Program-made: the position numbers and the translations under genes
DNA from: Macrocystis pyrifera
Taxonomy: Eukaryota; Sar; Phaeophyceae; Laminariales; Laminariaceae
Direction: 5' to 3'
Assembly: GCA_031763025.1 (NCBI GenBank)
Contig: JASSKH010000006.1
Span: 372,001-436,000, forward strand
DNA length: 64,000 nt
Shown: positions 1-64,000 of the stretch, in pieces
Layout: every line of letters starts with the position of its first letter
How positions within the stretch are numbered: position 1 is the first letter of the stretch
Notes under the pieces: model-generated
What the model saw: the letters and a program-made list of their open reading frames with translations, nothing else
The model's database searches: none
What the model was told of the DNA's origin: nothing

Positions 1-3000
1 AGCCAAAGTGAGCAACAAACGCGGGGTCGGCAGGAAGAGGAGGCGAGACGCAGTACCTACGACGCCGCTTCGACAAAGGGCGGGGGCGGCGCCAACAACG
101 ACGAGGGCGTCCCGGCGCAGCAGTACAGCAACTTCGCGTTGAGCGCCCTAGATGTGGACACCCCAAGCAGCGTGGCAGCCGTGGGAGCGGGGGCTAAGCA
201 GGTGTGGGTGCGCGCATTCGTGTGGCACCACACCAGAACCAGTTGCCGCATTCCAGTGGAAGTGCTGGTCGACACGGGGGCAGGGGGTGGAAATTACTCT
301 TCCGCGGCATTCGTACGCTCCGTCGAACGCAGTGGAAGAGGGGGGCAATCGATGATGAGCCCGAGGGGACAGGGGTGGTTGAGGGCAGCCAACCCCACGG
401 GCAGCGCAGTCCCGCCAATGAAAATTTCCGGGTCGTGCGAGCTCCCGCTGGTGTTCAGCCCGGAGGACAGGGTGCGCAAGGTATTGGTGCGGGTGGTGGA
501 GGACCTCCCGTACGGCCTTATCATAGGAGCGGCGTTCCTGAGAAAGAATGGCAGCACTATCAGCTTCGCGGCCGGGGGAGGTTTCAAACCGGCACCAGAG
601 TCACCTTGGGTGCCCTTCATCTCGTCAACGGGAGCCTCCTCGTCAAAGGTGGCGGAGCGGAAGGCGGTGAGCTGGCATGCGTCTGTCCAACCGAGCAGGG
701 CAGAAGTGGAGCCAGTGGCGACCGGGAACGCGGCAACGTGGGAGCAATTTTGCGCCGTCAAGCCACCCTGTGGAGAGGGAGAGCCGGCGGAAATAACCGA
801 GCCGCGCACACAACTAAGCGAGGGCTCAGCGGCCTGGGAGGACGATGGCACCCTACAATGGGAACTACGTCCAGCCCGACATACGGTGGTACCGGGTTTC
901 GTCAGCGCGCAGGTGGACGCTTATGCCAAGGGAGTCCAGCCCCAAGACAGGCAGCTGGTGGTAGTGGAACCGAAGGCTTCATACGACATGGAGACGGGGG
1001 CAGAGTTGGGGATCGCGCGCGAGGCGCAGTGGTGGCACCCCGGAACGCCGCTCCAGTGCAAAGTGGTGAACCGTTCAAAAGTACCCTTAGCGCTGAAGCA
1101 GGGCGGGGTCGTTGCTCGGATTTACGCCGTCAACACGAGGGACAAGGAACGGATGCGGATGCTATTAGACCCCGTCGTGCAAGCAGAAGGCACATCGGAG
1201 ATGAAGGAACAGTCAGTGCTGGTGGCGCCGGAGGAACGCGCAGGTGAGGGGGCGGACGCCGACGGGGTGGACTTGTCGTTGGCCAACATCGCTCAGACGA
1301 GTGCCCCAGTGAAGGAAGCCCTGATTCGAGCGTTGGAGAAGTACCGCCATGTGTTCCCGGTGAACCCGAAGATTGTCCCGGCCTGCAATCGAGCTAAGTT
1401 GCAGCTTCCGCTGACTGACAACAGCTGCACGCCCCACGCAGCAAAACAGCGACGGTATTCGCCGGAGGAAACGGCCATGATCCAGAGCGAGGTGGCGAAG
1501 CAACAGAAAGCGGGGACGATTCGCCGGTCGCAGTCAGCGTGGGCAGCAAACTGCGTCGTTGTGGCAAAAAAGGATGGCACGGCGAGGGTCTGTCAGGATT
1601 ATCGAGGGCTGAACGCGCTGCTGGAGTCCAATAGCGGAGGGCTGGGGGATATCGCAAGCATCTTCGACAACATGAGGGGCGCCACGTGCTTCACGTCCAT
1701 TGATCTAGCGTCAGGTTTCACCCAGTTGGAAATTGCCGAGGAAGACAAGCACAAGACCGCGTTTCGTGACGCCCATGGGGAGCTGTGGGAATTCAACCGG
1801 TGCGGTTTTGGGCTGAAGACCCTTCCTTCCGGCTTCGCGGCCAATGTGGGGGAGGCTCTGGGTCCGCTAAAAGGAAAAGGCGTGCAGAACTGGCTTGACG
1901 ACATCATCATCCACACCAAACACGTCGAGGGACATGTGGATCTGGTGGAGAAGGTGCTGGCGCGGCTCCAGCAATTTGGGTTGTCGGTGAACCTGGCCAA
2001 ATCGACTTGGTGCGCTCCGCAGCAGGAGTTCGTCGGCATGGTTGTCAGCAGACTGGGCGTACAACCGTCAAAAACGAAGATAGAAGCGGTGGCCAGACTC
2101 TCTCGCGCTAACACGGTAGAGGAGGTCAGGTCACTTTTGGGCATGGGCAGCTACCTCAGGAAGTTTGTGCCCGGATACAGCTCGATCGTGGCGCCTATCT
2201 CGGACCTACTCAGGGACAAGCGGTTCGCGTCAAAAAAGGCAAGGAGGCTCCGAGTGCCGTGGGGGGTGGAGCAGGACAAGGCTCTGAAGGCGCTGATCGA
2301 GCTCCTCACATCGCCATTGATTTTGGCGTTGCCCAATTGGGAGGCCACGTTTCAACTGCATACGGACGCCAGCGAGCTGGGTGCGGGAGCGGCGCTTACG
2401 CAGGACACCAGGGGAGAGGAACGTGTCGTTGGATACGCGAGCCACCGGTGGTCAAGGACGGATGCCAAACGGTCCGCAACCGAACTAGAGGTGATGGCAG
2501 TGTTGTGGGCCATCCAGCATTTCAGACCGTACTTGTGGGGAAGGAGATTCGTTCTGTTCACCGACTGCTCCGCGCTCACGTGGCTGTTCAAGAGCCAGGC
2601 CCTCTCGTCGAAACTCCACCGGTGGGCGCTCAGGTTGATGGAGCACGACATCGACCTCCAGTGGCGACCGGGGGCAAACCACCAGCTGCCGGACGCCCTC
2701 TCGAGGCTGCCGCCGAACGACGCGCCGCGCACGGACATCGATGACTCCTTCCCAGACGATCCCTCCACGAGGACCACGTACCGGGGCCCCAAGGGACCGG
2801 TGCTCGACGGCGTACTGCTCAGCGAACTGGGGGCAGACGAGGTGAACAAGCCAACGGGAAAAAAAAACGCGGCGGTTGCGGCAAGCGTAATTTTTACCCC
2901 AGGCGGGGCCGTCGACGCAGACACTGAGAGAGCCGCCACAACGTCCGCAGCCGAGGAGCATCCAGTCGCCGTGGTGCTCTGCTGCGGGGGGGGAGGTGGT

Positions 3001-3255
3001 CTCATGGCGGCGAAGGAGATGGTCGCAGTCAAGGGTGCCACCGACCACGACTGGAGAGCGCTCGAGTGCGTTAGGGAGAACGGGTTGGACCAAGGAGTTC
3101 GACTGGAGAGCGGAACTAGGGGGGGAAGATTGCAAAAGGCTCTTGAACGACTTGAGCCCGAGCGTCGTGATGGGAGATGCATCCAGAACGTCAGGCCAGC
3201 GGGGGCCCGGTGGAGCAACAACCTTGGCAACGAATATCGTGAGGGCCTTCATTGA
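1..3255 (+). CDS. Gypsy polyprotein part 1: gag tail, aspartic protease, reverse transcriptase, RNase H (5' partial)
   Basis: This part would cleave the polyprotein, copy element RNA into DNA and remove the RNA strand. The frame is open from base 1. The retropepsin signature VDTGA lies near 268-282. The reverse transcriptase shows FTSIDLASGF near 1690-1720 and the catalytic WLDD at 1891-1902, where most families have YLDD or YVDD. RNase H acidic residues appear in HTDASELG (about 2360), ATELEVMAVLWA (about 2480), FTDCSALTWL (about 2570) and PDALSRLP (about 2690). At about 2959-3075 the same frame carries the glycine-rich segment VVLCCGGGGGLMAAKE, which looks like motif I of a cytosine methyltransferase, and then loses homology, so the C-terminal 50 residues are probably a frameshift artefact. 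Confidence 0.88.
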   Translation, partial: SQSEQQTRGRQEEEARRSTYDAASTKGGGGANNDEGVPAQQYSNFALSALDVDTPSSVAAVGAGAKQVWVRAFVWHHTRTSCRIPVEVLVDTGAGGGNYSSAAFVRSVERSGRGGQSMMSPRGQGWLRAANPTGSAVPPMKISGSCELPLVFSPEDRVRKVLVRVVEDLPYGLIIGAAFLRKNGSTISFAAGGGFKPAPESPWVPFISSTGASSSKVAERKAVSWHASVQPSRAEVEPVATGNAATWEQFCAVKPPCGEGEPAEITEPRTQLSEGSAAWEDDGTLQWELRPARHTVVPGFVSAQVDAYAKGVQPQDRQLVVVEPKASYDMETGAELGIAREAQWWHPGTPLQCKVVNRSKVPLALKQGGVVARIYAVNTRDKERMRMLLDPVVQAEGTSEMKEQSVLVAPEERAGEGADADGVDLSLANIAQTSAPVKEALIRALEKYRHVFPVNPKIVPACNRAKLQLPLTDNSCTPHAAKQRRYSPEETAMIQSEVAKQQKAGTIRRSQSAWAANCVVVAKKDGTARVCQDYRGLNALLESNSGGLGDIASIFDNMRGATCFTSIDLASGFTQLEIAEEDKHKTAFRDAHGELWEFNRCGFGLKTLPSGFAANVGEALGPLKGKGVQNWLDDIIIHTKHVEGHVDLVEKVLARLQQFGLSVNLAKSTWCAPQQEFVGMVVSRLGVQPSKTKIEAVARLSRANTVEEVRSLLGMGSYLRKFVPGYSSIVAPISDLLRDKRFASKKARRLRVPWGVEQDKALKALIELLTSPLILALPNWEATFQLHTDASELGAGAALTQDTRGEERVVGYASHRWSRTDAKRSATELEVMAVLWAIQHFRPYLWGRRFVLFTDCSALTWLFKSQALSSKLHRWALRLMEHDIDLQWRPGANHQLPDALSRLPPNDAPRTDIDDSFPDDPSTRTTYRGPKGPVLDGVLLSELGADEVNKPTGKKNAAVAASVIFTPGGAVDADTERAATTSAAEEHPVAVVLCCGGGGGLMAAKEMVAVKGATDHDWRALECVRENGLDQGVRLESGTRGGRLQKALERLEPERRDGRCIQNVRPAGARWSNNLGNEYREGLH

Positions 3256-4810
3256 TTCGACGGCCAGGCTTCTCCTGCTCGAATGCTACCCGAATTTACT
3301 TCGATCGACGGAGTGGGGGCAGGTAGTGCTGCCTGCGTTGAAGGAAGCGGCGTGTACGGTGGAGACAGTCGAAATGACGGCGGACATCGTGGGGGTTCCG
3401 TCGGGGAAGAGGAAGGCGTTCGCTGTCGGCGTGAGGAGCGGGAGGCCCGAAAGGGAAGGTGAGAGGCTAAGAGAGTGGAGGAGGGATATAGAAAAGCGCG
3501 ACCCAGGGTGCACATCTCTAGGTAGATTCTTGGGGAGGAGGGGAACCTACTTCCTCAAGCGAGGCGTGGAAGAGAGGGGGGTCTTTTCTTTTGATGATCC
3601 AATCATTTCCATCACTCGAACGCACATTATGGGAGAGAAACCCCCCGAAGGAACGTACATACCGCACCCTTCGGACGCAAGCGATATCGACCAAGCAGAC
3701 GAGCTGACTTTTGTGGAATACAAAAAACTCGCCACCGGACGAGCGGACTACCGAGTGCCCCCAACCGTCAGCAGGGGAGCAGCGGCCGCGATATTGGCGG
3801 ACTTTTCATTGCCACCTATGGCGAGAGAGGCCTTGTCGGGGTTGTGGGCAAAGGGGCTGTTGATAGACAAAGCCAGGGGGAAGCAGCTTCACGGAACTAA
3901 ATCGCTGGAAGGCTTGCAGGCGCTCTTCGAGGAGGACATAGCCGAAGTAATGCCGGCGGTCACGAGGTCCAGAGCGGGCGTAGCGGGAGGAAGGTCAACA
4001 GAACAGCATGCGCAGGTGCCAAGGCCGCTTGTTACACAGACGACCCCGACAGCACTGCCGTCGGCATCGCAGATACAGCCCACGGAAAACTTGCCGCCAC
4101 AGTCCAGAGCACAGCCCCAGCCGAGGCGGCGAGCACCGAGAGCGGAATACTCGGAATACCCGGGACCCCTTCCTTCCATGGTCGACCAGGTAGCGGAAGT
4201 GTTGCGTGATAAGCCACGGCTGGTGCAACGGCAACGGGAGGACGCGCGACTTGGCCCCATTTGGGGCCGATTGCGAGGAAGAGGTGACAGGCAGTCACCG
4301 GAAGGGACGGCGAACTACGTTCTCGACGACAACGACTTATTGTGGAGCACGCCTCGGGGAGAGGCACCGAAGTTGGCCATTCCGAGAGCATTAGTGCCAG
4401 GGGTGCTGGCACTCGTGCACAGTACCTATGGCCACCCGGGAGTTGCGCGGACCCTGCTGCTGATTAAGGGCAAGTACAGATGGCCGACAGTAGCCCAGGA
4501 CGTCAGGGAGTACGTACTGTCGTGCGGTTGCAGGAGGAGAAAAAGGGCCCGGAGTCAACGCGTGGCCATGATGCCTGCTCGGTTATTGTGGCCTTGGGAA
4601 GTGCTTGAGATGGACCTCCAGGACATGAAGCAGGTATCCAGTGCAGGAAATAGGTACCTGCTGGTAGTGGTGGATCGGGCCAGCCGGTTCCTGTTTGCGT
4701 ACCCGCTGGAATCTAAGGATTCGGTGGGAGTCGCGAGGAAACTCCTGGAGCTGTTGCTCACGTTTGGCGTGCCGCTGTCGATTAGGAGCGATGCCGGGGG
4801 GGACCGCTAA
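2996..4810 (+). CDS. Gypsy polyprotein part 2: C5-cytosine methyltransferase-like domain and N-terminal integrase
   Basis: The true join to part 1 is probably near 3075-3090; the first 28 or so codons of this frame have no homology. Residues about 50-290 follow the motif order of C5-cytosine methyltransferases: a motif IV position reading GDASRTSG at residues 59-66, where active enzymes have GPPC; a motif VI position reading LLECYPNL (ENV expected); a motif VIII position reading VPSGKRKAFAVGV at 133-145 (QxRxR expected); and a distal block at about 200-290 resembling motifs IX-X. The catalytic cysteine is therefore absent in this copy. A low-complexity stretch follows, then the integrase zinc-binding domain (HSTYGHPG, with CGC for the cysteine pair) near 4413-4520 and the first two catalytic acids in LEMDLQDM and RSDAGG. 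The frame breaks in seven G at 4796-4802. Confidence 0.75.
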   Translation: MVSWRRRRWSQSRVPPTTTGERSSALGRTGWTKEFDWRAELGGEDCKRLLNDLSPSVVMGDASRTSGQRGPGGATTLATNIVRAFIDSTARLLLLECYPNLLRSTEWGQVVLPALKEAACTVETVEMTADIVGVPSGKRKAFAVGVRSGRPEREGERLREWRRDIEKRDPGCTSLGRFLGRRGTYFLKRGVEERGVFSFDDPIISITRTHIMGEKPPEGTYIPHPSDASDIDQADELTFVEYKKLATGRADYRVPPTVSRGAAAAILADFSLPPMAREALSGLWAKGLLIDKARGKQLHGTKSLEGLQALFEEDIAEVMPAVTRSRAGVAGGRSTEQHAQVPRPLVTQTTPTALPSASQIQPTENLPPQSRAQPQPRRRAPRAEYSEYPGPLPSMVDQVAEVLRDKPRLVQRQREDARLGPIWGRLRGRGDRQSPEGTANYVLDDNDLLWSTPRGEAPKLAIPRALVPGVLALVHSTYGHPGVARTLLLIKGKYRWPTVAQDVREYVLSCGCRRRKRARSQRVAMMPARLLWPWEVLEMDLQDMKQVSSAGNRYLLVVVDRASRFLFAYPLESKDSVGVARKLLELLLTFGVPLSIRSDAGGDR

Positions 4811-6017
4811 GGTGGTCGCCCACCTGTGCCAGTGGCTCAGGGTGGAGCTGGATCATGGTCCTGCGGACCACCCTCGTAGTCAAGGAGCCGTAGAAAGGAT
4901 GGGGGGTTGGCTTCAGGAGGTCTTGGCAGAGCTTTGCAAATCCTGGCCGGCAAGGTGGGACGAATATGTAAGCGCGGCTTGCTGGATTCAAAGAACTACG
5001 CCGGACCCGCGTCTCCCGTCAGGTGGGACACCCTTCAAGATTCTGTTTGGCCGTGATGCGCGCACAAACCTGGATGCTCTTACTCCTGCGCTGGACGGAG
5101 AAAATTTCCGCACTGGGCTCGACAATTTCGTGGCGGAGAGACACCAGACGTTCATGGAACTGCGGGCAATGCTGAAGAAGCGTCAGGAGGACAAGAACAA
5201 GCGACGCGTACGCCACAATGCGGCCATTAGGCGACACTCTCCAGGCGAAGGGGCGCGAGTGGGAGACCTGATGCTGGTAAAGGAGGCAGACAGCAAGATG
5301 GCGCGGGAGGGCACTCACGTCAAACTGGCACATGAACACTGGACGGGGCCGTGGCGGGTGACGGCCATTGCACAGCCGGGTATCAGCTACCAGGCGACAA
5401 TGAGCGGCCGCCGGACCCGGAGGAGAACGGTTTCGGCTGCCAACATTAAGGAATTTCACGTGCGGCCGGAGCATCTGCGCCATGCCTTCGAGGACGAATT
5501 CGCGCATCTGGCATGGGGCGCGGACTTGGGGTTGGCAGACACCTCGACGGTGGCGGTGCCGCTCTATACCCTGACGGACCGGCGAGCCATGGAGAGCACG
5601 GGGACCGGGTGGGAATGGCAGTACCGAGGCCGGTACCAAAGTGGGGTGGAGTCAGAGTGGCTACCTGAACAGGAAGTGAGGGACAGCTTCACCCCTCTGC
5701 AACTCGACGTCTTCCATGCCCTCTGGGAAGTGTACAAGGGAAAGGACTGCCGGCCCCGGCCGCCGGAACCACTACCGAAGGAAGAGCGTGACCAGGGGGT
5801 GCGAACGAGAGCGCTGCAGGACTTTCCGACGGGGACGCAGGTCAGGCGGTCGTTTGCTGGAGTTGATGGGGTGAGTCGAGCGGCGGTGGGAAAGGTGTAC
5901 GACTTTAGGGAGCCGTATTGGCGAGTGAGATACCCTGACGGAGATTGGGAGGAGCTTAACCGCAGCGAAGTGACTCGCGGGATCGAGGAACACCGGAGCG
6001 CCGCGGGCCAGAGATGA
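4695..6017 (+). CDS. Gypsy polyprotein part 3: C-terminal integrase, chromodomain-like and Tudor-like modules
   Basis: The meaningful part starts at the G run 4796-4802; the residues before it are out of frame. It continues the integrase core with the third catalytic acid, E in GAVERMGGW (4893-4895), giving a complete D, D, E set across two frames. After the basic C-terminal integrase region (about 5160-5470) comes WEWQYRGRYQSG...SEWLPEQEV (about 5611-5685), the pattern of a chromodomain, which in gypsy chromoviruses guides integration to modified histones. A second module at about 5824-5970 (GKVYDFREPYWRVRYPDGDW) has the V-x-Y-x-DGD-x-E pattern of Tudor/Agenet-like domains. The stop TGA is at 6015-6017. 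I infer that the two C-terminal modules act as chromatin readers. Confidence 0.82.
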   Translation: MRTRWNLRIRWESRGNSWSCCSRLACRCRLGAMPGGTAKVVAHLCQWLRVELDHGPADHPRSQGAVERMGGWLQEVLAELCKSWPARWDEYVSAACWIQRTTPDPRLPSGGTPFKILFGRDARTNLDALTPALDGENFRTGLDNFVAERHQTFMELRAMLKKRQEDKNKRRVRHNAAIRRHSPGEGARVGDLMLVKEADSKMAREGTHVKLAHEHWTGPWRVTAIAQPGISYQATMSGRRTRRRTVSAANIKEFHVRPEHLRHAFEDEFAHLAWGADLGLADTSTVAVPLYTLTDRRAMESTGTGWEWQYRGRYQSGVESEWLPEQEVRDSFTPLQLDVFHALWEVYKGKDCRPRPPEPLPKEERDQGVRTRALQDFPTGTQVRRSFAGVDGVSRAAVGKVYDFREPYWRVRYPDGDWEELNRSEVTRGIEEHRSAAGQR

Positions 6018-6117
6018 CCCCCGTCAGCAACAAGCGGGGAACGGAAGCGGTGAGCCGATTAGCAGGGGGGAAGAAGAAGCATTCGGCTGCTGGGGGGGGG
6101 GTTTTGCTCCGGCGCAT

Positions 6118-6137
6118 GCTGCGTCGGGCAGGGGGGG
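6118..6137 (+). other. Polypurine tract before the 3' LTR
   Basis: The purine-rich stretch ending in seven G (6131-6137) directly precedes the TGTT start of the LTR. This is the expected position of the primer for plus-strand DNA synthesis in LTR retrotransposons. It contains a few pyrimidines further upstream, so the exact left limit is uncertain. Confidence 0.6.
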
Positions 6138-6686
6138 TGTTGCAGCGCCGACAGTGCTTCGAGGAGGATACTACGGCGACAGTGCTTCGAGGAGGATAAT
6201 ACGGCGTGAGACAGCTGTTCTGATCAGTGTCGCGCGTCGGGTCTATTCGATAGGCAGAGGGCAAGCTTTGATTAGCATCCTCTGGGCGGATCTTATAGGG
6301 GCAGGGAGGATCCCCGGTGTGGGAACGCCTTCGGTCTCGGGTACAGAGCCAGTAATGAGGTTCCGGGACCACCCGGTGTTTACTCGACACCACCAAGAGA
6401 AGAAAGAAAGTCAAAGCCAAGTGATCTGTGATACCTGTCCTATCGACCCCCAGCCCCTTGGGCCCTGCCTTGCCCGTCGTGCCCGTCATCGTGTCTGTGG
6501 TGCTTCGTTGAGTGTTCACGCTGACTGCTTGCATCTACCGCATCGCATCGATCCACGTTTTGCGTGACCTGATCATTACTGCTTGAAGGCACTTCCTCGA
6601 ACTCCCAAACAACAGGTGAGCCGGCCTCAGAGATCTAACGAGCGCAGGTCCTTCTTAGGGTCTGAGAGCTGTACCCTGCTGTAACA
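6138..6686 (+). repeat. 3' LTR of the gypsy element
   Basis: The 549-bp segment starts TGTTGCAG and ends CTGTAACA, which are imperfect inverted repeats (TGTTGCAG against TGTTACAG) and give the standard TG...CA ends. It lies after the polyprotein stop (6017) and the purine tract. The 5' LTR is outside the window, so the boundaries rest on the end motifs and not on an alignment of two copies, and the target duplication cannot be checked (bases after the LTR read AATAC). Confidence 0.75.
6149..6204 (+). repeat. 28-bp direct tandem repeat inside the LTR
   Basis: Two adjacent 28-bp units at 6149-6176 and 6177-6204 begin CGACAGTGCTTCGAGGAGG and differ at two positions near their ends. Repeats near the start of an LTR (U3) are often enhancer-like binding sites for the element's promoter; that role here is inference. 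Confidence 0.8.
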
Positions 6687-7134
6687 AATACTCTCCTATT
6701 ATCGTCGGGATTTAACCGTGTAGATCCCTGCGGCAAAAGTCATTCGCTGCGTCGCCAACCCCGGCAGGCCATACTCCAATCCTCGATCGTCGACATTGAT
6801 TCCCAATCAGTTGGTGGTACAGCGTGGCACAACGCGCAACCTACGTTTGCCGTCACAATCAAGATGCACATAACGCGCCCCCTTGCATCAGCCAACGGGG
6901 AATGATCGTGTCGCGTACGTACTGTGCACCTTGTAAATGGTGAGGAACCCACGACGGTATAAAACCGATGTTTCCCCCGTAAGTGACAATACCAGAATAC
7001 AATTCAATTTATTCGATGCTGTTATCCGTATTCAAGAACGTCCGCCTCTCGAACGGTCCCCAATAGGATGCCGATCATTCTTCGTGCGCCTCGCCCAGCA
7101 CCTCACAGCGTTTCGCGCTTGACGCACGAAATTA

Positions 7135-7270
7135 ATGTTTGGTCGGTGAAACCCCGACGTGCTCCGTACCGGCATTGTCGGGATGCGATGGTCTGTGGCC
7201 ATGCACCGCCACGATGTATGATATGATACCAACCGCCTTCCCATGGGCATACTCCCCACCTCCAACCTCT
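7135..7270 (+). repeat. Repeat R2, copy 1
   Basis: The block centred on CCCCGACGTGCTCCGTACCG through the GATGTATGATATGATACCA region recurs at 7567-7700 in the same orientation and at 37569-37690 inverted. The third copy lies in a 518-bp insertion flanked by a 12-bp direct repeat, so R2 is probably part of a mobile element of which only a piece is kept here. Confidence 0.65.
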
Positions 7271-7535
7271 CCGTCTTCCAAAGGAAAATACAACATCAAG
7301 GTCCTTGGTTCTGGGGGGTTAGCTACATCCAACACGCCCGAATTTGACGCACGAGTTATTCTTGAGTTCTTGTTTAGTGTTGACGCAACTACACAACGGA
7401 GGCATTCGCTGATCGAGAGATTCAAACAAAACGATTTACCATCGCTTAACCCCCCCCCCCCCAACCCTTTGCTCCGTGTCGAAAGGGATGCGTGGTCAAT
7501 GGTCAAATGACTAAGGCAAGCAACAAATGAGTACG

Positions 7536-7567
<32 letters not shown>
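7536..7567 (+). repeat. Poly-C tract (32 bp)
   Basis: This is an uninterrupted run of 32 cytosines. It could fold as an i-motif, or a G-quadruplex on the other strand. Length may be unreliable because such runs are hard to sequence. Confidence 0.9.
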
Positions 7568-7569
<2 letters not shown>

Positions 7570-7700
7570 CCCCCGTTGAAATCCGACGTGCTCCGTCCCG
7601 GCATTGAAGGGGTGCGAGGGTCTATGGCCATAGGACTACGGATATGTATGATAATGAGTACACTCCCCCCCCCCCACACCCCCCCACCCGAAACAAAACT
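7567..7700 (+). repeat. Repeat R2, copy 2
   Basis: This copy shares GACGTGCTCCGTCCCGGCAT, the GGGTCTATGGCCATA block and a GTATGATAATGAGTACA segment with the inverted copy near 37.6 kb, to which it is more similar than copy 1 is. It directly follows the 32-C run at 7536-7567. Confidence 0.65.
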
Positions 7701-8564
7701 CCCGCCTCCGTATATCGGAAAACCACATGTCCGTAAATCATGTGAGCAAGGTCAAGGCCGTCAAGAAGTGGCATGTAGAAGGCTCATGTCTTGGACAAGG
7801 CGATCGGGGTCTCAAGGGCGCCGCACCGCACTCAGCCCTTTCCCCCCATTCTTCGTACCCTATTTCTGTCTCTTGTCTAGATGGTTTGCTTCGTCTTGGA
7901 ACCATGTCAGGCGTTTCACCGATGCCAGCTGACCGCTCAAACCTTAGTATTTGGTGCACAAACAGATTGCGGGACGGATATTAAAAAACAATCTCAGATG
8001 GACGAAAAAGAAGACGACGTTGACTTCGGTTGTGGAAGCTGACATCTCAACAGAAACTCGGCGTCACATAGTAATACAGCCGGATGGAACGGTTCCCCCC
8101 GGGGCACTCGACTTTAACGTGCAGGATTCGAGTGTTAGGTAGAATTCAATGTGGTTGGGCCATTGAAAACGAACGAATACGGCAAAAAGGATGAGATGAT
8201 TGCTTCAACAGGCTGATCAGACGTTTCTCCGTGTTCCAACTAATCCACAGAGTTACCCCCAAAATACTTATTATTAGGTTAATACGTCACTTTGGTCACG
8301 TTTTTTCACAACAGATGCTTTTTCGTGGGTTTAGATACTGTTGCAGAGAAAACAGACTAAAAGAAACCCAACCCAACCTAATTCGTCGAAAACACCTTAC
8401 CCTGGTGTACATTGTACTCCTACGACTGCGAAGTGAAGTAGTGCATCCATACGCATGTGCATGCTTTTGCTTCGGTTTCTATGACGATGAGTCCACAAAT
8501 TCAACGACACCTTACCCCTCTGGCACACAAAGCAGTCGTCCGACAAAGCCAACCTCGCAGTGCA

Positions 8565-11500
8565 TCATTTCGCTTTACCCACCGGTTTCTGCAGCACCAC
8601 GAAGCCCCAGCCTAGGAGGCCGCGAGAGTTCGCTGACTTCCAAGCCAGGAACCCTTTCAACATGTCATCTATGAACTGCTCCCCCACGCCTGTCAGGTTG
8701 TTGCGTTCAGACGCAAGCACCTCATATTGCTGCAGGATCGAGTCGGTTCCGATGGTTAGGTTGGTAGGGGCTCACTGTTAAAAAAGCTTTCATGGTAGTA
8801 CGAGCGAAATACGAGTACAGGTTGGACTGAGGCGTGCGTCTTCAGCGCCTGCACAATACTTTTTTCACAAGCTCCCTAGAGTCAGAGCTTGGAATTGATC
8901 GAGCACCAATTCTGCGTGTCCACTGCTCGAATGCAAGGCAGGACCCGCCAGCAGCGCAACTACTGCCTGCCGCAGAAGAACACTGGGCAGGCGAGCGAGA
9001 GTTCTTCGCAAAACGGATGTAAAGATAGAGACTGTCTGGACCGAAAGAAATTGGCAGGTAATACATCACCGACTCGGTTCGCCTACGCCACACATCGTAC
9101 CATATCCATCAGCTCAAGGCAAGACAGCAGAAGGAATAGGCGACGAGAAGGGCAGTCCCATAATGTCTAGTGTGGTATAGATCATATATCGGGGGGGGGG
9201 CGGGGTCGCGGTGGGGTAGTTATGTCCAGCGGCGTTGCAAACCATATAAGAAAACATGTATTTCCCGATACCCCTTTGGGCTTCCCTCCCTGAGGTCAAT
9301 GCCAGCGGAAACGTCGTCCCCGAGAGAATTATAGCAGGCGGTGTCGCACACCCGAACACCGTGGAAACTATCTGGAACACTCGCGGGAGACCAGGCTCTC
9401 ACCAATGCGTGGTGTATCTCAAGGTTTTCTGACAGGTTGGTGGACTCGACGACCACTAGACCGCAATCCTTGCTCCATTGCTGGTAGGACGTCAGCGTGG
9501 CTAAGTCTTCCAGCCTGAGGGTGTCATACGCCTTCCAAACCGCAACAACATGTGACGAGGAGCGTTAAGTAGCAGAAACAAACGATATGTGAGACGAGGG
9601 GGGGGCGAGGGCGCGCGGGGGGGGGGGGGGGGGGGTCGGGCGTAGCGGCGAACGTAGGAGGCCTCATATCGCTTTGTTTATGACTTGGTATCTACCACTT
9701 CACCAGGAGGACGAACATATTCAATCACGGTGGGAAATGTACCCGCCGAGCGAGCCATTTTCACACTCGACGCGTAGAGCCAAGACCGGACGCCTACCGT
9801 TTCTTCTAGGATCGACATAGCCTTAGGCTGCGAGAAGGCTGAGCCAAATACCTCGTATGGCTCAGACGATTTCATGCAAGGGCGAGGTCAGCCTAGACGC
9901 TGCGATCGTGAATCTCGCGGTGTTTCTCGCCAAATAACGGGTAATCGCATCTAGAGGACACAGCTACACGCCCGTGTACCGCTAGGGCATACTTGGGCGT
10001 GATGAATAGGACCATCGCCTTGTGCGGGGTCAGGGTTATGTAGAGAGGACTACTACGGGGGTCCATAGTTAATAGGACCTACGGTATACATAAAAACCTA
10101 TACATTTAGGTATTTTTACTAACAATATTTGGTCCCGTTAACTATGGACCCCCGTACTAGGTTCTTGAAGGATCCATGTGAACCTAACGGAGTGCCTGAG
10201 GCCCTACCGCGCTCTGACGAATGAAATAGTACCATCTGTGTGCTGAAGAACGAGGTGGCTGTCGGGACAATCAGGCATGAGATGCACGAGCACTTCACCA
10301 CCTTCCGCCAATACTCGGCAGTTTATTCTCATAGTCACGTCAGCTCCCGGCGCCCCTCGCTTCCCTCCAGCCGTCAATGCCGTCAACCTCATTCACCCCC
10401 CTCTCCCCTCACCGTCTGCAAGTCCTCGGCCTCGGCATCCTCCGCCTGAATGTAGTCCGTCACCACCATCCTGCCCCCTGGCTTCAGCACACGCGCCGCC
10501 TCCGCTATCGCCCTGGGCCGCCCGGACCCCGCGTGCAGCAGTGAATCCTGTGAGATGACGACATCGCAGCTTGAGTCCGGCAAGCCTGTATCGAAGAACG
10601 AAGTCTCTCCAGGAATTATGATTTTGTCCTCCAGCCCAGCGGCCTTGTTCAAGGCGGCGTTCAAGACGTTCTGTTTCTTGGCGATGTTGATGCAGATCAC
10701 CTTTAGTAAGGCTCGCGCACAGGAGGGTGGGGGGAAAGGGGGCGGTATGGGATAGGCTCGGTGTTGCACTGTGCGGGTTTCATTGTCAGAGGCGGTAGTA
10801 GCACCTGCAGTAGGAAATACGGATATGGTGCACGTGCTTCGACATGGGTGTACGTAGCACGTTTTGTCCGTTGCTTGTTTTCTGACTGAGGGGGGGACAT
10901 TTATCGAGGAGTAGGGTAAACGAAACAATTATCAAGTGAAGGAGGGGAGGGGGCGAAAGTAGGAGTCTGTGAGGCGGCGATAAACGAGATATTTTGTTTG
11001 TTCAGATTGATCTTAACTACTATCTGGTGCTAGTGCATTTTCGACGACACTCGATTCAAGTCGGACTGGAAACGTATTCCGATACATTCTCCAAACGGGG
11101 AAATACAAAAAGTTCGGATTGGCTCTGGCTCCAATGTGGTTTGATTTAGTAATATTCGGTTTGACACCTGGCGAAGCTCCACAGGAGACTCAGAAAATGA
11201 ACTTTCCACCCCTACAGTACTGCAGTGCATCCTGGAATATCTTTTCTCGAGAAGGCTTATAAGTCGTCTCCTACGCATCCTGCCGTGCGTTTCGGGCCAG
11301 AATGCGAACGCAGGAACAAATCGCCGAAATCCGGGAATATAGGTACTCAGTAACATGAAATATATGGCAAAAGGCAGAAGGGGGGCATGTCTGTTTTTCC
11401 GCATCGACTTCCACCGCCTCTTCAGGTATTCATATGTGCTGCTCTGCTTCCTTCCTTTTGCCTCGTCGATATTTTTGCTCTCGCTATTTTCATGCCTGTG

Positions 11501-13107
11501 TCTATTGTCATGCCTGTGTCTTGCTCCCATCCTCCATCGCACACAGATCCGAGAACGTATCATAGCGGCGAAGCTGAATACGGAGAACAACAGTTCCCAC
11601 GCTAATGTTCACCGCGTTCGTCGGACAGAAGCCAATATTCTACCAGTACCACCCATGACACGAGACTCCCCTATGTACCTTGCAGCCAAACTCCTTGGCG
11701 GCCACCCGCGCCGTTCCTCCAGACCCGGCGCCCATATCCATCAGGGTACATTCGTCGGGAGCGGGATGACCGCCGCCGGCGGGGAAGCACCTGGAGAGCA
11801 CCTCTTGCGTGGCCAGAATGTTGGCCTTGATAACCCTGGGGATTCCTTCCAACTCGGCGTCTTCGCCCTGGAGTTTGGTGTACAGACCCACCCGGAGGTG
11901 CTCGTCTCCCCTTGCCTGTGGAGGTCATTTGGATTATGCGGTGGGAGGAACAGCGGGAGGGGGGGTTAGGGGGGGGGGGCTTGAGGGGTGAGCATTGTTG
12001 GCCGACGGGGAGAGAGAGGGTCAGTATATCGCGACCGATACAGTGTTGTCCCTTGCAACTCGTGGGTTGAGCGTTAAACTCGTAGGAAGGATGGCGTCGA
12101 GCAACCAAAATTAGGAGAGGGGGTATCTACTAGGGCGTCGGACCCCGTTTGTACCTTGACAGCCCATGATGCAGCGCACGAAATCCATAATCTGAAGCGA
12201 AGGTTAGAACACGATCGATGAACCCCGCGCTTTATTTATCGCACCACACTCCAACGAAAATTTGGCTGCAGAACATACTCTCTGATGGCCGCGAAAACGA
12301 AAAGACAAGCGAGCAGGCGTCCTGAAATACAAACAACAGCGTGGGGTGTTGATGAGAGGTGCGTGCAACAGGTGTTCCGCACGACGAACGGCAGCCTGCA
12401 TCGAGGCAGACAAGAGCACCCCCCGCCCCCGTAGACTGACACTACACTGTTGTTTCCGTTGGAAAGCGAAAGAGAAGACTTCCATGGCCGCCAACGTCTC
12501 AGTGTGATTTCAATATGGTACGGTGGTGCACTGCTGTGCCTCCCGTATGGAAGGACGTAGGTGTGAAACCCAACACGGCACCTCTACACCGAGACTTGAT
12601 TAAACGGAGCCTGTATTCAGTAAGACAGATACCAAGGTGACAGACTAGGGTGGCGGACCCACAAGCCACGACAAACGCACTCCAGAAAGATACACATACG
12701 AGTTAAATATATGGTGTGCAGCTACAGTAGTTCGCGCGAGGTCCTAAACTGTTCTTCGTGTTCGCCACAAGTAAGTGCTCGTACCGTGGCATGCGCGCAG
12801 CCTTTCGTCTCCAGTGCTCCCAGCCATACCGTCGCTCTCACGCAATAACGTTCCTGTTAAATATCATACGTATTATACACTTGTATGGTTGCACATTAAT
12901 ACTGTGCACGTTTTGTATATTTTCTTGCAAGTATCTCCACGATTTCCCGGTTCTTTACCCTAATGTCATGTATGCTCTGTTCCTCACCTGTCGGTAGTAG
13001 TTGTAGACGTCGTCGGAGTCGTAGTAGTTCTGCGCCGTCGTGGCGAGCTGCAACGACTTGTCGCTGAAGGCTACCGCGCCTGGAGCCATGGCGGTGTTAG
13101 CTTCCAT
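8565..13107 (-). CDS. Sarcosine/dimethylglycine-type SAM-dependent N-methyltransferase, five exons
   Basis: The gene joins as 13107-12988, 11915-11679, 10700-10413, 9531-9403 and 8729-8565 on the minus strand, 939 nt and 312 codons plus stop. Every intron starts GT, ends AG and is phase 0. Exon 1 starts MEANTAMAPG; exons 1-2 join at NYYRQ and ARGDEHLRVGLY; exon 2 holds SAM-binding motif I (LMDMGAGSGGTAR); exon 3 has CKVICINIAKKQN (across the junction), SQDSLLHAGS and ARVLKPGGRMVVTD; exon 4 has AYDTLRLEDLATLTSYQQW; exon 5 ends NSRGLLGWGFVVLQK. This order matches sarcosine/dimethylglycine methyltransferases, which transfer methyl groups from SAM to amines on the way to glycine betaine, an osmolyte. 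Substrate is inferred; the family also includes phosphoethanolamine and tocopherol methyltransferases. Intron 3 contains a MITE. The protein has no evident membrane segment. Confidence 0.85.
8730..9402 (-). other. Intron 4 of the methyltransferase gene
   Basis: The intron runs from the GT complement at 9401-9402 to the AG complement at 8730-8731. It contains a G-rich stretch at 9190-9215 and no other recognisable feature. Confidence 0.75.
9532..10412 (-). other. Intron 3 of the methyltransferase gene, with MITE and poly-G tract
   Basis: The intron is bounded by GT at 10411-10412 and AG at 9532-9533 on the minus strand. It holds MITE copy 1 (10050-10160) and a G run around 9618-9636. A 65-codon open stretch on the minus strand at 9678-9875 shows no family resemblance and is not needed for the protein, so I leave it as intron. 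Confidence 0.75.
10050..10160 (+). mobile_element. MITE copy 1 (111 bp), inside an intron
   Basis: The ends are CTACTACGGGGGTCCATAGT and the near complement ACTATGGACCCCCGTACTAG. The interior TTTTTACTAACAATATTTGG is shared with copies 2 and 5. It has no coding capacity. The terminal inverted repeat is about 28 bp. An outer TA on both sides would fit a TA target site as used by Tc1/mariner-type transposases, but no autonomous partner is in the window. Confidence 0.85.
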
Positions 13108-13770
13108 CTGTGTGGACGGAACTGGTGCTCGTCTGTCCCCTCGACCGGAAGAGAAAAATTCGGTGGAGCACACTAACGATTGAGGGTAGTCTGCGCCACG
13201 AGCGGCAAGGACGCGGAACGGTTGGTTCAGCGGAGTGGGGGGGGGGGGGGCATCAAGCGGCCGCCTGCACCTGACATCAACGCTGTTATTCCTGTATAGC
13301 AAAACAGCCGGCTGCGGTGGCTTCCGATGTGTCATCCAACTCTATTCCTGTTACCAGCACATACGCCCATGTTTATCTCGACCCCTAGAGAGTGACAAAC
13401 GCAATCGTAAGTTTAGTGCTATCAGCTATTAAACGTCCAATAGCAGCGTGAGCGCACAGCAGCACGGGTAGGGTCATTTTGCGTCCGTGCCGCCCCCCTT
13501 GAGGATGTAACTCCAGCACGGGTGTGTGTGACCCCCCAACCACGACATGGTCGTTGCCCCAACCGTCGATGTTTTAACGTCAACTTTTCTTTCTGAAGTT
13601 CCGAGAGGGATGAGACGGCACTCCTGTTTCGGGGAATAGCTGCGTTACTATCAGATGTTGAGGTTGTTGCTGTACAATTCAGTAGTAAAACGGTTAACGA
13701 GACAGCAGACATGCACACCTCGTACATATAAATCATAATTTATCCATCTGATTTATCTAGAGTAGATCAC
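13108..13770. other. Upstream region of the methyltransferase gene
   Basis: This should hold the promoter and 5' untranslated region of the minus-strand gene. I see a G run at 13237-13249 and no clear TATA box or other gene. Confidence 0.45.
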
Positions 13771-13881
13771 CTATTACGGGGGTCTATAGCTAACAGGACT
13801 TATGGTATACCTAAAAACCTATATATTTACCTATTTTTACTAACAATATTTGGTCCTATTAACTATGGCCCCCCGTAATAG
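13771..13881 (+). mobile_element. MITE copy 2 (111 bp)
   Basis: It starts CTATTACGGGGGTCTATAGC and ends CCCCCCGTAATAG, has the same length and orientation as copy 1, and lies upstream of the methyltransferase gene. Confidence 0.85.
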
Positions 13882-14910
13882 TTCCTCGCCCGCCTTTGTG
13901 GCTTCGTGAGACACTGTGTGAAATCTGCGTGAAATAGTGCAGATCCCACCCAAGAAACATGTGCTAAATCGTGCAGATTTCACGGGTCCCACCCGACAAC
14001 AGGAATAGTTAATACACGATCGGGAACATATCTGCCTCGAAAGGTCTAGATCATGATCTATTTGTAGATGATCTGTCGATGATCTGTCCGAGGTGTTACA
14101 ACTGTTATATTGGCAAGGATTTGGCAGCACGATAGTTTCAACAGTTTGCCGCAGAATACATGAATAAATCACCAAATGAAATAATTGTTTCTTCAGAATT
14201 TCAACTATTAATAAATTGCCAACGAAGGGCTAGAAAAACACTTGATAATTTAACAAAATTCAAGTGTCCATGATCTTGCCAGTATGGCAAAACGTTTGGC
14301 GAGTCTAGAGTATCGTCCTGGAGAACTTACGGTGTATTTTATGTCCCCCGGCGTTTAGAGATGACGCATGACATGAAATAGGAGCACACGCTACAAATTG
14401 TATAGGTTTTCAGGCGTAAATCTTCAGCGTTGCCCTTGAGCCACTGCAATTCCGGCCTCTGCACTCGGCAAAGAATATGACATACCCACGCCGCTATGGG
14501 AGCAATCGTGTACACTTCTGGGCGATCGCATGATCTTCTTATACTATTACATACAGTAAATATATTAGAGTTGACGTCATGGGTTCGAGTTCCCGTGTGG
14601 AGTAACATATTTCAAATGACATAAACTACAGACAAAGCCAGTAGCGCCTATTGTGGCCATCTGGCGGTTGAAGCGGAAGCCACGTACCCCAGTCGTGGGG
14701 AGAGGGGAGAGAAGAGACTATTTTTTTTTTTATGACGATAAGGCTGACATCTACGGCACACATCGGACACATCATGATTTACAGCAGACAATTTAGTGCA
14801 ACACCAGCAGCTGCGAGAGGTTGTGCAGGACCCTCATATAACAAATCCATTCGAGAACAACGTCCTAGATCATGCGAAACACTATACGGGCTACAACCTG
14901 GGAAAATGAA

Positions 14911-15021
14911 CTATTATAGGGGGGCATAATAAACAGGACCAAATATTGTTAGTAAAAATGGGTAAATGTATATATTTTTGTGTGTACCGTAGGTCCTGTT
15001 AACTATGGTCCCCCGTAGTAG
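14911..15021 (-). mobile_element. MITE copy 3 (111 bp), inverted
   Basis: The interior reads CCAAATATTGTTAGTAAAAA, the reverse complement of the interior of copies 1 and 2, so this copy is inverted. It ends CCCCCGTAGTAG. Confidence 0.82.
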
Positions 15022-15353
15022 ATCATGAAGGGGGAATCGAACAGCTGTCCGAGATGTGTAATTACTGGTCTCAAAGTTTTTTTTTTATGTTTTTTATTGT
15101 ATATTTTTAACATGTTTTGTATATTGGGAGGCGTTCTATGATAGCGATTCACCCTTCATGTTCTGAGGCTCGTCACTTGAGGAGCTCCACGCACCTCACC
15201 CGAAAACTGATTCCAGCTACAATCAAGTTGCACGACGAATAATCCTATGCCCCACGTACAACAACTACGTCAATTTTTTGAAACAAGATTGGCTTTCCGA
15301 CGATTTTGGGCTAAGCGATCCCGTCAACAAGAAAAAAATCGAGCGAAAATGCG

Positions 15354-15464
15354 CTACTACGAGGGACTCCAGTGAATTGGACCGAGTATTGTGAGCAAAA
15401 ATATCTAAATATACAGGTTTTAGTGCGTACCGTAAGTCCTATTTACTATGCCCCCCCGTAATAC
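15354..15464 (-). mobile_element. MITE copy 4 (111 bp), inverted and diverged
   Basis: It starts CTACTACGAGGGACTCCAGT and ends CCCCCCCGTAATAC. It keeps the 111-bp length but has many substitutions, so it is probably the oldest copy here. Confidence 0.7.
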
Positions 15465-16293
15465 CTATATCGTTGAACGCGTCATGGTACACACGTATGT
15501 GCCAAACCTCTCGACCCAATCGTAGCCTGGACATTGCCCCGCGTACGTCCCACCATTCGCCGAGGTCAGAGATATGTGTACATTATTGCGTTATACCTGG
15601 TACGACTACTGTGGTCGTGTGTGTTCGAGGGCACTTGCTTGCTGTCGTCATCCCCGTACCTTGTCTCGTACACAAGTAGTGCCCGACGCCTTCCCAAGAT
15701 GCGAGAGAGCTCTCTCTCTCGTCACTCACATCTACTCTTATCATTGTTAGCTGCCGTTCTGACGGGATCGTCTGTATTGATCTGTACGAAACCTGACGTG
15801 TCTTTCACTCTAGTTCTCTAAGGGCTAGCGTTACGGTCAGGCTTGCGGTTGGGGTTAGGTTAGGATAGGTTGAAAAAATATAAATTGCCGTAGGTAGACG
15901 CCGAGCCGAGCCAAGGGCCTTCCATTCATTGGGGTTCGACGGCAGGAATATCTCGTACTGGAGAGTTATCAAAAAACTGCCGAGACCGCCCGTTATAGCG
16001 TGTGTATGCCGAATTCGACGCGAGTCCACGAGGGTTGAACCTGGTGAACCGTTGTTGCGGTAAAAGTGCAAGGCGCGTACCGCCGTAGTTGAGAGGTGGG
16101 GAGGAAATCTTACAGTATACTACGAATCCACTCGTAATGATAACATATACGCTATTATTCCGGAGGCAACATAGTACATACAGTAGAAGAAATCAAGACC
16201 GACTTTGCCGATTATTTTCATTTTTTGGATCCTGACTTCTAAAAAGGGCACCCGTAATACACAAAATGCAAATAGCAGGAACTATTATTGATG

Positions 16294-16404
16294 ATATTAC
16301 GGGGGTCCATAGTTAACAGGACCTATGGTGTACATAAAAACCCATATATTTGCCTATTTTTACTAACAAAATTTGGTCCCGTTAACTATGGACCCCCGTA
16401 ATAG
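16294..16404 (+). mobile_element. MITE copy 5 (111 bp)
   Basis: It starts ATATTACGGGGGTCCATAGT and ends GACCCCCGTAATAG, with the longest perfect inverted ends of the five. It lies about 20 bp before SINE copy S1. Confidence 0.88.
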
Positions 16405-16424
16405 TAGAATACGGCAAACTTGGT

Positions 16425-16760
16425 GCCGGCGTCCCCGGTGGCTTGGTAGGCGGTCCTCGTGCCTGTCAAGATCAATTTCGTGGGTTCAAGTCCCACCGAG
16501 TGCATGCTCATAGGGACTTTTTCTTGCATAAAAAATTGATAAGCGGAAAGCGCGAAAGCGTGAGTTGGCTACATTCGATGAAAATCGACGAGCAGTGGGA
16601 ATGCTGAGCCCTATGCGCGACAAAAATAGAGGCACGTACCGGGTGGGAGAAGGGACGACACCTGTGACCACGGCTTGTCCAGAAGATCGTCGAGGGTAAA
16701 ACCTCCTACGAGTGGGCTGGGAAGTAAAAGTGATGGATAATGTATATATATATATAAATT
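16425..16760 (+). mobile_element. tRNA-derived SINE, copy S1 (full length)
   Basis: The head starts GCCGGCGTCCCCGGTGGC and has a box A-like TGGCTTGGTAGG (16439-16450) and a box B GGTTCAAGTCC (16483-16493) matching the RNA polymerase III consensus. A unique body follows, with CGATGAAAATCGACGAGCAG, and the copy ends AAAAGTGATGGATAA and an AT-rich tail. Head, body and variable tail are the structure of a tRNA-related SINE. The same unit recurs at 19.5, 27.4, 27.6, 31.7 and 42.3 kb. Confidence 0.8.
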
Positions 16761-17494
16761 ATTTGAAAGATGAGGTGACTGCAACTCTTCGAAACTATGC
16801 AATTCTTTGTAGCTTATGCTTACACGTAGTGGTGGTGTAGGATTGATTCTTCAAAACAATGTATTCATGAGTGTATATATATGTTCAAGAACGTCCCGTC
16901 GGGCACCCGATCTCCCAAGCGCTCCCGGAACCACCGCGGCTGCACGGTGGATCCGCGCCCCCCCCCCCCCCTAACAACCGTCGGTGTCCACACCGGAAGA
17001 AAAGGCGCCTAAGACCGACTTGGCCAGGGGGAAGCGTCGAAAGGCGTGGACGCGTCTCTCGGGCGCGGGGTAGGCGGGGGATCATAAAACCAGGAGCGCC
17101 GAGAACGATACAGCAAGAGACTGCTGGGTAGTTTCACCTACTACTCCTGTACGTACTGATGTTGCTTTACTGTTGTACATAGTTGGGACTGTGCTTGGGT
17201 GGGTCCGTGTATTGGAGTGCTGCACGTGCTGCTGTGGGGTATATATATGTGGTATTAAATAGTGCTGCTGCACATCAAAAGTGGGTGCGGTGACGGGAAT
17301 GGGTGGTCGGCGATGAACACCATTTTAGTCCACTGGTGTTTGCAGCGTACCACTATTAATAGCTATCTCTAAAAAGTGTACCAACACGGTTTGGTTGGAC
17401 TCTGGTTTGAATTGCGTGGGTACCAGCGGGCTTACTCGGACGTGCCCTACCCGTTTGGCGGGCAACCTCAGACCTTGTCAACCGCGGGTTGCGG

Positions 17495-19265
17495 GTACTC
17501 GATGTCCGCGAGTTGGCACTCTGACAGCACCCCAGGCAGCGGGCGTGTTGTAGCTAGTAGTCTCGAGTTGGCCAGTTGTTGGAACGGGGGGAGCTCTATG
17601 CTGCAGTTGAATGGACACCAGCGGTACTAGTCTAGTTTGCGCACTGATTTCATTCTGTGTGCGCCTTCGTCTCGCGAATTTTACGTGGGAGGCTTCATGC
17701 TTCTCAGCCAATTTTATTTTTTCATGGTTTTTTCGGATATTCCTATAGGGCTCAGCGCCTTTGACTTGTTGCGTGACCACGGACTCGTTAATTCGAAAGT
17801 TAATGGGAGAGCAACAACAACAACAACAACATAGTAAGATCGTAAGGAAAGAACAGGCCCACCGCAGCACCGCAAAAAACAAAACAAATCACCCTCCGGG
17901 CAGCGGCGGTAGTTTGTGATACGAGGAGCGTAGACAGGTTCTACCTACTACAGTAGACTTGGTCGATTTGCTATCCTGTTGTCCTGCCTGTCCTCTCCTT
18001 CCTGCCTTCGTCAACATTGCCCGACCCCCGGAGAGGATGCATCAGGCAACAATAAATACTTGTTTGCGACTCGAGCAACAAAGCAAACGATCTAGACTTG
18101 GATCATATGCTACTACTGATGTACGTACGAACCTGCGTGTCAGGTCGTACTCGTAGGCTTAAAGAACTTGCATCCAATGCTCGAGGAAGGCGGCGGTACA
18201 GACGACGACAACAACAACAACAATAGTCGAGAGAGCACACACCTGCTATATGAGGCACTCACTTCCTCAACGCGAATTCAACCAGACGGCTGGTAGATGG
18301 CGACGGTGATAATTGATGGAGTCGCTGTTGAGGTGTTTGGTGCAGATGTGCTATGAGCGCCTGTGGCACGATACACCTGGTAAGTTTTTTGTTTTTACCT
18401 CATTAATAGTATCGGTACCACCGTGTAAACCTACCGGCTTGTCGATTTTTGGGGGATACTAACAAGGATTGTTCATCAGAATGCTCACGAAATTTCGGTA
18501 TTTTCATGATTTGTTTTCGGGAAAAGCCAAAAAACTCCGACCCCGAATAAAACGACGTCTTCAAGTGTCCGTGCCCATTCTTCAACAATAGAGAGATACA
18601 AGCGCTGTGGTCACGAAGCTACGACACAAAGATACCCCCGTTCCCCTCGCTGCCTCGGCAAAGCATGCTGCAAGGCATGCCCTAGCAGGCTTATAGCGAG
18701 AGGGACAGGTCTTTCTGGCGGGTGTAAGTAGGCCGGACTCACCCGCCAGGAGTGATACATTCTTGCTGCTGCGTGTGGCCGCGAGGCTCAGGCGGCAGTA
18801 GAGTTGGGTCGTACGTGGTGCGTCAGCCACGGAGACGCACGAATCGCGCGTCTTTTTTTACGCAGTAGCGGGTGGCAGAGCAGCAATGCTCAATCGGGAT
18901 GTCCGTGCGCGGAGGCAGGCGCCACACAGGCCAAACTACGGCACAGTCTATTGCGCCAGTAGGAGGCTGGATTCGATGACGAAGGAGGGGGGAGACAGAG
19001 CGTCGACTAGGGGGAGGGACAAATTGAACTCACACTGCCCGATAACTTTGTTTTTCAGATCAGAACCGCAAGTGCGAGGAGATTATATTTTTTTAGGACG
19101 GGAACCGACTGAAAGGGAGTGGCAACGAGAGCACGCACAAAGGATCGGGCGGATTGGGCCAAGGCGATGAGACGGCCGTGAAGAATGGCAGCAGGATGGC
19201 CCACGGAGACATTTGACCGGCCCGCACACCATCACGAGAGACGCAGTCGTCGTTTAGTTTCTGGT
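17495..19265 (+). repeat. Non-coding repeat R1, copy A
   Basis: This block of about 1.7 kb is matched in order, with indels, by copies B and C. Shared landmarks include ATGTCCGCGAGT (17500), GCACTGATTTCATT (17640), CTCCTTCCTGCCTTCGTCAA (17995), GGCGACGGTGATAATTGATG (18298) and GCTCAATCGGGATGTCCGTG (18889). No long open frame is conserved between copies and I do not recognise a protein. It lies between SINE S1 (plus) and S2 (minus). Confidence 0.65.
17812..17831 (+). repeat. (CAA)n microsatellite in R1 copy A
   Basis: About six CAA units occur here; a second run lies near 18209-18222. Confidence 0.8.
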
Positions 19266-19471
19266 ATTGTTTTTCAAGCGGCAGTAGTATGTACGTGGTA
19301 CTTCTTTTTTTTCTTTTTTTTTTTCAGCGCCCCGGAGAGCGAGAGGAAACCCCTGTTCACACTTATTTCTCAAGTTTTTGTGTACCGGTTGTAGGCACCT
19401 GACTCGAGATTTTATCTCTCCCGATTCAGGTAGTGTGGGAGTTGAACACACAATCAATAAAACTTCTCAAT

Positions 19472-19784
19472 TTGTTTTTTTTCATCATCACTTTTACTTT
19501 CCAGCCTAACTCGTAGGAGGTTTTACCCTCTGCGATCTTCTGGACAAGCCGTGGTCACAGGTGTCGTCCCTTCTCCCCCCCGGTACGTGCCTTTATTTTT
19601 TGTCACGCATAGAGTTCAGCATTCCCACTGCTCGTCGATTTTCATCGAATGTAGCTAACTCACGCTCTCGCGCTTTCTGCTAATCAATTTTTTATGCAAG
19701 AAAAAGTCCCTACGAGCATGCACTCGATGAGACTTGAACCCACGAAATTGATCTTGATAGGCACGCGGACCACCTACCAAGCCA
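19472..19784 (-). mobile_element. SINE copy S2, split by a LINE in its head
   Basis: The inverted copy runs from the tail complement (TTTTTTTTCATCATCACTTT) to CACCTACCAAGCCA. It then stops abruptly at a LINE fragment, and the missing head piece CCGGGGACGCCGGC appears at 22391, directly after the LINE's CA-repeat tail. The body is close to S5. Confidence 0.8.
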
Positions 19785-21737
19785 TTCGTGAAAGATGGGC
19801 GGGGCACTACCACAAACTATTGAACACGAAATCGCTGAAACTTGACCCCACGATCATCGACCTAGTGCCACCACGACCGCTGAAACTATCCCTTGGAAAT
19901 GAACCTTCCATTGACGAGATGATGGAAGCAGTGAAGGGTATGTCAAACTGGAAAGCCGTTGGACCAGATGGTCTCCCGGTCGAAGTACTGAAACTTGACC
20001 ACCCCGCTTTCGTGCAGTATTTTCACAGTATCCTTGTTAACGTTTGGGTAACGGGACAAGTCCCCCAGCAATGGAAAGATGCGATCATAAAAAAACCCTT
20101 CATAAAAAGAAGGATAGAACTGATTGCAACAACTACAGAGGTATTTCGCTTGTTGCTCACGCAGGCAAGGTGTTGCTGAAAATCGTTGCGTCCCGTCTAA
20201 GCAGCTACTGCGAGACCGAGCATATACTCCCTGAAGAGAACAGTGTGGCTTCCGCCCTGCACGGTCAACAGTCGATATGCTGTTTGTCGTGCGCCGGTTG
20301 CAGCAGCTCGGACGGCAGAAGAAAATCCCCCTGTACATGTGCTTTATCGACTTGCAGAAAGCGTACGACTCTGTCGACCGAGAACTGTTGTGGGAGGTAC
20401 TCACACGCCTTGGTGTACCAACCAAGATGCTCACAATCATTCGCAATTTTCACGAAGGCATGCGGGCTCGCGTGCGTGCGGATGACGGTGAACACTCGGA
20501 CTGGTTCAATGTAACCCAGGGACTGCGGCAAGGCTGCGTACTATCGCCGTTACTGTTCAACGTGTTCTTCGCCGCTGCGATACACATCGTGCTGGTACGC
20601 TTCAGCAAAGACGAATGCATCGTAAGGGATTTGGTTCATCTCGAAGAGGACAGGGTTGTCGGAAAAGAGGAACCGTTGGCATGCGTGCAAAGGGCTGTGT
20701 GGGGCATGTTGTATGCAAACGATGCAGGAATAGTCTCGAAGTCGGCGGAAGGCCTTGCGAGAATGATGACAGTCATCGTGACTGTCTTCGAAGCAGTAGG
20801 TCTCACGGTATCCGAGAAGAAGACAGAGACGATGCTCCTACGAACACCGGATCAGACGTTTACCACCTCACCGCTCGCGATCGAAGCTGCAGGCCAAAAG
20901 TATAAACAGACGACCCAGTTTTTGTACCTAGGAGGCATTATCCACGAGAACGCTGACCTCTCCTTCGAAATCGAGCGACGAATCCGTCTGATGCGGGCAT
21001 GCCTCAAACGGTATGGTCCGGAACTGTACGATAGGACGAACGCACCGCTTAGTCTGAAAGTCCGGATGCTGAAGGCCGAGGTGATTGAGACCTTGCTGTA
21101 CGGTTGCGTGACGTGGACCCTCAATGCGGACCACTTCGCCAAGCTTCGATCAGCCCACCACGAAGTCCTTCTGCGAGTCATTGGTTTCCAGCGCCGACTA
21201 CGCACCGACCACACCACCCTCTCGTATGCGAAGGCGCTCAGGATAACACGATGCGAAAGTATCGAAACGACCATCCGTAAACGGCGACTCTTCTTTGCGG
21301 GGGCTGTGGTGCGGCAACACGAGGGGCGATTGCCCAGTCGGTTGATGTTCGGGACGATCGCTGGTGGGGGGAGCCCGAAACCAGGCGGGCAGCCTAAGAC
21401 TTGGCCTAGGGCAATTGCTGAGGACCTTAGAGTGTTCAAAGCCACAGAGGGATCAACGGAAGACTCCCCCTTAGTCTTTGGAGTTGGGACCGCACTGTGG
21501 CCCACTGCAGCAAAACAGACGGGAAAGTGGTACCGGGGAATCCTCGAAGCAGCTGAACAGTTCATGGGCAGGTGGCACGAGGCTGAGGCAAAGCTGAGTA
21601 GACAGCGCCGTGCATCCGCTGCAGGTAGTGTTAGAGGGAATGGGGGGAGGGGTAACAGCAGGAGGGGTAGAGGGAACACCGTACAAGTGTATAGGGGCAG
21701 GGGGGGGAACAGGAGGAGTAGAAGGGAAACCGCGTAG
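19785..21737 (+). pseudogene. Non-LTR (LINE) reverse transcriptase, 5'-truncated and frameshifted
   Basis: LINE reverse transcriptases nick the target and copy their RNA at the break. The similarity starts abruptly at the SINE junction with RERWAGHYHKLLN and passes through WKAVGPDGLPVEVLK (about 19950), then [16 protein letters not shown] in a second frame (about 20128-20170), then [33 protein letters not shown] and the catalytic box YANDAGIVS (about 20710-20735) in a third. The box is YADD in active enzymes, so the first catalytic aspartate is changed to asparagine. The C-terminus is rich in R and G. With two frameshifts, a missing endonuclease domain and an altered active site, this copy is dead. 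Confidence 0.88.
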
Positions 21738-22390
21738 AAGAGAGTAGCAGAGAGACCGCAGATAGGGTAGCAAGGTACCAGGCCGACTAATAGGTTGGAC
21801 GTTTCTTTGCTACTCGTACCGCCAACTGCTGCGGCCGTTCGGTATGCATTTTGATTTTTTTTCCCTTCTTATCCTTATGAAAGAAGTACTACATAGTGGG
21901 TGGGTGACGAGCGTATTTTGGCCCACTCACTATTGCTCTTTTTACTTAGTTAAGTGTTCACCGGGATGCATAGTCCCCTTTTTCCTTCTCGTATATTTCC
22001 CCTTGCACGTCCCTTTTGGCTCATGCTCGGGGTAAGTATGTATGTGTCTGAGCTTTGGCTTCCCATTTTATTTTTTTATTTGGGATTCTTCTCCTTTTCT
22101 TTTTCTTTTTCTTGTTCTTTTTCGGTTTGGTTTTGTCGTTGCTTCTCTTTCTTTATGGTGTATTTTGGTTGCTGGCGTATGTATGTATGTTGTGTCGGCC
22201 GCACCTAGTGCGAAGGCATGGTATTACGTAGGCTATTAATGCATTACGGTGTGTTATCTCTGTGTCGTAGTCTGTGACTACAGAGCTCGTATCTTTCTAG
22301 GGTGAAGAATCAGCACGGACACTGGGCTTGCTGGATGTCGACGAGTAGAAGAACGGTTTAATGTGAAGAACACACACACACACACACACA
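19785..22390 (+). mobile_element. 5'-truncated LINE inserted in a SINE head, ending in a CA repeat
   Basis: The left end joins SINE S2 at CAAGCCA. On the right, an (AC)n stretch (about 22369-22390) is followed directly by CCGGGGACGCCGGC, the piece of SINE head missing from S2. The simplest reading is a single LINE insertion into the SINE, with a CA-type microsatellite as LINE tail. I see no clear target duplication. Confidence 0.7.
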
Positions 22391-22507
22391 CCGGGGACGC
22401 CGGCTCAACAGCACAATTTCATGCTTACTTGTATTAACATACTTGTAGATTCGCCAGGAGTTGCGTTGCCAGTGTCTGTGCAATTGTCATGTTTTCTTGA
22501 CAACCCG

Positions 22508-22655
22508 CCTGGATGCAAAGCATCGCTTCGACGTTTAGCACGAATATATACAAATATATTTCTAGAAAAAAAAAAAAAAAAACAACAACAACAACAACAG
22601 CAACAACAACAAGCTTGGATGCACAGCATCACTTCGACGTTTGGCACGAATGCAT
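22508..22655 (+). repeat. A-rich/(CAA)n tract between 37-bp direct repeats
   Basis: Two copies of a 37-bp sequence (CTGGATGCAAAGCATCGCTT... near 22508 and TTGGATGCACAGCATCACTT... near 22615) flank TTTCTAGAAAAA, a long A run and CAA units. A tail-only retroposed insertion with long target duplications would look like this; simple local duplication is the alternative. Confidence 0.6.
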
Positions 22656-22934
22656 AGTATTTATATTAATTAAAGAAAAAAAATGAAAAAAAAAACACAC
22701 CGTCGCGGCGTGGAACCGATTTACGCCACCGAAGAGGTACACAAAAAATTTTCGCGCGCGTACGAAGTGGAGTGGGAGTCGGTGACCGGAGCCCGCACGT
22801 CGACACCTTTTCGGGACCCGACAGATCGCAGCGCCTTTATCGGCAGTGATATTCCTATGAGTGTACAGGAGGGATTTATATATTTGTATATATATATCCG
22901 TACACCCCCCCTTTTTCGATACGTGGTGCCGTAG

Positions 22935-25062
22935 GTGGTGGCTGGCGTTTGGCTCGAGCGCCTCGATAGGCGCCACGCCCACGTGCGGCCCTTCATTTTG
23001 CCCGCGCCGCGCTGGGCGCCGTCGAACGTGAGTAGGTGCGCTCGGGGGGCGCTGCCCGCCGTTCCCGGGCGGTTGCCATCTGTGGCGGACGTCGCTCTTG
23101 ATCCCATGCAGGGCCCGTGGCGACGTATGCCGTGGGATGCCCCGGTGTGGGATCCAGGGGGCGACGGGGAACAGTTCGGGCCGGGTTTTGTCCGCCGACA
23201 TGTAGATGTCTGGCAGGACATCATCCTGCAGGATCACCCGCTTCGGTGCACGCTGGTGTCGTACTTACGTGAAGGGGTGGGCCTCCACGACCTTCTCCTC
23301 AAGGAATATAGAGGCCCGTCGGTCGACCGCCCGTATAGCCTAGGTCGTTCCCTGGGCCGGTGTTCAAAACGCCGCATCCCGCCTGCCTTCGCAACTTTTG
23401 TGGACGCCGAGGTGCAGGCCCTCGTCGATCGTGGGTTTGTCGCGAAGTGAGCGGACGTCCGGGGCCCCGGGGGGGCCGCCACGGCCCCGTTTGGTCATGG
23501 CGCTGGCGGTAGCGGAGACCAAACCCCGCTTGATTTACGACGCGAGGCCGTTAAACACGCAAGAAGATCCCGTTTTCGACGGATACGGTGGCGCGGGTGG
23601 CTAGCGTTGCCTCACAAGGGTGTTTCATGACCTCGCCGGATGACGCCTCCGCCTTTCACCCAGTCCTCCTGCGCCCATCTTCCTGGCCACTCTTTGGTGT
23701 CTCGTATGGCGGTATCGATTACTGCTGGTGCGTTTTGCCTTTCGGCTTCAGTCTGAATCCATGGTGCTATCATACCCTCAGTGAGGCGAAGGCAGCCCAT
23801 CTTCGTTCCAAAGGGATTCCGGCGTTGGCTTACCTCGATGACTCGTGGCTCAGCAACGTTCGGGCCTCCCATGGGCGAGCGGCGCGTGCACAATGGCTGG
23901 CGGCGGGAGAGGCAACACACGTTGCTATGCTGGTATCGATCCTGTGCGGTTAGTTCCTGTCGGCAAATAAGTGTGACTTCCGGCCGAATAGGCAGCAGCA
24001 ATACCTCGGTACAGCGTGCAACTCGGACACCGCTACCTTCCAAGTGCCGCCAGAGAAGCTGGATAAGGTGGTTCTGCTGCTGCGGGCAGCCGTGGGGGAC
24101 AGCTGTCTTTCCGTACCCTCCAGCGCATCGCGGGCAAGTGCATGAGCATGACGGTCGCTATTCGTCCGGCATCTCTTTGGACACACGCAATGTTTGCGGT
24201 ATCGCGGAACTTGAGAAGTCAGGTCGGTGCACCGTCGACAATACGCACGACTCACGGGCGGACCTGTTGGACGAGTTCAGGCAGTGATTGGGCATCACGG
24301 CCACCTCGCAAGAGGGGCCGTGGCAACGGGCACGGCATTTCTCGGCGACCTTGACGAGCACATCGTCGGTTGCGCCCTCGGTCGCATGGGGGGGCGTGGT
24401 GAACACGGCCGCGCGCACCTTCCCCGCGGGGGGAATATTCCCACCAGACTGGTTGAAAAAGCACATCAACCAGAAGGAGATGTAGGCCCTATACCACCTC
24501 CTACGGCAATTTTGTACCCGATACCCGGACGTGTTGAGGCGAGCGCAAGTGCTCATCGGCGTGGATAACCAGTCGGTAGTGGGCGCGTTTAACCGGAGTC
24601 GTGCTAGGAACCGCGAGACTCACGCATTGCTGGTCCAGTTGTTCGAGCTCCAGGTAGAATACTGTTTCATGTTGTCGTTGAAGTGGACCCCGACGGCTGA
24701 AAAACGGAGTCGCGGGTGCAAACTCGCGGCCATCACGGCAGGCCACTATTCGCGTAGCGCCTGCAGCGTTTAAAGGGTTATGGGCGGAAATGGGCCCGTT
24801 CAATGTGGACCTCATGGCATGTACGGCGTCGGCCTTGCAACCCCCCTTAACGGGGGAGGCACTTCTCTTCTTCTCCCAGTACGACGGTGCGGGTTCTGCA
24901 GGGACCGACGTGTTTGCGCAGGACGTTTCTATCGAGCCGGGTACGGGAGGCCTGGCTTTTGGATATTATTTCCCACCCCCTATCATGGCAGGACACATTG
25001 TCCAACATATGGCGGAATACAAGGCTCACGCGGTTGCCCTCTTACCAGATGTGAAGGCCTAA
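22935..25062 (+). pseudogene. YR1 reverse transcriptase, RNase H and trailing domain
   Basis: The first frame (to 23450) has HVDVWQDIILQDHP and RIPPAFATFVDAEVQALVDR, the region before the fingers of DIRS-type enzymes. The next pieces give RPRLVMALAVAETKPRLIYD (23480-23545), then motif A SPDDASAFHPVLL (about 23635) and motif C AYLDDSWL (23826-23850) with both aspartates kept. RNase H is seen as IGVDNQSVVGAFN (about 24553) and LSLKWTPTAEK. The last block (24790-25062) has FNVDLMACTASALQPP and FGYYFPPPIMAGHIVQHM, common downstream of RNase H in such elements; its role is unknown to me. At least three frame changes break the frame. Confidence 0.8.
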
Positions 25063-25705
25063 TGGTTCCCTTTTTTTGCAGCTCGACACGGTGAGGTCTA
25101 TCGAGGTGGCCTCGGCGGCGGCGGATGGACGCTTTCAGTGGCCCAGTGCGGATGGTGGTCTCAGGAATTGGCGGTGCCCTCGCTGGAGGATGATAGCGTA
25201 CGAGGTGGACTTCCGCAGTTTGGGTTGGTATTGCCAAAAATAATAAAGTACATAAATAAACGCTACATAGTTATGATGATACGGGCTGGCTAACAACCCC
25301 CCCCCCCTCGGTCGGGGACCATCTCAAGGCGGCGTGCTCAAACGCTTCCGCACGCCCACTGGGTATCGGGGTCCATTCTGTTGTTTGGCTGTACACAGCG
25401 CGCCCGAGGGAGACCCGTTCAGGGCGCTGCCGCCCGCGGAGGGTTCGCGACGACCCGGGACTTGGTTCGGTTCGCGTTTTGCTCCGCATGTCACGAAGAA
25501 AACCTTGCGCAGTTTAATTTCTGTTAAAAGTGCGGCGTGCAGCCGGTTCGGGTTCTGCCCGCCCCGCGCTTCCCACAGCGGTCGCCAGTCGTCGTGGATG
25601 CCCAGAAGCTCCAGGCACGGCGTCGCAACGTATTGGCGGCGAGAGAAGGGCGCCCCGGGCAGGTACGGAAAAATAGGGTAGTCGAGGGTAGTCGATGAGT
25701 TTGAC

Positions 25706-26841
25706 GTGTTCGTCCTCGTCATTTCGGCCGGATCCCGTGGTTGGACAACAGCAACGCCGGATGATGTCTTCGATTTACTCTGTTTCCTTGACACTCAGGG
25801 AAAAGGCACCAAGTTGGTGCATGCGACGTCTTGCCCAGGCGTAGGCCGTGCGGGCGACGACGCGTGTCTGGCGGGGTCCTCATGCGCAAGACGGCACGCG
25901 GCTGAGTCAATCCGAAAAGGGATTGTTTCTAAGCTTAAAATGGCCATGAAAAAAAAAAAAAAACACACACACACACGGGAAAGGGGAAGAGTGGGACCCT
26001 GCCCGCCGGGTAGGCCACCCTTGCGCGAGTCCATTGGTAGATTCGTACCTCGCATTTGTGTCCGAGGAGCAAACGCAGGTCGGGGTCCCGGTAAATCAGC
26101 CGGCTCCAATGTTGGAACACACACTAATGGACCTGCTGAGCGACATGAGGTCGCGGGCGCAGGTAAGTAGTTCGCTGGCGGAGCGTATCTCTCTGACAAG
26201 AGATATTGCCCTGTATGCGCTGGCGTTTTGCTCGATGCGCAGGGAATACGACCTCTCCTTTACTCAGGCGTCGCAAATTCTGAGGTTCCAACGTCTAGAG
26301 GCTTGAATTATAAATATATATATACTTTATTATTTTCAGCTTGATAAGACTCTTGATGCTTCTAGCGAGGCGGCAGTATTGTTGGCAGACCGGGTCTGCC
26401 CGGAGACGTCCGCGAGCCGGGCGGGTACGGCGTACATAACCTTCGCGCAGCGGATTGGGTGGGATTTAAACGCCGGTCATCTTTTCCCCACGGTTACGAC
26501 AGAGGGCGGTCGGGGTTCTCGGCCCCTCTCCGCAGCCCCAATGATGGCTTCCCTGCAGGTTCATTTGCGGGAAGGCAGGCCTGCCGGACCATTTCACGAT
26601 GCATTCCTTTCGAGTGGGAGACGCCCTCACCAGATCCCTGGCCGGGACGACGGTGGACGAAATCATGAAAATAGGTGGTTGGAAGACGGAGGCAATAGAA
26701 AAGTACTACATCGGCGCTACTTCTAGTGGCCGGGTCCAAGGTGGCAAGACAAGACGCGGCCAGCGCTACGCGGACGCTCGCCGGCTTCCTCTGTCGCCCG
26801 AGCTTGAGAAGGATTTCGCAGCATGTGCGAGACAGAGTTGA
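25706..26841 (+). pseudogene. YR1 tyrosine recombinase
   Basis: The enzyme would integrate circular element DNA by strand exchange through a tyrosine. The core-binding domain is at 25706-25920 (ATPDDVFDLLCFLD) and is interrupted by an A run and (CA)n at 25948-25975. SLTRDIALYALAFCSMRREY (26190-26250) carries the first catalytic arginine region. After an AT-rich gap at 26310-26330 that could be a small intron or an insertion, another frame gives HSFRVGDALTRSLAG (26602), GGWKTEAIEKYY (about 26673-26708) with the histidine, second arginine and tyrosine in place, and a stop at 26841. Catalytic residues look intact although the frame does not. Confidence 0.78.
25948..25976 (+). repeat. A-run followed by (CA)n inside the YR1 recombinase
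   Basis: About 15 A and then CA units separate two halves of the recombinase that resume in another frame. It may be a slippage expansion or the relic of a tail insertion. Confidence 0.75.
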
Positions 26842-26960
26842 GGCGAGCGTAAGGAAGTTTGGGTGAGACAAGTACGTATCCGACCAGTGGTTTATTGAGA
26901 GGACAGACAACAAAATACTATCCAACGACGCAACGAAGTATGGGCGAGACCACGGGTCGA

Positions 26961-27031
26961 CGCAGGAGGCCTCATCCAAAAATCCAATACTTACATCAAA
27001 TGATCCAGGACATCAAGTCAGAATACTACAG
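26961..27031 (+). repeat. 71-bp direct repeat, copy 1 (YR1 right end)
   Basis: The sequence from CGCAGGAGGCCTCATCCAAA to AAGTCAGAATACTACAG recurs at 27337-27407 with one mismatch (CCAATAC against CCGATAC), 376 bp apart. Confidence 0.9.
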
Positions 27032-27336
27032 TAAAATTGCCGATGACAACAGAGGTAATGATTTGGCACAAATCATGGAACTCAGGGCGCCATCGAAAAT
27101 GTCTTGAATCTGTATTGTGGAGTGGTCGCTTACGATCACTCGTCATTTCGTTCCCAAAACCTCGTGAGCAGAGGGGGACACGACATATTTATTGAGACCT
27201 CCCACCCACCCATCATTAGAATGAGCATTCATAGGCTTGAATTCCCAGATCATTTGCAGGTACTATCCCCGCGCAGAGCAGGCGATGCGCTCGTCCACTC
27301 AGCGCGGGGCGAAATACCGGACGAGGACCCCTGCCG

Positions 27337-27407
27337 CGCAGGAGGCCTCATCCAAAAATCCGATACTTACATCAAATGATCCAGGACATCAAGTCAGAAT
27401 ACTACAG
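27337..27407 (+). repeat. 71-bp direct repeat, copy 2 (YR1 right end)
   Basis: This is the partner of 26961-27031. It ends at TACTACAG, where the SINE head S3 starts, so this is probably the outer end of YR1. Confidence 0.9.
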
Positions 27408-27507
27408 AAAAAGTCCCTACGAGCATGCACTCGATGAGACTTGAACCCACGAAATTGATCTTGATAGGCACGCGGACCACCTACCAAGCCACCGGGGACG
27501 CCGGCTC
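27405..27507 (-). mobile_element. SINE copy S3, head only
   Basis: Only the tRNA-related head is present, from AGAAAAAGTCCCTACGAGCA to GGGGACGCCGGC. It abuts the second 71-bp direct repeat of YR1 (ending 27407). Its outer flank CTCAACAGCA is the same as that of the split copy S2 at 22405. Confidence 0.75.
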
Positions 27508-27620
27508 AACAGCAGTCTCCCCAGCTTGACTCAGCAGTACACGAGTCACCCTACCCATCTGGGCGTTGGTCCGCATAGTTATTTTCTCGTCACTGGTCTA
27601 TGTATTGTTGACGATTGGTG

Positions 27621-27960
27621 GATCCGGCGTCCCCGGTGGCTTGGGAGGTGGTCCGCGAACCTATCAAGATCAATTTCGTAGGTTCGAGTATCACCAAGTG
27701 CATGCCCGTACGTACGTAGGGACTTTTTCTTGCCTAAAATTGACTAGGGGAAAGCGGGAGAGCGTGAGTTAACTGTACATTCGATGACAATCGACGAGCA
27801 CTGGGAATGCTGAACCCAATGCGCGATGAAAAAAATAAGGCACGTACCGGGGGGGGGAACGGACGGCACCTGTGACCACGGCTTGTCCAGAAGATCGCTG
27901 AGGTTAAAACCTCCTACGAGTTAGGCTGGAAAATAAAAGTGATGATTAAAAAAAATAAAA
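27621..27960 (+). mobile_element. SINE copy S4 (full length)
   Basis: It has the same head, body and tail as S1, here ending GTGATGATTAAAAAAAATAAA. Box B is altered (GGTTCGAGTAT). Repeat R1 copy B starts directly after the tail. Confidence 0.8.
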
Positions 27961-29717
27961 ATACCCTTCATGGGGAATGAATTGCCCCCCCAAATATCAC
28001 GGACGTGGTGTTGTAGCTGTGCTGCACCGTTTGTGTCACATAATCCGGGAAGAGATGGCGATCGTTGACATAAATGTGGTGCATGCGGTTTAATGGGTGG
28101 TTTTGGGTTCGATTGCTCCTTTTTCACTGCATGTCCGCGAGTGATCCTTCTGACAACACACTAGACAGCAGGCGTTTTCCTCTCTGTGTTCATTCACGAC
28201 TACCGTGCGTTCCGTACGGTGCAGGCAGCACACCAGACAGCAGTAGCCGCAGTAGTCAGCAGCCACGAGTTGGTTAGTGGTGGGAACGGGGGGAACTCTA
28301 TGTTGTACTTGAGAGGATATTCCCGCGGTCATGTTCATTGTTAGTTCAGTTTGCACATTGATTTCATCTTGTGTGCGCCTTCTTCGTCTCGTGTATTTTA
28401 GCGCAGCCGAAATTCCATTTTGCTACGGTTTTTCTGATGTTCCTAGGCCTCCAGCGCACCTTTGTGTGACCACGCACTCCTTCGTGTGAGAGTCAATGTG
28501 AGAACAGCAACAAACAACAACCACGTACAAACCTGCGTGTCAGACCATACTCGTAGGCGTGAAGAGCTTGCACCTAATGTATGACGAACGCGGCGGTAGA
28601 GACAACAACGATAGTCAAGAGAATACACACCGGGTTTATAAGTCGCTCGATTCCACGACGCGGATTCCCCCAGACGACTGGTAGATGGTGATCGTGATGG
28701 TGATGATTGAGGGGGTTGCTGTTGTGGTGTTCCGTGCAAATGTGTTATGAGCACGTGTGGCACGAGATGCGTTTTTGGTGTTTACCTTAGTACCGGTACC
28801 ACCATGTAAATCTACCAGCTATTCGATTTTTGGGATATTCTAACGACGAGCGTTTTTCAGACTTTTTCAGTATTTCCCGAAATTCGGTATTTTCACCACT
28901 GTATTCGGTTTCGGGAAAAGCAGAAAAACCCCAACCTCGAAATATGACGTTTTCCAAGTGTCCGTGCCGATTCTTCAATCCTAGAGATACCTGGTATACT
29001 ACTAATAGCGATGTGGTCACAAAACTACGACACAGAGATACTGCATAGTTTAGCACTGGACACAGTCGTAGAGAACGCGATGCGATGGCGTCGTGCTGGA
29101 TAAAACAGGCACAAGATCCTCGTACACATACGCTGAAAGAGAAAAACATCGAAGCACACAATGGGAGACAAATTGGATGAACGAAGAACGAAAAGGTGTT
29201 GTTGTGTCCCCCAGAAGGAGGCGTGGCAGAAAACAAAAACAATCAACCAGGTTCCACCAATCCACCGAAGGATAAAAATAACTAACGAAACAAGACAACC
29301 GCACATATGCACATCTATGCTCAATCGGGATGTCCGTGCGCGAGGGCAAGAGCCACTACAGGCCAAAGTACGGCACAGTCTGTTGCGCCGGTAGGAGGCT
29401 GGATTCGGCGACGAAAAAAGAGGGAGACAGAGCATCGACGAGCGGGCAAGAGGAGGATTGAACTCACCCTGCGCGATATTTGTTTTTTTCAGGTTAGAAC
29501 CGCAAGTGCGAGGAGAGTTTTGTGTTTCGGGACGGGGGACAAAAGGGCCAACTGGAAGGGAGTGGCATCGAGAACACGTGCGAAGTAGCGTACCGATGGG
29601 GCTAAGGCGAAGAGGCGGCCATGGAGAACGGTAGCAGGACGGCCGACGGAGACCCGCGACCGGCGCGCACACCATCACGACGGCACAGCATTGCTGCAGT
29701 CATGGTTTAGGTTCTGA
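27961..29717 (+). repeat. Non-coding repeat R1, copy B
   Basis: It starts ACCCTTCATGGGGAATGA, immediately after the SINE S4 tail. The landmarks of copy A recur in order: ATGTCCGCGAGT (28130), GCACATTGATTTCATC (28353), a CGATTTTTGGGATA block (28822) and GCTCAATCGGGATGTCCGTG (29320). Nothing coding is recognised. Confidence 0.65.
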
Positions 29718-29816
29718 TTTATAATAGTTTTGTACGAGGGAGTGGTGCGTCGTATGTATCACGTACATGATATTTGCGTCACTGCTGTGACTGGTCTTTG
29801 TCGTGTTGCGAGCCGT

Positions 29817-31245
29817 ATACCCTTCATGGGGAATGACCCCCGCAATTGTCACAGAAACGGTACTAGCTGTGCTGCAACCTTTGTCAGCCAGTCCGGGAAG
29901 ACATGGCGATCGTTAATATGTGTCGTTAAGATCTGTATGGTGGTTTTAGGTTCGATGGGTTTTTCTAAACTGCATGTCCGCGAGTGGTTGCTCTGACAGC
30001 ATTCCAGACGGCAGACTTTGGCTCCTCTCTGTGTTCACGACTACCGTGCGTTTAGCACGGTGCAGGCAGCACCCCAGACAGCAAAACCGAGTTGGATAGA
30101 TGTGGGAACTGGGGCAACTCCATGCTGTGGTTGAGTGGATACCAGCGGCCATGTTAGTTCAGTTTGCACACTGATTTCATTTTGTGTGCGGCTTCTTCGT
30201 CTCTTGTACTTCAAGGAGCAGAACCCAGTTGGTTAGATGTGGGAACCGGGGGACTTTTATGCTGTAGTCGAGTGGATACCAGCGGCCATGATAATTCAGT
30301 TTGCACATTGATTTCATCTTGTGTGCGACTTCATTGTCTCGTCTTTTTTCAGGTAGAAAGCGTCGGATTTTGATTTTGGTGGGTTTTTTTTTTTTTTTCA
30401 TTTCTAGGGCTCCAGCACCTTTGTGTGACCAGGGACTCCTTGATTTGAGAGTTTATGTGAGATCAGCAATAACAATGACATACGAGTCGTATAAGCGCAG
30501 AAGTACCAGGATCGTAAGGAAAGACCAGGCCCACCGAAGCACCGCAAAAAACAAAGCAAAGCACCTTCTCCGCAGCCGCAGCAGTCTGTGGTATGAGGAG
30601 CATAGACATGTTCTACATACTATACCTTGCTATCCTGTTTGTCCTCTCCTTCCTGCCTTCGTCAACCTTGCCCCACCCCCAGAGAGGAGGCGTCAGGCAA
30701 CAATACTTGTCTTCGACTCGAACAACGAAACAAACATTTTGGACTTGACATATATACTACGTACAAACCCGCGTGTCAGATCATACTCGTAGGCGTAAAG
30801 AGCTTGCACCCAATGAACGACGAAGGCGGTGGTACAGACAACAAGAATAGTCGAGAGAACACACACCTGCTTTATGTCTGCACTCTCCTTCCTGTTTTCG
30901 TCAATTGTGCTCCACCCCCGGAATAGATGCGTCAGGCAACAATATGTACTTGTCTGCGACTCGAGCAACCAAACAAACAGTCTAGACTTCGATCCTAAAC
31001 TACTGCTGTACGTACAAATCTGCGTGTCGGATCATACTCGTAGGCGTACAGAGCTTGCACCCAATGTGCGACGAAGGCGGCGGTAAGGAGAACAGAGACA
31101 ACAGTCGAGAGAACACACACCTGGCTTATGAGGCGCTCGATTCCGCGACGCGGATTCCACCAAATGACTGGTAGATGGCGACGGTGATGATTGATGGGGT
31201 TGCTGTTATAGTGTTGTTTGGTGCAGATGTGTGTTCCTATAGTAA
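29817..31245 (+). repeat. Non-coding repeat R1, copy C
   Basis: It starts with the same ACCCTTCATGGGGAATGA as copy B, about 100 bp after B ends, so B and C are a near-tandem pair. It shares the central landmarks, including CTCCTTCCTGCCTTCGTCAA (30646), with an internal partial duplication at 30860-31240. It lacks the GCTCAATCGGGATG part found at the end of A and B. Confidence 0.6.
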
Positions 31246-31538
31246 TGAGTGGTGGTAATGAGGCGCGACCTCAGTAACACCTGCAGTAGTCATATCAGTG
31301 ATGATTCATGCTGGGCGAATACAGCTTATCTTTCTGAAATATGCTGAACCAACACAAACGAACATCTACGTACGCGGTCGTATGTATCCGTGACCACGTT
31401 GTGAGTCGACGTTTGGGTTTAATATTTTTAACAAACAAAAATTGTCAGGAGCAGGAGCAGGAGCAGAAGTGGCGGCGGCAGCAACAACGGCAGCAGCAGG
31501 AGCAGCAGCAGTTGGTCACACGAGGCCAGAGAGACTGT

Positions 31539-31690
31539 GGTCACCCTGTCAAGGGTATTGAACCCTGCCAGGGTCATTAACATCACCTTGTAAAGGTAAA
31601 CACCCTGTACAGAAGGGTCTTGTCACTACACAATTTTCAGGGTGAAGACCCTGTACCCTGTACAGGGTATTCGATCATGCCTCGAAATTT
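31539..31690. repeat. Cluster of short CCCTG/CAGGG palindromes
   Basis: Within 150 bp, CACCCTGTCAAGGGT, AACCCTGCCAGGGT, CACCCTGTACAGAAGGGT and ACCCTGTACAGGGT occur one after another, each a short inverted repeat. A CAG/GGAGCA-rich microsatellite (31447-31515) lies just upstream. No gene is seen. Confidence 0.7.
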
Positions 31691-31707
31691 GGGACAAATC
31701 TCCTGGC

Positions 31708-32036
31708 TTTTTTTAATATATTTTCATCGTCACTTTTACTTTCCAGCCCACTCGTGGGAGGTTTTACCCTCAGCGATCTGGACAAGCCGTGATCACAGGT
31801 GTCGTCCCTTTTCCCCCCCGGCACGTGCCTTTATTTTTTGTCGCGCATAGGGTTCAGCATTCCCACTGCTCGTCGATTTTCATCGAAAGCAGCTAACTCA
31901 CGCTCTCGTGCTTTCCGCTTATCAATTTTTTATGCAAGAAAAAGTCCCTACGAGCATGCACTCGGTGAGATTTGAACCCACGAAATTGATCTTGATAGGC
32001 ACGCGGACCACCTACCAACCCACTGGGGACGCCGGC
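31708..32036 (-). mobile_element. SINE copy S5 (full length, inverted)
   Basis: It runs inverted from the tail complement near 31708 to the head complement GGGGACGCCGGC at 32036. The CCAGCCCACTCGTGGGAGG and CACTGCTCGTCGATTTTCAT blocks match S2. Confidence 0.8.
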
Positions 32037-33178
32037 TAGGGTCGGGTGGCGATCATGAATAGATCAGAATGTGTCTCAACCAATGCCGCATTTCCGTTGA
32101 CAAACAGCTTTGTGCAAAGAGGATTTCCCAAATAATTATGAACGTTTACTAATATTAATACTACTGTAACAGTCTTTTCTTAACTTCTCTACCTACATGA
32201 CAGCTTTTCGGATATCCGACCAACTGTCTGAGTAGGTCTCTCCTATCCACTACATCGTGCAAGCGGCGGAGTCGACTGCCGACGCCGGCAGGAAAAACAA
32301 ATTCGGGAGTGCGGTGATATAAAACTCTCGAGGCAATGCGATAGTTTTTTTTTTTGGGGGGGGGTTATGTACGCTAACGAAAATAAAAAATCGCGTTGTC
32401 GTTTGTTTTTGCTGGGGCGTGTCCGCGGCGCCTTACTGTAGAAGGCGCCTGCAAGACGATTATACTACAAACCGTGGTTGAATCAGTGATCTGGGTCCTA
32501 GATGATAGTGTACAGAACATTTAGTTAGTTAGCTCTACATCTTACTCTACTTCCTCGGTATTTTTCCGCACCCGTGCGCGCCACCAAACATGTGTGTATG
32601 TACAGCAGCCGTATAGTATGAATAGTAGCTATACCTGGTACGTATTTCACGTTTTCCCCCAGCCACAATTTTGACCAGCGTGTGAGTAACCCGCGGGATG
32701 CTCGTATAAGTCAAATTGCCCCCCTTCACCCCGAACTTCTCTCTACCTCTGCCTTTTCCTCCATCCTCTACCGCGTAATAAGAAATGTACACAGAGCACC
32801 TACGCATGTATGCCCTTCTTTTTGCGCAAGCATCGGTCGTGACCTCTATGTAACCCGTACGTATTCCGCGAATTACTCGTCATACGAAACTTCACTTTTT
32901 ATTATCCACCGATGGATGGGTAAAACCCAAGCTCAAGCTCACCACACTTCCACATATAATGCAATGCATATGTCGTGTGTCAACCTAACTATGTTAAACA
33001 CAACGGTTGTTGTAGAACCCAACGGTGCAGCCGAAGCAACACAAGCGCAATTTGCTGTAACATCGGGCGCGTGAGTCAATTTGTTAGGAAGTTAAGTTGA
33101 GCATCGTCAACTATATATCACCGCAACTCTGGTACACTGCAGAATAGTTTATGCACAACTTCAACCTCCGAACAAAAC
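32037..33178. other. AT-rich stretch between SINE S5 and the YR2 left repeat
   Basis: No gene is supported. An open stretch at 32682-33070 ends at a strong donor-like GTGAGT (33071) with protein-like final codons (VEPNGAAEATQAQFAVTSG), so a host exon is possible, but I found no partner exon in a matching phase. Confidence 0.4.
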
Positions 33179-33493
33179 AGCAAGGTTTTCGTAGGGGCAA
33201 CATGGTGGTTTGGGGGGTAACGGGTAGAAAAGATAAACCAGTGAGGGGATGAGACTGTTTCGGAGGGTTTCCCATATAATAAGAACGGATTTTGGTACGG
33301 GGTCAGGATGAAAAATAATGGAAGTTCCGGATGATATGATGAGGAAAGACCAACGCAGTTCAGACACGAGCAAGCAGTGGTAGCGCGGTGTGAAGCGGGG
33401 TCGTCGGTGCAGCGAGTATCCTGGATAGCTAGCGAACGGGCAAGGCCCTGCACGAGCTGAATAGAACCGGGCAAGGGACATCAGGGAGTCGTC
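33179..33493 (+). repeat. YR2 left terminal direct repeat (315 bp)
   Basis: It contains TCGTAGGGGCAACATGGTGG, AGGGTTTCCCATATAATAAG and GAGCTGAATAGAACCGGGCA, each matched at the right end. There are numerous mismatches between the two copies, which points to an old insertion or to repeats that did not arise from one template. Confidence 0.88.
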
Positions 33494-33522
33494 AAGTGAC
33501 CAGCAGTCGTTGAGTCTGGGCG

Positions 33523-35233
33523 TTGGGAGGGTCGACGAGCGGGATGGAGGAATCCCTTACCGCGATGCAGCAGCAGGACGAAGAGCACGACAACCTTGTG
33601 GGAGGCCCGGGCCCAAGGCGGGGGTCGACCCAAGGGAACGGGGCGGCCGGTATCGCGGAGGACGATCAGTCTTCAGCAGGAGGGTCGGGCAACAACGACG
33701 ACGGTAGAGTACGAGCAAATACCCTGGGTAACCGGGGTACGAGTACGAACGTGCACTTTGAGGGTAGTCAGACAGTACACCAAAGAGCTCACACGCGGTC
33801 GGGTAGGGGGGCAGGGGGGGGTTCACGTCGCAGGGTAGGGGGCGGGGGAAAGGCTGGTATGGGAACCGCGAGCGGTCCAACTCTATGCAACATGTCGCAT
33901 CGCAGCGAAAAGACCAATTGTTCCCCAAAAACGAGTTTCAGGGCCCCCCATTGTCGGATGGAGGAAGTTCGTATCAGCAGGAGGCGAGGGGGAGGCGGGC
34001 TAACCGCCAGCTCACGGCCTTTGACGGGCTCGCACAGGCGTCCTGGGGCCCGGGAGGGGGGGGGGGGGGGGGGGTAGGTTGGGGCGGGGGAGTACCGAAC
34101 CCGCGACAGCGGCAACAGCGGCCAAGCATGCAGCTACAGCAGCAGCAGCAGTCAGGCCTGGGGGGGTTCGCGGATGCAAGCGAGTGGGATATAGACGTGT
34201 CGGGGTCGCGACAGCAGCAGATGGGGGCACCCGAAGGACAGTGGGGGTGGGCGGGGTAGGAGACAAGTCCGTGGGAGAGGGGAGCACGTAGGTTGCACCG
34301 GCAGCCGCAGCACGAAGCACCTCCGGGGTTGGGGGGGCGGCATCAGTTCCTTGCTCAGCTCCAGACCGCAGTGGGGGGAGGGAGGAGCATCGAACTTCCC
34401 GTCCGGGTTGCAAGGTTGGGGGGGGGGGGGGGGGGGGGGGGGGGAAGATGGGAAGGGGGGGGTCGGGAGCGGGAATCAAACCATCCGTACCGGAGACGAT
34501 GTGGCGCAAGGGCAACCGCAGAATAGTAGTCTGGTCATCACTGCGGGAGGATGGAAACCCCCACCCTTTGATTCGGCGGATGCCTTGGGTGCGATTACCG
34601 GGGGCTTCATGATCGAGGGGGAGGGGGCACAGCAGGTAGCAGCGCTGAGTCATAATGATGTGCGGAATTTCGCGCAGAAGGACCATTTTAGCTTCGGGGG
34701 AGGGAGCGCGCAGGTATCGCTGGACCACAGGTTGGAGGCAGTTTCTTTTGTTGACGCACCTCATGCAGTACGTGGTGGATGGACGGGAACAAAGCCTTTG
34801 GTCAAGCGTCGCTGCGGAGGACGAATAAGGTGGTTGAGCGTTTCCGGGTGGTCGTGCAAGGGGTGCGGACGTTCCACACGCAAAACACACAGGTGACTCT
34901 ATCTGAGCAGGTCAAAGCGAAGTCTGTGCAATGCTTTAACAAAGACCTCCAGACGTAGTCGGAGGAGGTGGCCCGGCAAGCACACATGCTGAAGCAGGAA
35001 ATCGGTACGTTTCCAGAACCGAGCGACGTTTACCCGTTGCCCCAACCGCTGTTCTCGCGGACGCATACCCATCCATCTGGGGGACGTAGGATACGCCGAG
35101 GAGCACGCCGCGGGGGGGTACAAGAGAGGACGGGGGGGGGGGGAGAAAGCGGGAGGACAAGCGTAACCGGGGCCGCAGAGGAGTGGGGGAGAACGAGCAA
35201 GGAGTGGGACGGGAAGCAGTGGGGGTTGGGTGG

Positions 35234-35277
<44 letters not shown>

Positions 35278-35675
35278 GGGGGGAAGGAGAATACGATCGA
35301 CCCTGCCATGATTACGAGGAGCTTGGTGCGTGCCTCCACGAGCCTACGAGGGGGCTGCCGTGCAGGTACAGGCACGAAGGTAACCACAAGACCCCGAAGG
35401 GTGCGTATCTGCCGAGCGACGGAGGCGGGTTGGGGAAGCGTGGGAGGGAGGGGGGCGGGGGAGGGTGGGGGAGGAGCGCGGGGGACGGAGAGGAACGACG
35501 GGCCGGCGAAGCAATGAGGACACGAGCTCCGCGGCACAGAGGAGCCAGCCAAGCGAGCAACCGTCACGAGTTCTGGGGCGACGACGACGAGGGCGACGGC
35601 GGGGGGTTCGGGTTGGGTGCTTGGCCCAAGGGGGGGGGCGACTCTGAGGTCGGTGGTTTTATCAGAAACAGGTGA
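33523..35675 (+). pseudogene. YR2 gag-like region, Gly/Gln-rich with a CCCH-type finger
   Basis: Several overlapping frames here are rich in G, Q, R and S and interrupted by long G runs, so one protein cannot be traced. The most informative part is near 35290-35400, where CHDYEELGACLHEPTRG and CRYRHEGNHKTPKGAY give a C-C-C-H pattern like RNA-binding fingers in gag proteins of such elements. Position before the reverse transcriptase supports a gag role; this is inferred from place and composition. Confidence 0.5.
35237..35276 (+). repeat. Poly-G tract (40 bp)
   Basis: An uninterrupted run of 40 G lies inside the gag-like region of YR2. Shorter G runs occur at 34061-34074 and 34424-34442. They account for the loss of a single reading frame here and may be of uncertain length. 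Confidence 0.92.
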
Positions 35676-35879
35676 GATATCTGGCCGGCGCGTTAAAGAG
35701 TAGAAGCGTTGGGAGGTTGGACAAGGGTTGTTGGGGGAAGCGTCGGGGAAATCGGTGTAGGCGGCAAGCTCAGTGCGAGTTTTAGCCACGACAGCTGGGG
35801 CATGTTTGTCGCGAGTAACCGGGGCGGGGAAAGGGGGGGGTAGGGAGGGTTGTGCAAAGGTTGGGGGGTTCGTTGACAC

Positions 35880-37070
35880 TCACATAAACCCAGAGCGCGT
35901 ACAAGGGTTCTTCGGGGACAAGCACCAGTTCCCCGAACTCGACACGTTGAGGCACATAGGGTGCGTGAGGATACCCGTAGACGTTGGGCCAGGGGGGGGC
36001 TTACGCAGGAACTTGTATACGGAAAACGTGCAAGCGCGCAGAAATTTAGCGACGCAGTGTGGGAAAAAGCGGTTGCGGACGTGGCGGGGGGCAGGGCGAT
36101 TGTTTTCCCAAAGAAGCAAGCAAAGAAGGTACCGGGACTGCGAGTGTCCCCAGTTGAATTAGTAGAAGAACGCCAAAAGATAAGGATAATCCACGACGTG
36201 ACGTTTGAGCACGAAAACGGGTGCGGGTCGGTAAACTCGACGACGGATTTGGATGAGATTCCGGAATGTGCGCTGGCGGGGGTGATGCATGAAGTTTTAC
36301 TCTAGGGTACTGGAGTTGAGGGTTAAGTTCGGGGATCAAGCGCGAATTCCTACTAAGAAAATGGACGTCAAACATGCGTTCAGACAGATCCCAGTAGACC
36401 CTGACGGTGCAGCGGCTTTCGAGTACGTATTGGGGGAGTAACGTTCAGTCGATTTGCGCTTGCAGTTTGGGTGGAGTGGTAGTCCGGGGTGGTGGGGCGT
36501 GATATCAGCTTCGATTCAGCTTGCGCAACGCAACACCACGAGAGCATCCGCGTCGTTCTCGAGGGCGGAAGACCGCGCGGTATAGCACGTGACGGTTGCG
36601 CAGGAAACGGGGCGCCCAGTAGCCCAGTGGCGGGCAGAGTGCGTAGTGCGGCCAGCGAACGGGGGAGGGGCGGGCGACCCAGCCCTTGTGTTTTTTTTTC
36701 ATGGTTGATGCCGTCTCAGTAGAGGTTCAGTGTGACCCAGAAGGGGCGCAGTGTTTGGGCTCGTCTCGATCGTTGGTAGTAATCCACGAGCAGGCTATGG
36801 GCGAGAGATCGGAAGGGGGGGAGCCTTTACTTTTCGAAAAACAAAGTGACAGGCTGGGCAACGCAACAAGAGGTGTTGGGGTACGATGTTGACAAAGGGA
36901 GCATGACTATTGCCCTCCCGAAACGAAAGGTGGACGAATTACGCGCGCGATTAGCAGATTGGTCGGCAGGGCAGCAGACGGCAACTGTGAGGGAGGTGCT
37001 AGTGTTAGCAGAGAAGTTGCACCACGCGTCCTTTGTAATCCGGCCCGGACGGTACTTCGTCCGCCGGCTT
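35880..37070 (+). pseudogene. YR2 reverse transcriptase
   Basis: Pieces in several frames follow the reverse transcriptase order: AVWEKAVADVAGGRAIVFPK and RIIHDVTFEHENG (36055-36230), motif A KMDVKHAFRQIPVDPDGAAA (36357-36415), a motif C position reading FFMVDAVSVEV (about 36690-36720) where VDD is expected, and then GWATQQEVLGYDVDKGSMTI (about 36850) with RPGRYFVRRLLQL. Stops, frame changes and the missing second aspartate of motif C mean this copy cannot work. Confidence 0.75.
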
Positions 37071-37239
37071 CTGCAGTTATATAATACGCATCGTGATGGG
37101 GTGGAGCGGGGGCGTGGGGTAGGTTCAGAAAGCAGAGGGAAGCGAGACGACTTATACGGTTGTCGCGGGAGTTCGTGGCAGACGTGAGATGGTGGAGACG
37201 GTTTTTGGAGACGGGGGAAGGGTACGGGGGAGAGAGCAT

Positions 37240-38290
37240 GACAGCACCGTCTTTCAGCTTCGTGAAACAGCGGCCGAGTAGAACCTGGTTTTTGGACGCT
37301 CCCTTGACAGCGATAGGGGGGTTGTGCATGGAAACGGGGGGGTGCTGGAGATTTTCCCTGCCGGAAGAGGTGCAGAAAGATACGATAAGGGGGGGGCAGG
37401 CGGTAGGTGATCTAATTTCCATTAACCTGTGGGAGGTCATGACCATGGTGGCGACGGCGTTCGTAGTGGTAGACATGAGGGGGGAGAGACCGGGTAGGAA
37501 GGGGGAGGCAGGTTTTATGAGGGCAGATAACGAAGCAGCCGTAACCTGGGTAAAGAGGTGTCGTGGTGGGGTGTACTCGATAGGAGAGATGTACTCGGTC
37601 TCATGCATGGCCGTAGTCGTATGACCATAGACCCTCGCATCCCTACAATGCCGGGACGGAGCTTGTCGGGTTTTCACTGACCAGGCAGACATTGCTTGCA
37701 CCAAGCGCATTGCCGTGAGGTGTCCGGCGAGTCGCATGAAGGGTGAGCTGCATCCTACTAAGAACCGCTTGTGAGGCGGACTTGCATATGGATGACAGCT
37801 TCAATGAGTTAGTTTAATTTCCGGTGTAGCCACTTCCAGAGACAGCAATGGAAGTACTATGTAACTGCCTCTTGGGTGCCTTACCTTGCACACTACATGA
37901 TACGATAAATTCCCTTGTGCAGAGTAAAGGTTATTTACCTCCCACAAATGATCTAACTCGACGACCAGCTGTGAGCGACGGCCAAAATAAAAAATATATA
38001 AAAACGGTACCCTGGATGTCTAGCTCACGTAGTGAGCGGCATGTTTTACAGTGTCGTTGCCAACCGACGCCAACCCAACCCATCGAGGTGTCGTGGGGGG
38101 GGGGGGGGGAAACAAGCAAGAGTAGAGGCGTTGATGAGGATGATGGAGGCGTTGGAAGTAAGGGGAAGGTGGTGTTTCAGGCAAGGCACGTACGGGGGGT
38201 CGATAACTGATTGGCAGACGGTTTGACTAGGTGGCGAGAGGAACAGATTCCCGACAAACTAAACGTAGAATGTCCCGAAATCGCCTGGCA
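37240..38290 (+). pseudogene. YR2 RNase H, split by a 518-bp insertion
   Basis: The first part has RTWFLDAPLTAIGGLCMETG, INLWEVMTMVATAF and FMRADNEAAVTWVKRCRGG (37280-37570), giving the D, E, D set of RNase H. The sequence then changes to non-coding DNA and resumes at 38090 in KQARVEALMRMMEALEVRG, followed by FQARHVRGVDN and LADGLTRWREEQIPDKLN (to about 38270). Joining CRGG to GGKQARVE restores the expected domain order, which shows the insertion directly. Confidence 0.78.
37567..38084 (-). mobile_element. 518-bp non-autonomous element inserted in the YR2 RNase H (carries R2 copy 3)
   Basis: The 12-bp sequence GAGGTGTCGTGG occurs directly on both sides, at 37555-37566 and 38085-38096, as a target duplication would. 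The inserted DNA has no long open frame. Its first 120 bp (37569-37690), read on the minus strand, are repeat R2 as seen near 7.1 and 7.6 kb. I recognise no terminal inverted repeat, so the class is open. Confidence 0.7.
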
Positions 38291-38319
38291 GGTAAAGGAA
38301 CCGGGATCGGTGGAGCAGC

Positions 38320-39380
38320 TAATGTGTTCGGAGATATTGCGAGAGAGTACGCATTTGGAAGAGTTGCAGCTTCGTCTCGAAAACCTTACAATGCGAAATT
38401 GGAGATGTGGTTGAGCTGGAGGTCCTTTTTCGGGAAGGGGTGTTGGCTGCAAAGGCATGGGGGAGATGGAGCTGGTGGGAGAGTTGGTCGAGTTCATGGG
38501 ATACTGCTGCGCAGAAAAAGGGAACAGGGAGTCGTCTGTAGCAGGCAAGTAGGTGGCGATTAATTTCTACCATGAACAGTTCGTGGGGCTTTCGGTGCCC
38601 ATGAGTAATCCATTGATCAGATCGGTGAGGCAAGGTATCAAGAGGGCACAGGTAGAGATGGGTAGTCAGCAGAGGGTAAGAAGACCATTGACTTGGGGGA
38701 TGCTGAGGGGGGTGCAAGGAAGCAAGCACTGCATCATGGGGGGAAAGGGGGGGGAGGGTGTTATGGATAGATCTGGCACTGTCCTTTTTTTATGTTGCTA
38801 ACGTCAGAATTGTTTGCCATAAGGTATACTGCTTAAGGAGGGGGGAAGTAGCGTTTTTCAGAGATAACGCTCAACTGGCAAAGGGTAGCATTTGGGAAGC
38901 AAGTAAGGTAGAGGTAAGGTTGAGGGGATCGAAGGGAGATCAAGGAAGAAAAGGAGCGATAGTAGTCAGGACAAGATCAGGACGGGGTGGAGAAGAGGAA
39001 GGGGGAGCAGTGGGGCTATCGGTGGAGCTTTTCAGAATGTACAATGACGGGGAGTTGACAGGAGAAGCCCCTTTGATGTCATATCGAGGAACGGACGGTT
39101 GGAGGGTCTGGTCCAGGGGGAAGGCAACTCAGTGCTTGAGGAAGGGCCTTGACAGTTTAGGGAGGAGGTGGAGGGAAGAGGGGAGGGGAGCGGGGGCAAG
39201 TCTGATTCCGGAAGAATTCGCGTTGCTTTCGGGGACCATATAGGGGGGGGGGCAACCAGACTGGCCGCGAGAAGAGTGCCAGAGGCAGTGACTAAGAAAG
39301 AAGGGAGGTGGTCGTCGGACTCGTTTATGGTGTGCGTTAGGGCTAACATGGAAGATCCAGTATGAGTATTCGAGGTGTTG
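38320..39380 (+). pseudogene. YR2 tyrosine recombinase, catalytic residues lost
   Basis: The core-binding domain reads VAASSRKPYNAKLEMWLSWR (about 38355-38415), AINFYHEQFVGLSVPMSNPL (about 38556) and RRPLTWGMLRGVQ. The catalytic part (38758-39243) has GEVAFFRDNAQLAKGS. At the box that normally reads HSxRIGGAT this copy has LSGTI, a TAG stop, then GGGATRLAAR (39210-39275), so histidine and arginine are both replaced. The tyrosine position reads FMVCVRANMED (about 39327), that is, cysteine. All three positions are mutated, so it cannot recombine DNA. Confidence 0.75.
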
Positions 39381-39825
39381 GAGCATGGGGGGGGGGGAGT
39401 TTGAGAGACAACCAGGACAAGGGACTAGATGGGGCTAAATACTGTAGGTGCTATTCTGCCCGGTATAGTAAGGACCGCTTGGGAGGCTACAAAGTACCCA
39501 AGCAGTCCTCACACATATCCGGACGAAGGGGGAAAGGAACCGCGGAACCGCGGTCTCGTGAGGGTAGGCGTTCCACTAGCGGAGCGCAACCGGTAAAGAG
39601 GTCGACAGCGTTTCGTTTGTGTGGGCGGGGGGAGAGGCGCATGCAAGCGAAAAGGGGCGGGGCGACCCCCCCTCTCTTTTTCTCTGTTCCCTCCGGCTAT
39701 TTTATATAGGCGTAAGAAAGGCGTACGCATGCAAGGGGGGGACGGGCCAAGGCAGTCCCCCCCCCCCACCATTTCGACTTCTTCAATTAACGTCAAGCAT
39801 TTTTCGTGGAAGTGGGCAACCAAAG

Positions 39826-40140
39826 AGGAAGGTTGTCGTAGGGGCAACCTGGTGTTTGACGGGTAACGGGTAGAAAATATAAACCAGTGAAGGGATGAGA
39901 CTGTTTCAGAGGGTTTCCCATATAATAAGAAGGGATGTTTGGTACGGGGTAAGAATGAAAAATAGTGGAAGTTCGGGATGATATGATGAGGAAAGACCAA
40001 CGCGGTTCAGATACGAGCAAGCAGCGGTAGAGCGATGTGGAGCGGGGTCGTCGATGCAGCGAGCATCCAGGATAGATAGCAATCGGGCAAGGCCCTGCAC
40101 GAGCTGAATAGAACCGGGTAAGGGACGTCAGGGAGTCGTC
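39826..40140 (+). repeat. YR2 right terminal direct repeat (315 bp)
   Basis: It is the partner of 33179-33493, with TCGTAGGGGCAACCTGGTGT, the identical AGGGTTTCCCATATAATAAG and GAGCTGAATAGAACCGGGTA. It ends at GGGAGTCGTC, as the left copy does. Confidence 0.88.
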
Positions 40141-40504
40141 TAGTTGTTTTTTTCCCCCGCTCACCCTCCCCCAAAATAGACTCGTTTCATACTCCTCGTA
40201 CTAGCGAGTAATTCGTCCGTCGTCGTGCAACATTTTAGAAACATTACAGGTATACGAAAGTTTTTATTCCAGATACGTATACTTCCTAAAGGCACCGAAC
40301 AAAACCCGACGCGTGCGTGTCAAAAAGATGCATGATGACTACAGGCAGCACGCGACAGCACTTTAAATGTTGCCGGGGTTACTTGCCCGTACGGGATGGA
40401 CTGTAGAGAATTTCAGGCTCGAGGGTCGGAGGAAAACAAGAAAATTTCACTTTTTTGCACTGAAGATAGGCTGGGACACACCCTGCCTTACGTGAGAATT
40501 CCAG

Positions 40505-41219
40505 GGTGGCCGGAAACAGGAAGATGTGTTGCGTAGCGATGCCCACTCTTCCTCTATTTGTGACAAAGTTGGTAGCGTTGCCCATGATTTGTCAGGGACT
40601 CGCGGCAGTTCGGCAGAAGAGAAAAAGCCTTTAGCAGACAGCGTGGTTGAACGGATTATACCACCCATCGGAAAAGGTGTCTCCGATGTATTGCCTGTCC
40701 TCGTAAAATATTTCGCGGCGTTGAAAGATGACCTTGGTGTTTCGAAGAACTACCTCCGTGGTTTTCAAACCGAGGTTGTGGCAGCAGTCCAACGTGAATC
40801 TCGCGAATTCCAAGAACATACGATTGCAGCCGTCAGGCGGGAATCTCATGCCCGTCAACGGGAGAGTCGCGATTCCCATAAGGAGGCGCCTATCCGACGT
40901 TCTGCACAGAGGACGCCACCCAGTCGTTTTACGCGCCACAGGTGAATATTGATGTGTCCCTCTCGCGATAGATTCACATGTCAGGGATTGCCCTGTGTCT
41001 ACGTAATACTGGGAAGTTTTGCACGATGAGTGTGCACGTACTAGCAAAGGAGTGGGCCCCGTGTAACATGCGGATTACTTGCTTTCGATGTATGCATGCA
41101 CTGACTTACGCCGCAGGGGGACAAATAATCCGGAAAGACGTGCAACAGACTCCGAGGACATGGACACGCCAACCAGGAGCGACAGTCGTCACACACGCCG
41201 GCATCTGAACGCAGGCTGA
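40505..41219 (+). CDS. Possible spliced host gene, 3' part, unknown function
   Basis: I do not recognise the family. An open frame from 40505 (after a CAG acceptor-like site) to 40941 ends at AG/GTGAAT; joining it to 41117-41219 (after CGCCGCAG) keeps the frame and ends with TGA. The product would include VVERIIPPIGKGVSDVLPVL, VKYFAALKDDLGVSKNYLRG and a charged, probably coiled-coil stretch VVAAVQRESREFQEHTIAAV, then an R/S/T-rich tail. There is no in-frame ATG, so upstream exons or a broken start are needed. An alternative reading of the second exon gives SERRLKRKQEEELATLSREE in another frame. Confidence 0.35.
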
Positions 41220-41578
41220 AGCGAAAGCAGGAGGAGGAACTAGCTACTTTGTCGCGGGAAGAGGTAATCCGAGCCGGAACACTTCAATAATCATATTCAT
41301 TAACAAGACGTTTTATGCACGATTTGTGAATCGTTGAGTCAGTGTCGCCTCTACTCCAGTGACATGCTTGTCGGCTGTGGAAATGTGTAAAGGGTAGGCA
41401 CCGAAGACTGCTTGTTTCCACAACGTATGCCGTCTTTGGCTTCCCGGTTGGCAAACCCTTTTGAATGAATCATCAAATAATGTTTTTTTTCTGAACTAGT
41501 CCCTATTATTCGGAGCTGACCGAGAAAGAAACGAGTGTAAGAAACGAGTAGCGAACAAAATTGTATTTGGCACTCCAC

Positions 41579-41581
<3 letters not shown>

Positions 41582-41612
<31 letters not shown>
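41582..41612 (+). repeat. Poly-C tract (31 bp)
   Basis: An uninterrupted run of 31 cytosines. Confidence 0.92.
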
Positions 41613-42250
41613 ATCCTCCGCCCACCCTCCATCGCCACCCCTGAAAAGATCCAGGCCGGCTAGCACAAGCAACAGGCAACAGTCCACCCTACCCAGGCCC
41701 AACACGCGGAGGGCGGCGCAGGGAGAAAAACTGATGGCCGGTACTGCGTGGTGTGCGTGGCAAGGTTTCAGCTCAGAGGGTGCACCGGATTCCTTCCCTG
41801 GGGGGAATAATCACTACAACGCGCCTAGCTCAGGGAACTGGGACCGCAGGCCTGTCACCCTTGGACCTCTGACGCCACGGCGGGCGCAGGCTCCTGGGGG
41901 CCTGGTGCTCCGCCTGTCACCCTTGGAACGTATATGCGAGATTTGGCGTCACAGTGTGTTGTGCGACTTTTCGACGTTGAACCGTCACACCAGCGATTAA
42001 CTTTCAGCAAACACGCTTTCCGTGCTGATCCGTCACCCTGGGAAGATGGCGTAGGACCCGTGCTGCGATAGGGGTTGCTAACACGCTGGGGGCAAGCATA
42101 GTTCTGACTGATGGGACTTTCGACGGGCGAGGGGCGCTAAAAAACATTTCTTGATAACATGTTCCCGTATAAGCCTCGTAGGTTACGAGATTTATCAACG
42201 GTTAAGGCGCACACGTTTCTTGGTTGTTTTGGGGGGGGGGGGGATATATT

Positions 42251-42468
42251 GCGAAAGCGTGAGTTAGCTACTTGGATGAAAATCGACGAGCAGTGGGAAT
42301 GGTGAACCCTACGCGCGACGAAAAACGAAGGCACGTACCGGGAGGGAGAAGGGACTACACCTGTAACCACGGCGTGTCCAGAAGAAGATCGCTGAGGGTG
42401 AAATCTCCTACGAGTTGGGCTGGAAAGTGAAAGTGATGATTACATTTATATATATATATATATATATC
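42251..42468 (+). mobile_element. SINE copy S6, lacking the tRNA head
   Basis: The copy starts at GCGAAAGCGTGAGTTAGCTA and keeps the body and tail, ending in GTGATGATTACA and a TA repeat (42449-42466). The tRNA-related head is missing, as expected of 5'-truncated retroposed copies. Confidence 0.75.
42449..42467 (+). repeat. (TA)n microsatellite at the tail of SINE S6
   Basis: About nine TA units follow the SINE end GATGATTACATT. Confidence 0.85.
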
Positions 42469-44744
42469 GAGCTCCTGAGCTGTCCTGACGCGAACACAGT
42501 TTGTACGATATCTGCAGTAGGGGGTCAACACGAACCAAGGAGAAACAATCATGTTCTGCCACTGCCTGTACATACTCCTGCACGTTAGACGCAAGTCGAT
42601 CTGCAGGAACGTCTACATACTGGAATAGTCAGTACGCGAAACAATATTCCGGTCTTACTTCAAAACGCCAACGAACAGGAGAGTTTCGAAGTGGTCTGAG
42701 CCAGAGGATGGATTCACCATTCCAAAACAAAGGCATGCTAGGAGTGAACAGTCTACCGGCATTCCTGGCGCACACAAACAATGAGAAACATGGGACAGTT
42801 GTGCCAGCACTACTATTAGTGCTTCGGGTTTCAACAACAATAGTGTAACTGGTGAGGTGCAGAACTACTCGAGGGAGGGTGCTTAGAAGCATGGGGTGCA
42901 TCCTCATCGTAACATACGCATCTTCCTGATAACCGAACTGCTAGGGAACATCCCTAAAAGAACGCTACTCTCGACTAACGGAATATCCGCCGGGTTAATC
43001 CATTCTTCGGATTATTCTCGTATTCGTGAGACTACAAGACTGCAATATATTATCTATATCTATGGCCCATGAGTACTCCACTCATATCATACAGGTGATC
43101 TGGGGAAGGCCAACAACACAGAATATACTGACAGTACACGATGACATCGCCCGCAAATTTTCACAACCTTGCAGCGCCGTCTCATCCGTACATCAACATC
43201 GTGCCAAAGGAAACTACCGCCCAGATGGCACACAGATAACTTCTTACAAGACGACTCTCCACGACATGTTTGTGTTATGAATTCTTCGTACTGTAAAGCG
43301 GGTGTTGTTGATTACTGTTCAATCGAGGAACACACTGGACGAACCAGTCGCCATCTACAAAACATCCTCAATGACAGCTGGTTCTAGGGCACTACCAACA
43401 ACAAGGTTATTCGCAAGGTGCCTGTGTTCTACGACAAGCCGCGCGAACCAAGCCCTAGACCGGGTGTCCATAGTTAACATTCCCACCGTAACTAGCACCA
43501 GAGTTCCATGACCCCGAATCCGGCGCGGCACCAGGGTTCCATGACCCTTGGCCTCGGTAGGACTCGAACTCGACATCTTCTGGCAACACCTGCGGCGGTC
43601 CCCCCTCGCCAGCCAGGGAATTGAACTCAACCCAACTATCATAACCACGCTGCTACACCCCAACTAAACCGAACCAGACCCGACCCGATCAACCATCAAC
43701 AAATATATTTGTCTCTCTCGTAGACGCAGCCCGAACCCGATATACCCACCCCCCCCCCCAACCAAACCCGAGGAAAGCAATATACTGCCGTGTCAGTAGT
43801 GGACTCAACCCAACCCCAACCTTTGACCCACCCCCTAACCCGGCCAAAGCCAACCCATCCCAACCCAACCCATCTACTCGAAAGGTAATGTACCTGGTGT
43901 ATATCTATATGGCTTAGAAATTAAAACTCAGTTATTGACTCGCGGGTCCGAGTCATTTTGAATTGATATTGCACGGCCAAGGCACGGATCTGACGTGCAT
44001 ATTCCATACGTATGTGCACTCCTAACCAGTGTTTGTAGTTGATCGGGTTTTATGGGTACCAGAAGCCGACATGACCTCACGAGTACCGAGCCAAAGGGTC
44101 GAACAAAAATGTGATATTTCGTTGTGTATAGTTTGTTCGTCCTGTGAACCCAAACTGCAAAATGTCGTCAGAGCACCGGTAATAGTCGTCGGGGAGCTTC
44201 GTCATCGACTCGCAAGTACCAGTCATGATGAAGTACTGATTCCCCAGATGTTCAAATTACGGAGCTATCGCGAATTTTTCCAGGGTACTAACAAGCTGAA
44301 ATGGCAGTGTCCTCGCGAATCCCCAGGGCACGAGATGCTGGAATAACTATTAATAGGTCCCCGTGAGCCCGCAATCTACCAGAGGTTGAAACGACTGTGT
44401 CATCGTGAGTTTCCAAGGCAAGAGAAGCTGAAACGGCTTGGTACTCCCGAGCCTGCTCCCTTCCGGGAACGATACTCCGATGACGCTTGCTGTTATTCGA
44501 AACCCTTGGTTTCGTCGGTTGTGGTTTTCATTTTTTTCATATAAGGCTTGAGAAACGTACGGCGCGGCTACCGCAGCGTTTTGCTTATTCGAAGGAAATA
44601 CGTTGCGTAAAAAGTTGTCGGACTTTATCTTCCCGCCCTCGTCTTCTATCCGACTGTCATCGTCATTTGTCCTACCGCATGCAGCTGAGTCTCCTTCTCG
44701 TCACTCGGCACCGATACCACCGTTTAACGTCGATTCTCCAGATG

Positions 44745-47700
44745 TCAAGGCTTTATCCTCTCTCTCCTCATATACTCGTCCAACGTAGGTTCTCGAGTGG
44801 TTTTCGCACCAGGCGTTTCCCCGCGTCCGGTACAGTCTATAGTGTTCCATCCCACGCAGGCGACGACCAGTCGCAGCAAGCCGAGGATGTAAAACACGAG
44901 GGGGTAGTCAAAGGGGAAAGGACGGTCGCCGTCGATGGAGAGAGCGAACAGTGCCGAGAAGAACATGAGGGAAAGTGCCCGCGATATCGCGCCCACAGAC
45001 GACGAAATACCGTTTAGCTCCCCGCGTCGATCCACCCCCACGGCGTTGTTGATGGCCAATGACATACCCATGAAAAACTGGCAAAATGGCAAACGAACCA
45101 CGGCGGAGGAACAAAGCACCCAAAGCGGGAATTTTGAAATCGACTTGATGTCAAGACGGAGAAGGTTCACAGGGACAGCCGTGTGCGCCACGGCAGTAAC
45201 ATTTGTTTCGCTTTTTATCGGGAGCATTTCCCACTGACGCGGAGTCGCCTAAACTGGGGAGCTGCCGGAAAACGGTATGTCCGATGTGAATCGCAAATTG
45301 TTGATTTCAAACCCGTTCTCATTGTGTTGCGATATATGTCGAAGTCCGTCAGTTGTCGGGTGGGATGTCTGTACGTAATATTTTCACCACGTCCAAACCA
45401 CTTGCACCCCTGTCGGGGATTCAGTTGCAACAGACCTACGCCGCAAAGGTTGTCAACAAACGTGCTAAGGCGTTCTCCAAAAGCATACCGGGCGCATGAT
45501 GCCATACGGGTGGCACAGGTTGGTCAAAGCATATTCGACTGGCGGGCGGGGGACTCTGACAACTAGAGATCTCCCCAACATTGTTATGTTTTGACTCCGT
45601 TTTTAATATAGACCGTGACCAAGCGGAATGCCAATCGAGTTAAGCATGCCGTGGTTGTTCGAGTCATTGTTTCGGGTAACATTATTAGGTCCGCAAGTTA
45701 AGAACCTCGGTCAGAACATTTTCTAGGGCACACCCCTACCGCGGCCTGAATGATGGTTCTTTCGTGTGCCCGAGTGTTCACAGTTGCATTCTCGTCAAGC
45801 AGCAGAACCGAACGAACAGCCAGCTTCTCAAGAGAGGAGTCGTAGTAGGACAGGTTGGTGTTGTTCGTACCCTTGCACTACCGTAGGGCGCTCCGGGATA
45901 GGTCTTCGATGTTACGGTCGTGGCGTCTTGCCCGCCCTACCCTTACCCACACTCTCGGTGGTCATGCTCTAGACGACGTAGACTTCAGAGGCAGACTCCG
46001 CTGCGTCGAATCTGTATTTACCTGAATGTTATGCGAACGCATCTTTCGGTGCCGCGTGATTATCACCAGTCGACAGTATCAAACACAAACTACTAACTCA
46101 ATTTGAGGCAACTAAATAATGTCCATATGTAAGTAGAAGTCGAGAATATTCCCTCCTTCCATTCTACCCTTCTCAGATACATCTGTAGAGTGGCAGCAAT
46201 TACGTTTCATTCCTGCCTAGTACGCGTGTTGGTGGAATAATGAGGATGTCTTGCCCCCCGATGTAAACAGGTCCAAACTCCTTGGACGGATCGATCTCGA
46301 AAACGCATAAGTTCATCGCCGAAATGAATTTCCTACTTTTGCCACTGTGGTTAGATGCTAACAATATCTGTCGGATACCTAGAGTATATCTAAATTTTGT
46401 TGAGGTGAGCCGAACCAGCATACGGGCTGCTCATACGTGATGTCAGGGGCAGTTCTCACGGGTTGCGTTTACGCCGCGCTAGCCCCACAGCCCGAAGAGG
46501 GTTCGCACGTTTTCGGCCGCCGTATTTCATGATCAGTTGAGCTCCCGAAGCGAGCAGCCATTACTACTGGCTGGTGATATGTTTTTTCTACTGCTGTAAC
46601 TGTTGTTAGGGTTAGGTACGTGCCTGGTAGCGCATATAAATGTCGGCCGGCTTGCGCGAACAAGCGTTCTTTAAAGTCGTGTTGCGGGTGAGGCATTGAG
46701 CTGCCCAAGCAAAAGTGCTCAGAAAATATGGCATAATCCGTATAGACCGGGACGTTCCGTTCCTTGTAGGTTTTAACACAGCAATGTGACTTGACCAGAC
46801 GTAATTGGGCTCAGTTGGCGTTGTTCACAAAGCGCACAACGCACGACCCCCCTCCCCGCCGTAAGACGCATCTACCTTCTTCCTCGGCAGGAAAACACAC
46901 ACGCACGAAACCCGAATGTCGACGTACCTCGTATGTCCTAGCGCGCCTATCGCGACATACACATTCCACTCAAACAATTTCATCTGGTCCATGCAAGCCG
47001 CACTTCGGACGAGTCAGTCGTGCGTTCGCGCGACAGTTGGCTTATTCCCGTGGGTAGAATGAATGTTCAAGGCACCCCTCGCGGTGGTTACCGCTACCTC
47101 CATGGTAACGCAGCGATTGGAAGACAGGCAAAAGCTTGTCTGGCCGTAGGGGTGAGTACATAGGCACTTCATACCATACGTTGAGGTCAGCCCTTTGCCC
47201 GATATACTCTGGGAGCGACGCTCCGGACCTACGGCCTCTTAAGCGCGCATTCACGGCCAAGGTACGATTTGAAAGCGCGGCGTGCGCATACAAAGGTTTC
47301 CCTCAGCGACGAAGGAAGGTGAAGAGGAAGGTGAACCCGAGACACGCGTGCCACTACGACATAGTACCTATGTATGTCGCAGTTGTCGCCGATGGAAAAT
47401 ACGGGCTTGAGGGCACTCACGTTGGAAAGATGCTTTCAAAACGTCCGTTTTGATTGAGGTAAACGAGCGCCAGCGGCAACGCCAGGAGTGACAAACCGGC
47501 ACCGGCCAGGTTTGGCAGAAGGTACGGATGCATGCAGTTTGTTGTTAAGGCACAGCAGGCAGACACAACCGCAACCAATGATTTAGTCAACATTCAGCTG
47601 CAGCACGGCATTTAGAAGTCCGCACATCGCATACATGTAGCTGATACGCCGCCACCTTCACAGCATTGCACACCCAAAGCGTGTCGCGGCGAACACTCAT

Positions 47701-50700
47701 GCGTCGTGGCACACGGTCAGCAACGTACCACTCCGCGGTAAAACAGCATGGGCATTTTGTGAGGGTAGAACGAAGTATTGGGAAAAAGCAGAGTGCAAAC
47801 AAGGAGTGATGCATGCGTAGTTGATGGGCGATGTGCGCGCCCAGGCCTTCAATCCTGACGCCGCCCCCAAGTTGCGCGCTATGTATGGCAGAGATGCATG
47901 GAATATTATCGGAGGCTCCTCCCTTGAGGAGCTCTACATCTCAGCGAAAACACGACGTTGAGAAATAATCAAAAGCGAAACCCGATTGGCGATGACGGTT
48001 GTGGACATTGTGATAATTGCGCATCGAATCGTCACACCCACTGGCCGGCGTCTCACCGTGTTCGGTGACCGGACTTCGATTATTCGGCTCCCCGCCGCCA
48101 GTTGGTTCAAATGAAACAATTTCTGACATCTCGGGAAGGAGACCTCCCCCCTAAACCACCTATGCTGACACACACTTTCTGTCACCGACCGTCCAATAGC
48201 TCCAGCGCTTTCAAGTATCCGGCGGAAGACACAGCAGCCTCCGGGATAGTTTCCACGACCGTGTGTGGCGCAGAATCATGATGTTTGATGGAGATATAGA
48301 CGCAGTGTAGATCAAGGCGTACGCAGCAAACGGGAACGGATTTATGAAATACTGTGGTGTCGATGGTATCCCACTGGAAGACGAGGCTTCTTGAAGTGCA
48401 TTGAGCAAGAAACGACACGACTTCTTGGCAATGGATTGAAAAGAGCAGCGAATGCGCGAGGGTGGGGAAGCAGCGAGTGGTGATACTCCGGGAAGGTTCT
48501 CGCTGAAGCGGCCACACCAACTCAGCATTACGCAGAATATCACATACTTGTTTTTTTCTGACAAACAATACTCCAGTAGACCTGCTGCAGCTGTACCGCT
48601 TACTGTCGAAAATGCTTGGGAAAAGCTATAATACGACCGTCAACAAACCAGCTTGAAATGACGAACGCTATGCCAGTAGTATAGTCCGCTTAACATTGTA
48701 ATCCGCACGATAGGGATTCTAGTTCCAATCGTTTTCAGCATCTACGTACGACTGCGGTACACCTCGTACGTAGCTTAAACACGTCCCGCATACAATGCCA
48801 AGAGCTAAAAACAAGAATACAATTACAATTCAGGCAGACAGGTGTGCCCCGTGGCACACAGGGTCTAGACCGTTTGATATCATGCACCAGAGGCACCACC
48901 TACTCGTCGCCTAGCTTTCCTCTGCGTAGGGTAGGATACAGGCGGGAACCTCCGCACTTTATCGGTCTCCGCAAGCGTCTCGGCGGTGTAATTTTGTAAG
49001 GCGCTTTACCATGTAGGCGAACCGTCAGTACAATAATGAAATTGGTCCGACACAGCCATGGCATTTTTTCGCTTACGGCGCACCAACCCTGCTACGCCTA
49101 ACACCTCGGCACCAGCACTACAGCTTCACCCGCGTCAAGCTCTCGCTAGCGCGCAGGGCATTGAGGTGGCTGTTGACTTCGCATGACACCCCAACGTCGC
49201 AGCCCGGAGCCCATATAGCATCTCACGGTGGCTGTTGACTTCGCATGACACCCCAACGTCGCAGCCAGGAGCCCATATTAGCATCCCACAGTATGATGCA
49301 GCTCTTGACCATTTCGAGGGTACGTCAGAGACCTTCATCCCAACACAAGAGGCCCTACCGGTACTCCGCGGTGCAGCCTATGCAGCCTAAAAATACTTGT
49401 GACGGACGTTAGCGACTGTATCTTGCCCGGTAGACGGTATGGGTGTGTACTTCTAGCGTGAACCCTTTTTCTGGGGTATTTACCGACCTGGGCTGAAGAG
49501 CTAACCAGAGTTCATGAGTTTTTTGTTTTCTCTTTTAAAGCACCTCGAGCGTTCGTGCGGCCTACGCTTCGACGACTCCCACAAATGACTAGACCCACAT
49601 CCTTAGCTACCATTGTCGTGATTCACGCCCATATTTGTTCAGAACATGGTCTCCTGTAGCTTTCAATCTCCTCTGGTTTCCCGCTCCCGTGGCCTAAGAT
49701 GATGCGGTCTTCCTGCTTCAAATCAAGGGAGTTTCCTACTGTAAGCAGTGAACCTTTCGGGTCGCTTTATTTATGGTTCATCGTCTTCCTTCGACAAATG
49801 TCACGTATGAACAAACGAGGCAAACAAAAGGTCGTTTTGTACGAGACGTAGGAAACGGCCTCCGCGACCGCATTAACAAAAAGGGCACAGTTTATTGGTG
49901 TAGAGATTGAGGTATGTCTGTATCGGAGACGGTGATAGTGCATAAACTTGATTCGATCTGAGGGGACTGTGCAGCATTCGTTTCGAACAAGACATCACGT
50001 GCAGGTCAATATCTCCACGTCGGGCACAGGCAGGCTCGAGATCCCGGCTGCGAACACGCGCAGACGTGAGGTAGTCGCTGGATTTGTCAGCCAAGCCAGG
50101 AACTTGTGTCGTTTGTTTAATCCAGGCATTTCTACTTCTAAGCTGTACCCGCTGGTGGGCTAGAGTAGAGCTTGACCTGCGACCTGGGGAGATCTGCTGA
50201 TATGACGGGCCTCATGGTTCTCCATGAGAGAATAGTACTTCTCAGTGTGTTGGATTGCGGCCTCAAAAGAGATCGTTGACGCGGATATCGAGTTGAGAGT
50301 AAAGCTGGCATTGAGGCGGACGTAACCGTCCTCAAACTAAGCAAAACAAACCTCGTCCGTTTGTTTAGTCAGGCCCCGTCCCAGAATACGCGCTTCGAAG
50401 CTACCGTTTCCCCCTTTACAGGCGGACGTTCACACGCGGACGGCATATGCAGGCAGATTCCTATGTCGCGGGGATAACGAGAAAAACAAATAAGGCATTC
50501 TCGGAGATTTCAGATGATAATATGTACCAGTACGGGGGAGAATCACCGTACAAGGCGGATTCCTGTTGTGGTACAAAACAATGAGAGTATATGCCGAAGG
50601 CGTGTACCTTTTTACCCCTTTCGGAAAAAAGATGTCTCCCGTCCTTTGTTTTGTGCACGCGCACTTGTATACCATGCGAACACTCCCAAGTATCATACGT

Positions 50701-53700
50701 CGGCCGCTGCCGCTTAAGCTTGCTTTACATTAGTGTAGTGAGCTACGCCCAGTGATCTTGCCGTATATTCTGTGTTGGATGGGACTTGCGTTAAGGAGCG
50801 TCTATCCGTGATTGGATCCGTAAGCAGTCAGGTGAAAACTCGTTTTTTTGCCGTGAACGTGCTCGATGGGTTGGGGGGGGGGGGGGGGTTCACTTTAACT
50901 TTGAAATCCGAGGGGGTTTTGAAAACATACAATTACACCCGCAGCAACGGCAGCAACATGCTCAGACCTCAGAGCTCGCCCTACAGAACCCCCTCGTGAG
51001 AGGTAGCATCATACCAAATCAGTTTAGTTTGCGGCTAGTCTGCTGCGGAGAAGGTGTCTAAAAACTAAATGAATGAACGATAATGAGAGCAACCGACGAC
51101 AGGTGGAGCTGCAGCACCAACTTGGTCTTAGTCGAAATACGACTTCAAAACCGTGTCGGCGGTCCTCGAATGCCACTCAAGGTAACATCGATTGCTTTCA
51201 AGCGGCAACAGCAGGAGAACTGTAATAGCGCGGTATGTATGCTGTAGCTCCGGCGACAAGTGCTGTATACATCAATAAACGAAAACTCGCAAATCTACAG
51301 GCCCTTTAGGATCCCTGTGGATCACACCCCGATGATAGTGCATGGGCTTCGCCTCGTCACCCCGGCAATTGATTTTGTATCGACGGGCCGCCCTCCCCGC
51401 TTCCCGCTCCTCGAACAGGCCTAACGTCACTCCACGCCACTTCTTAGATAGCTACCACCTTACATTCGAGGATTTCCGTTACGGCACCATGGTTGCGACC
51501 AGAGTCGCAGGGACGGGAAACACTAGTACTAACGTACCAGGTGCGTGGTAACGATCATTGCACGCACATAGAAAACAGTTTAAGATCCCAAGTACGTAAC
51601 TCTCGACAATGCTGAGGGGGCAGCGGGCGCCCATGAATCTGCCATCATTGCACGCACATAGAAAACAGTTTAAGATCCCAAGTACGTAACTCTCGACAAT
51701 GCTGAGGGGGCAGCGGGCGCCCATGAATCTGCCGTACTTCGGCCCCAAAGAGCCATACAGTGCACGACCTCCTTATTCCGATGGGTTTGGTGTTGTCGAC
51801 CATTCTCCCCATCGCAGAGACTCTCGAAACTTTCCGTCGATAATCATTACCGCGTTTTGGCGACAGACGTATGATTTTTTTTTTTGTATGTTACTAAATG
51901 CGCTATTTTTATTGGTTCTGAACGTTTGCAATTAACATGCTCAGTCACCAGGTGCCGGCCGTAGCCTGTATTCATGAATATGTGTCGACGGGCTATCCGG
52001 GTGTTGCAACATGTATCACAGCCGCGCTACCACCCATTCAGGCGGCGGGATATTATTATGTACACTTGTGAGTATCATTTCCGCCCTCTCTGAAGCAACG
52101 GTGTTGCTGTTCCCTCGCGGCCGTATTAGCCTGCAATCGGCAAACCAATGCGACAGCGCCATGATAACTTACCGCTCATGCCGCCCATGCCCACGACCTC
52201 GTGTTCTTTGCCGCATGCCTCCGAAACGAGGGTTTTTGCTGCCGTTATCGTGCCGTTGAATAGCCCCAGCAGAAACCTGGCGCGGGAACATATCCTGTTG
52301 ATTGATGTCTAAAGGTATAGGCGCAGCTGGCACGGGAACGCGTGGTTGACTCCAGACAGTAACACGGAACTTCTCTTATATTATATCCGAGCTGTCGAGT
52401 GACAGCTCATGCATCGTATGCAGGTTATTATCCAACATGACGCGGGAATAAACCTCCCGCTTATCCCCCCGAATATCCGACTAAATATCCCTCTCCTATA
52501 ATCCTATGTCAATATATGGAACTCCCTAATATTAGATGTAACGTCTCCGTCGTGTTTCTGAGCACAATCAATATCCCCCCTGCTCATTATTCACGACCAT
52601 ACTTTAATATCCCCTCAGCTCTGTACACTACAATGTACGACTCCGCTGGGTGGAAACATCTCAATATTATGACCAACTCATACAAAATTCAGAAACATAA
52701 TTTCACTCCAGAACCAAAAATCAAACTCTCAATTTCCAAAATACTATCCAAACTCTCCAACTCAGAAAACATTTTCTATGGACCGCACACGCCCCCAGGC
52801 GCTTCATAGTCTCTCTTCAACCTTATCCAAAAAAATCTCCCTCCATTTCGTGAGGAATTAATGCAAATCATATAAAATATCACAGTAGTCATACTCATCA
52901 AAATAAAAATTAAGCCAAGAAAATAAATGCCAGAGATCGCAAGGAACCCCGTTCCCCCGGACAAGGGTCTCCCCTTGTCCCCTACTCCCGCCATAGATAC
53001 ACAGATCGCGACGGTAATGCGAGATAGCGTACATTCCTTCACTTGAATTTTATTTGACGTGGGGACTACGCGAAAACACCAAAAACTCTCGAAATCCATC
53101 ACCAGGAACGAAATGGTATCATCCTTGGAATTAGCCAGGGGGAAAACGGCAGCATCTTTGGATTTATACGTAGTTCAGACAAATCCTTCACTCAAAAATA
53201 ACATAAACTTTCCACCTCGGAAAAACCGCGTCAAATATTCATCAGAAAATCCCGGTGGTAACGAAACACCGTGTTGTTGAGCGGCTTTGTCAAGAAGTCT
53301 GCATGCTGTTTCTCCGACTCTACATGGGTAATAATAAACTCCCCCTTAAAAATAAGCTCGCGCAAAAAGTGGTGTCGTACGTCGATGTGCTTCGAATTCG
53401 ACGTGCACACTGGATTTTGTGCCAGGTGCCTTGCCCCCTCGTTATCCTCGAAAACCGTAATGCATCTCTCCCCAAACCCCGGAAAAATAAACTCCATACA
53501 TAGCGCTTGAGCATTCCCTCCTTGATGGTGTCTGCCAGTGCTACATATTCCGCCTCAGTGGTTGAGAGTGTGACGCATTTCTGCGTCCTAGAAAACCAGC
53601 ACACACACGCCCCAGCACACATGATAGCCCCACCGGAAACTGACCTCCTGTCAATGGCTTTATTGGCATAGTCTGCATCTGCAAACGCTACCAGCTCAAG

Positions 53701-56700
53701 CCCGCTACCCTTCTGGAACGTAATGCCGAAATCACTCGTAGAAAATACATACTCTAAACTACCGACTGCTGTCTTCCAGTGTACCTCCCTCGGCCTATTC
53801 GTGTACCTCGCTACCGCCCTCACCGCGTTCGCAATATCCGGTCGTGTTTGGTTCGCAAGCCACATCAAGCACCCCACCAACTCGCGGAAAGGCCAACACC
53901 CACGGGTTCATTCTCGTCATACTCCTCGAGCTTCACACCAGTCGAAAGCGGGTTATTCCTCCCAGAACTAACACCAAACCTCGCCGCGGTATTTTCAGCG
54001 AACGCCTGCTGCGAAATCGTCAAAGTACCAGCATCCCAATCCCTCGAAAAACAACAACCAGCATACCACCGCAACTCGCCCAGATTATTGATCGGAACAA
54101 GGTTGTTCAGGTCGTCACAGAACTGATCGCATCTAGCCTTGAGTCCTACAGCAAAAATATCATCCACATGAACTACCGTTACAATGGAGACAGAGCCCGA
54201 CTCGACCAACCTCATGACACACGCGTCAGCGGGGCTCTGCTCAAATCCTAGACTCTTCATGTGAGTGAGAAGGTGGTTGTGCCACGACCTCGACGCTTGC
54301 TTCAAGCCGTGGAGACTGCGATTCAACCTGACCACCTTACCAGACATTTCGCCGCAGCCGGGAGGTAGTCGCATGAATACATCCTCATCCAAACTCGACT
54401 GCACGAACGCCTGCTCAGCATCAAAATGACACAAATTTAAACCCAACTCGCACGCAATAGCACCCAACAAACGGAAACAAGACGCTGCAGGCGTCGGAGC
54501 AAAAGTCTCAAAGAAATCAATACCCTCACGCTGCTTAAAACCTCGTGCCACCAGCCTTGCTTTCGCCCGCACCACGTCACCATGCTCGTTGGACTTCCAG
54601 GCGAACACCCACTTCGCCGAGATGACGTTGAGCCCCTCTGGTTGCTACGTCGCTCCAAACGTCCCCGCGTCCGCCAGCCCATGGTACTCCTTGTCCATCG
54701 CCTGTCTCCAGATGGCCGAATACTCGTCCGCACACGCTTCAGCATACGAGTTCGGCGTCCAAAGCTCGCTCGCCGGGCGTGTGGGAAAGGGAGGGTTCTC
54801 GCGCGGTGGGGCTTGGTGGAAAAAGACATGGCCTATACCTTCCCGCGCTGCCATCAACGACAGCAGCCCATGCCCCATAGCCTCGCAGTTCCGCGCAGTC
54901 TCCCCTCTTGTCCGCCCCCTCAGCACATCTCCACCTTCCGGGTGTCGCCCAGCTTCCCCCCTGGCCCGATCACCCTGCACACCGCCACCACCCTCCTGGT
55001 GTCGTGCGGTCTCCCCCCTAGTCCGCCCTCTCTGCACAGCGCTACCGCTCTCCTGGTGTCGTGCAGTCTCCCCCCTTGTCCGCCCCCTCAGCACATCGCC
55101 ATCCCCCGGGTCGGGGATATAATAACCCAGTGCCCGGGCAGCACGCTGTGAAAGCTGTGGCTGCGGTGACTGCTGCGACGGCGACGGCGATGATAACGGC
55201 GGCGACGGCGGCGGCGGTGACGGTGGCTGTAGCGGCGGCGGTGACGATGACGGAGGCAGCGACGGCGACGGTGACGGCGATGGCGGTGGCGACGGCGACG
55301 GCGGCGGCGGCGGCGGTAGCGGCGTTGATGACGGCGGTTGTGACGGCAGCAGTGGAGATGGGGACGGTGGCTCGGGCCATACGTCGGGGCCCCTCAGAGG
55401 CTCCGGCGCACCCGGCGGCGGTGACGACGGCGACGGCGGCGGCGGGGAGCTCTCCTCCTCCGAAGGCAGTAACCCCACAAACGGTTTCCTCGGGTGTTCC
55501 CAAGTGACGTCACGGGAGAACGACCTTCGGCCAGACATCAGCAGGATCTTGCTGCAGTCAGCTGCGTGGTGGTTGCCGCCGTTGAGGTAGAAGCAAGCCT
55601 CCGCCTTCGGCTCGGTCTTCAGGGTCCTCCTGACGTGGTGGAAGCCCGGCTTCAGAAACGGGAGCAGCCGCGCAAACGGTGGTCTCCCGTAGAATTTTCG
55701 GTACGGCGAGTGCATTTGCGGCTTGTCCCTTACCCTCGCCGTCATGTTGATCACATCGCTCGCGTACACGCATGACTCAGCCCAGAGGGGCTGCGTCGCC
55801 GGCATCCTTGCATCGCCGAACAGGCGGGTGGCCTCCAGGCGGGACGCCATTGCAAGCTCCAGCGTCATGGCGATCCGTCGCTCGACCACCCCGTCATGCT
55901 TCGGAGAATCGACGGGCGTGTACTCGCGGCGGGTGCCGTGGTGGTTGAGCAACTCCACGAACTCCGCCTTGGTGAACTCGGTGCCGTTGTCCGAGCGAAG
56001 GCACTCCACGATGGACGGCACACCCTTCGCGTTGATGTCGGCCAGGAAACCAGCGAAGACCTTCGGGACGTCGGACTTCCGCTTCAAGAAATGCGGCCAT
56101 CCCAGTCGCGAGTAGTCGTCGACGATCATCATCAAGTATGACGCACCGCCAGCAGACGTAGGCTGTTGTCCCGACAGATCCACGAACAGACGCTCCAGAG
56201 GCCTGGTAGAACGGCACTCGGTCGTCCACGGCACCGCCATCCTCCTCTCTTTCGCCTCAGAACACCCAGCACACGGAACCAACTCCCCAAAAACCTTAAT
56301 GTCCATCTGGCGTGCCGTCTCACGGAGAGTGTCAGCATGGGAGTGGGCAAGGGCAACGTGAAGGTCGTTAATTTCGTCCTCATTTTTCCAGGAGCCAAAA
56401 CAGCGGCAGCAATCGGGGTCTCTACAATCCGCGTGGCGTCTACGTATGAACCCGCGTCCCTACGCACGAAAGACAGCTGTCCATTCAACGTATGAGCTCC
56501 CTGAGCATCAAGCGTCACGGGGCATTTCAACATTACTGCATGAAGCGAAAATAAGTTGAAGCGAACACCGGGTACGTATGCTACGTCCATCAGCCTAACT
56601 TGAACGTCACCCTGAGAGCTGTGCATCACAATTGGAATCTGGCCGAAGTACTCTATCTTCAGCGACCTCATGTCACCGACCACCAAACGGCTCTTACCAG

Positions 56701-59700
56701 GGGGAGGAGGAGTACAGTTTACCATACCAAAAGGGTTGCCAGTCACATCAAAAGTTGCTCCCGAATCCGCTACCCACTCTTCTCTCCCACTAACCCAAAA
56801 CAAATCATCATTCGCCTTGCCTTGGTGCGCAAACTGCGCGGTGAGGAGGTGCGGATCGAACGTAGGCGTAGGGTTGCCGTTGTTCGCTGGGCCAGGGGAG
56901 GGGGAAGTGGTGAAGGAGGGTTGCTGTGGCGGGGAAGCTCCGGCCGAGGTATACCCACCACTGCCGTAGGGCGTCTCCTGCAGCCAGCCACCTTGAGGAG
57001 AAGCGGTACCCGGGAAAGCGATATTCATTTGCGCGGGAGCTGCCTGGCATTCCGCGGCGTGGTGGCCCGGTCTGCCGCACCGGAAGCAGGGCCCCTTGCG
57101 CCTCCATGTGCTGTTCGGTGGGGGACCCCCGCCTGCCGGAGTCGCTGCGGGCGGCGGGGGCATCGGTGGCAACGTCGCTGGTGGTGGGTCGGTAGGTACC
57201 CAACCCATGGGGGGGACTACTCCACCCGTACCGAAGGGGTCTGGGACTGAGTCATCCCAACGGTACCTGCAGGCCACGGCATCCCAACGCCATTTGGGGC
57301 CGGTTATCCCCCCCGACGAAGCTCCTCCCCGGTTGCCACGTTGCTGATGGGGACGGTGCTGCTGCTGCTGTTGCTGGGGCTGCTGCTGCTGCCGTTGGTG
57401 CTGCTGCTGCTGCTGAGGCTGCCGCTGCTGATATTGTTGCTGCTGCTGCTGATACTGTCGCTGGAGCTGCTGCTGCTGCTGATACTGTCGCTGGAGCTGC
57501 TGCTGCTGCTGGGGCTGCTGCTGCTGCTGCTGTCGCTGGGGCTGCTGCTGCTGCTGCTGTTGCCCATCCTTAAGCCTCCCGCCTCTCCTGTTCCTCCTTC
57601 CCCCTCCTGGACCCGCACCTCCGGCGTACAAGGCATGCTGATCTACCACTCCCTGCACGCCCAACGCCCTAGAAACCATCTCCTTCTCTACCTTGTCGTT
57701 AGCATACGCGTCACGGATGATCTCATCGATCTCGGAACGGGGGATGGAAGGGCGGGAAAGAATGGACTTGCTTTGAATAGTATACAAATATGAGAGGTTG
57801 GTGACAATGTGGCGGTTTACTCCCTCTGCACTCTTACCACATCCTAGCATCGCCAGCTCATCTGCTGCCTTGTCCACCCTTCCTAGGAACAGCAAGGGGT
57901 TTTCATCCTCGGGCATTCGGATTGTATCAAATTCCCCCCTCAATCTATGAGTTGCGGCTATCGTCTTCGGCATATAATAGTCTTCCAACTCCTTCCAAGC
58001 ACCACTCGGAGACCTTGTCTTTTGCATTCTAAACTCAGCCATATCGTATCCTGTCATGGCCTCCATCATCATCATCAATCCCAATCTCTCGCGTCCCTAA
58101 TCTCCTGGGGGGAATGTCTGGAGGCTAATTCCTCCGGCGAAGCCCTCATGTCACCCACCATAACTGGGTTTGCTGTGCTACTGAGTACATGCAAGCACCC
58201 AAGCGATGATAGGTATGCCAAAAACTTACTACGCCACACGCTAAAGTGGGCCTCTACGTTATCGAACTTCGGGGGTCTCGACTGGGACAAACTTGGGCGG
58301 TACAAAGAAGGTAATGACATGCCTGTGGATCGGGCCTCCAGCCCAGGTGTCGGCACCGTCGACGCTGCTTGTTGTCTTCCAGCAGTTCCTTCTCCTCTCG
58401 TCACCCCACCGGCCCCCCCTTCCTTTCCTGCTCCCTACGCGTCCCTCTCGGCGCGCAGTCTCTGCTCCTCCATCGTCCTTTCCAGGACCTCTATTTTCTT
58501 CCTCATCTCCTCTATGGCCTTTTCACTCTCCACGCTAACTTCTTGACTGGGCATGTCCTCGAAACTAGGCATGCCGAAGCAGGTTCCCACCTCTCTAGGT
58601 TGGCCTTGGCTACGCTTGCCAACAGAAGATCGCCGGACTCACTAGTGGGTTGATTGATCTCTACAGGTATAGGCGCAGCTGGCACGGGAACGCGTGGTTG
58701 ACTCCAGACAGTAACACGGAATTCCTCTTATATTATATCCGAGCTGTCGAGTGACAGCTCATGCATCGTATACAGGTTATTATCCAACATGACGCGGGAA
58801 TAAACCTCCCGTTTATCCCCCCGAATATCCGACTAAATATCCCTCTCCTATAATCCTATGTCAATATATGGAACTCCCTAATATTAGATGTAACGTCTCC
58901 GTCGTGTTTCTGAGCACAATCAATATATCCGAACAAGCAAGTTCAACTGTGCGCCACGCAAAAAAATCGACCCCTTCCGACATGGCTGAGACAACCGACC
59001 GACCAGTCCACTGAGGTCTAACGTACGCAAAATCGACGACTGCTAGAAGCATCCTGCTGCACGAGTTCGATGCTGGCGACACATTCCCTGTACTGTATAC
59101 TCTGGATGGTACTCGCCGTGCGGAACCACATACAACTCGTGTATCTGTGCCTTATCTAAGGTAGCGATGTTGGCACATATCGGCACCGGCACAGCGAAGA
59201 CTGGGGCTATTGTAGCGATGCTACCCCAAGTACAACTACAGCCTTTAGACCGCTCCCGGAGAGTGACTATGTGGCTGCGTAGACATTGACGTAGTTTGTT
59301 TCGTCGGCGCAGCGTACTACACAATCTCGTGGCGAGGAATAACCGGAAATTAAGTAAAGCATAAATGATCAACATTGCAAAGTGATAGGGCAGTCACTCG
59401 GTGGAGTGGCTCTGAGAGGGCCAGAGAGAAATTGATTACAAGCGACCCCCCTCCGCCCCCCGCTCTTCTGTAGCAGGCGTCTGAAAGACACACCGCGGTT
59501 CACAACCATGCTGATATGAGAGACTGTCATCCTGTCCAGAAACACGACTTTGGAGACAACTGAAAACGCCCCCCGACAATAAATTCCAATGTCTAAGGAT
59601 ACAGTTGGAATCGCAAACGAGGTGGACGGGAGCCCCCCCCCCACCACTTCACGCATGGGGGGGGGGTAAAAAAAATTAAGTGGAGACATCATACAATGTA

Positions 59701-60148
59701 GCGCACCATTACACGTACCGAATTGAGAGGTACTTTAGTCTACACCTTGTTGTGTTTGCTGCATTCGTTGGATGTCCCCGTGAATATTTGTGGTTACGCC
59801 CATGTTGTAAAAAGGGACGGTCCCGGCGACCGGTGAAGCATACGCTTGTTGTGACACTATATGTTTCCAAAGAAGTTGAAACAGGTTCCCAACAGAGGGG
59901 TCGCGCGAGTCAGACTATGTTGGACAAAACAAATACCCGCTAGACGTAAAAGCACATTCCTCACCTGAAAAAATAGGCCCATGTGAACCTTGTGGTAGTG
60001 CCGAAGGCTATCGACAACACCACGGTCGTCACCAGGCCGACGACCATCACCAAGCGGCAGCCAAAGCGGTCTGCTATCGCTCCCCAGAAGTGCGAAGAGA
60101 TCACGCGACCGACCATGAAGGATGAAGTCAGCAAACCCGCGTAGTACC
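44745..60148 (-). CDS. Major facilitator superfamily transporter, partly recognised, large introns
   Basis: MFS proteins carry small solutes across membranes with 12 helices; this resembles the zinc-induced-facilitator/TetA-like branch, substrate unknown. Recognised exons (minus strand): 59965-60148, helices 2-3 with motif A GAIADRFGCRLVMVVG; 52173-52276, RFLLGLFNGTITAAKTLVSE (R formed across the junction), helix 4 and loop, which joins the previous exon in frame (AG plus G); 47421 to at most 47593, HPYLLPNLAGAGLSLLALPL, helix 6, ending at a GTGAGT donor; 44745-45077, FFMGMSLAINNAVGVDRRGE with helices 10-12 and stop TGA at 44745. The first exon and exons for helices 5 and 7-9 were not found, and the 47.5-kb piece lacks a canonical acceptor, so part of the gene may be decayed. 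A copia element fills the intron between the first two listed exons. Confidence 0.65.
45078..47420. other. Intron/intergenic stretch with unassigned exon-like pieces
   Basis: If the transporter is one gene, exons for helices 7-9 should be here. The last exon may start earlier than 45077, because the frame stays open to 45227 and reads SKFPLWVLCSSAVVRLP just upstream, which fits helix 9 to 10. A frame at 46200-46420 with KEFGPVYIGGQDILIIPPTR is protein-like but not recognised. Confidence 0.35.
49165..49289 (+). repeat. 62-bp tandem duplication
   Basis: GGTGGCTGTTGACTTCGCAT starts at 49165 and again at 49227. The two units share GACACCCCAACGTCGCAGCC and AGCCCATAT with a few differences. Confidence 0.85.
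50160..50336 (-). CDS. Candidate terminal exon of an unknown minus-strand gene
   Basis: Reading the minus strand, an AG acceptor (TTTTGCTTAG) is followed by 58 open codons and a TAG stop, 177 nt in phase 0. The product begins FEDGYVRLNASFTLNSISAS and continues with SFEAAIQHTEKYYSLMENHE, a composition typical of soluble protein. I do not recognise a family and could not find upstream exons. It lies within the span of the MFS transporter, so it would be a nested gene, an alternative end of that gene, or chance. Confidence 0.3.
   Translation of the reverse strand, partial: FEDGYVRLNASFTLNSISASTISFEAAIQHTEKYYSLMENHEARHISRSPQVAGQALL
51554..51733. repeat. 90-bp tandem duplication
   Basis: The unit ATCATTGCACGCACATAGAA to CCCATGAATCTGCC occurs at 51554-51643 and again at 51644-51733, apparently without differences. 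The length is a multiple of three and one minus-strand frame is open through both units. Confidence 0.92.
52296..52573 (-). repeat. Copia LTR (3' LTR in element orientation)
   Basis: On the plus strand it starts TGTTGATTGATGTC and ends CACAATCAATA. Its outer edge lies 18 bp from the MFS acceptor dinucleotide at 52277-52278. Confidence 0.9.
52574..53230 (-). other. Copia 3' non-coding region
   Basis: This AT-rich stretch between the polyprotein stop and the 3' LTR has no conserved frame. It would hold the polypurine tract (minus-strand GGGGGG next to the LTR at 52575-52580). Confidence 0.6.
53231..54644 (-). pseudogene. Copia reverse transcriptase and RNase H
   Basis: Reverse transcriptase runs from KWVFAWKSNEHGDVVRAK (about 54605) through FDAEQAFVQSSLDEDVFMRL (about 54410) to the catalytic VVHVDDIFAVG (about 54155), with both aspartates present. 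Frame changes occur near 53880 and near 53500. RNase H is seen as AFADADYANKAIDRRSVSGG, STTEAEYVALADTIKEG, VFEDNEGARHLAQNP and ADFLTKPL, ending in a stop at 53231. All catalytic residues are visible, but the frame changes prevent a single product. Confidence 0.88.
54645..56306 (-). pseudogene. Copia integrase and Pro-rich/repeat linker
   Basis: The integrase shows CAGCSEAKERR, the first acid in LFVDLSGQQP, the second in RSDNGTEF (about 55980) and the third in DGVVERRIAM (about 55890). It inserts element DNA into the genome. After it comes a very proline- and serine-rich linker (55140-55460, encoded by GACGGC-like repeats on the plus strand) and then three to four copies of a 20-residue charged repeat, RGRTRGETARHQE, with a 60-bp period (54894-55105). 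The frame stops at a TAG next to TFGAT (54645) and goes on in the same frame into reverse transcriptase, so this is a nonsense mutation. Confidence 0.88.
54894..55105 (-). repeat. 60-bp coding tandem repeat in the copia linker
   Basis: About 3.5 units with the core TCCGCCC and TCTCCCCCCT on the plus strand encode RGRTRGETARHQE-like units on the minus strand. They are in frame and similar to each other, so the array has expanded within this element lineage. Confidence 0.85.
56132..58554 (-). pseudogene. Copia gag and protease region
   Basis: The frame starts MPSQEVSVESEKAIEEMRKK at 58554, probably a coiled coil, meets an in-frame TAG near 58440, continues through PPKFDNVEAHFSVWRSKFLA (about 58230) and changes frame near 58080. 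Then follow the gag core (WKELEDYYMPKTIAATHRLR), a long Q-rich tract encoded by CAG repeats, the zinc knuckle CFRCGRPGHHAAEC (near 57090) and the protease signature WVADSGATFDVTG (near 56760). A further frame change close to 56385, in an A run, leads into integrase. The protein would form the particle and process it. Confidence 0.88.
57357..57562 (-). repeat. CAG/CTG trinucleotide repeat coding poly-Q in copia gag
   Basis: The plus strand is rich in CTG units with interspersed changes, giving runs of five to seven Q separated by R, P, L, Y and H on the minus strand. It lies between the gag core and the zinc knuckle. Confidence 0.88.
58648..58925 (-). repeat. Copia LTR (5' LTR in element orientation)
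   Basis: It is the partner of 52296-52573, same length, starting GGTTGATTGATCTC and ending CACAATCAATA on the plus strand. Differences include CGGAATTCCTCT against CGGAACTTCTCT. Confidence 0.9.
58931..59964 (-). other. Remaining intron of the MFS gene between copia and exon 59965-60148
   Basis: No exon is needed here, because the flanking exons join in frame. A minus-strand frame ending at 59043 (IAPVFAVPVPICANIATLDK, KAQIHELYVVPHGEYHPEY) looks protein-like and could belong to an unknown nested gene. G/C runs lie at 59635-59665. Confidence 0.4.
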
Positions 60149-63100
60149 CTGTTGTACGCGCACAAGTGATTAAAACGCACACAAAACCCCAGTAGCGGCC
60201 GGCGCTGGATAAGACGTAGAGTTTCAGCAGAAGGTGCGGGAGCGGTGGTGGTGCTACCAACGGTGTTGCTGCGGTACCGGCAGCGGCATCGACTGAAGGT
60301 ACCGTTGTGTTTGCGATAGGGTCGACCGAAAAAAAACAAAATTTTGCAGCGTTTGTGGCGGAAGTCGAAGTAGGTCTTGTCGACGCGACGATTGCGGCAC
60401 TTGTGATGTCCGTGAGACTATCGAGAGGGGTAGTCGCTGGATGGACGGGAATCGCTGTAACGGTGGCGTTAACAACAGCGGAGACAAGCCGTAGCTAAAG
60501 TAGTAGCGGCAACGGTGGTCTCGATAGCCTGTTTGGCGTCAGCGGTGACAGAGATAGTGGCGCCGTCTGAAAGGCACAGGCGGCGAACAAAGCGTGCGAA
60601 ACTGCTGCGACCACACGGAAGCGACGACGTCGGTATTCACGGTAACCAGTACCGTCCGCCTAAGGGAATATATCGCCCTACCGACAACTTAGGTCGTGTG
60701 GCCGGCGCAGCGGTAAAGTGCGGCCCGGCGCGTAACCGTACAGAAGACGCGAGGAATGTAGATGCAGTAGTAGTGCAGGTACCAGTCGCAATAATTGCGG
60801 TTGCCGTGTTTTCCTGAGCGTTGCAGTATCGATGATGTAGTTGTGGTGACAGCAGTGACACAGACGGTAGTAGTAAAGATGGCCGGCGTAACAGTACGTT
60901 GGTTGACGGAAATGAGTGCCCGGAGCGATAGTAGCGATATCGTTGGTTGTGCTCGGGAAACACCGAGAATAAAATTCATCGTTGATTGAAGAGTTCCATG
61001 ATGGAGAGGAAATCAGGTAGTGGGATATTGGGATACCGGTATAATGTGTACGCCCACCGACATCACTCATTGTGTAGCTCCTTGTCAGGCGAATCCGCGC
61101 GACAGCTCGCGAACAGTACAAGAAGAGAGTGTTTCGTGTTACTGTCTGGACTCAACCACGATTTCCTGTGCCAACTGTTTGTATGAAGTTTGAGACCGAT
61201 CAACGATAGAGGTGTCACATTTATTTGGGGGATATAACTTCCTGAGCCACCTCGTCGTTCCTGCCGGGCGCCAGCTGAAGGATGAGAATGAAACGTGTGC
61301 TCCATATTGTTGGGCAGAATGCGTACGTACACGTACGAGATGCGTTTGGCACCAGTCGAATTCTTTGAATCATTTCCGCGGAAACTGCCGACAAGAGGGG
61401 TCGATGGTGAGCTCGAGAACAAAAAAATGCCTAAATTTTAGACTCAAGTACGAGTATTTACGCCACATTGCATGAAATGTCCTAGACTGGTTACAATCGC
61501 CCAAATTCAGTCGTTTTCAACAAAATCATGAATATTGCACGAAGTTTCGTTCCACTGAGCACGAATATTTTTTTCAACACAACTATGGACGAAATAGAGC
61601 GTTTACAAACCCAAATTGGCACATGTTCCTGTCGCAATTATTTCGTGTTCCCGAAAGAAACAACTGTTTTTTCAGTACGAAGTACAGATGCTATTAATAT
61701 TAAATTGATTCTTGTGTTGTGTGTTTGATCGAATTGCATCCGCGAATCGGAAAATAAATATCGATTTCACTCAAAGGGAAACCACGTGCGGAACGCTAGA
61801 ACTGAGTTGGTCAACGTAGTTCATGCGTAAGATTTGTTTGGGTTGTGCCGTCTGCCACTACGTTGAAAAGCATACCACAAACGCACCTCTTTGAAATAGC
61901 CCAATCAACGTATAACGTGGTCAGTTGTTATCGATCTCTCCCATTTTTCTCGTTCGCCCAGCTTCGTCTCCAGAATCTTTGCCATATAGTCGCGGGTGTC
62001 AAATCCGAGGTGACATAAAGGAAGCACTTCTCATCCCCCTCCGTACTTTCCGGCGGCTACCTGGTAGCTCGTACGAAGTATGTATGCGCGTTTATCTGCA
62101 AATGACCTGCAACCGGTAGAGTTGATACGTCTACAACTAGATAAGCATGCTTAGTGTTGCTTTTTGGGTTCCTTTTTTCGAAGCATTCGCAAAGCCACAA
62201 GGCCGCGATTATTTGATTTACCTTCAACATTAGCTCGATCAAACCAAGCAACATAAAACTTGTTGAATGTTTCGTGCTTTTTTTAGTTTTCAAGTACTAT
62301 TCTGCTTCAGACGTAATCGCCGCGGCACGGCTGTGGTGTACCCCGGACAGCATGTTACGAACAGCGGAGGCCGCTTTGTTCGTCGACGTCAACATAGTAG
62401 GTGTAGAGAGGTCCAACACATCGACAAAGCCGTTCCAAAAAACATCCTTGCACGTCTGTGTGCCTGTGCGAAGGTTGCCTGGGGCAAAATGATTCGCGTT
62501 CGGCAAAACGAGTCGTGAACTAAGTGCTGAGCGATAAGCGGGACCTGTTGTCAGCCGCTGCACCACCACCTCCCGCCACCCTTTATGACGAAAATACCCG
62601 AACGTCGAAGTTACCGCTGCTGGAGTGTGGCCCAGCTTGTATGGTCTGTGTGCTGTGTGCTGCGTGTTTGGCTACTGCTCGGCAAATATGTCCAGAGACT
62701 GTGGCAAGCTCTCTGTCTGTCTAGCAAGGCTGTCTGTCGCGGAATACTATATTGTCAAGACTTGCGCACCCCAACCCTCCTCTATCTGGTACAAAAGGTT
62801 TGATGAAAACGTGTAGAAACATCTGTTTTTATTTTTTTGTGTATGCTGCGGCGGTACGCCCTGAGACATGTCTCGTTTTATTTCTGAATCTCTTTTTCAG
62901 AGAGGGACCCGTCTTACTCGCCGTACTGCGTCTTAGCACGCCGTAGATTCCGGCTGCACACTATACGAGGCGCAGCGAGCTGTGGGAAAGACCGGAACAA
63001 CCAACAAGTTAAGTTAATAGTAATAGGGTGTTTGCGGAAAATTGTTGGGTTTATTGTAGTCTGTTGCCTATGTACTGAACAGCAATCCCACCCCACGAAA

Positions 63101-64000
63101 ACATCAGTGCTTCTAACAAGACGAGTCGTTGCCGATAAACGGAGAATGTTACGATTCACCTGTTTAACCAATCAGCTCCTCATGTTTTTCTGTCTCAAAT
63201 ATTGTTCTAACCTATTGGTTATGGCGATTGACGTGTGTACCGGCTCGTAGCTGATGTGTACGCCTAGACTTGATTGCCGATGGCCGGTCAGTACCCAAGT
63301 GTTCTTTGAGGCAAACACGTAGTCACCGTCAGGTGACTTGTACGAGAAGCCTCAATAGAACAGAAAAAGATATGTGGTGATCCCGCGCCACGTTGTTGAT
63401 TGGTTGGTTTACTCGGCAGATGAAAGCTGATAGGGAGAAAAGGCAGAGGGGAGCGGTGCGCGTGCGAGCTCGCAGCTCGAAACTAAGGAAGACCCTCACA
63501 CTCCGTTCAAAACAGGGAAGTGCCCTTGTAAACGGCTTGAAAAACAACCGAGGAGACCCCAATTAATAGCTTTACGGCAGCAACCAATATCTCCCAGGGT
63601 ACGTGCGCATGACCCCGTGCAGCCTATCTATGTTGTTACTTCAACCATAACTACTACTATGCTACCGGTCCCGGAGGAACTGGAGATATTTTTCTGCACG
63701 ATTTACCAGCGCGCGTACTATATGGGCTGCTGTAGATTATGTCGATACTAAAAATATGGATATTCTCCATGCTTACCAGCACCTACGTACTACATGGATT
63801 ATTACCGCAAACACCTTTTGTACTGCAGTACTACAGTATCTACTGGCTTGAAGTTGCGCTTCGAATGATTATTTATATTGTCACTATTAATAGTGTTTCC
63901 CCGAATTTTCCCCAGCCCCCCGGCTTGATAAGCAGGAGGGGGATGCGATTTTGTTGTTGTCAAATTGAAGTCTGCGATCGCACGATACTACATACAGCAC
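60149..64000. other. Stretch without a supported gene
   Basis: The first exon(s) of the MFS transporter should lie here or beyond the window, but no helix 1 sequence was recognised. Minus-strand frames at 62297-62569 (FWNGFVDVLDLSTPTMLTST) and about 61925-62020 (DYMAKILETKLGEREKWERS) are protein-like and may be exons of an unknown gene. The last kilobase is AT-rich and featureless. Confidence 0.4.

What the first reader, a model, noticed from the sequence alone, without database searches (positions are those of the whole stretch)
2959..3870. C5-cytosine methyltransferase-like domain inside a gypsy polyprotein, with catalytic motif lost
Seen: between RNase H and integrase, a glycine-rich motif I (CCGGGGGLMAAKE), a motif IV position without PC (GDASRTSG), ECY at the ENV position, VPSGKRKAFAVGV at the QxRxR position and a distal block like motifs IX-X. 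Known, from memory: retrotransposons carrying DNA methyltransferases have been described in dinoflagellates and charophytes, and the brown alga Ectocarpus has been reported to lack detectable cytosine methylation. Inference: an independently captured or shared domain that in this copy is catalytically dead, perhaps kept for binding DNA or RNA, or simply decayed.
Basis: partly seen in the sequence, partly recalled or inferred. Interest (0 to 1): 0.85.

Follow-up and report, generated by a model that had tools for sequence, protein, structure and literature searches.

The report
Dead methyltransferase inside a kelp retrotransposon
A jumping gene in what is probably a brown-alga genome carries a protein domain shaped like the enzymes that methylate DNA but without the residues that do the chemistry, and related jumping genes have kept it in this form, which suggests a second, non-enzymatic use.

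The parts
1..3255 (+). first open frame: protease-like DTG region (about 262-600, by eye), RT and RNase H; runs off the left edge of the window
   Evidence: Pfam RVT_1 3.4e-17 and RT_RNaseH 2.9e-30; protease motif recalled, no Pfam hit in 1-900
1564..2043 (+). reverse transcriptase core (RVT_1)
2260..2643 (+). RNase H (RT_RNaseH / RT_RNaseH_2)
2959..3865 (+). C5-methyltransferase-fold domain (MTL), split over two frames in this copy, with a frame break near 3.1 kb
   Evidence: fold; profile
2977..3003 (+). motif I position: Gly-rich loop LCCGGGGGL (the Phe of FxGxG is Cys here; the Asp before it is absent)
3040..3066 (+). motif II position TDHDWRALE: acidic residue kept; this exact string in 34 of 47 loci of family A and others and 5 of 7 of family B
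3173..3187 (+). motif IV position GDASR in place of GPPC
3272..3286 (+). motif VI position LLLEC in place of ENV (Glu kept in family A)
3395..3418 (+). motif VIII position VPSGKRKA in place of VPQxRxR
3701..3865 (+). distal block like motifs IX-X (ELTFVEYKKL...VSRGAAA...PPMAREAL)
   Evidence: both models pair this helical end with C5-methyltransferases, at pLDDT under 50
3866..4378 (+). variable linker between MTL and integrase
   Evidence: least conserved segment in the 3 of 4 relatives in which it aligns (70, 34, 35% identity)
4379..4798 (+). integrase zinc-binding domain and core (Integrase_H2C2, rve), frame-broken near 4.8 kb
5832..5975 (+). C-terminal Tudor-like domain (PTM_DIR17_Tudor, just under the Pfam cut-off)
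6138..6686 (+). 3' LTR; the 5' LTR lies left of the window at C220:367515-368062; the two are 99.45% identical over 549 columns

Best explanation
The segment is a C5-cytosine-methyltransferase-fold domain captured long ago by a Tudor-bearing Ty3/gypsy lineage of (probably) brown algae. It has lost canonical catalysis (shown by sequence: no Pro-Cys, no ENV, no QxRxR) while keeping the Rossmann core (shown by model), the Gly-rich loop and the acidic motif II (shown by sequence). It is retained as a non-catalytic module of Pol between RNase H and integrase (inferred from conservation and dN/dS). Most likely it binds nucleic acid, and perhaps S-adenosylmethionine, within the reverse-transcription or pre-integration complex, beside the Tudor-like domain at the end of Pol (inferred, untested). 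Estimates: fold identity 0.93, canonical catalysis lost 0.9, kept by selection 0.6, nucleic-acid or cofactor binding as its job 0.4.
Against: A close sister family (L101-L104) has integrase 76-79% identical to A but no MTL, so the domain is not indispensable. MTL is less conserved than RT/RNase H and integrase, and in L031 and P0024 its N-terminal part is also less conserved than the RNase H-side spacer (42 against 57%, 38 against 50%). Median pairwise dN/dS of MTL (0.46) is only slightly below spacer (0.51) and linker (0.55) and above RT/RH (0.40) and integrase (0.30). Family B has a Cys at the motif IV place (6 of 7), and one family B copy, L036, has both that Cys and the Glu of motif VI. 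The C-terminal half is modelled at pLDDT under 50. No binding data of any kind.
Confidence: 0.6

Rival explanations
1. Relic in slow decay: a once active captured DNMT lost its use when the host lineage lost DNA methylation, and is now a passenger that is eroding and has already been deleted in one family.
For: Sister family E shows no MTL; the best rooted RT tree nests E beside A, i.e. loss (support 83/91), though E as first branch is not rejected (p-AU 0.112, one long outgroup); MTL evolves faster than RT and integrase; published loss of DNMT1 within brown algae (PMC12459048, passages).
Against: dN/dS below 1 in 46 of 46 copies; four families with a readable domain at 38-54% identity to family A; motif IV differences between families are whole residues inside open frames.
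Confidence: 0.22
2. Active but non-canonical methyltransferase: the AdoMet site is kept and another residue (the Cys of HAC in family B, or a different chemistry) does the work on DNA or RNA.
For: Gly-rich motif I and acidic motif II are the best kept motifs; Cys in 6 of 7 family B copies, one of which (L036) also has the motif VI Glu.
Against: The other family B copies lack that Glu (1 of 7 has it), and families A, C and D lack the Cys. Host 5mC is reported as low in S. japonica and negligible in Ectocarpus (PMC6916402 and PMC12477816, passages).
Confidence: 0.12
3. Unrelated gypsy linker, or another Rossmann methyltransferase class that only resembles a C5-methyltransferase.
For: No Pfam, NCBIfam or PDB sequence match to C5-methyltransferases; no match of A4 to single Dcm; Foldseek also lists other methyltransferase classes, from rank 28 for model 1 and from rank 5 for model 2.
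Against: All 50 listed VIA rows are C5-methyltransferases for both models; the profile match is in register over motifs VI-VIII, and over columns 15-179 in one leave-one-out; integrase control 15.8.
Confidence: 0.05

Closest known systems
KnitGypsy-Dnmt3 of Klebsormidium nitens and SymbioLINE-Dnmt / SymbioDIRS-Dnmt3 of Symbiodinium (PMC5890265)
   Same: C5-methyltransferase domain inside a retroelement coding frame; the Klebsormidium one is in a Gypsy Pol ORF and under purifying selection (section 9 read).
   Different: Those keep key functional residues, and the abstract reports de novo CG methylation by retrotransposon DNMTs; the present domain lacks PC, ENV and QxRxR in all families seen.
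C5-methyltransferase ('DCM')-encoding Ty3/Gypsy and DIRS elements said to occur in stramenopiles among others (PMC6338049)
   Same: Ty3/Gypsy elements with a C5-methyltransferase-type sequence in the host group suspected here (one passage seen).
   Different: The passage names no element, host species or catalytic state, so kinship could not be tested.
Gypsy-10_Ec32, Tudor-bearing Gypsy of Ectocarpus (PMC12477816)
   Same: Gypsy Pol with a C-terminal Tudor domain in a brown alga (section 5 part 1 and passages).
   Different: No methyltransferase-like domain is mentioned for it in what I read; sequence kinship could not be tested, as supplements were not available.
DNMT3L (mammals)
   Same: Works like: a catalytically inactive DNMT relative acting as cofactor (abstract in search listing, PMC11021467).
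   Different: Not a retroelement protein; no evidence of direct descent.
Canonical C5-methyltransferases (M.HaeIII, M.HhaI, DNMT1, DNMT2; PF00145)
   Same: Fold and motif order.
   Different: Catalytic residues missing; below Pfam detection.

Membership tests
C5-cytosine methyltransferase (PF00145) | Rossmann fold with motif order I-VIII and a motif X helix returning to the core | tested here: met
   the distal half is at pLDDT under 50
C5-cytosine methyltransferase (PF00145) | Match to the Pfam profile | tested here: not met
   none of 16 alignment members listed at E up to 10, filters on
C5-cytosine methyltransferase (PF00145) | Catalytic Pro-Cys, motif IV | tested here: not met
   0 of 55 loci; 0 of 10 rows
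C5-cytosine methyltransferase (PF00145) | ENV, motif VI | tested here: not met
   LLLEC in 35 of 48, LILQC in 3 of 7; ENV in none of the strings listed
C5-cytosine methyltransferase (PF00145) | QxRxR, motif VIII | tested here: not met
   PSGKRK 37 of 48, PYNRKR 5 of 7: basic but not QxRxR
C5-cytosine methyltransferase (PF00145) | AdoMet binding (motif I FxGxG, acidic motif II) | tested here: inconclusive
   Gly-rich loop and acid kept, Phe and Asp of motif I replaced; no binding data
C5-cytosine methyltransferase (PF00145) | Methyl transfer to C5 of cytosine | not testable with these tools
   needs an assay
Ty3/gypsy LTR retrotransposon | RT - RNase H - integrase order between LTRs | tested here: met
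DNMT-bearing retrotransposons (de Mendoza et al. 2018) | Conserved key functional residues of the DNMT | tested here: not met
DNMT-bearing retrotransposons (de Mendoza et al. 2018) | DNMT-fold domain within a retroelement polyprotein ORF | tested here: met
   natural open frames through RNase H, MTL and integrase in L004 (2019 aa) and P0022 (1978 aa)
Tudor-bearing Gypsy lineage (Gypsy-10_Ec32) | C-terminal Tudor domain | tested here: met
   PF21743 9.2e-6 in the window, 8.7e-4 in family B; both under Pfam's cut-off of 27.2 bits
Tudor-bearing Gypsy lineage (Gypsy-10_Ec32) | Sequence kinship to Gypsy-10_Ec32 | not testable with these tools

The most novel reading that the evidence does not exclude
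A retrotransposon lineage captured a DNA methyltransferase, then turned it into a conserved pseudoenzyme that serves Pol as a nucleic-acid- and cofactor-sensing module, and this repurposed domain has outlived DNA methylation in its hosts.
Probability: 0.4. Interest if true: 0.75.

Novelty: new variant of a known kind. Interest (0 to 1): 0.6.

Why it matters
It would show that a retroelement can keep a methyltransferase for something other than methylation, in hosts reported to have little or no DNA methylation. It gives a testable case of an enzyme domain turned binding or structural module within Pol, comparable in logic to DNMT3L and (from memory) to the degenerate RNase H 'tether' of retroviruses. 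It also suggests that Tudor-bearing Gypsy elements of brown algae may hold a further domain that Pfam cannot see.

Tried and rejected
Pfam, NCBIfam and PDB sequence searches with the domain alone and (Pfam, PDB) as an alignment gave no C5-methyltransferase; weak hits (PrmC-like 0.0044 on the motif I piece, 3-methyl-2-oxobutanoate hydroxymethyltransferase 0.23, PolC_DP2 0.16, nicking enzyme 2.1) were set aside as chance. Viral contigs: none of 3 pattern matches encodes a relative. A profile of the ragged alignment A4 against single Dcm found nothing. Local decay as the reason for the missing PC was rejected because no examined locus has it. The source of the domain (DNMT1, DNMT2 or bacterial type) could not be decided; DNMT3-type structures are not among the 50 VIA rows of either model, which excludes nothing. 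Loss or primitive absence in family E is not resolved. In one search (30 copies; 117-340 of 435 pairs usable per segment) the RT/RH and IN divergences (pS 0.10-0.11 against 0.04 in MTL) look inflated, since copies were picked by MTL and some differ at the flanks; I rely. The 27 viral-contig Dcm relatives were fetched but not used; of 40 phage hits listed (877 records matched) I took 10.

Literature: PMC5890265 (section 0 part 1 = abstract, introduction and start of results; section 9; passages), PMC12477816 (section 5 part 1; passages), PMC6338049, PMC12344493, PMC6916402, PMC9998398, PMC12459048 (passages only), PMC4421812 and PMC11021467 (search listings only). 'Not found in print' rests on searches in an open-access library; subscription papers and supplements were not seen, and the PMC6338049 passage leaves open that related elements have been noted before.

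Full report
What was checked. The window is stretch 372001-436000 of contig C220 of a 537.4 Mb genome in 223 contigs. That size equals the 537 Mb published for Saccharina japonica (PMC4421812, abstract in search listing); the species is inferred, not shown. The finding sits in a Ty3/gypsy element with RT and RNase H in one frame, integrase in another and a Tudor-like domain at the end of a third. Its LTRs (C220:367515-368062 and window 6138-6686) are 99.45% identical over 549 columns, so this copy is young although its Pol frame is broken near 3.1 kb (inside the domain) and near 4.8 kb (integrase). Family letters A-E below are mine.

The motifs. Many other copies carry the domain in one frame: 23 of the 30 best copies have no stop within the matched stretch. 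I used L004, whose natural open frame is 2019 codons long, to read the domain without joining anything.

Is catalysis lost, and where? I looked at 55 loci: the 30 best copies and 25 chosen from the rest of the 145 matched stretches. At the motif IV place 0 of 55 have Pro-Cys. Family A and scattered others read GDASR in 40 of 48. Family B reads GHACR in 5 of 7, with Cys in 6 of 7. Relatives found in the protein database read GNTSR or GNKSR (family C) or have a deletion there (family D). The Glu of ENV is kept in A (mostly), C and D but replaced in most of B; one B copy, L036, has both the Cys and the Glu. The Gly-rich loop and the motif II acid (TDHDWRALE) are the best kept parts. So the canonical set is complete in no locus seen, and the state is shared by four families.

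Decay or use? Against L004, dN/dS over the domain is 0.16-0.76 in the 46 copies with over 150 comparable codons (54 loci tried). Median pairwise dN/dS among 30 copies is 0.46, against 0.40 for RT/RH, 0.30 for integrase, 0.51 for the spacer and 0.55 for the linker (flank figures are less reliable). Between families the domain is kept better than the linker beside it but less well than RT and integrase, and in two of four relatives (L031, P0024) its N-terminal part is also less well kept than the RNase H-side spacer. This is what a functional but less constrained module would show; it does not prove use. Against need: L101-L104 are a sister family (E) with integrase 76-79% and RT 58-78% identical to A (family B: integrase 63-65%; RT 43 and 53% in the two loci with one continuous match), in which no match to the domain is found at E up to 10; the frames of L101 and L102 run from a similar spacer straight into the linker. 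The rooted RT tree puts this family with A (83/91), implying loss; the alternative, that it branched off first, is not rejected (p-AU 0.112, one long outgroup). The integrase tree leaves the order open.

The host. PF00145 rings at two exons about 4 kb apart on one strand, read as one locus with SPPCQPF, ENV and FTKGYG, which I take for DNMT2 from memory of its motifs. This agrees with the report that S. japonica encodes no DNMT but DNMT2 and has about 1.4% methylated cytosines (PMC6916402, passages; that paper counts six DNMT2 genes), with negligible 5mC in Ectocarpus (PMC12477816, passages), and with loss of DNMT1 within brown algae after the Discosporangiales split (PMC12459048, passages). 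No canonical C5-methyltransferase in a retroelement was detected in this genome by PF00145 at E up to 0.01.

Mechanism. Shown: fold by model, place in Pol, lack of canonical catalytic residues in every family seen, dN/dS below 1. Inferred: it works as a binding module. The kept parts are the cofactor side of the fold (Gly-rich loop, motif II acid) and a basic patch at motif VIII (SGKRK, YNRKR, STKKK), so binding of AdoMet and of nucleic acid are the natural candidates. Its place just before the integrase suggests the pre-integration complex; the Tudor-like domain at the far end would read chromatin. None of this is tested.

Known relatives. Active DNMTs inside LINE, DIRS and Gypsy elements are known from Symbiodinium and Klebsormidium (PMC5890265, sections read); they keep key residues. 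A review passage speaks of DAM- and DCM-encoding Ty3/Gypsy and DIRS elements in stramenopiles among others, naming none (PMC6338049). Tudor-bearing Gypsy-10_Ec32 is known (PMC12477816), and what I read mentions no methyltransferase-like domain in it. A conserved, catalytically altered C5-methyltransferase fold in a Gypsy Pol was not found in searches. I rate it a new variant of a known kind.

Noticed in passing
G000:C219:11749400-11753600 (L101), L102-L104: Sister gypsy family with closely related RT and integrase but no detectable methyltransferase-like domain.
   Followed up: partly
L031-L037 (family B): A second gypsy family whose domain has a Cys at the motif IV place (6 of 7 loci, mostly GHACR) but mostly not the Glu of motif VI.
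   Followed up: partly
window 5832-5975; L099 996-1106: C-terminal Tudor-like domain in both gypsy families, like the one reported in Ectocarpus Gypsy-10.
   Followed up: partly
window 53320-58096 (- strand): Copia-type element (RVT_2 9e-42, rve 2.7e-9) with a glutamine-rich gag-side frame.
   Followed up: no
window 20235-21737: Reverse transcriptase frame (RVT_1 1.4e-24), by eye of non-LTR type.
   Followed up: no
window 10389-10928 (- strand): Frame with a Methyltransf_11 match (3.2e-10), a class I methyltransferase-type exon with no seen link to the finding.
   Followed up: no
window 33118-33480 and 39509-40006 (- strand): Two frames share the peptide FLLYGKPSETVSS, suggesting an unnamed repeat.
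   Followed up: no
G000:C193:13118874-13122797: The only PF00145 locus detected in the genome, with DNMT2-like motifs; PMC6916402 reports six DNMT2 genes in S. japonica, so assembly, search or species may differ.
   Followed up: no
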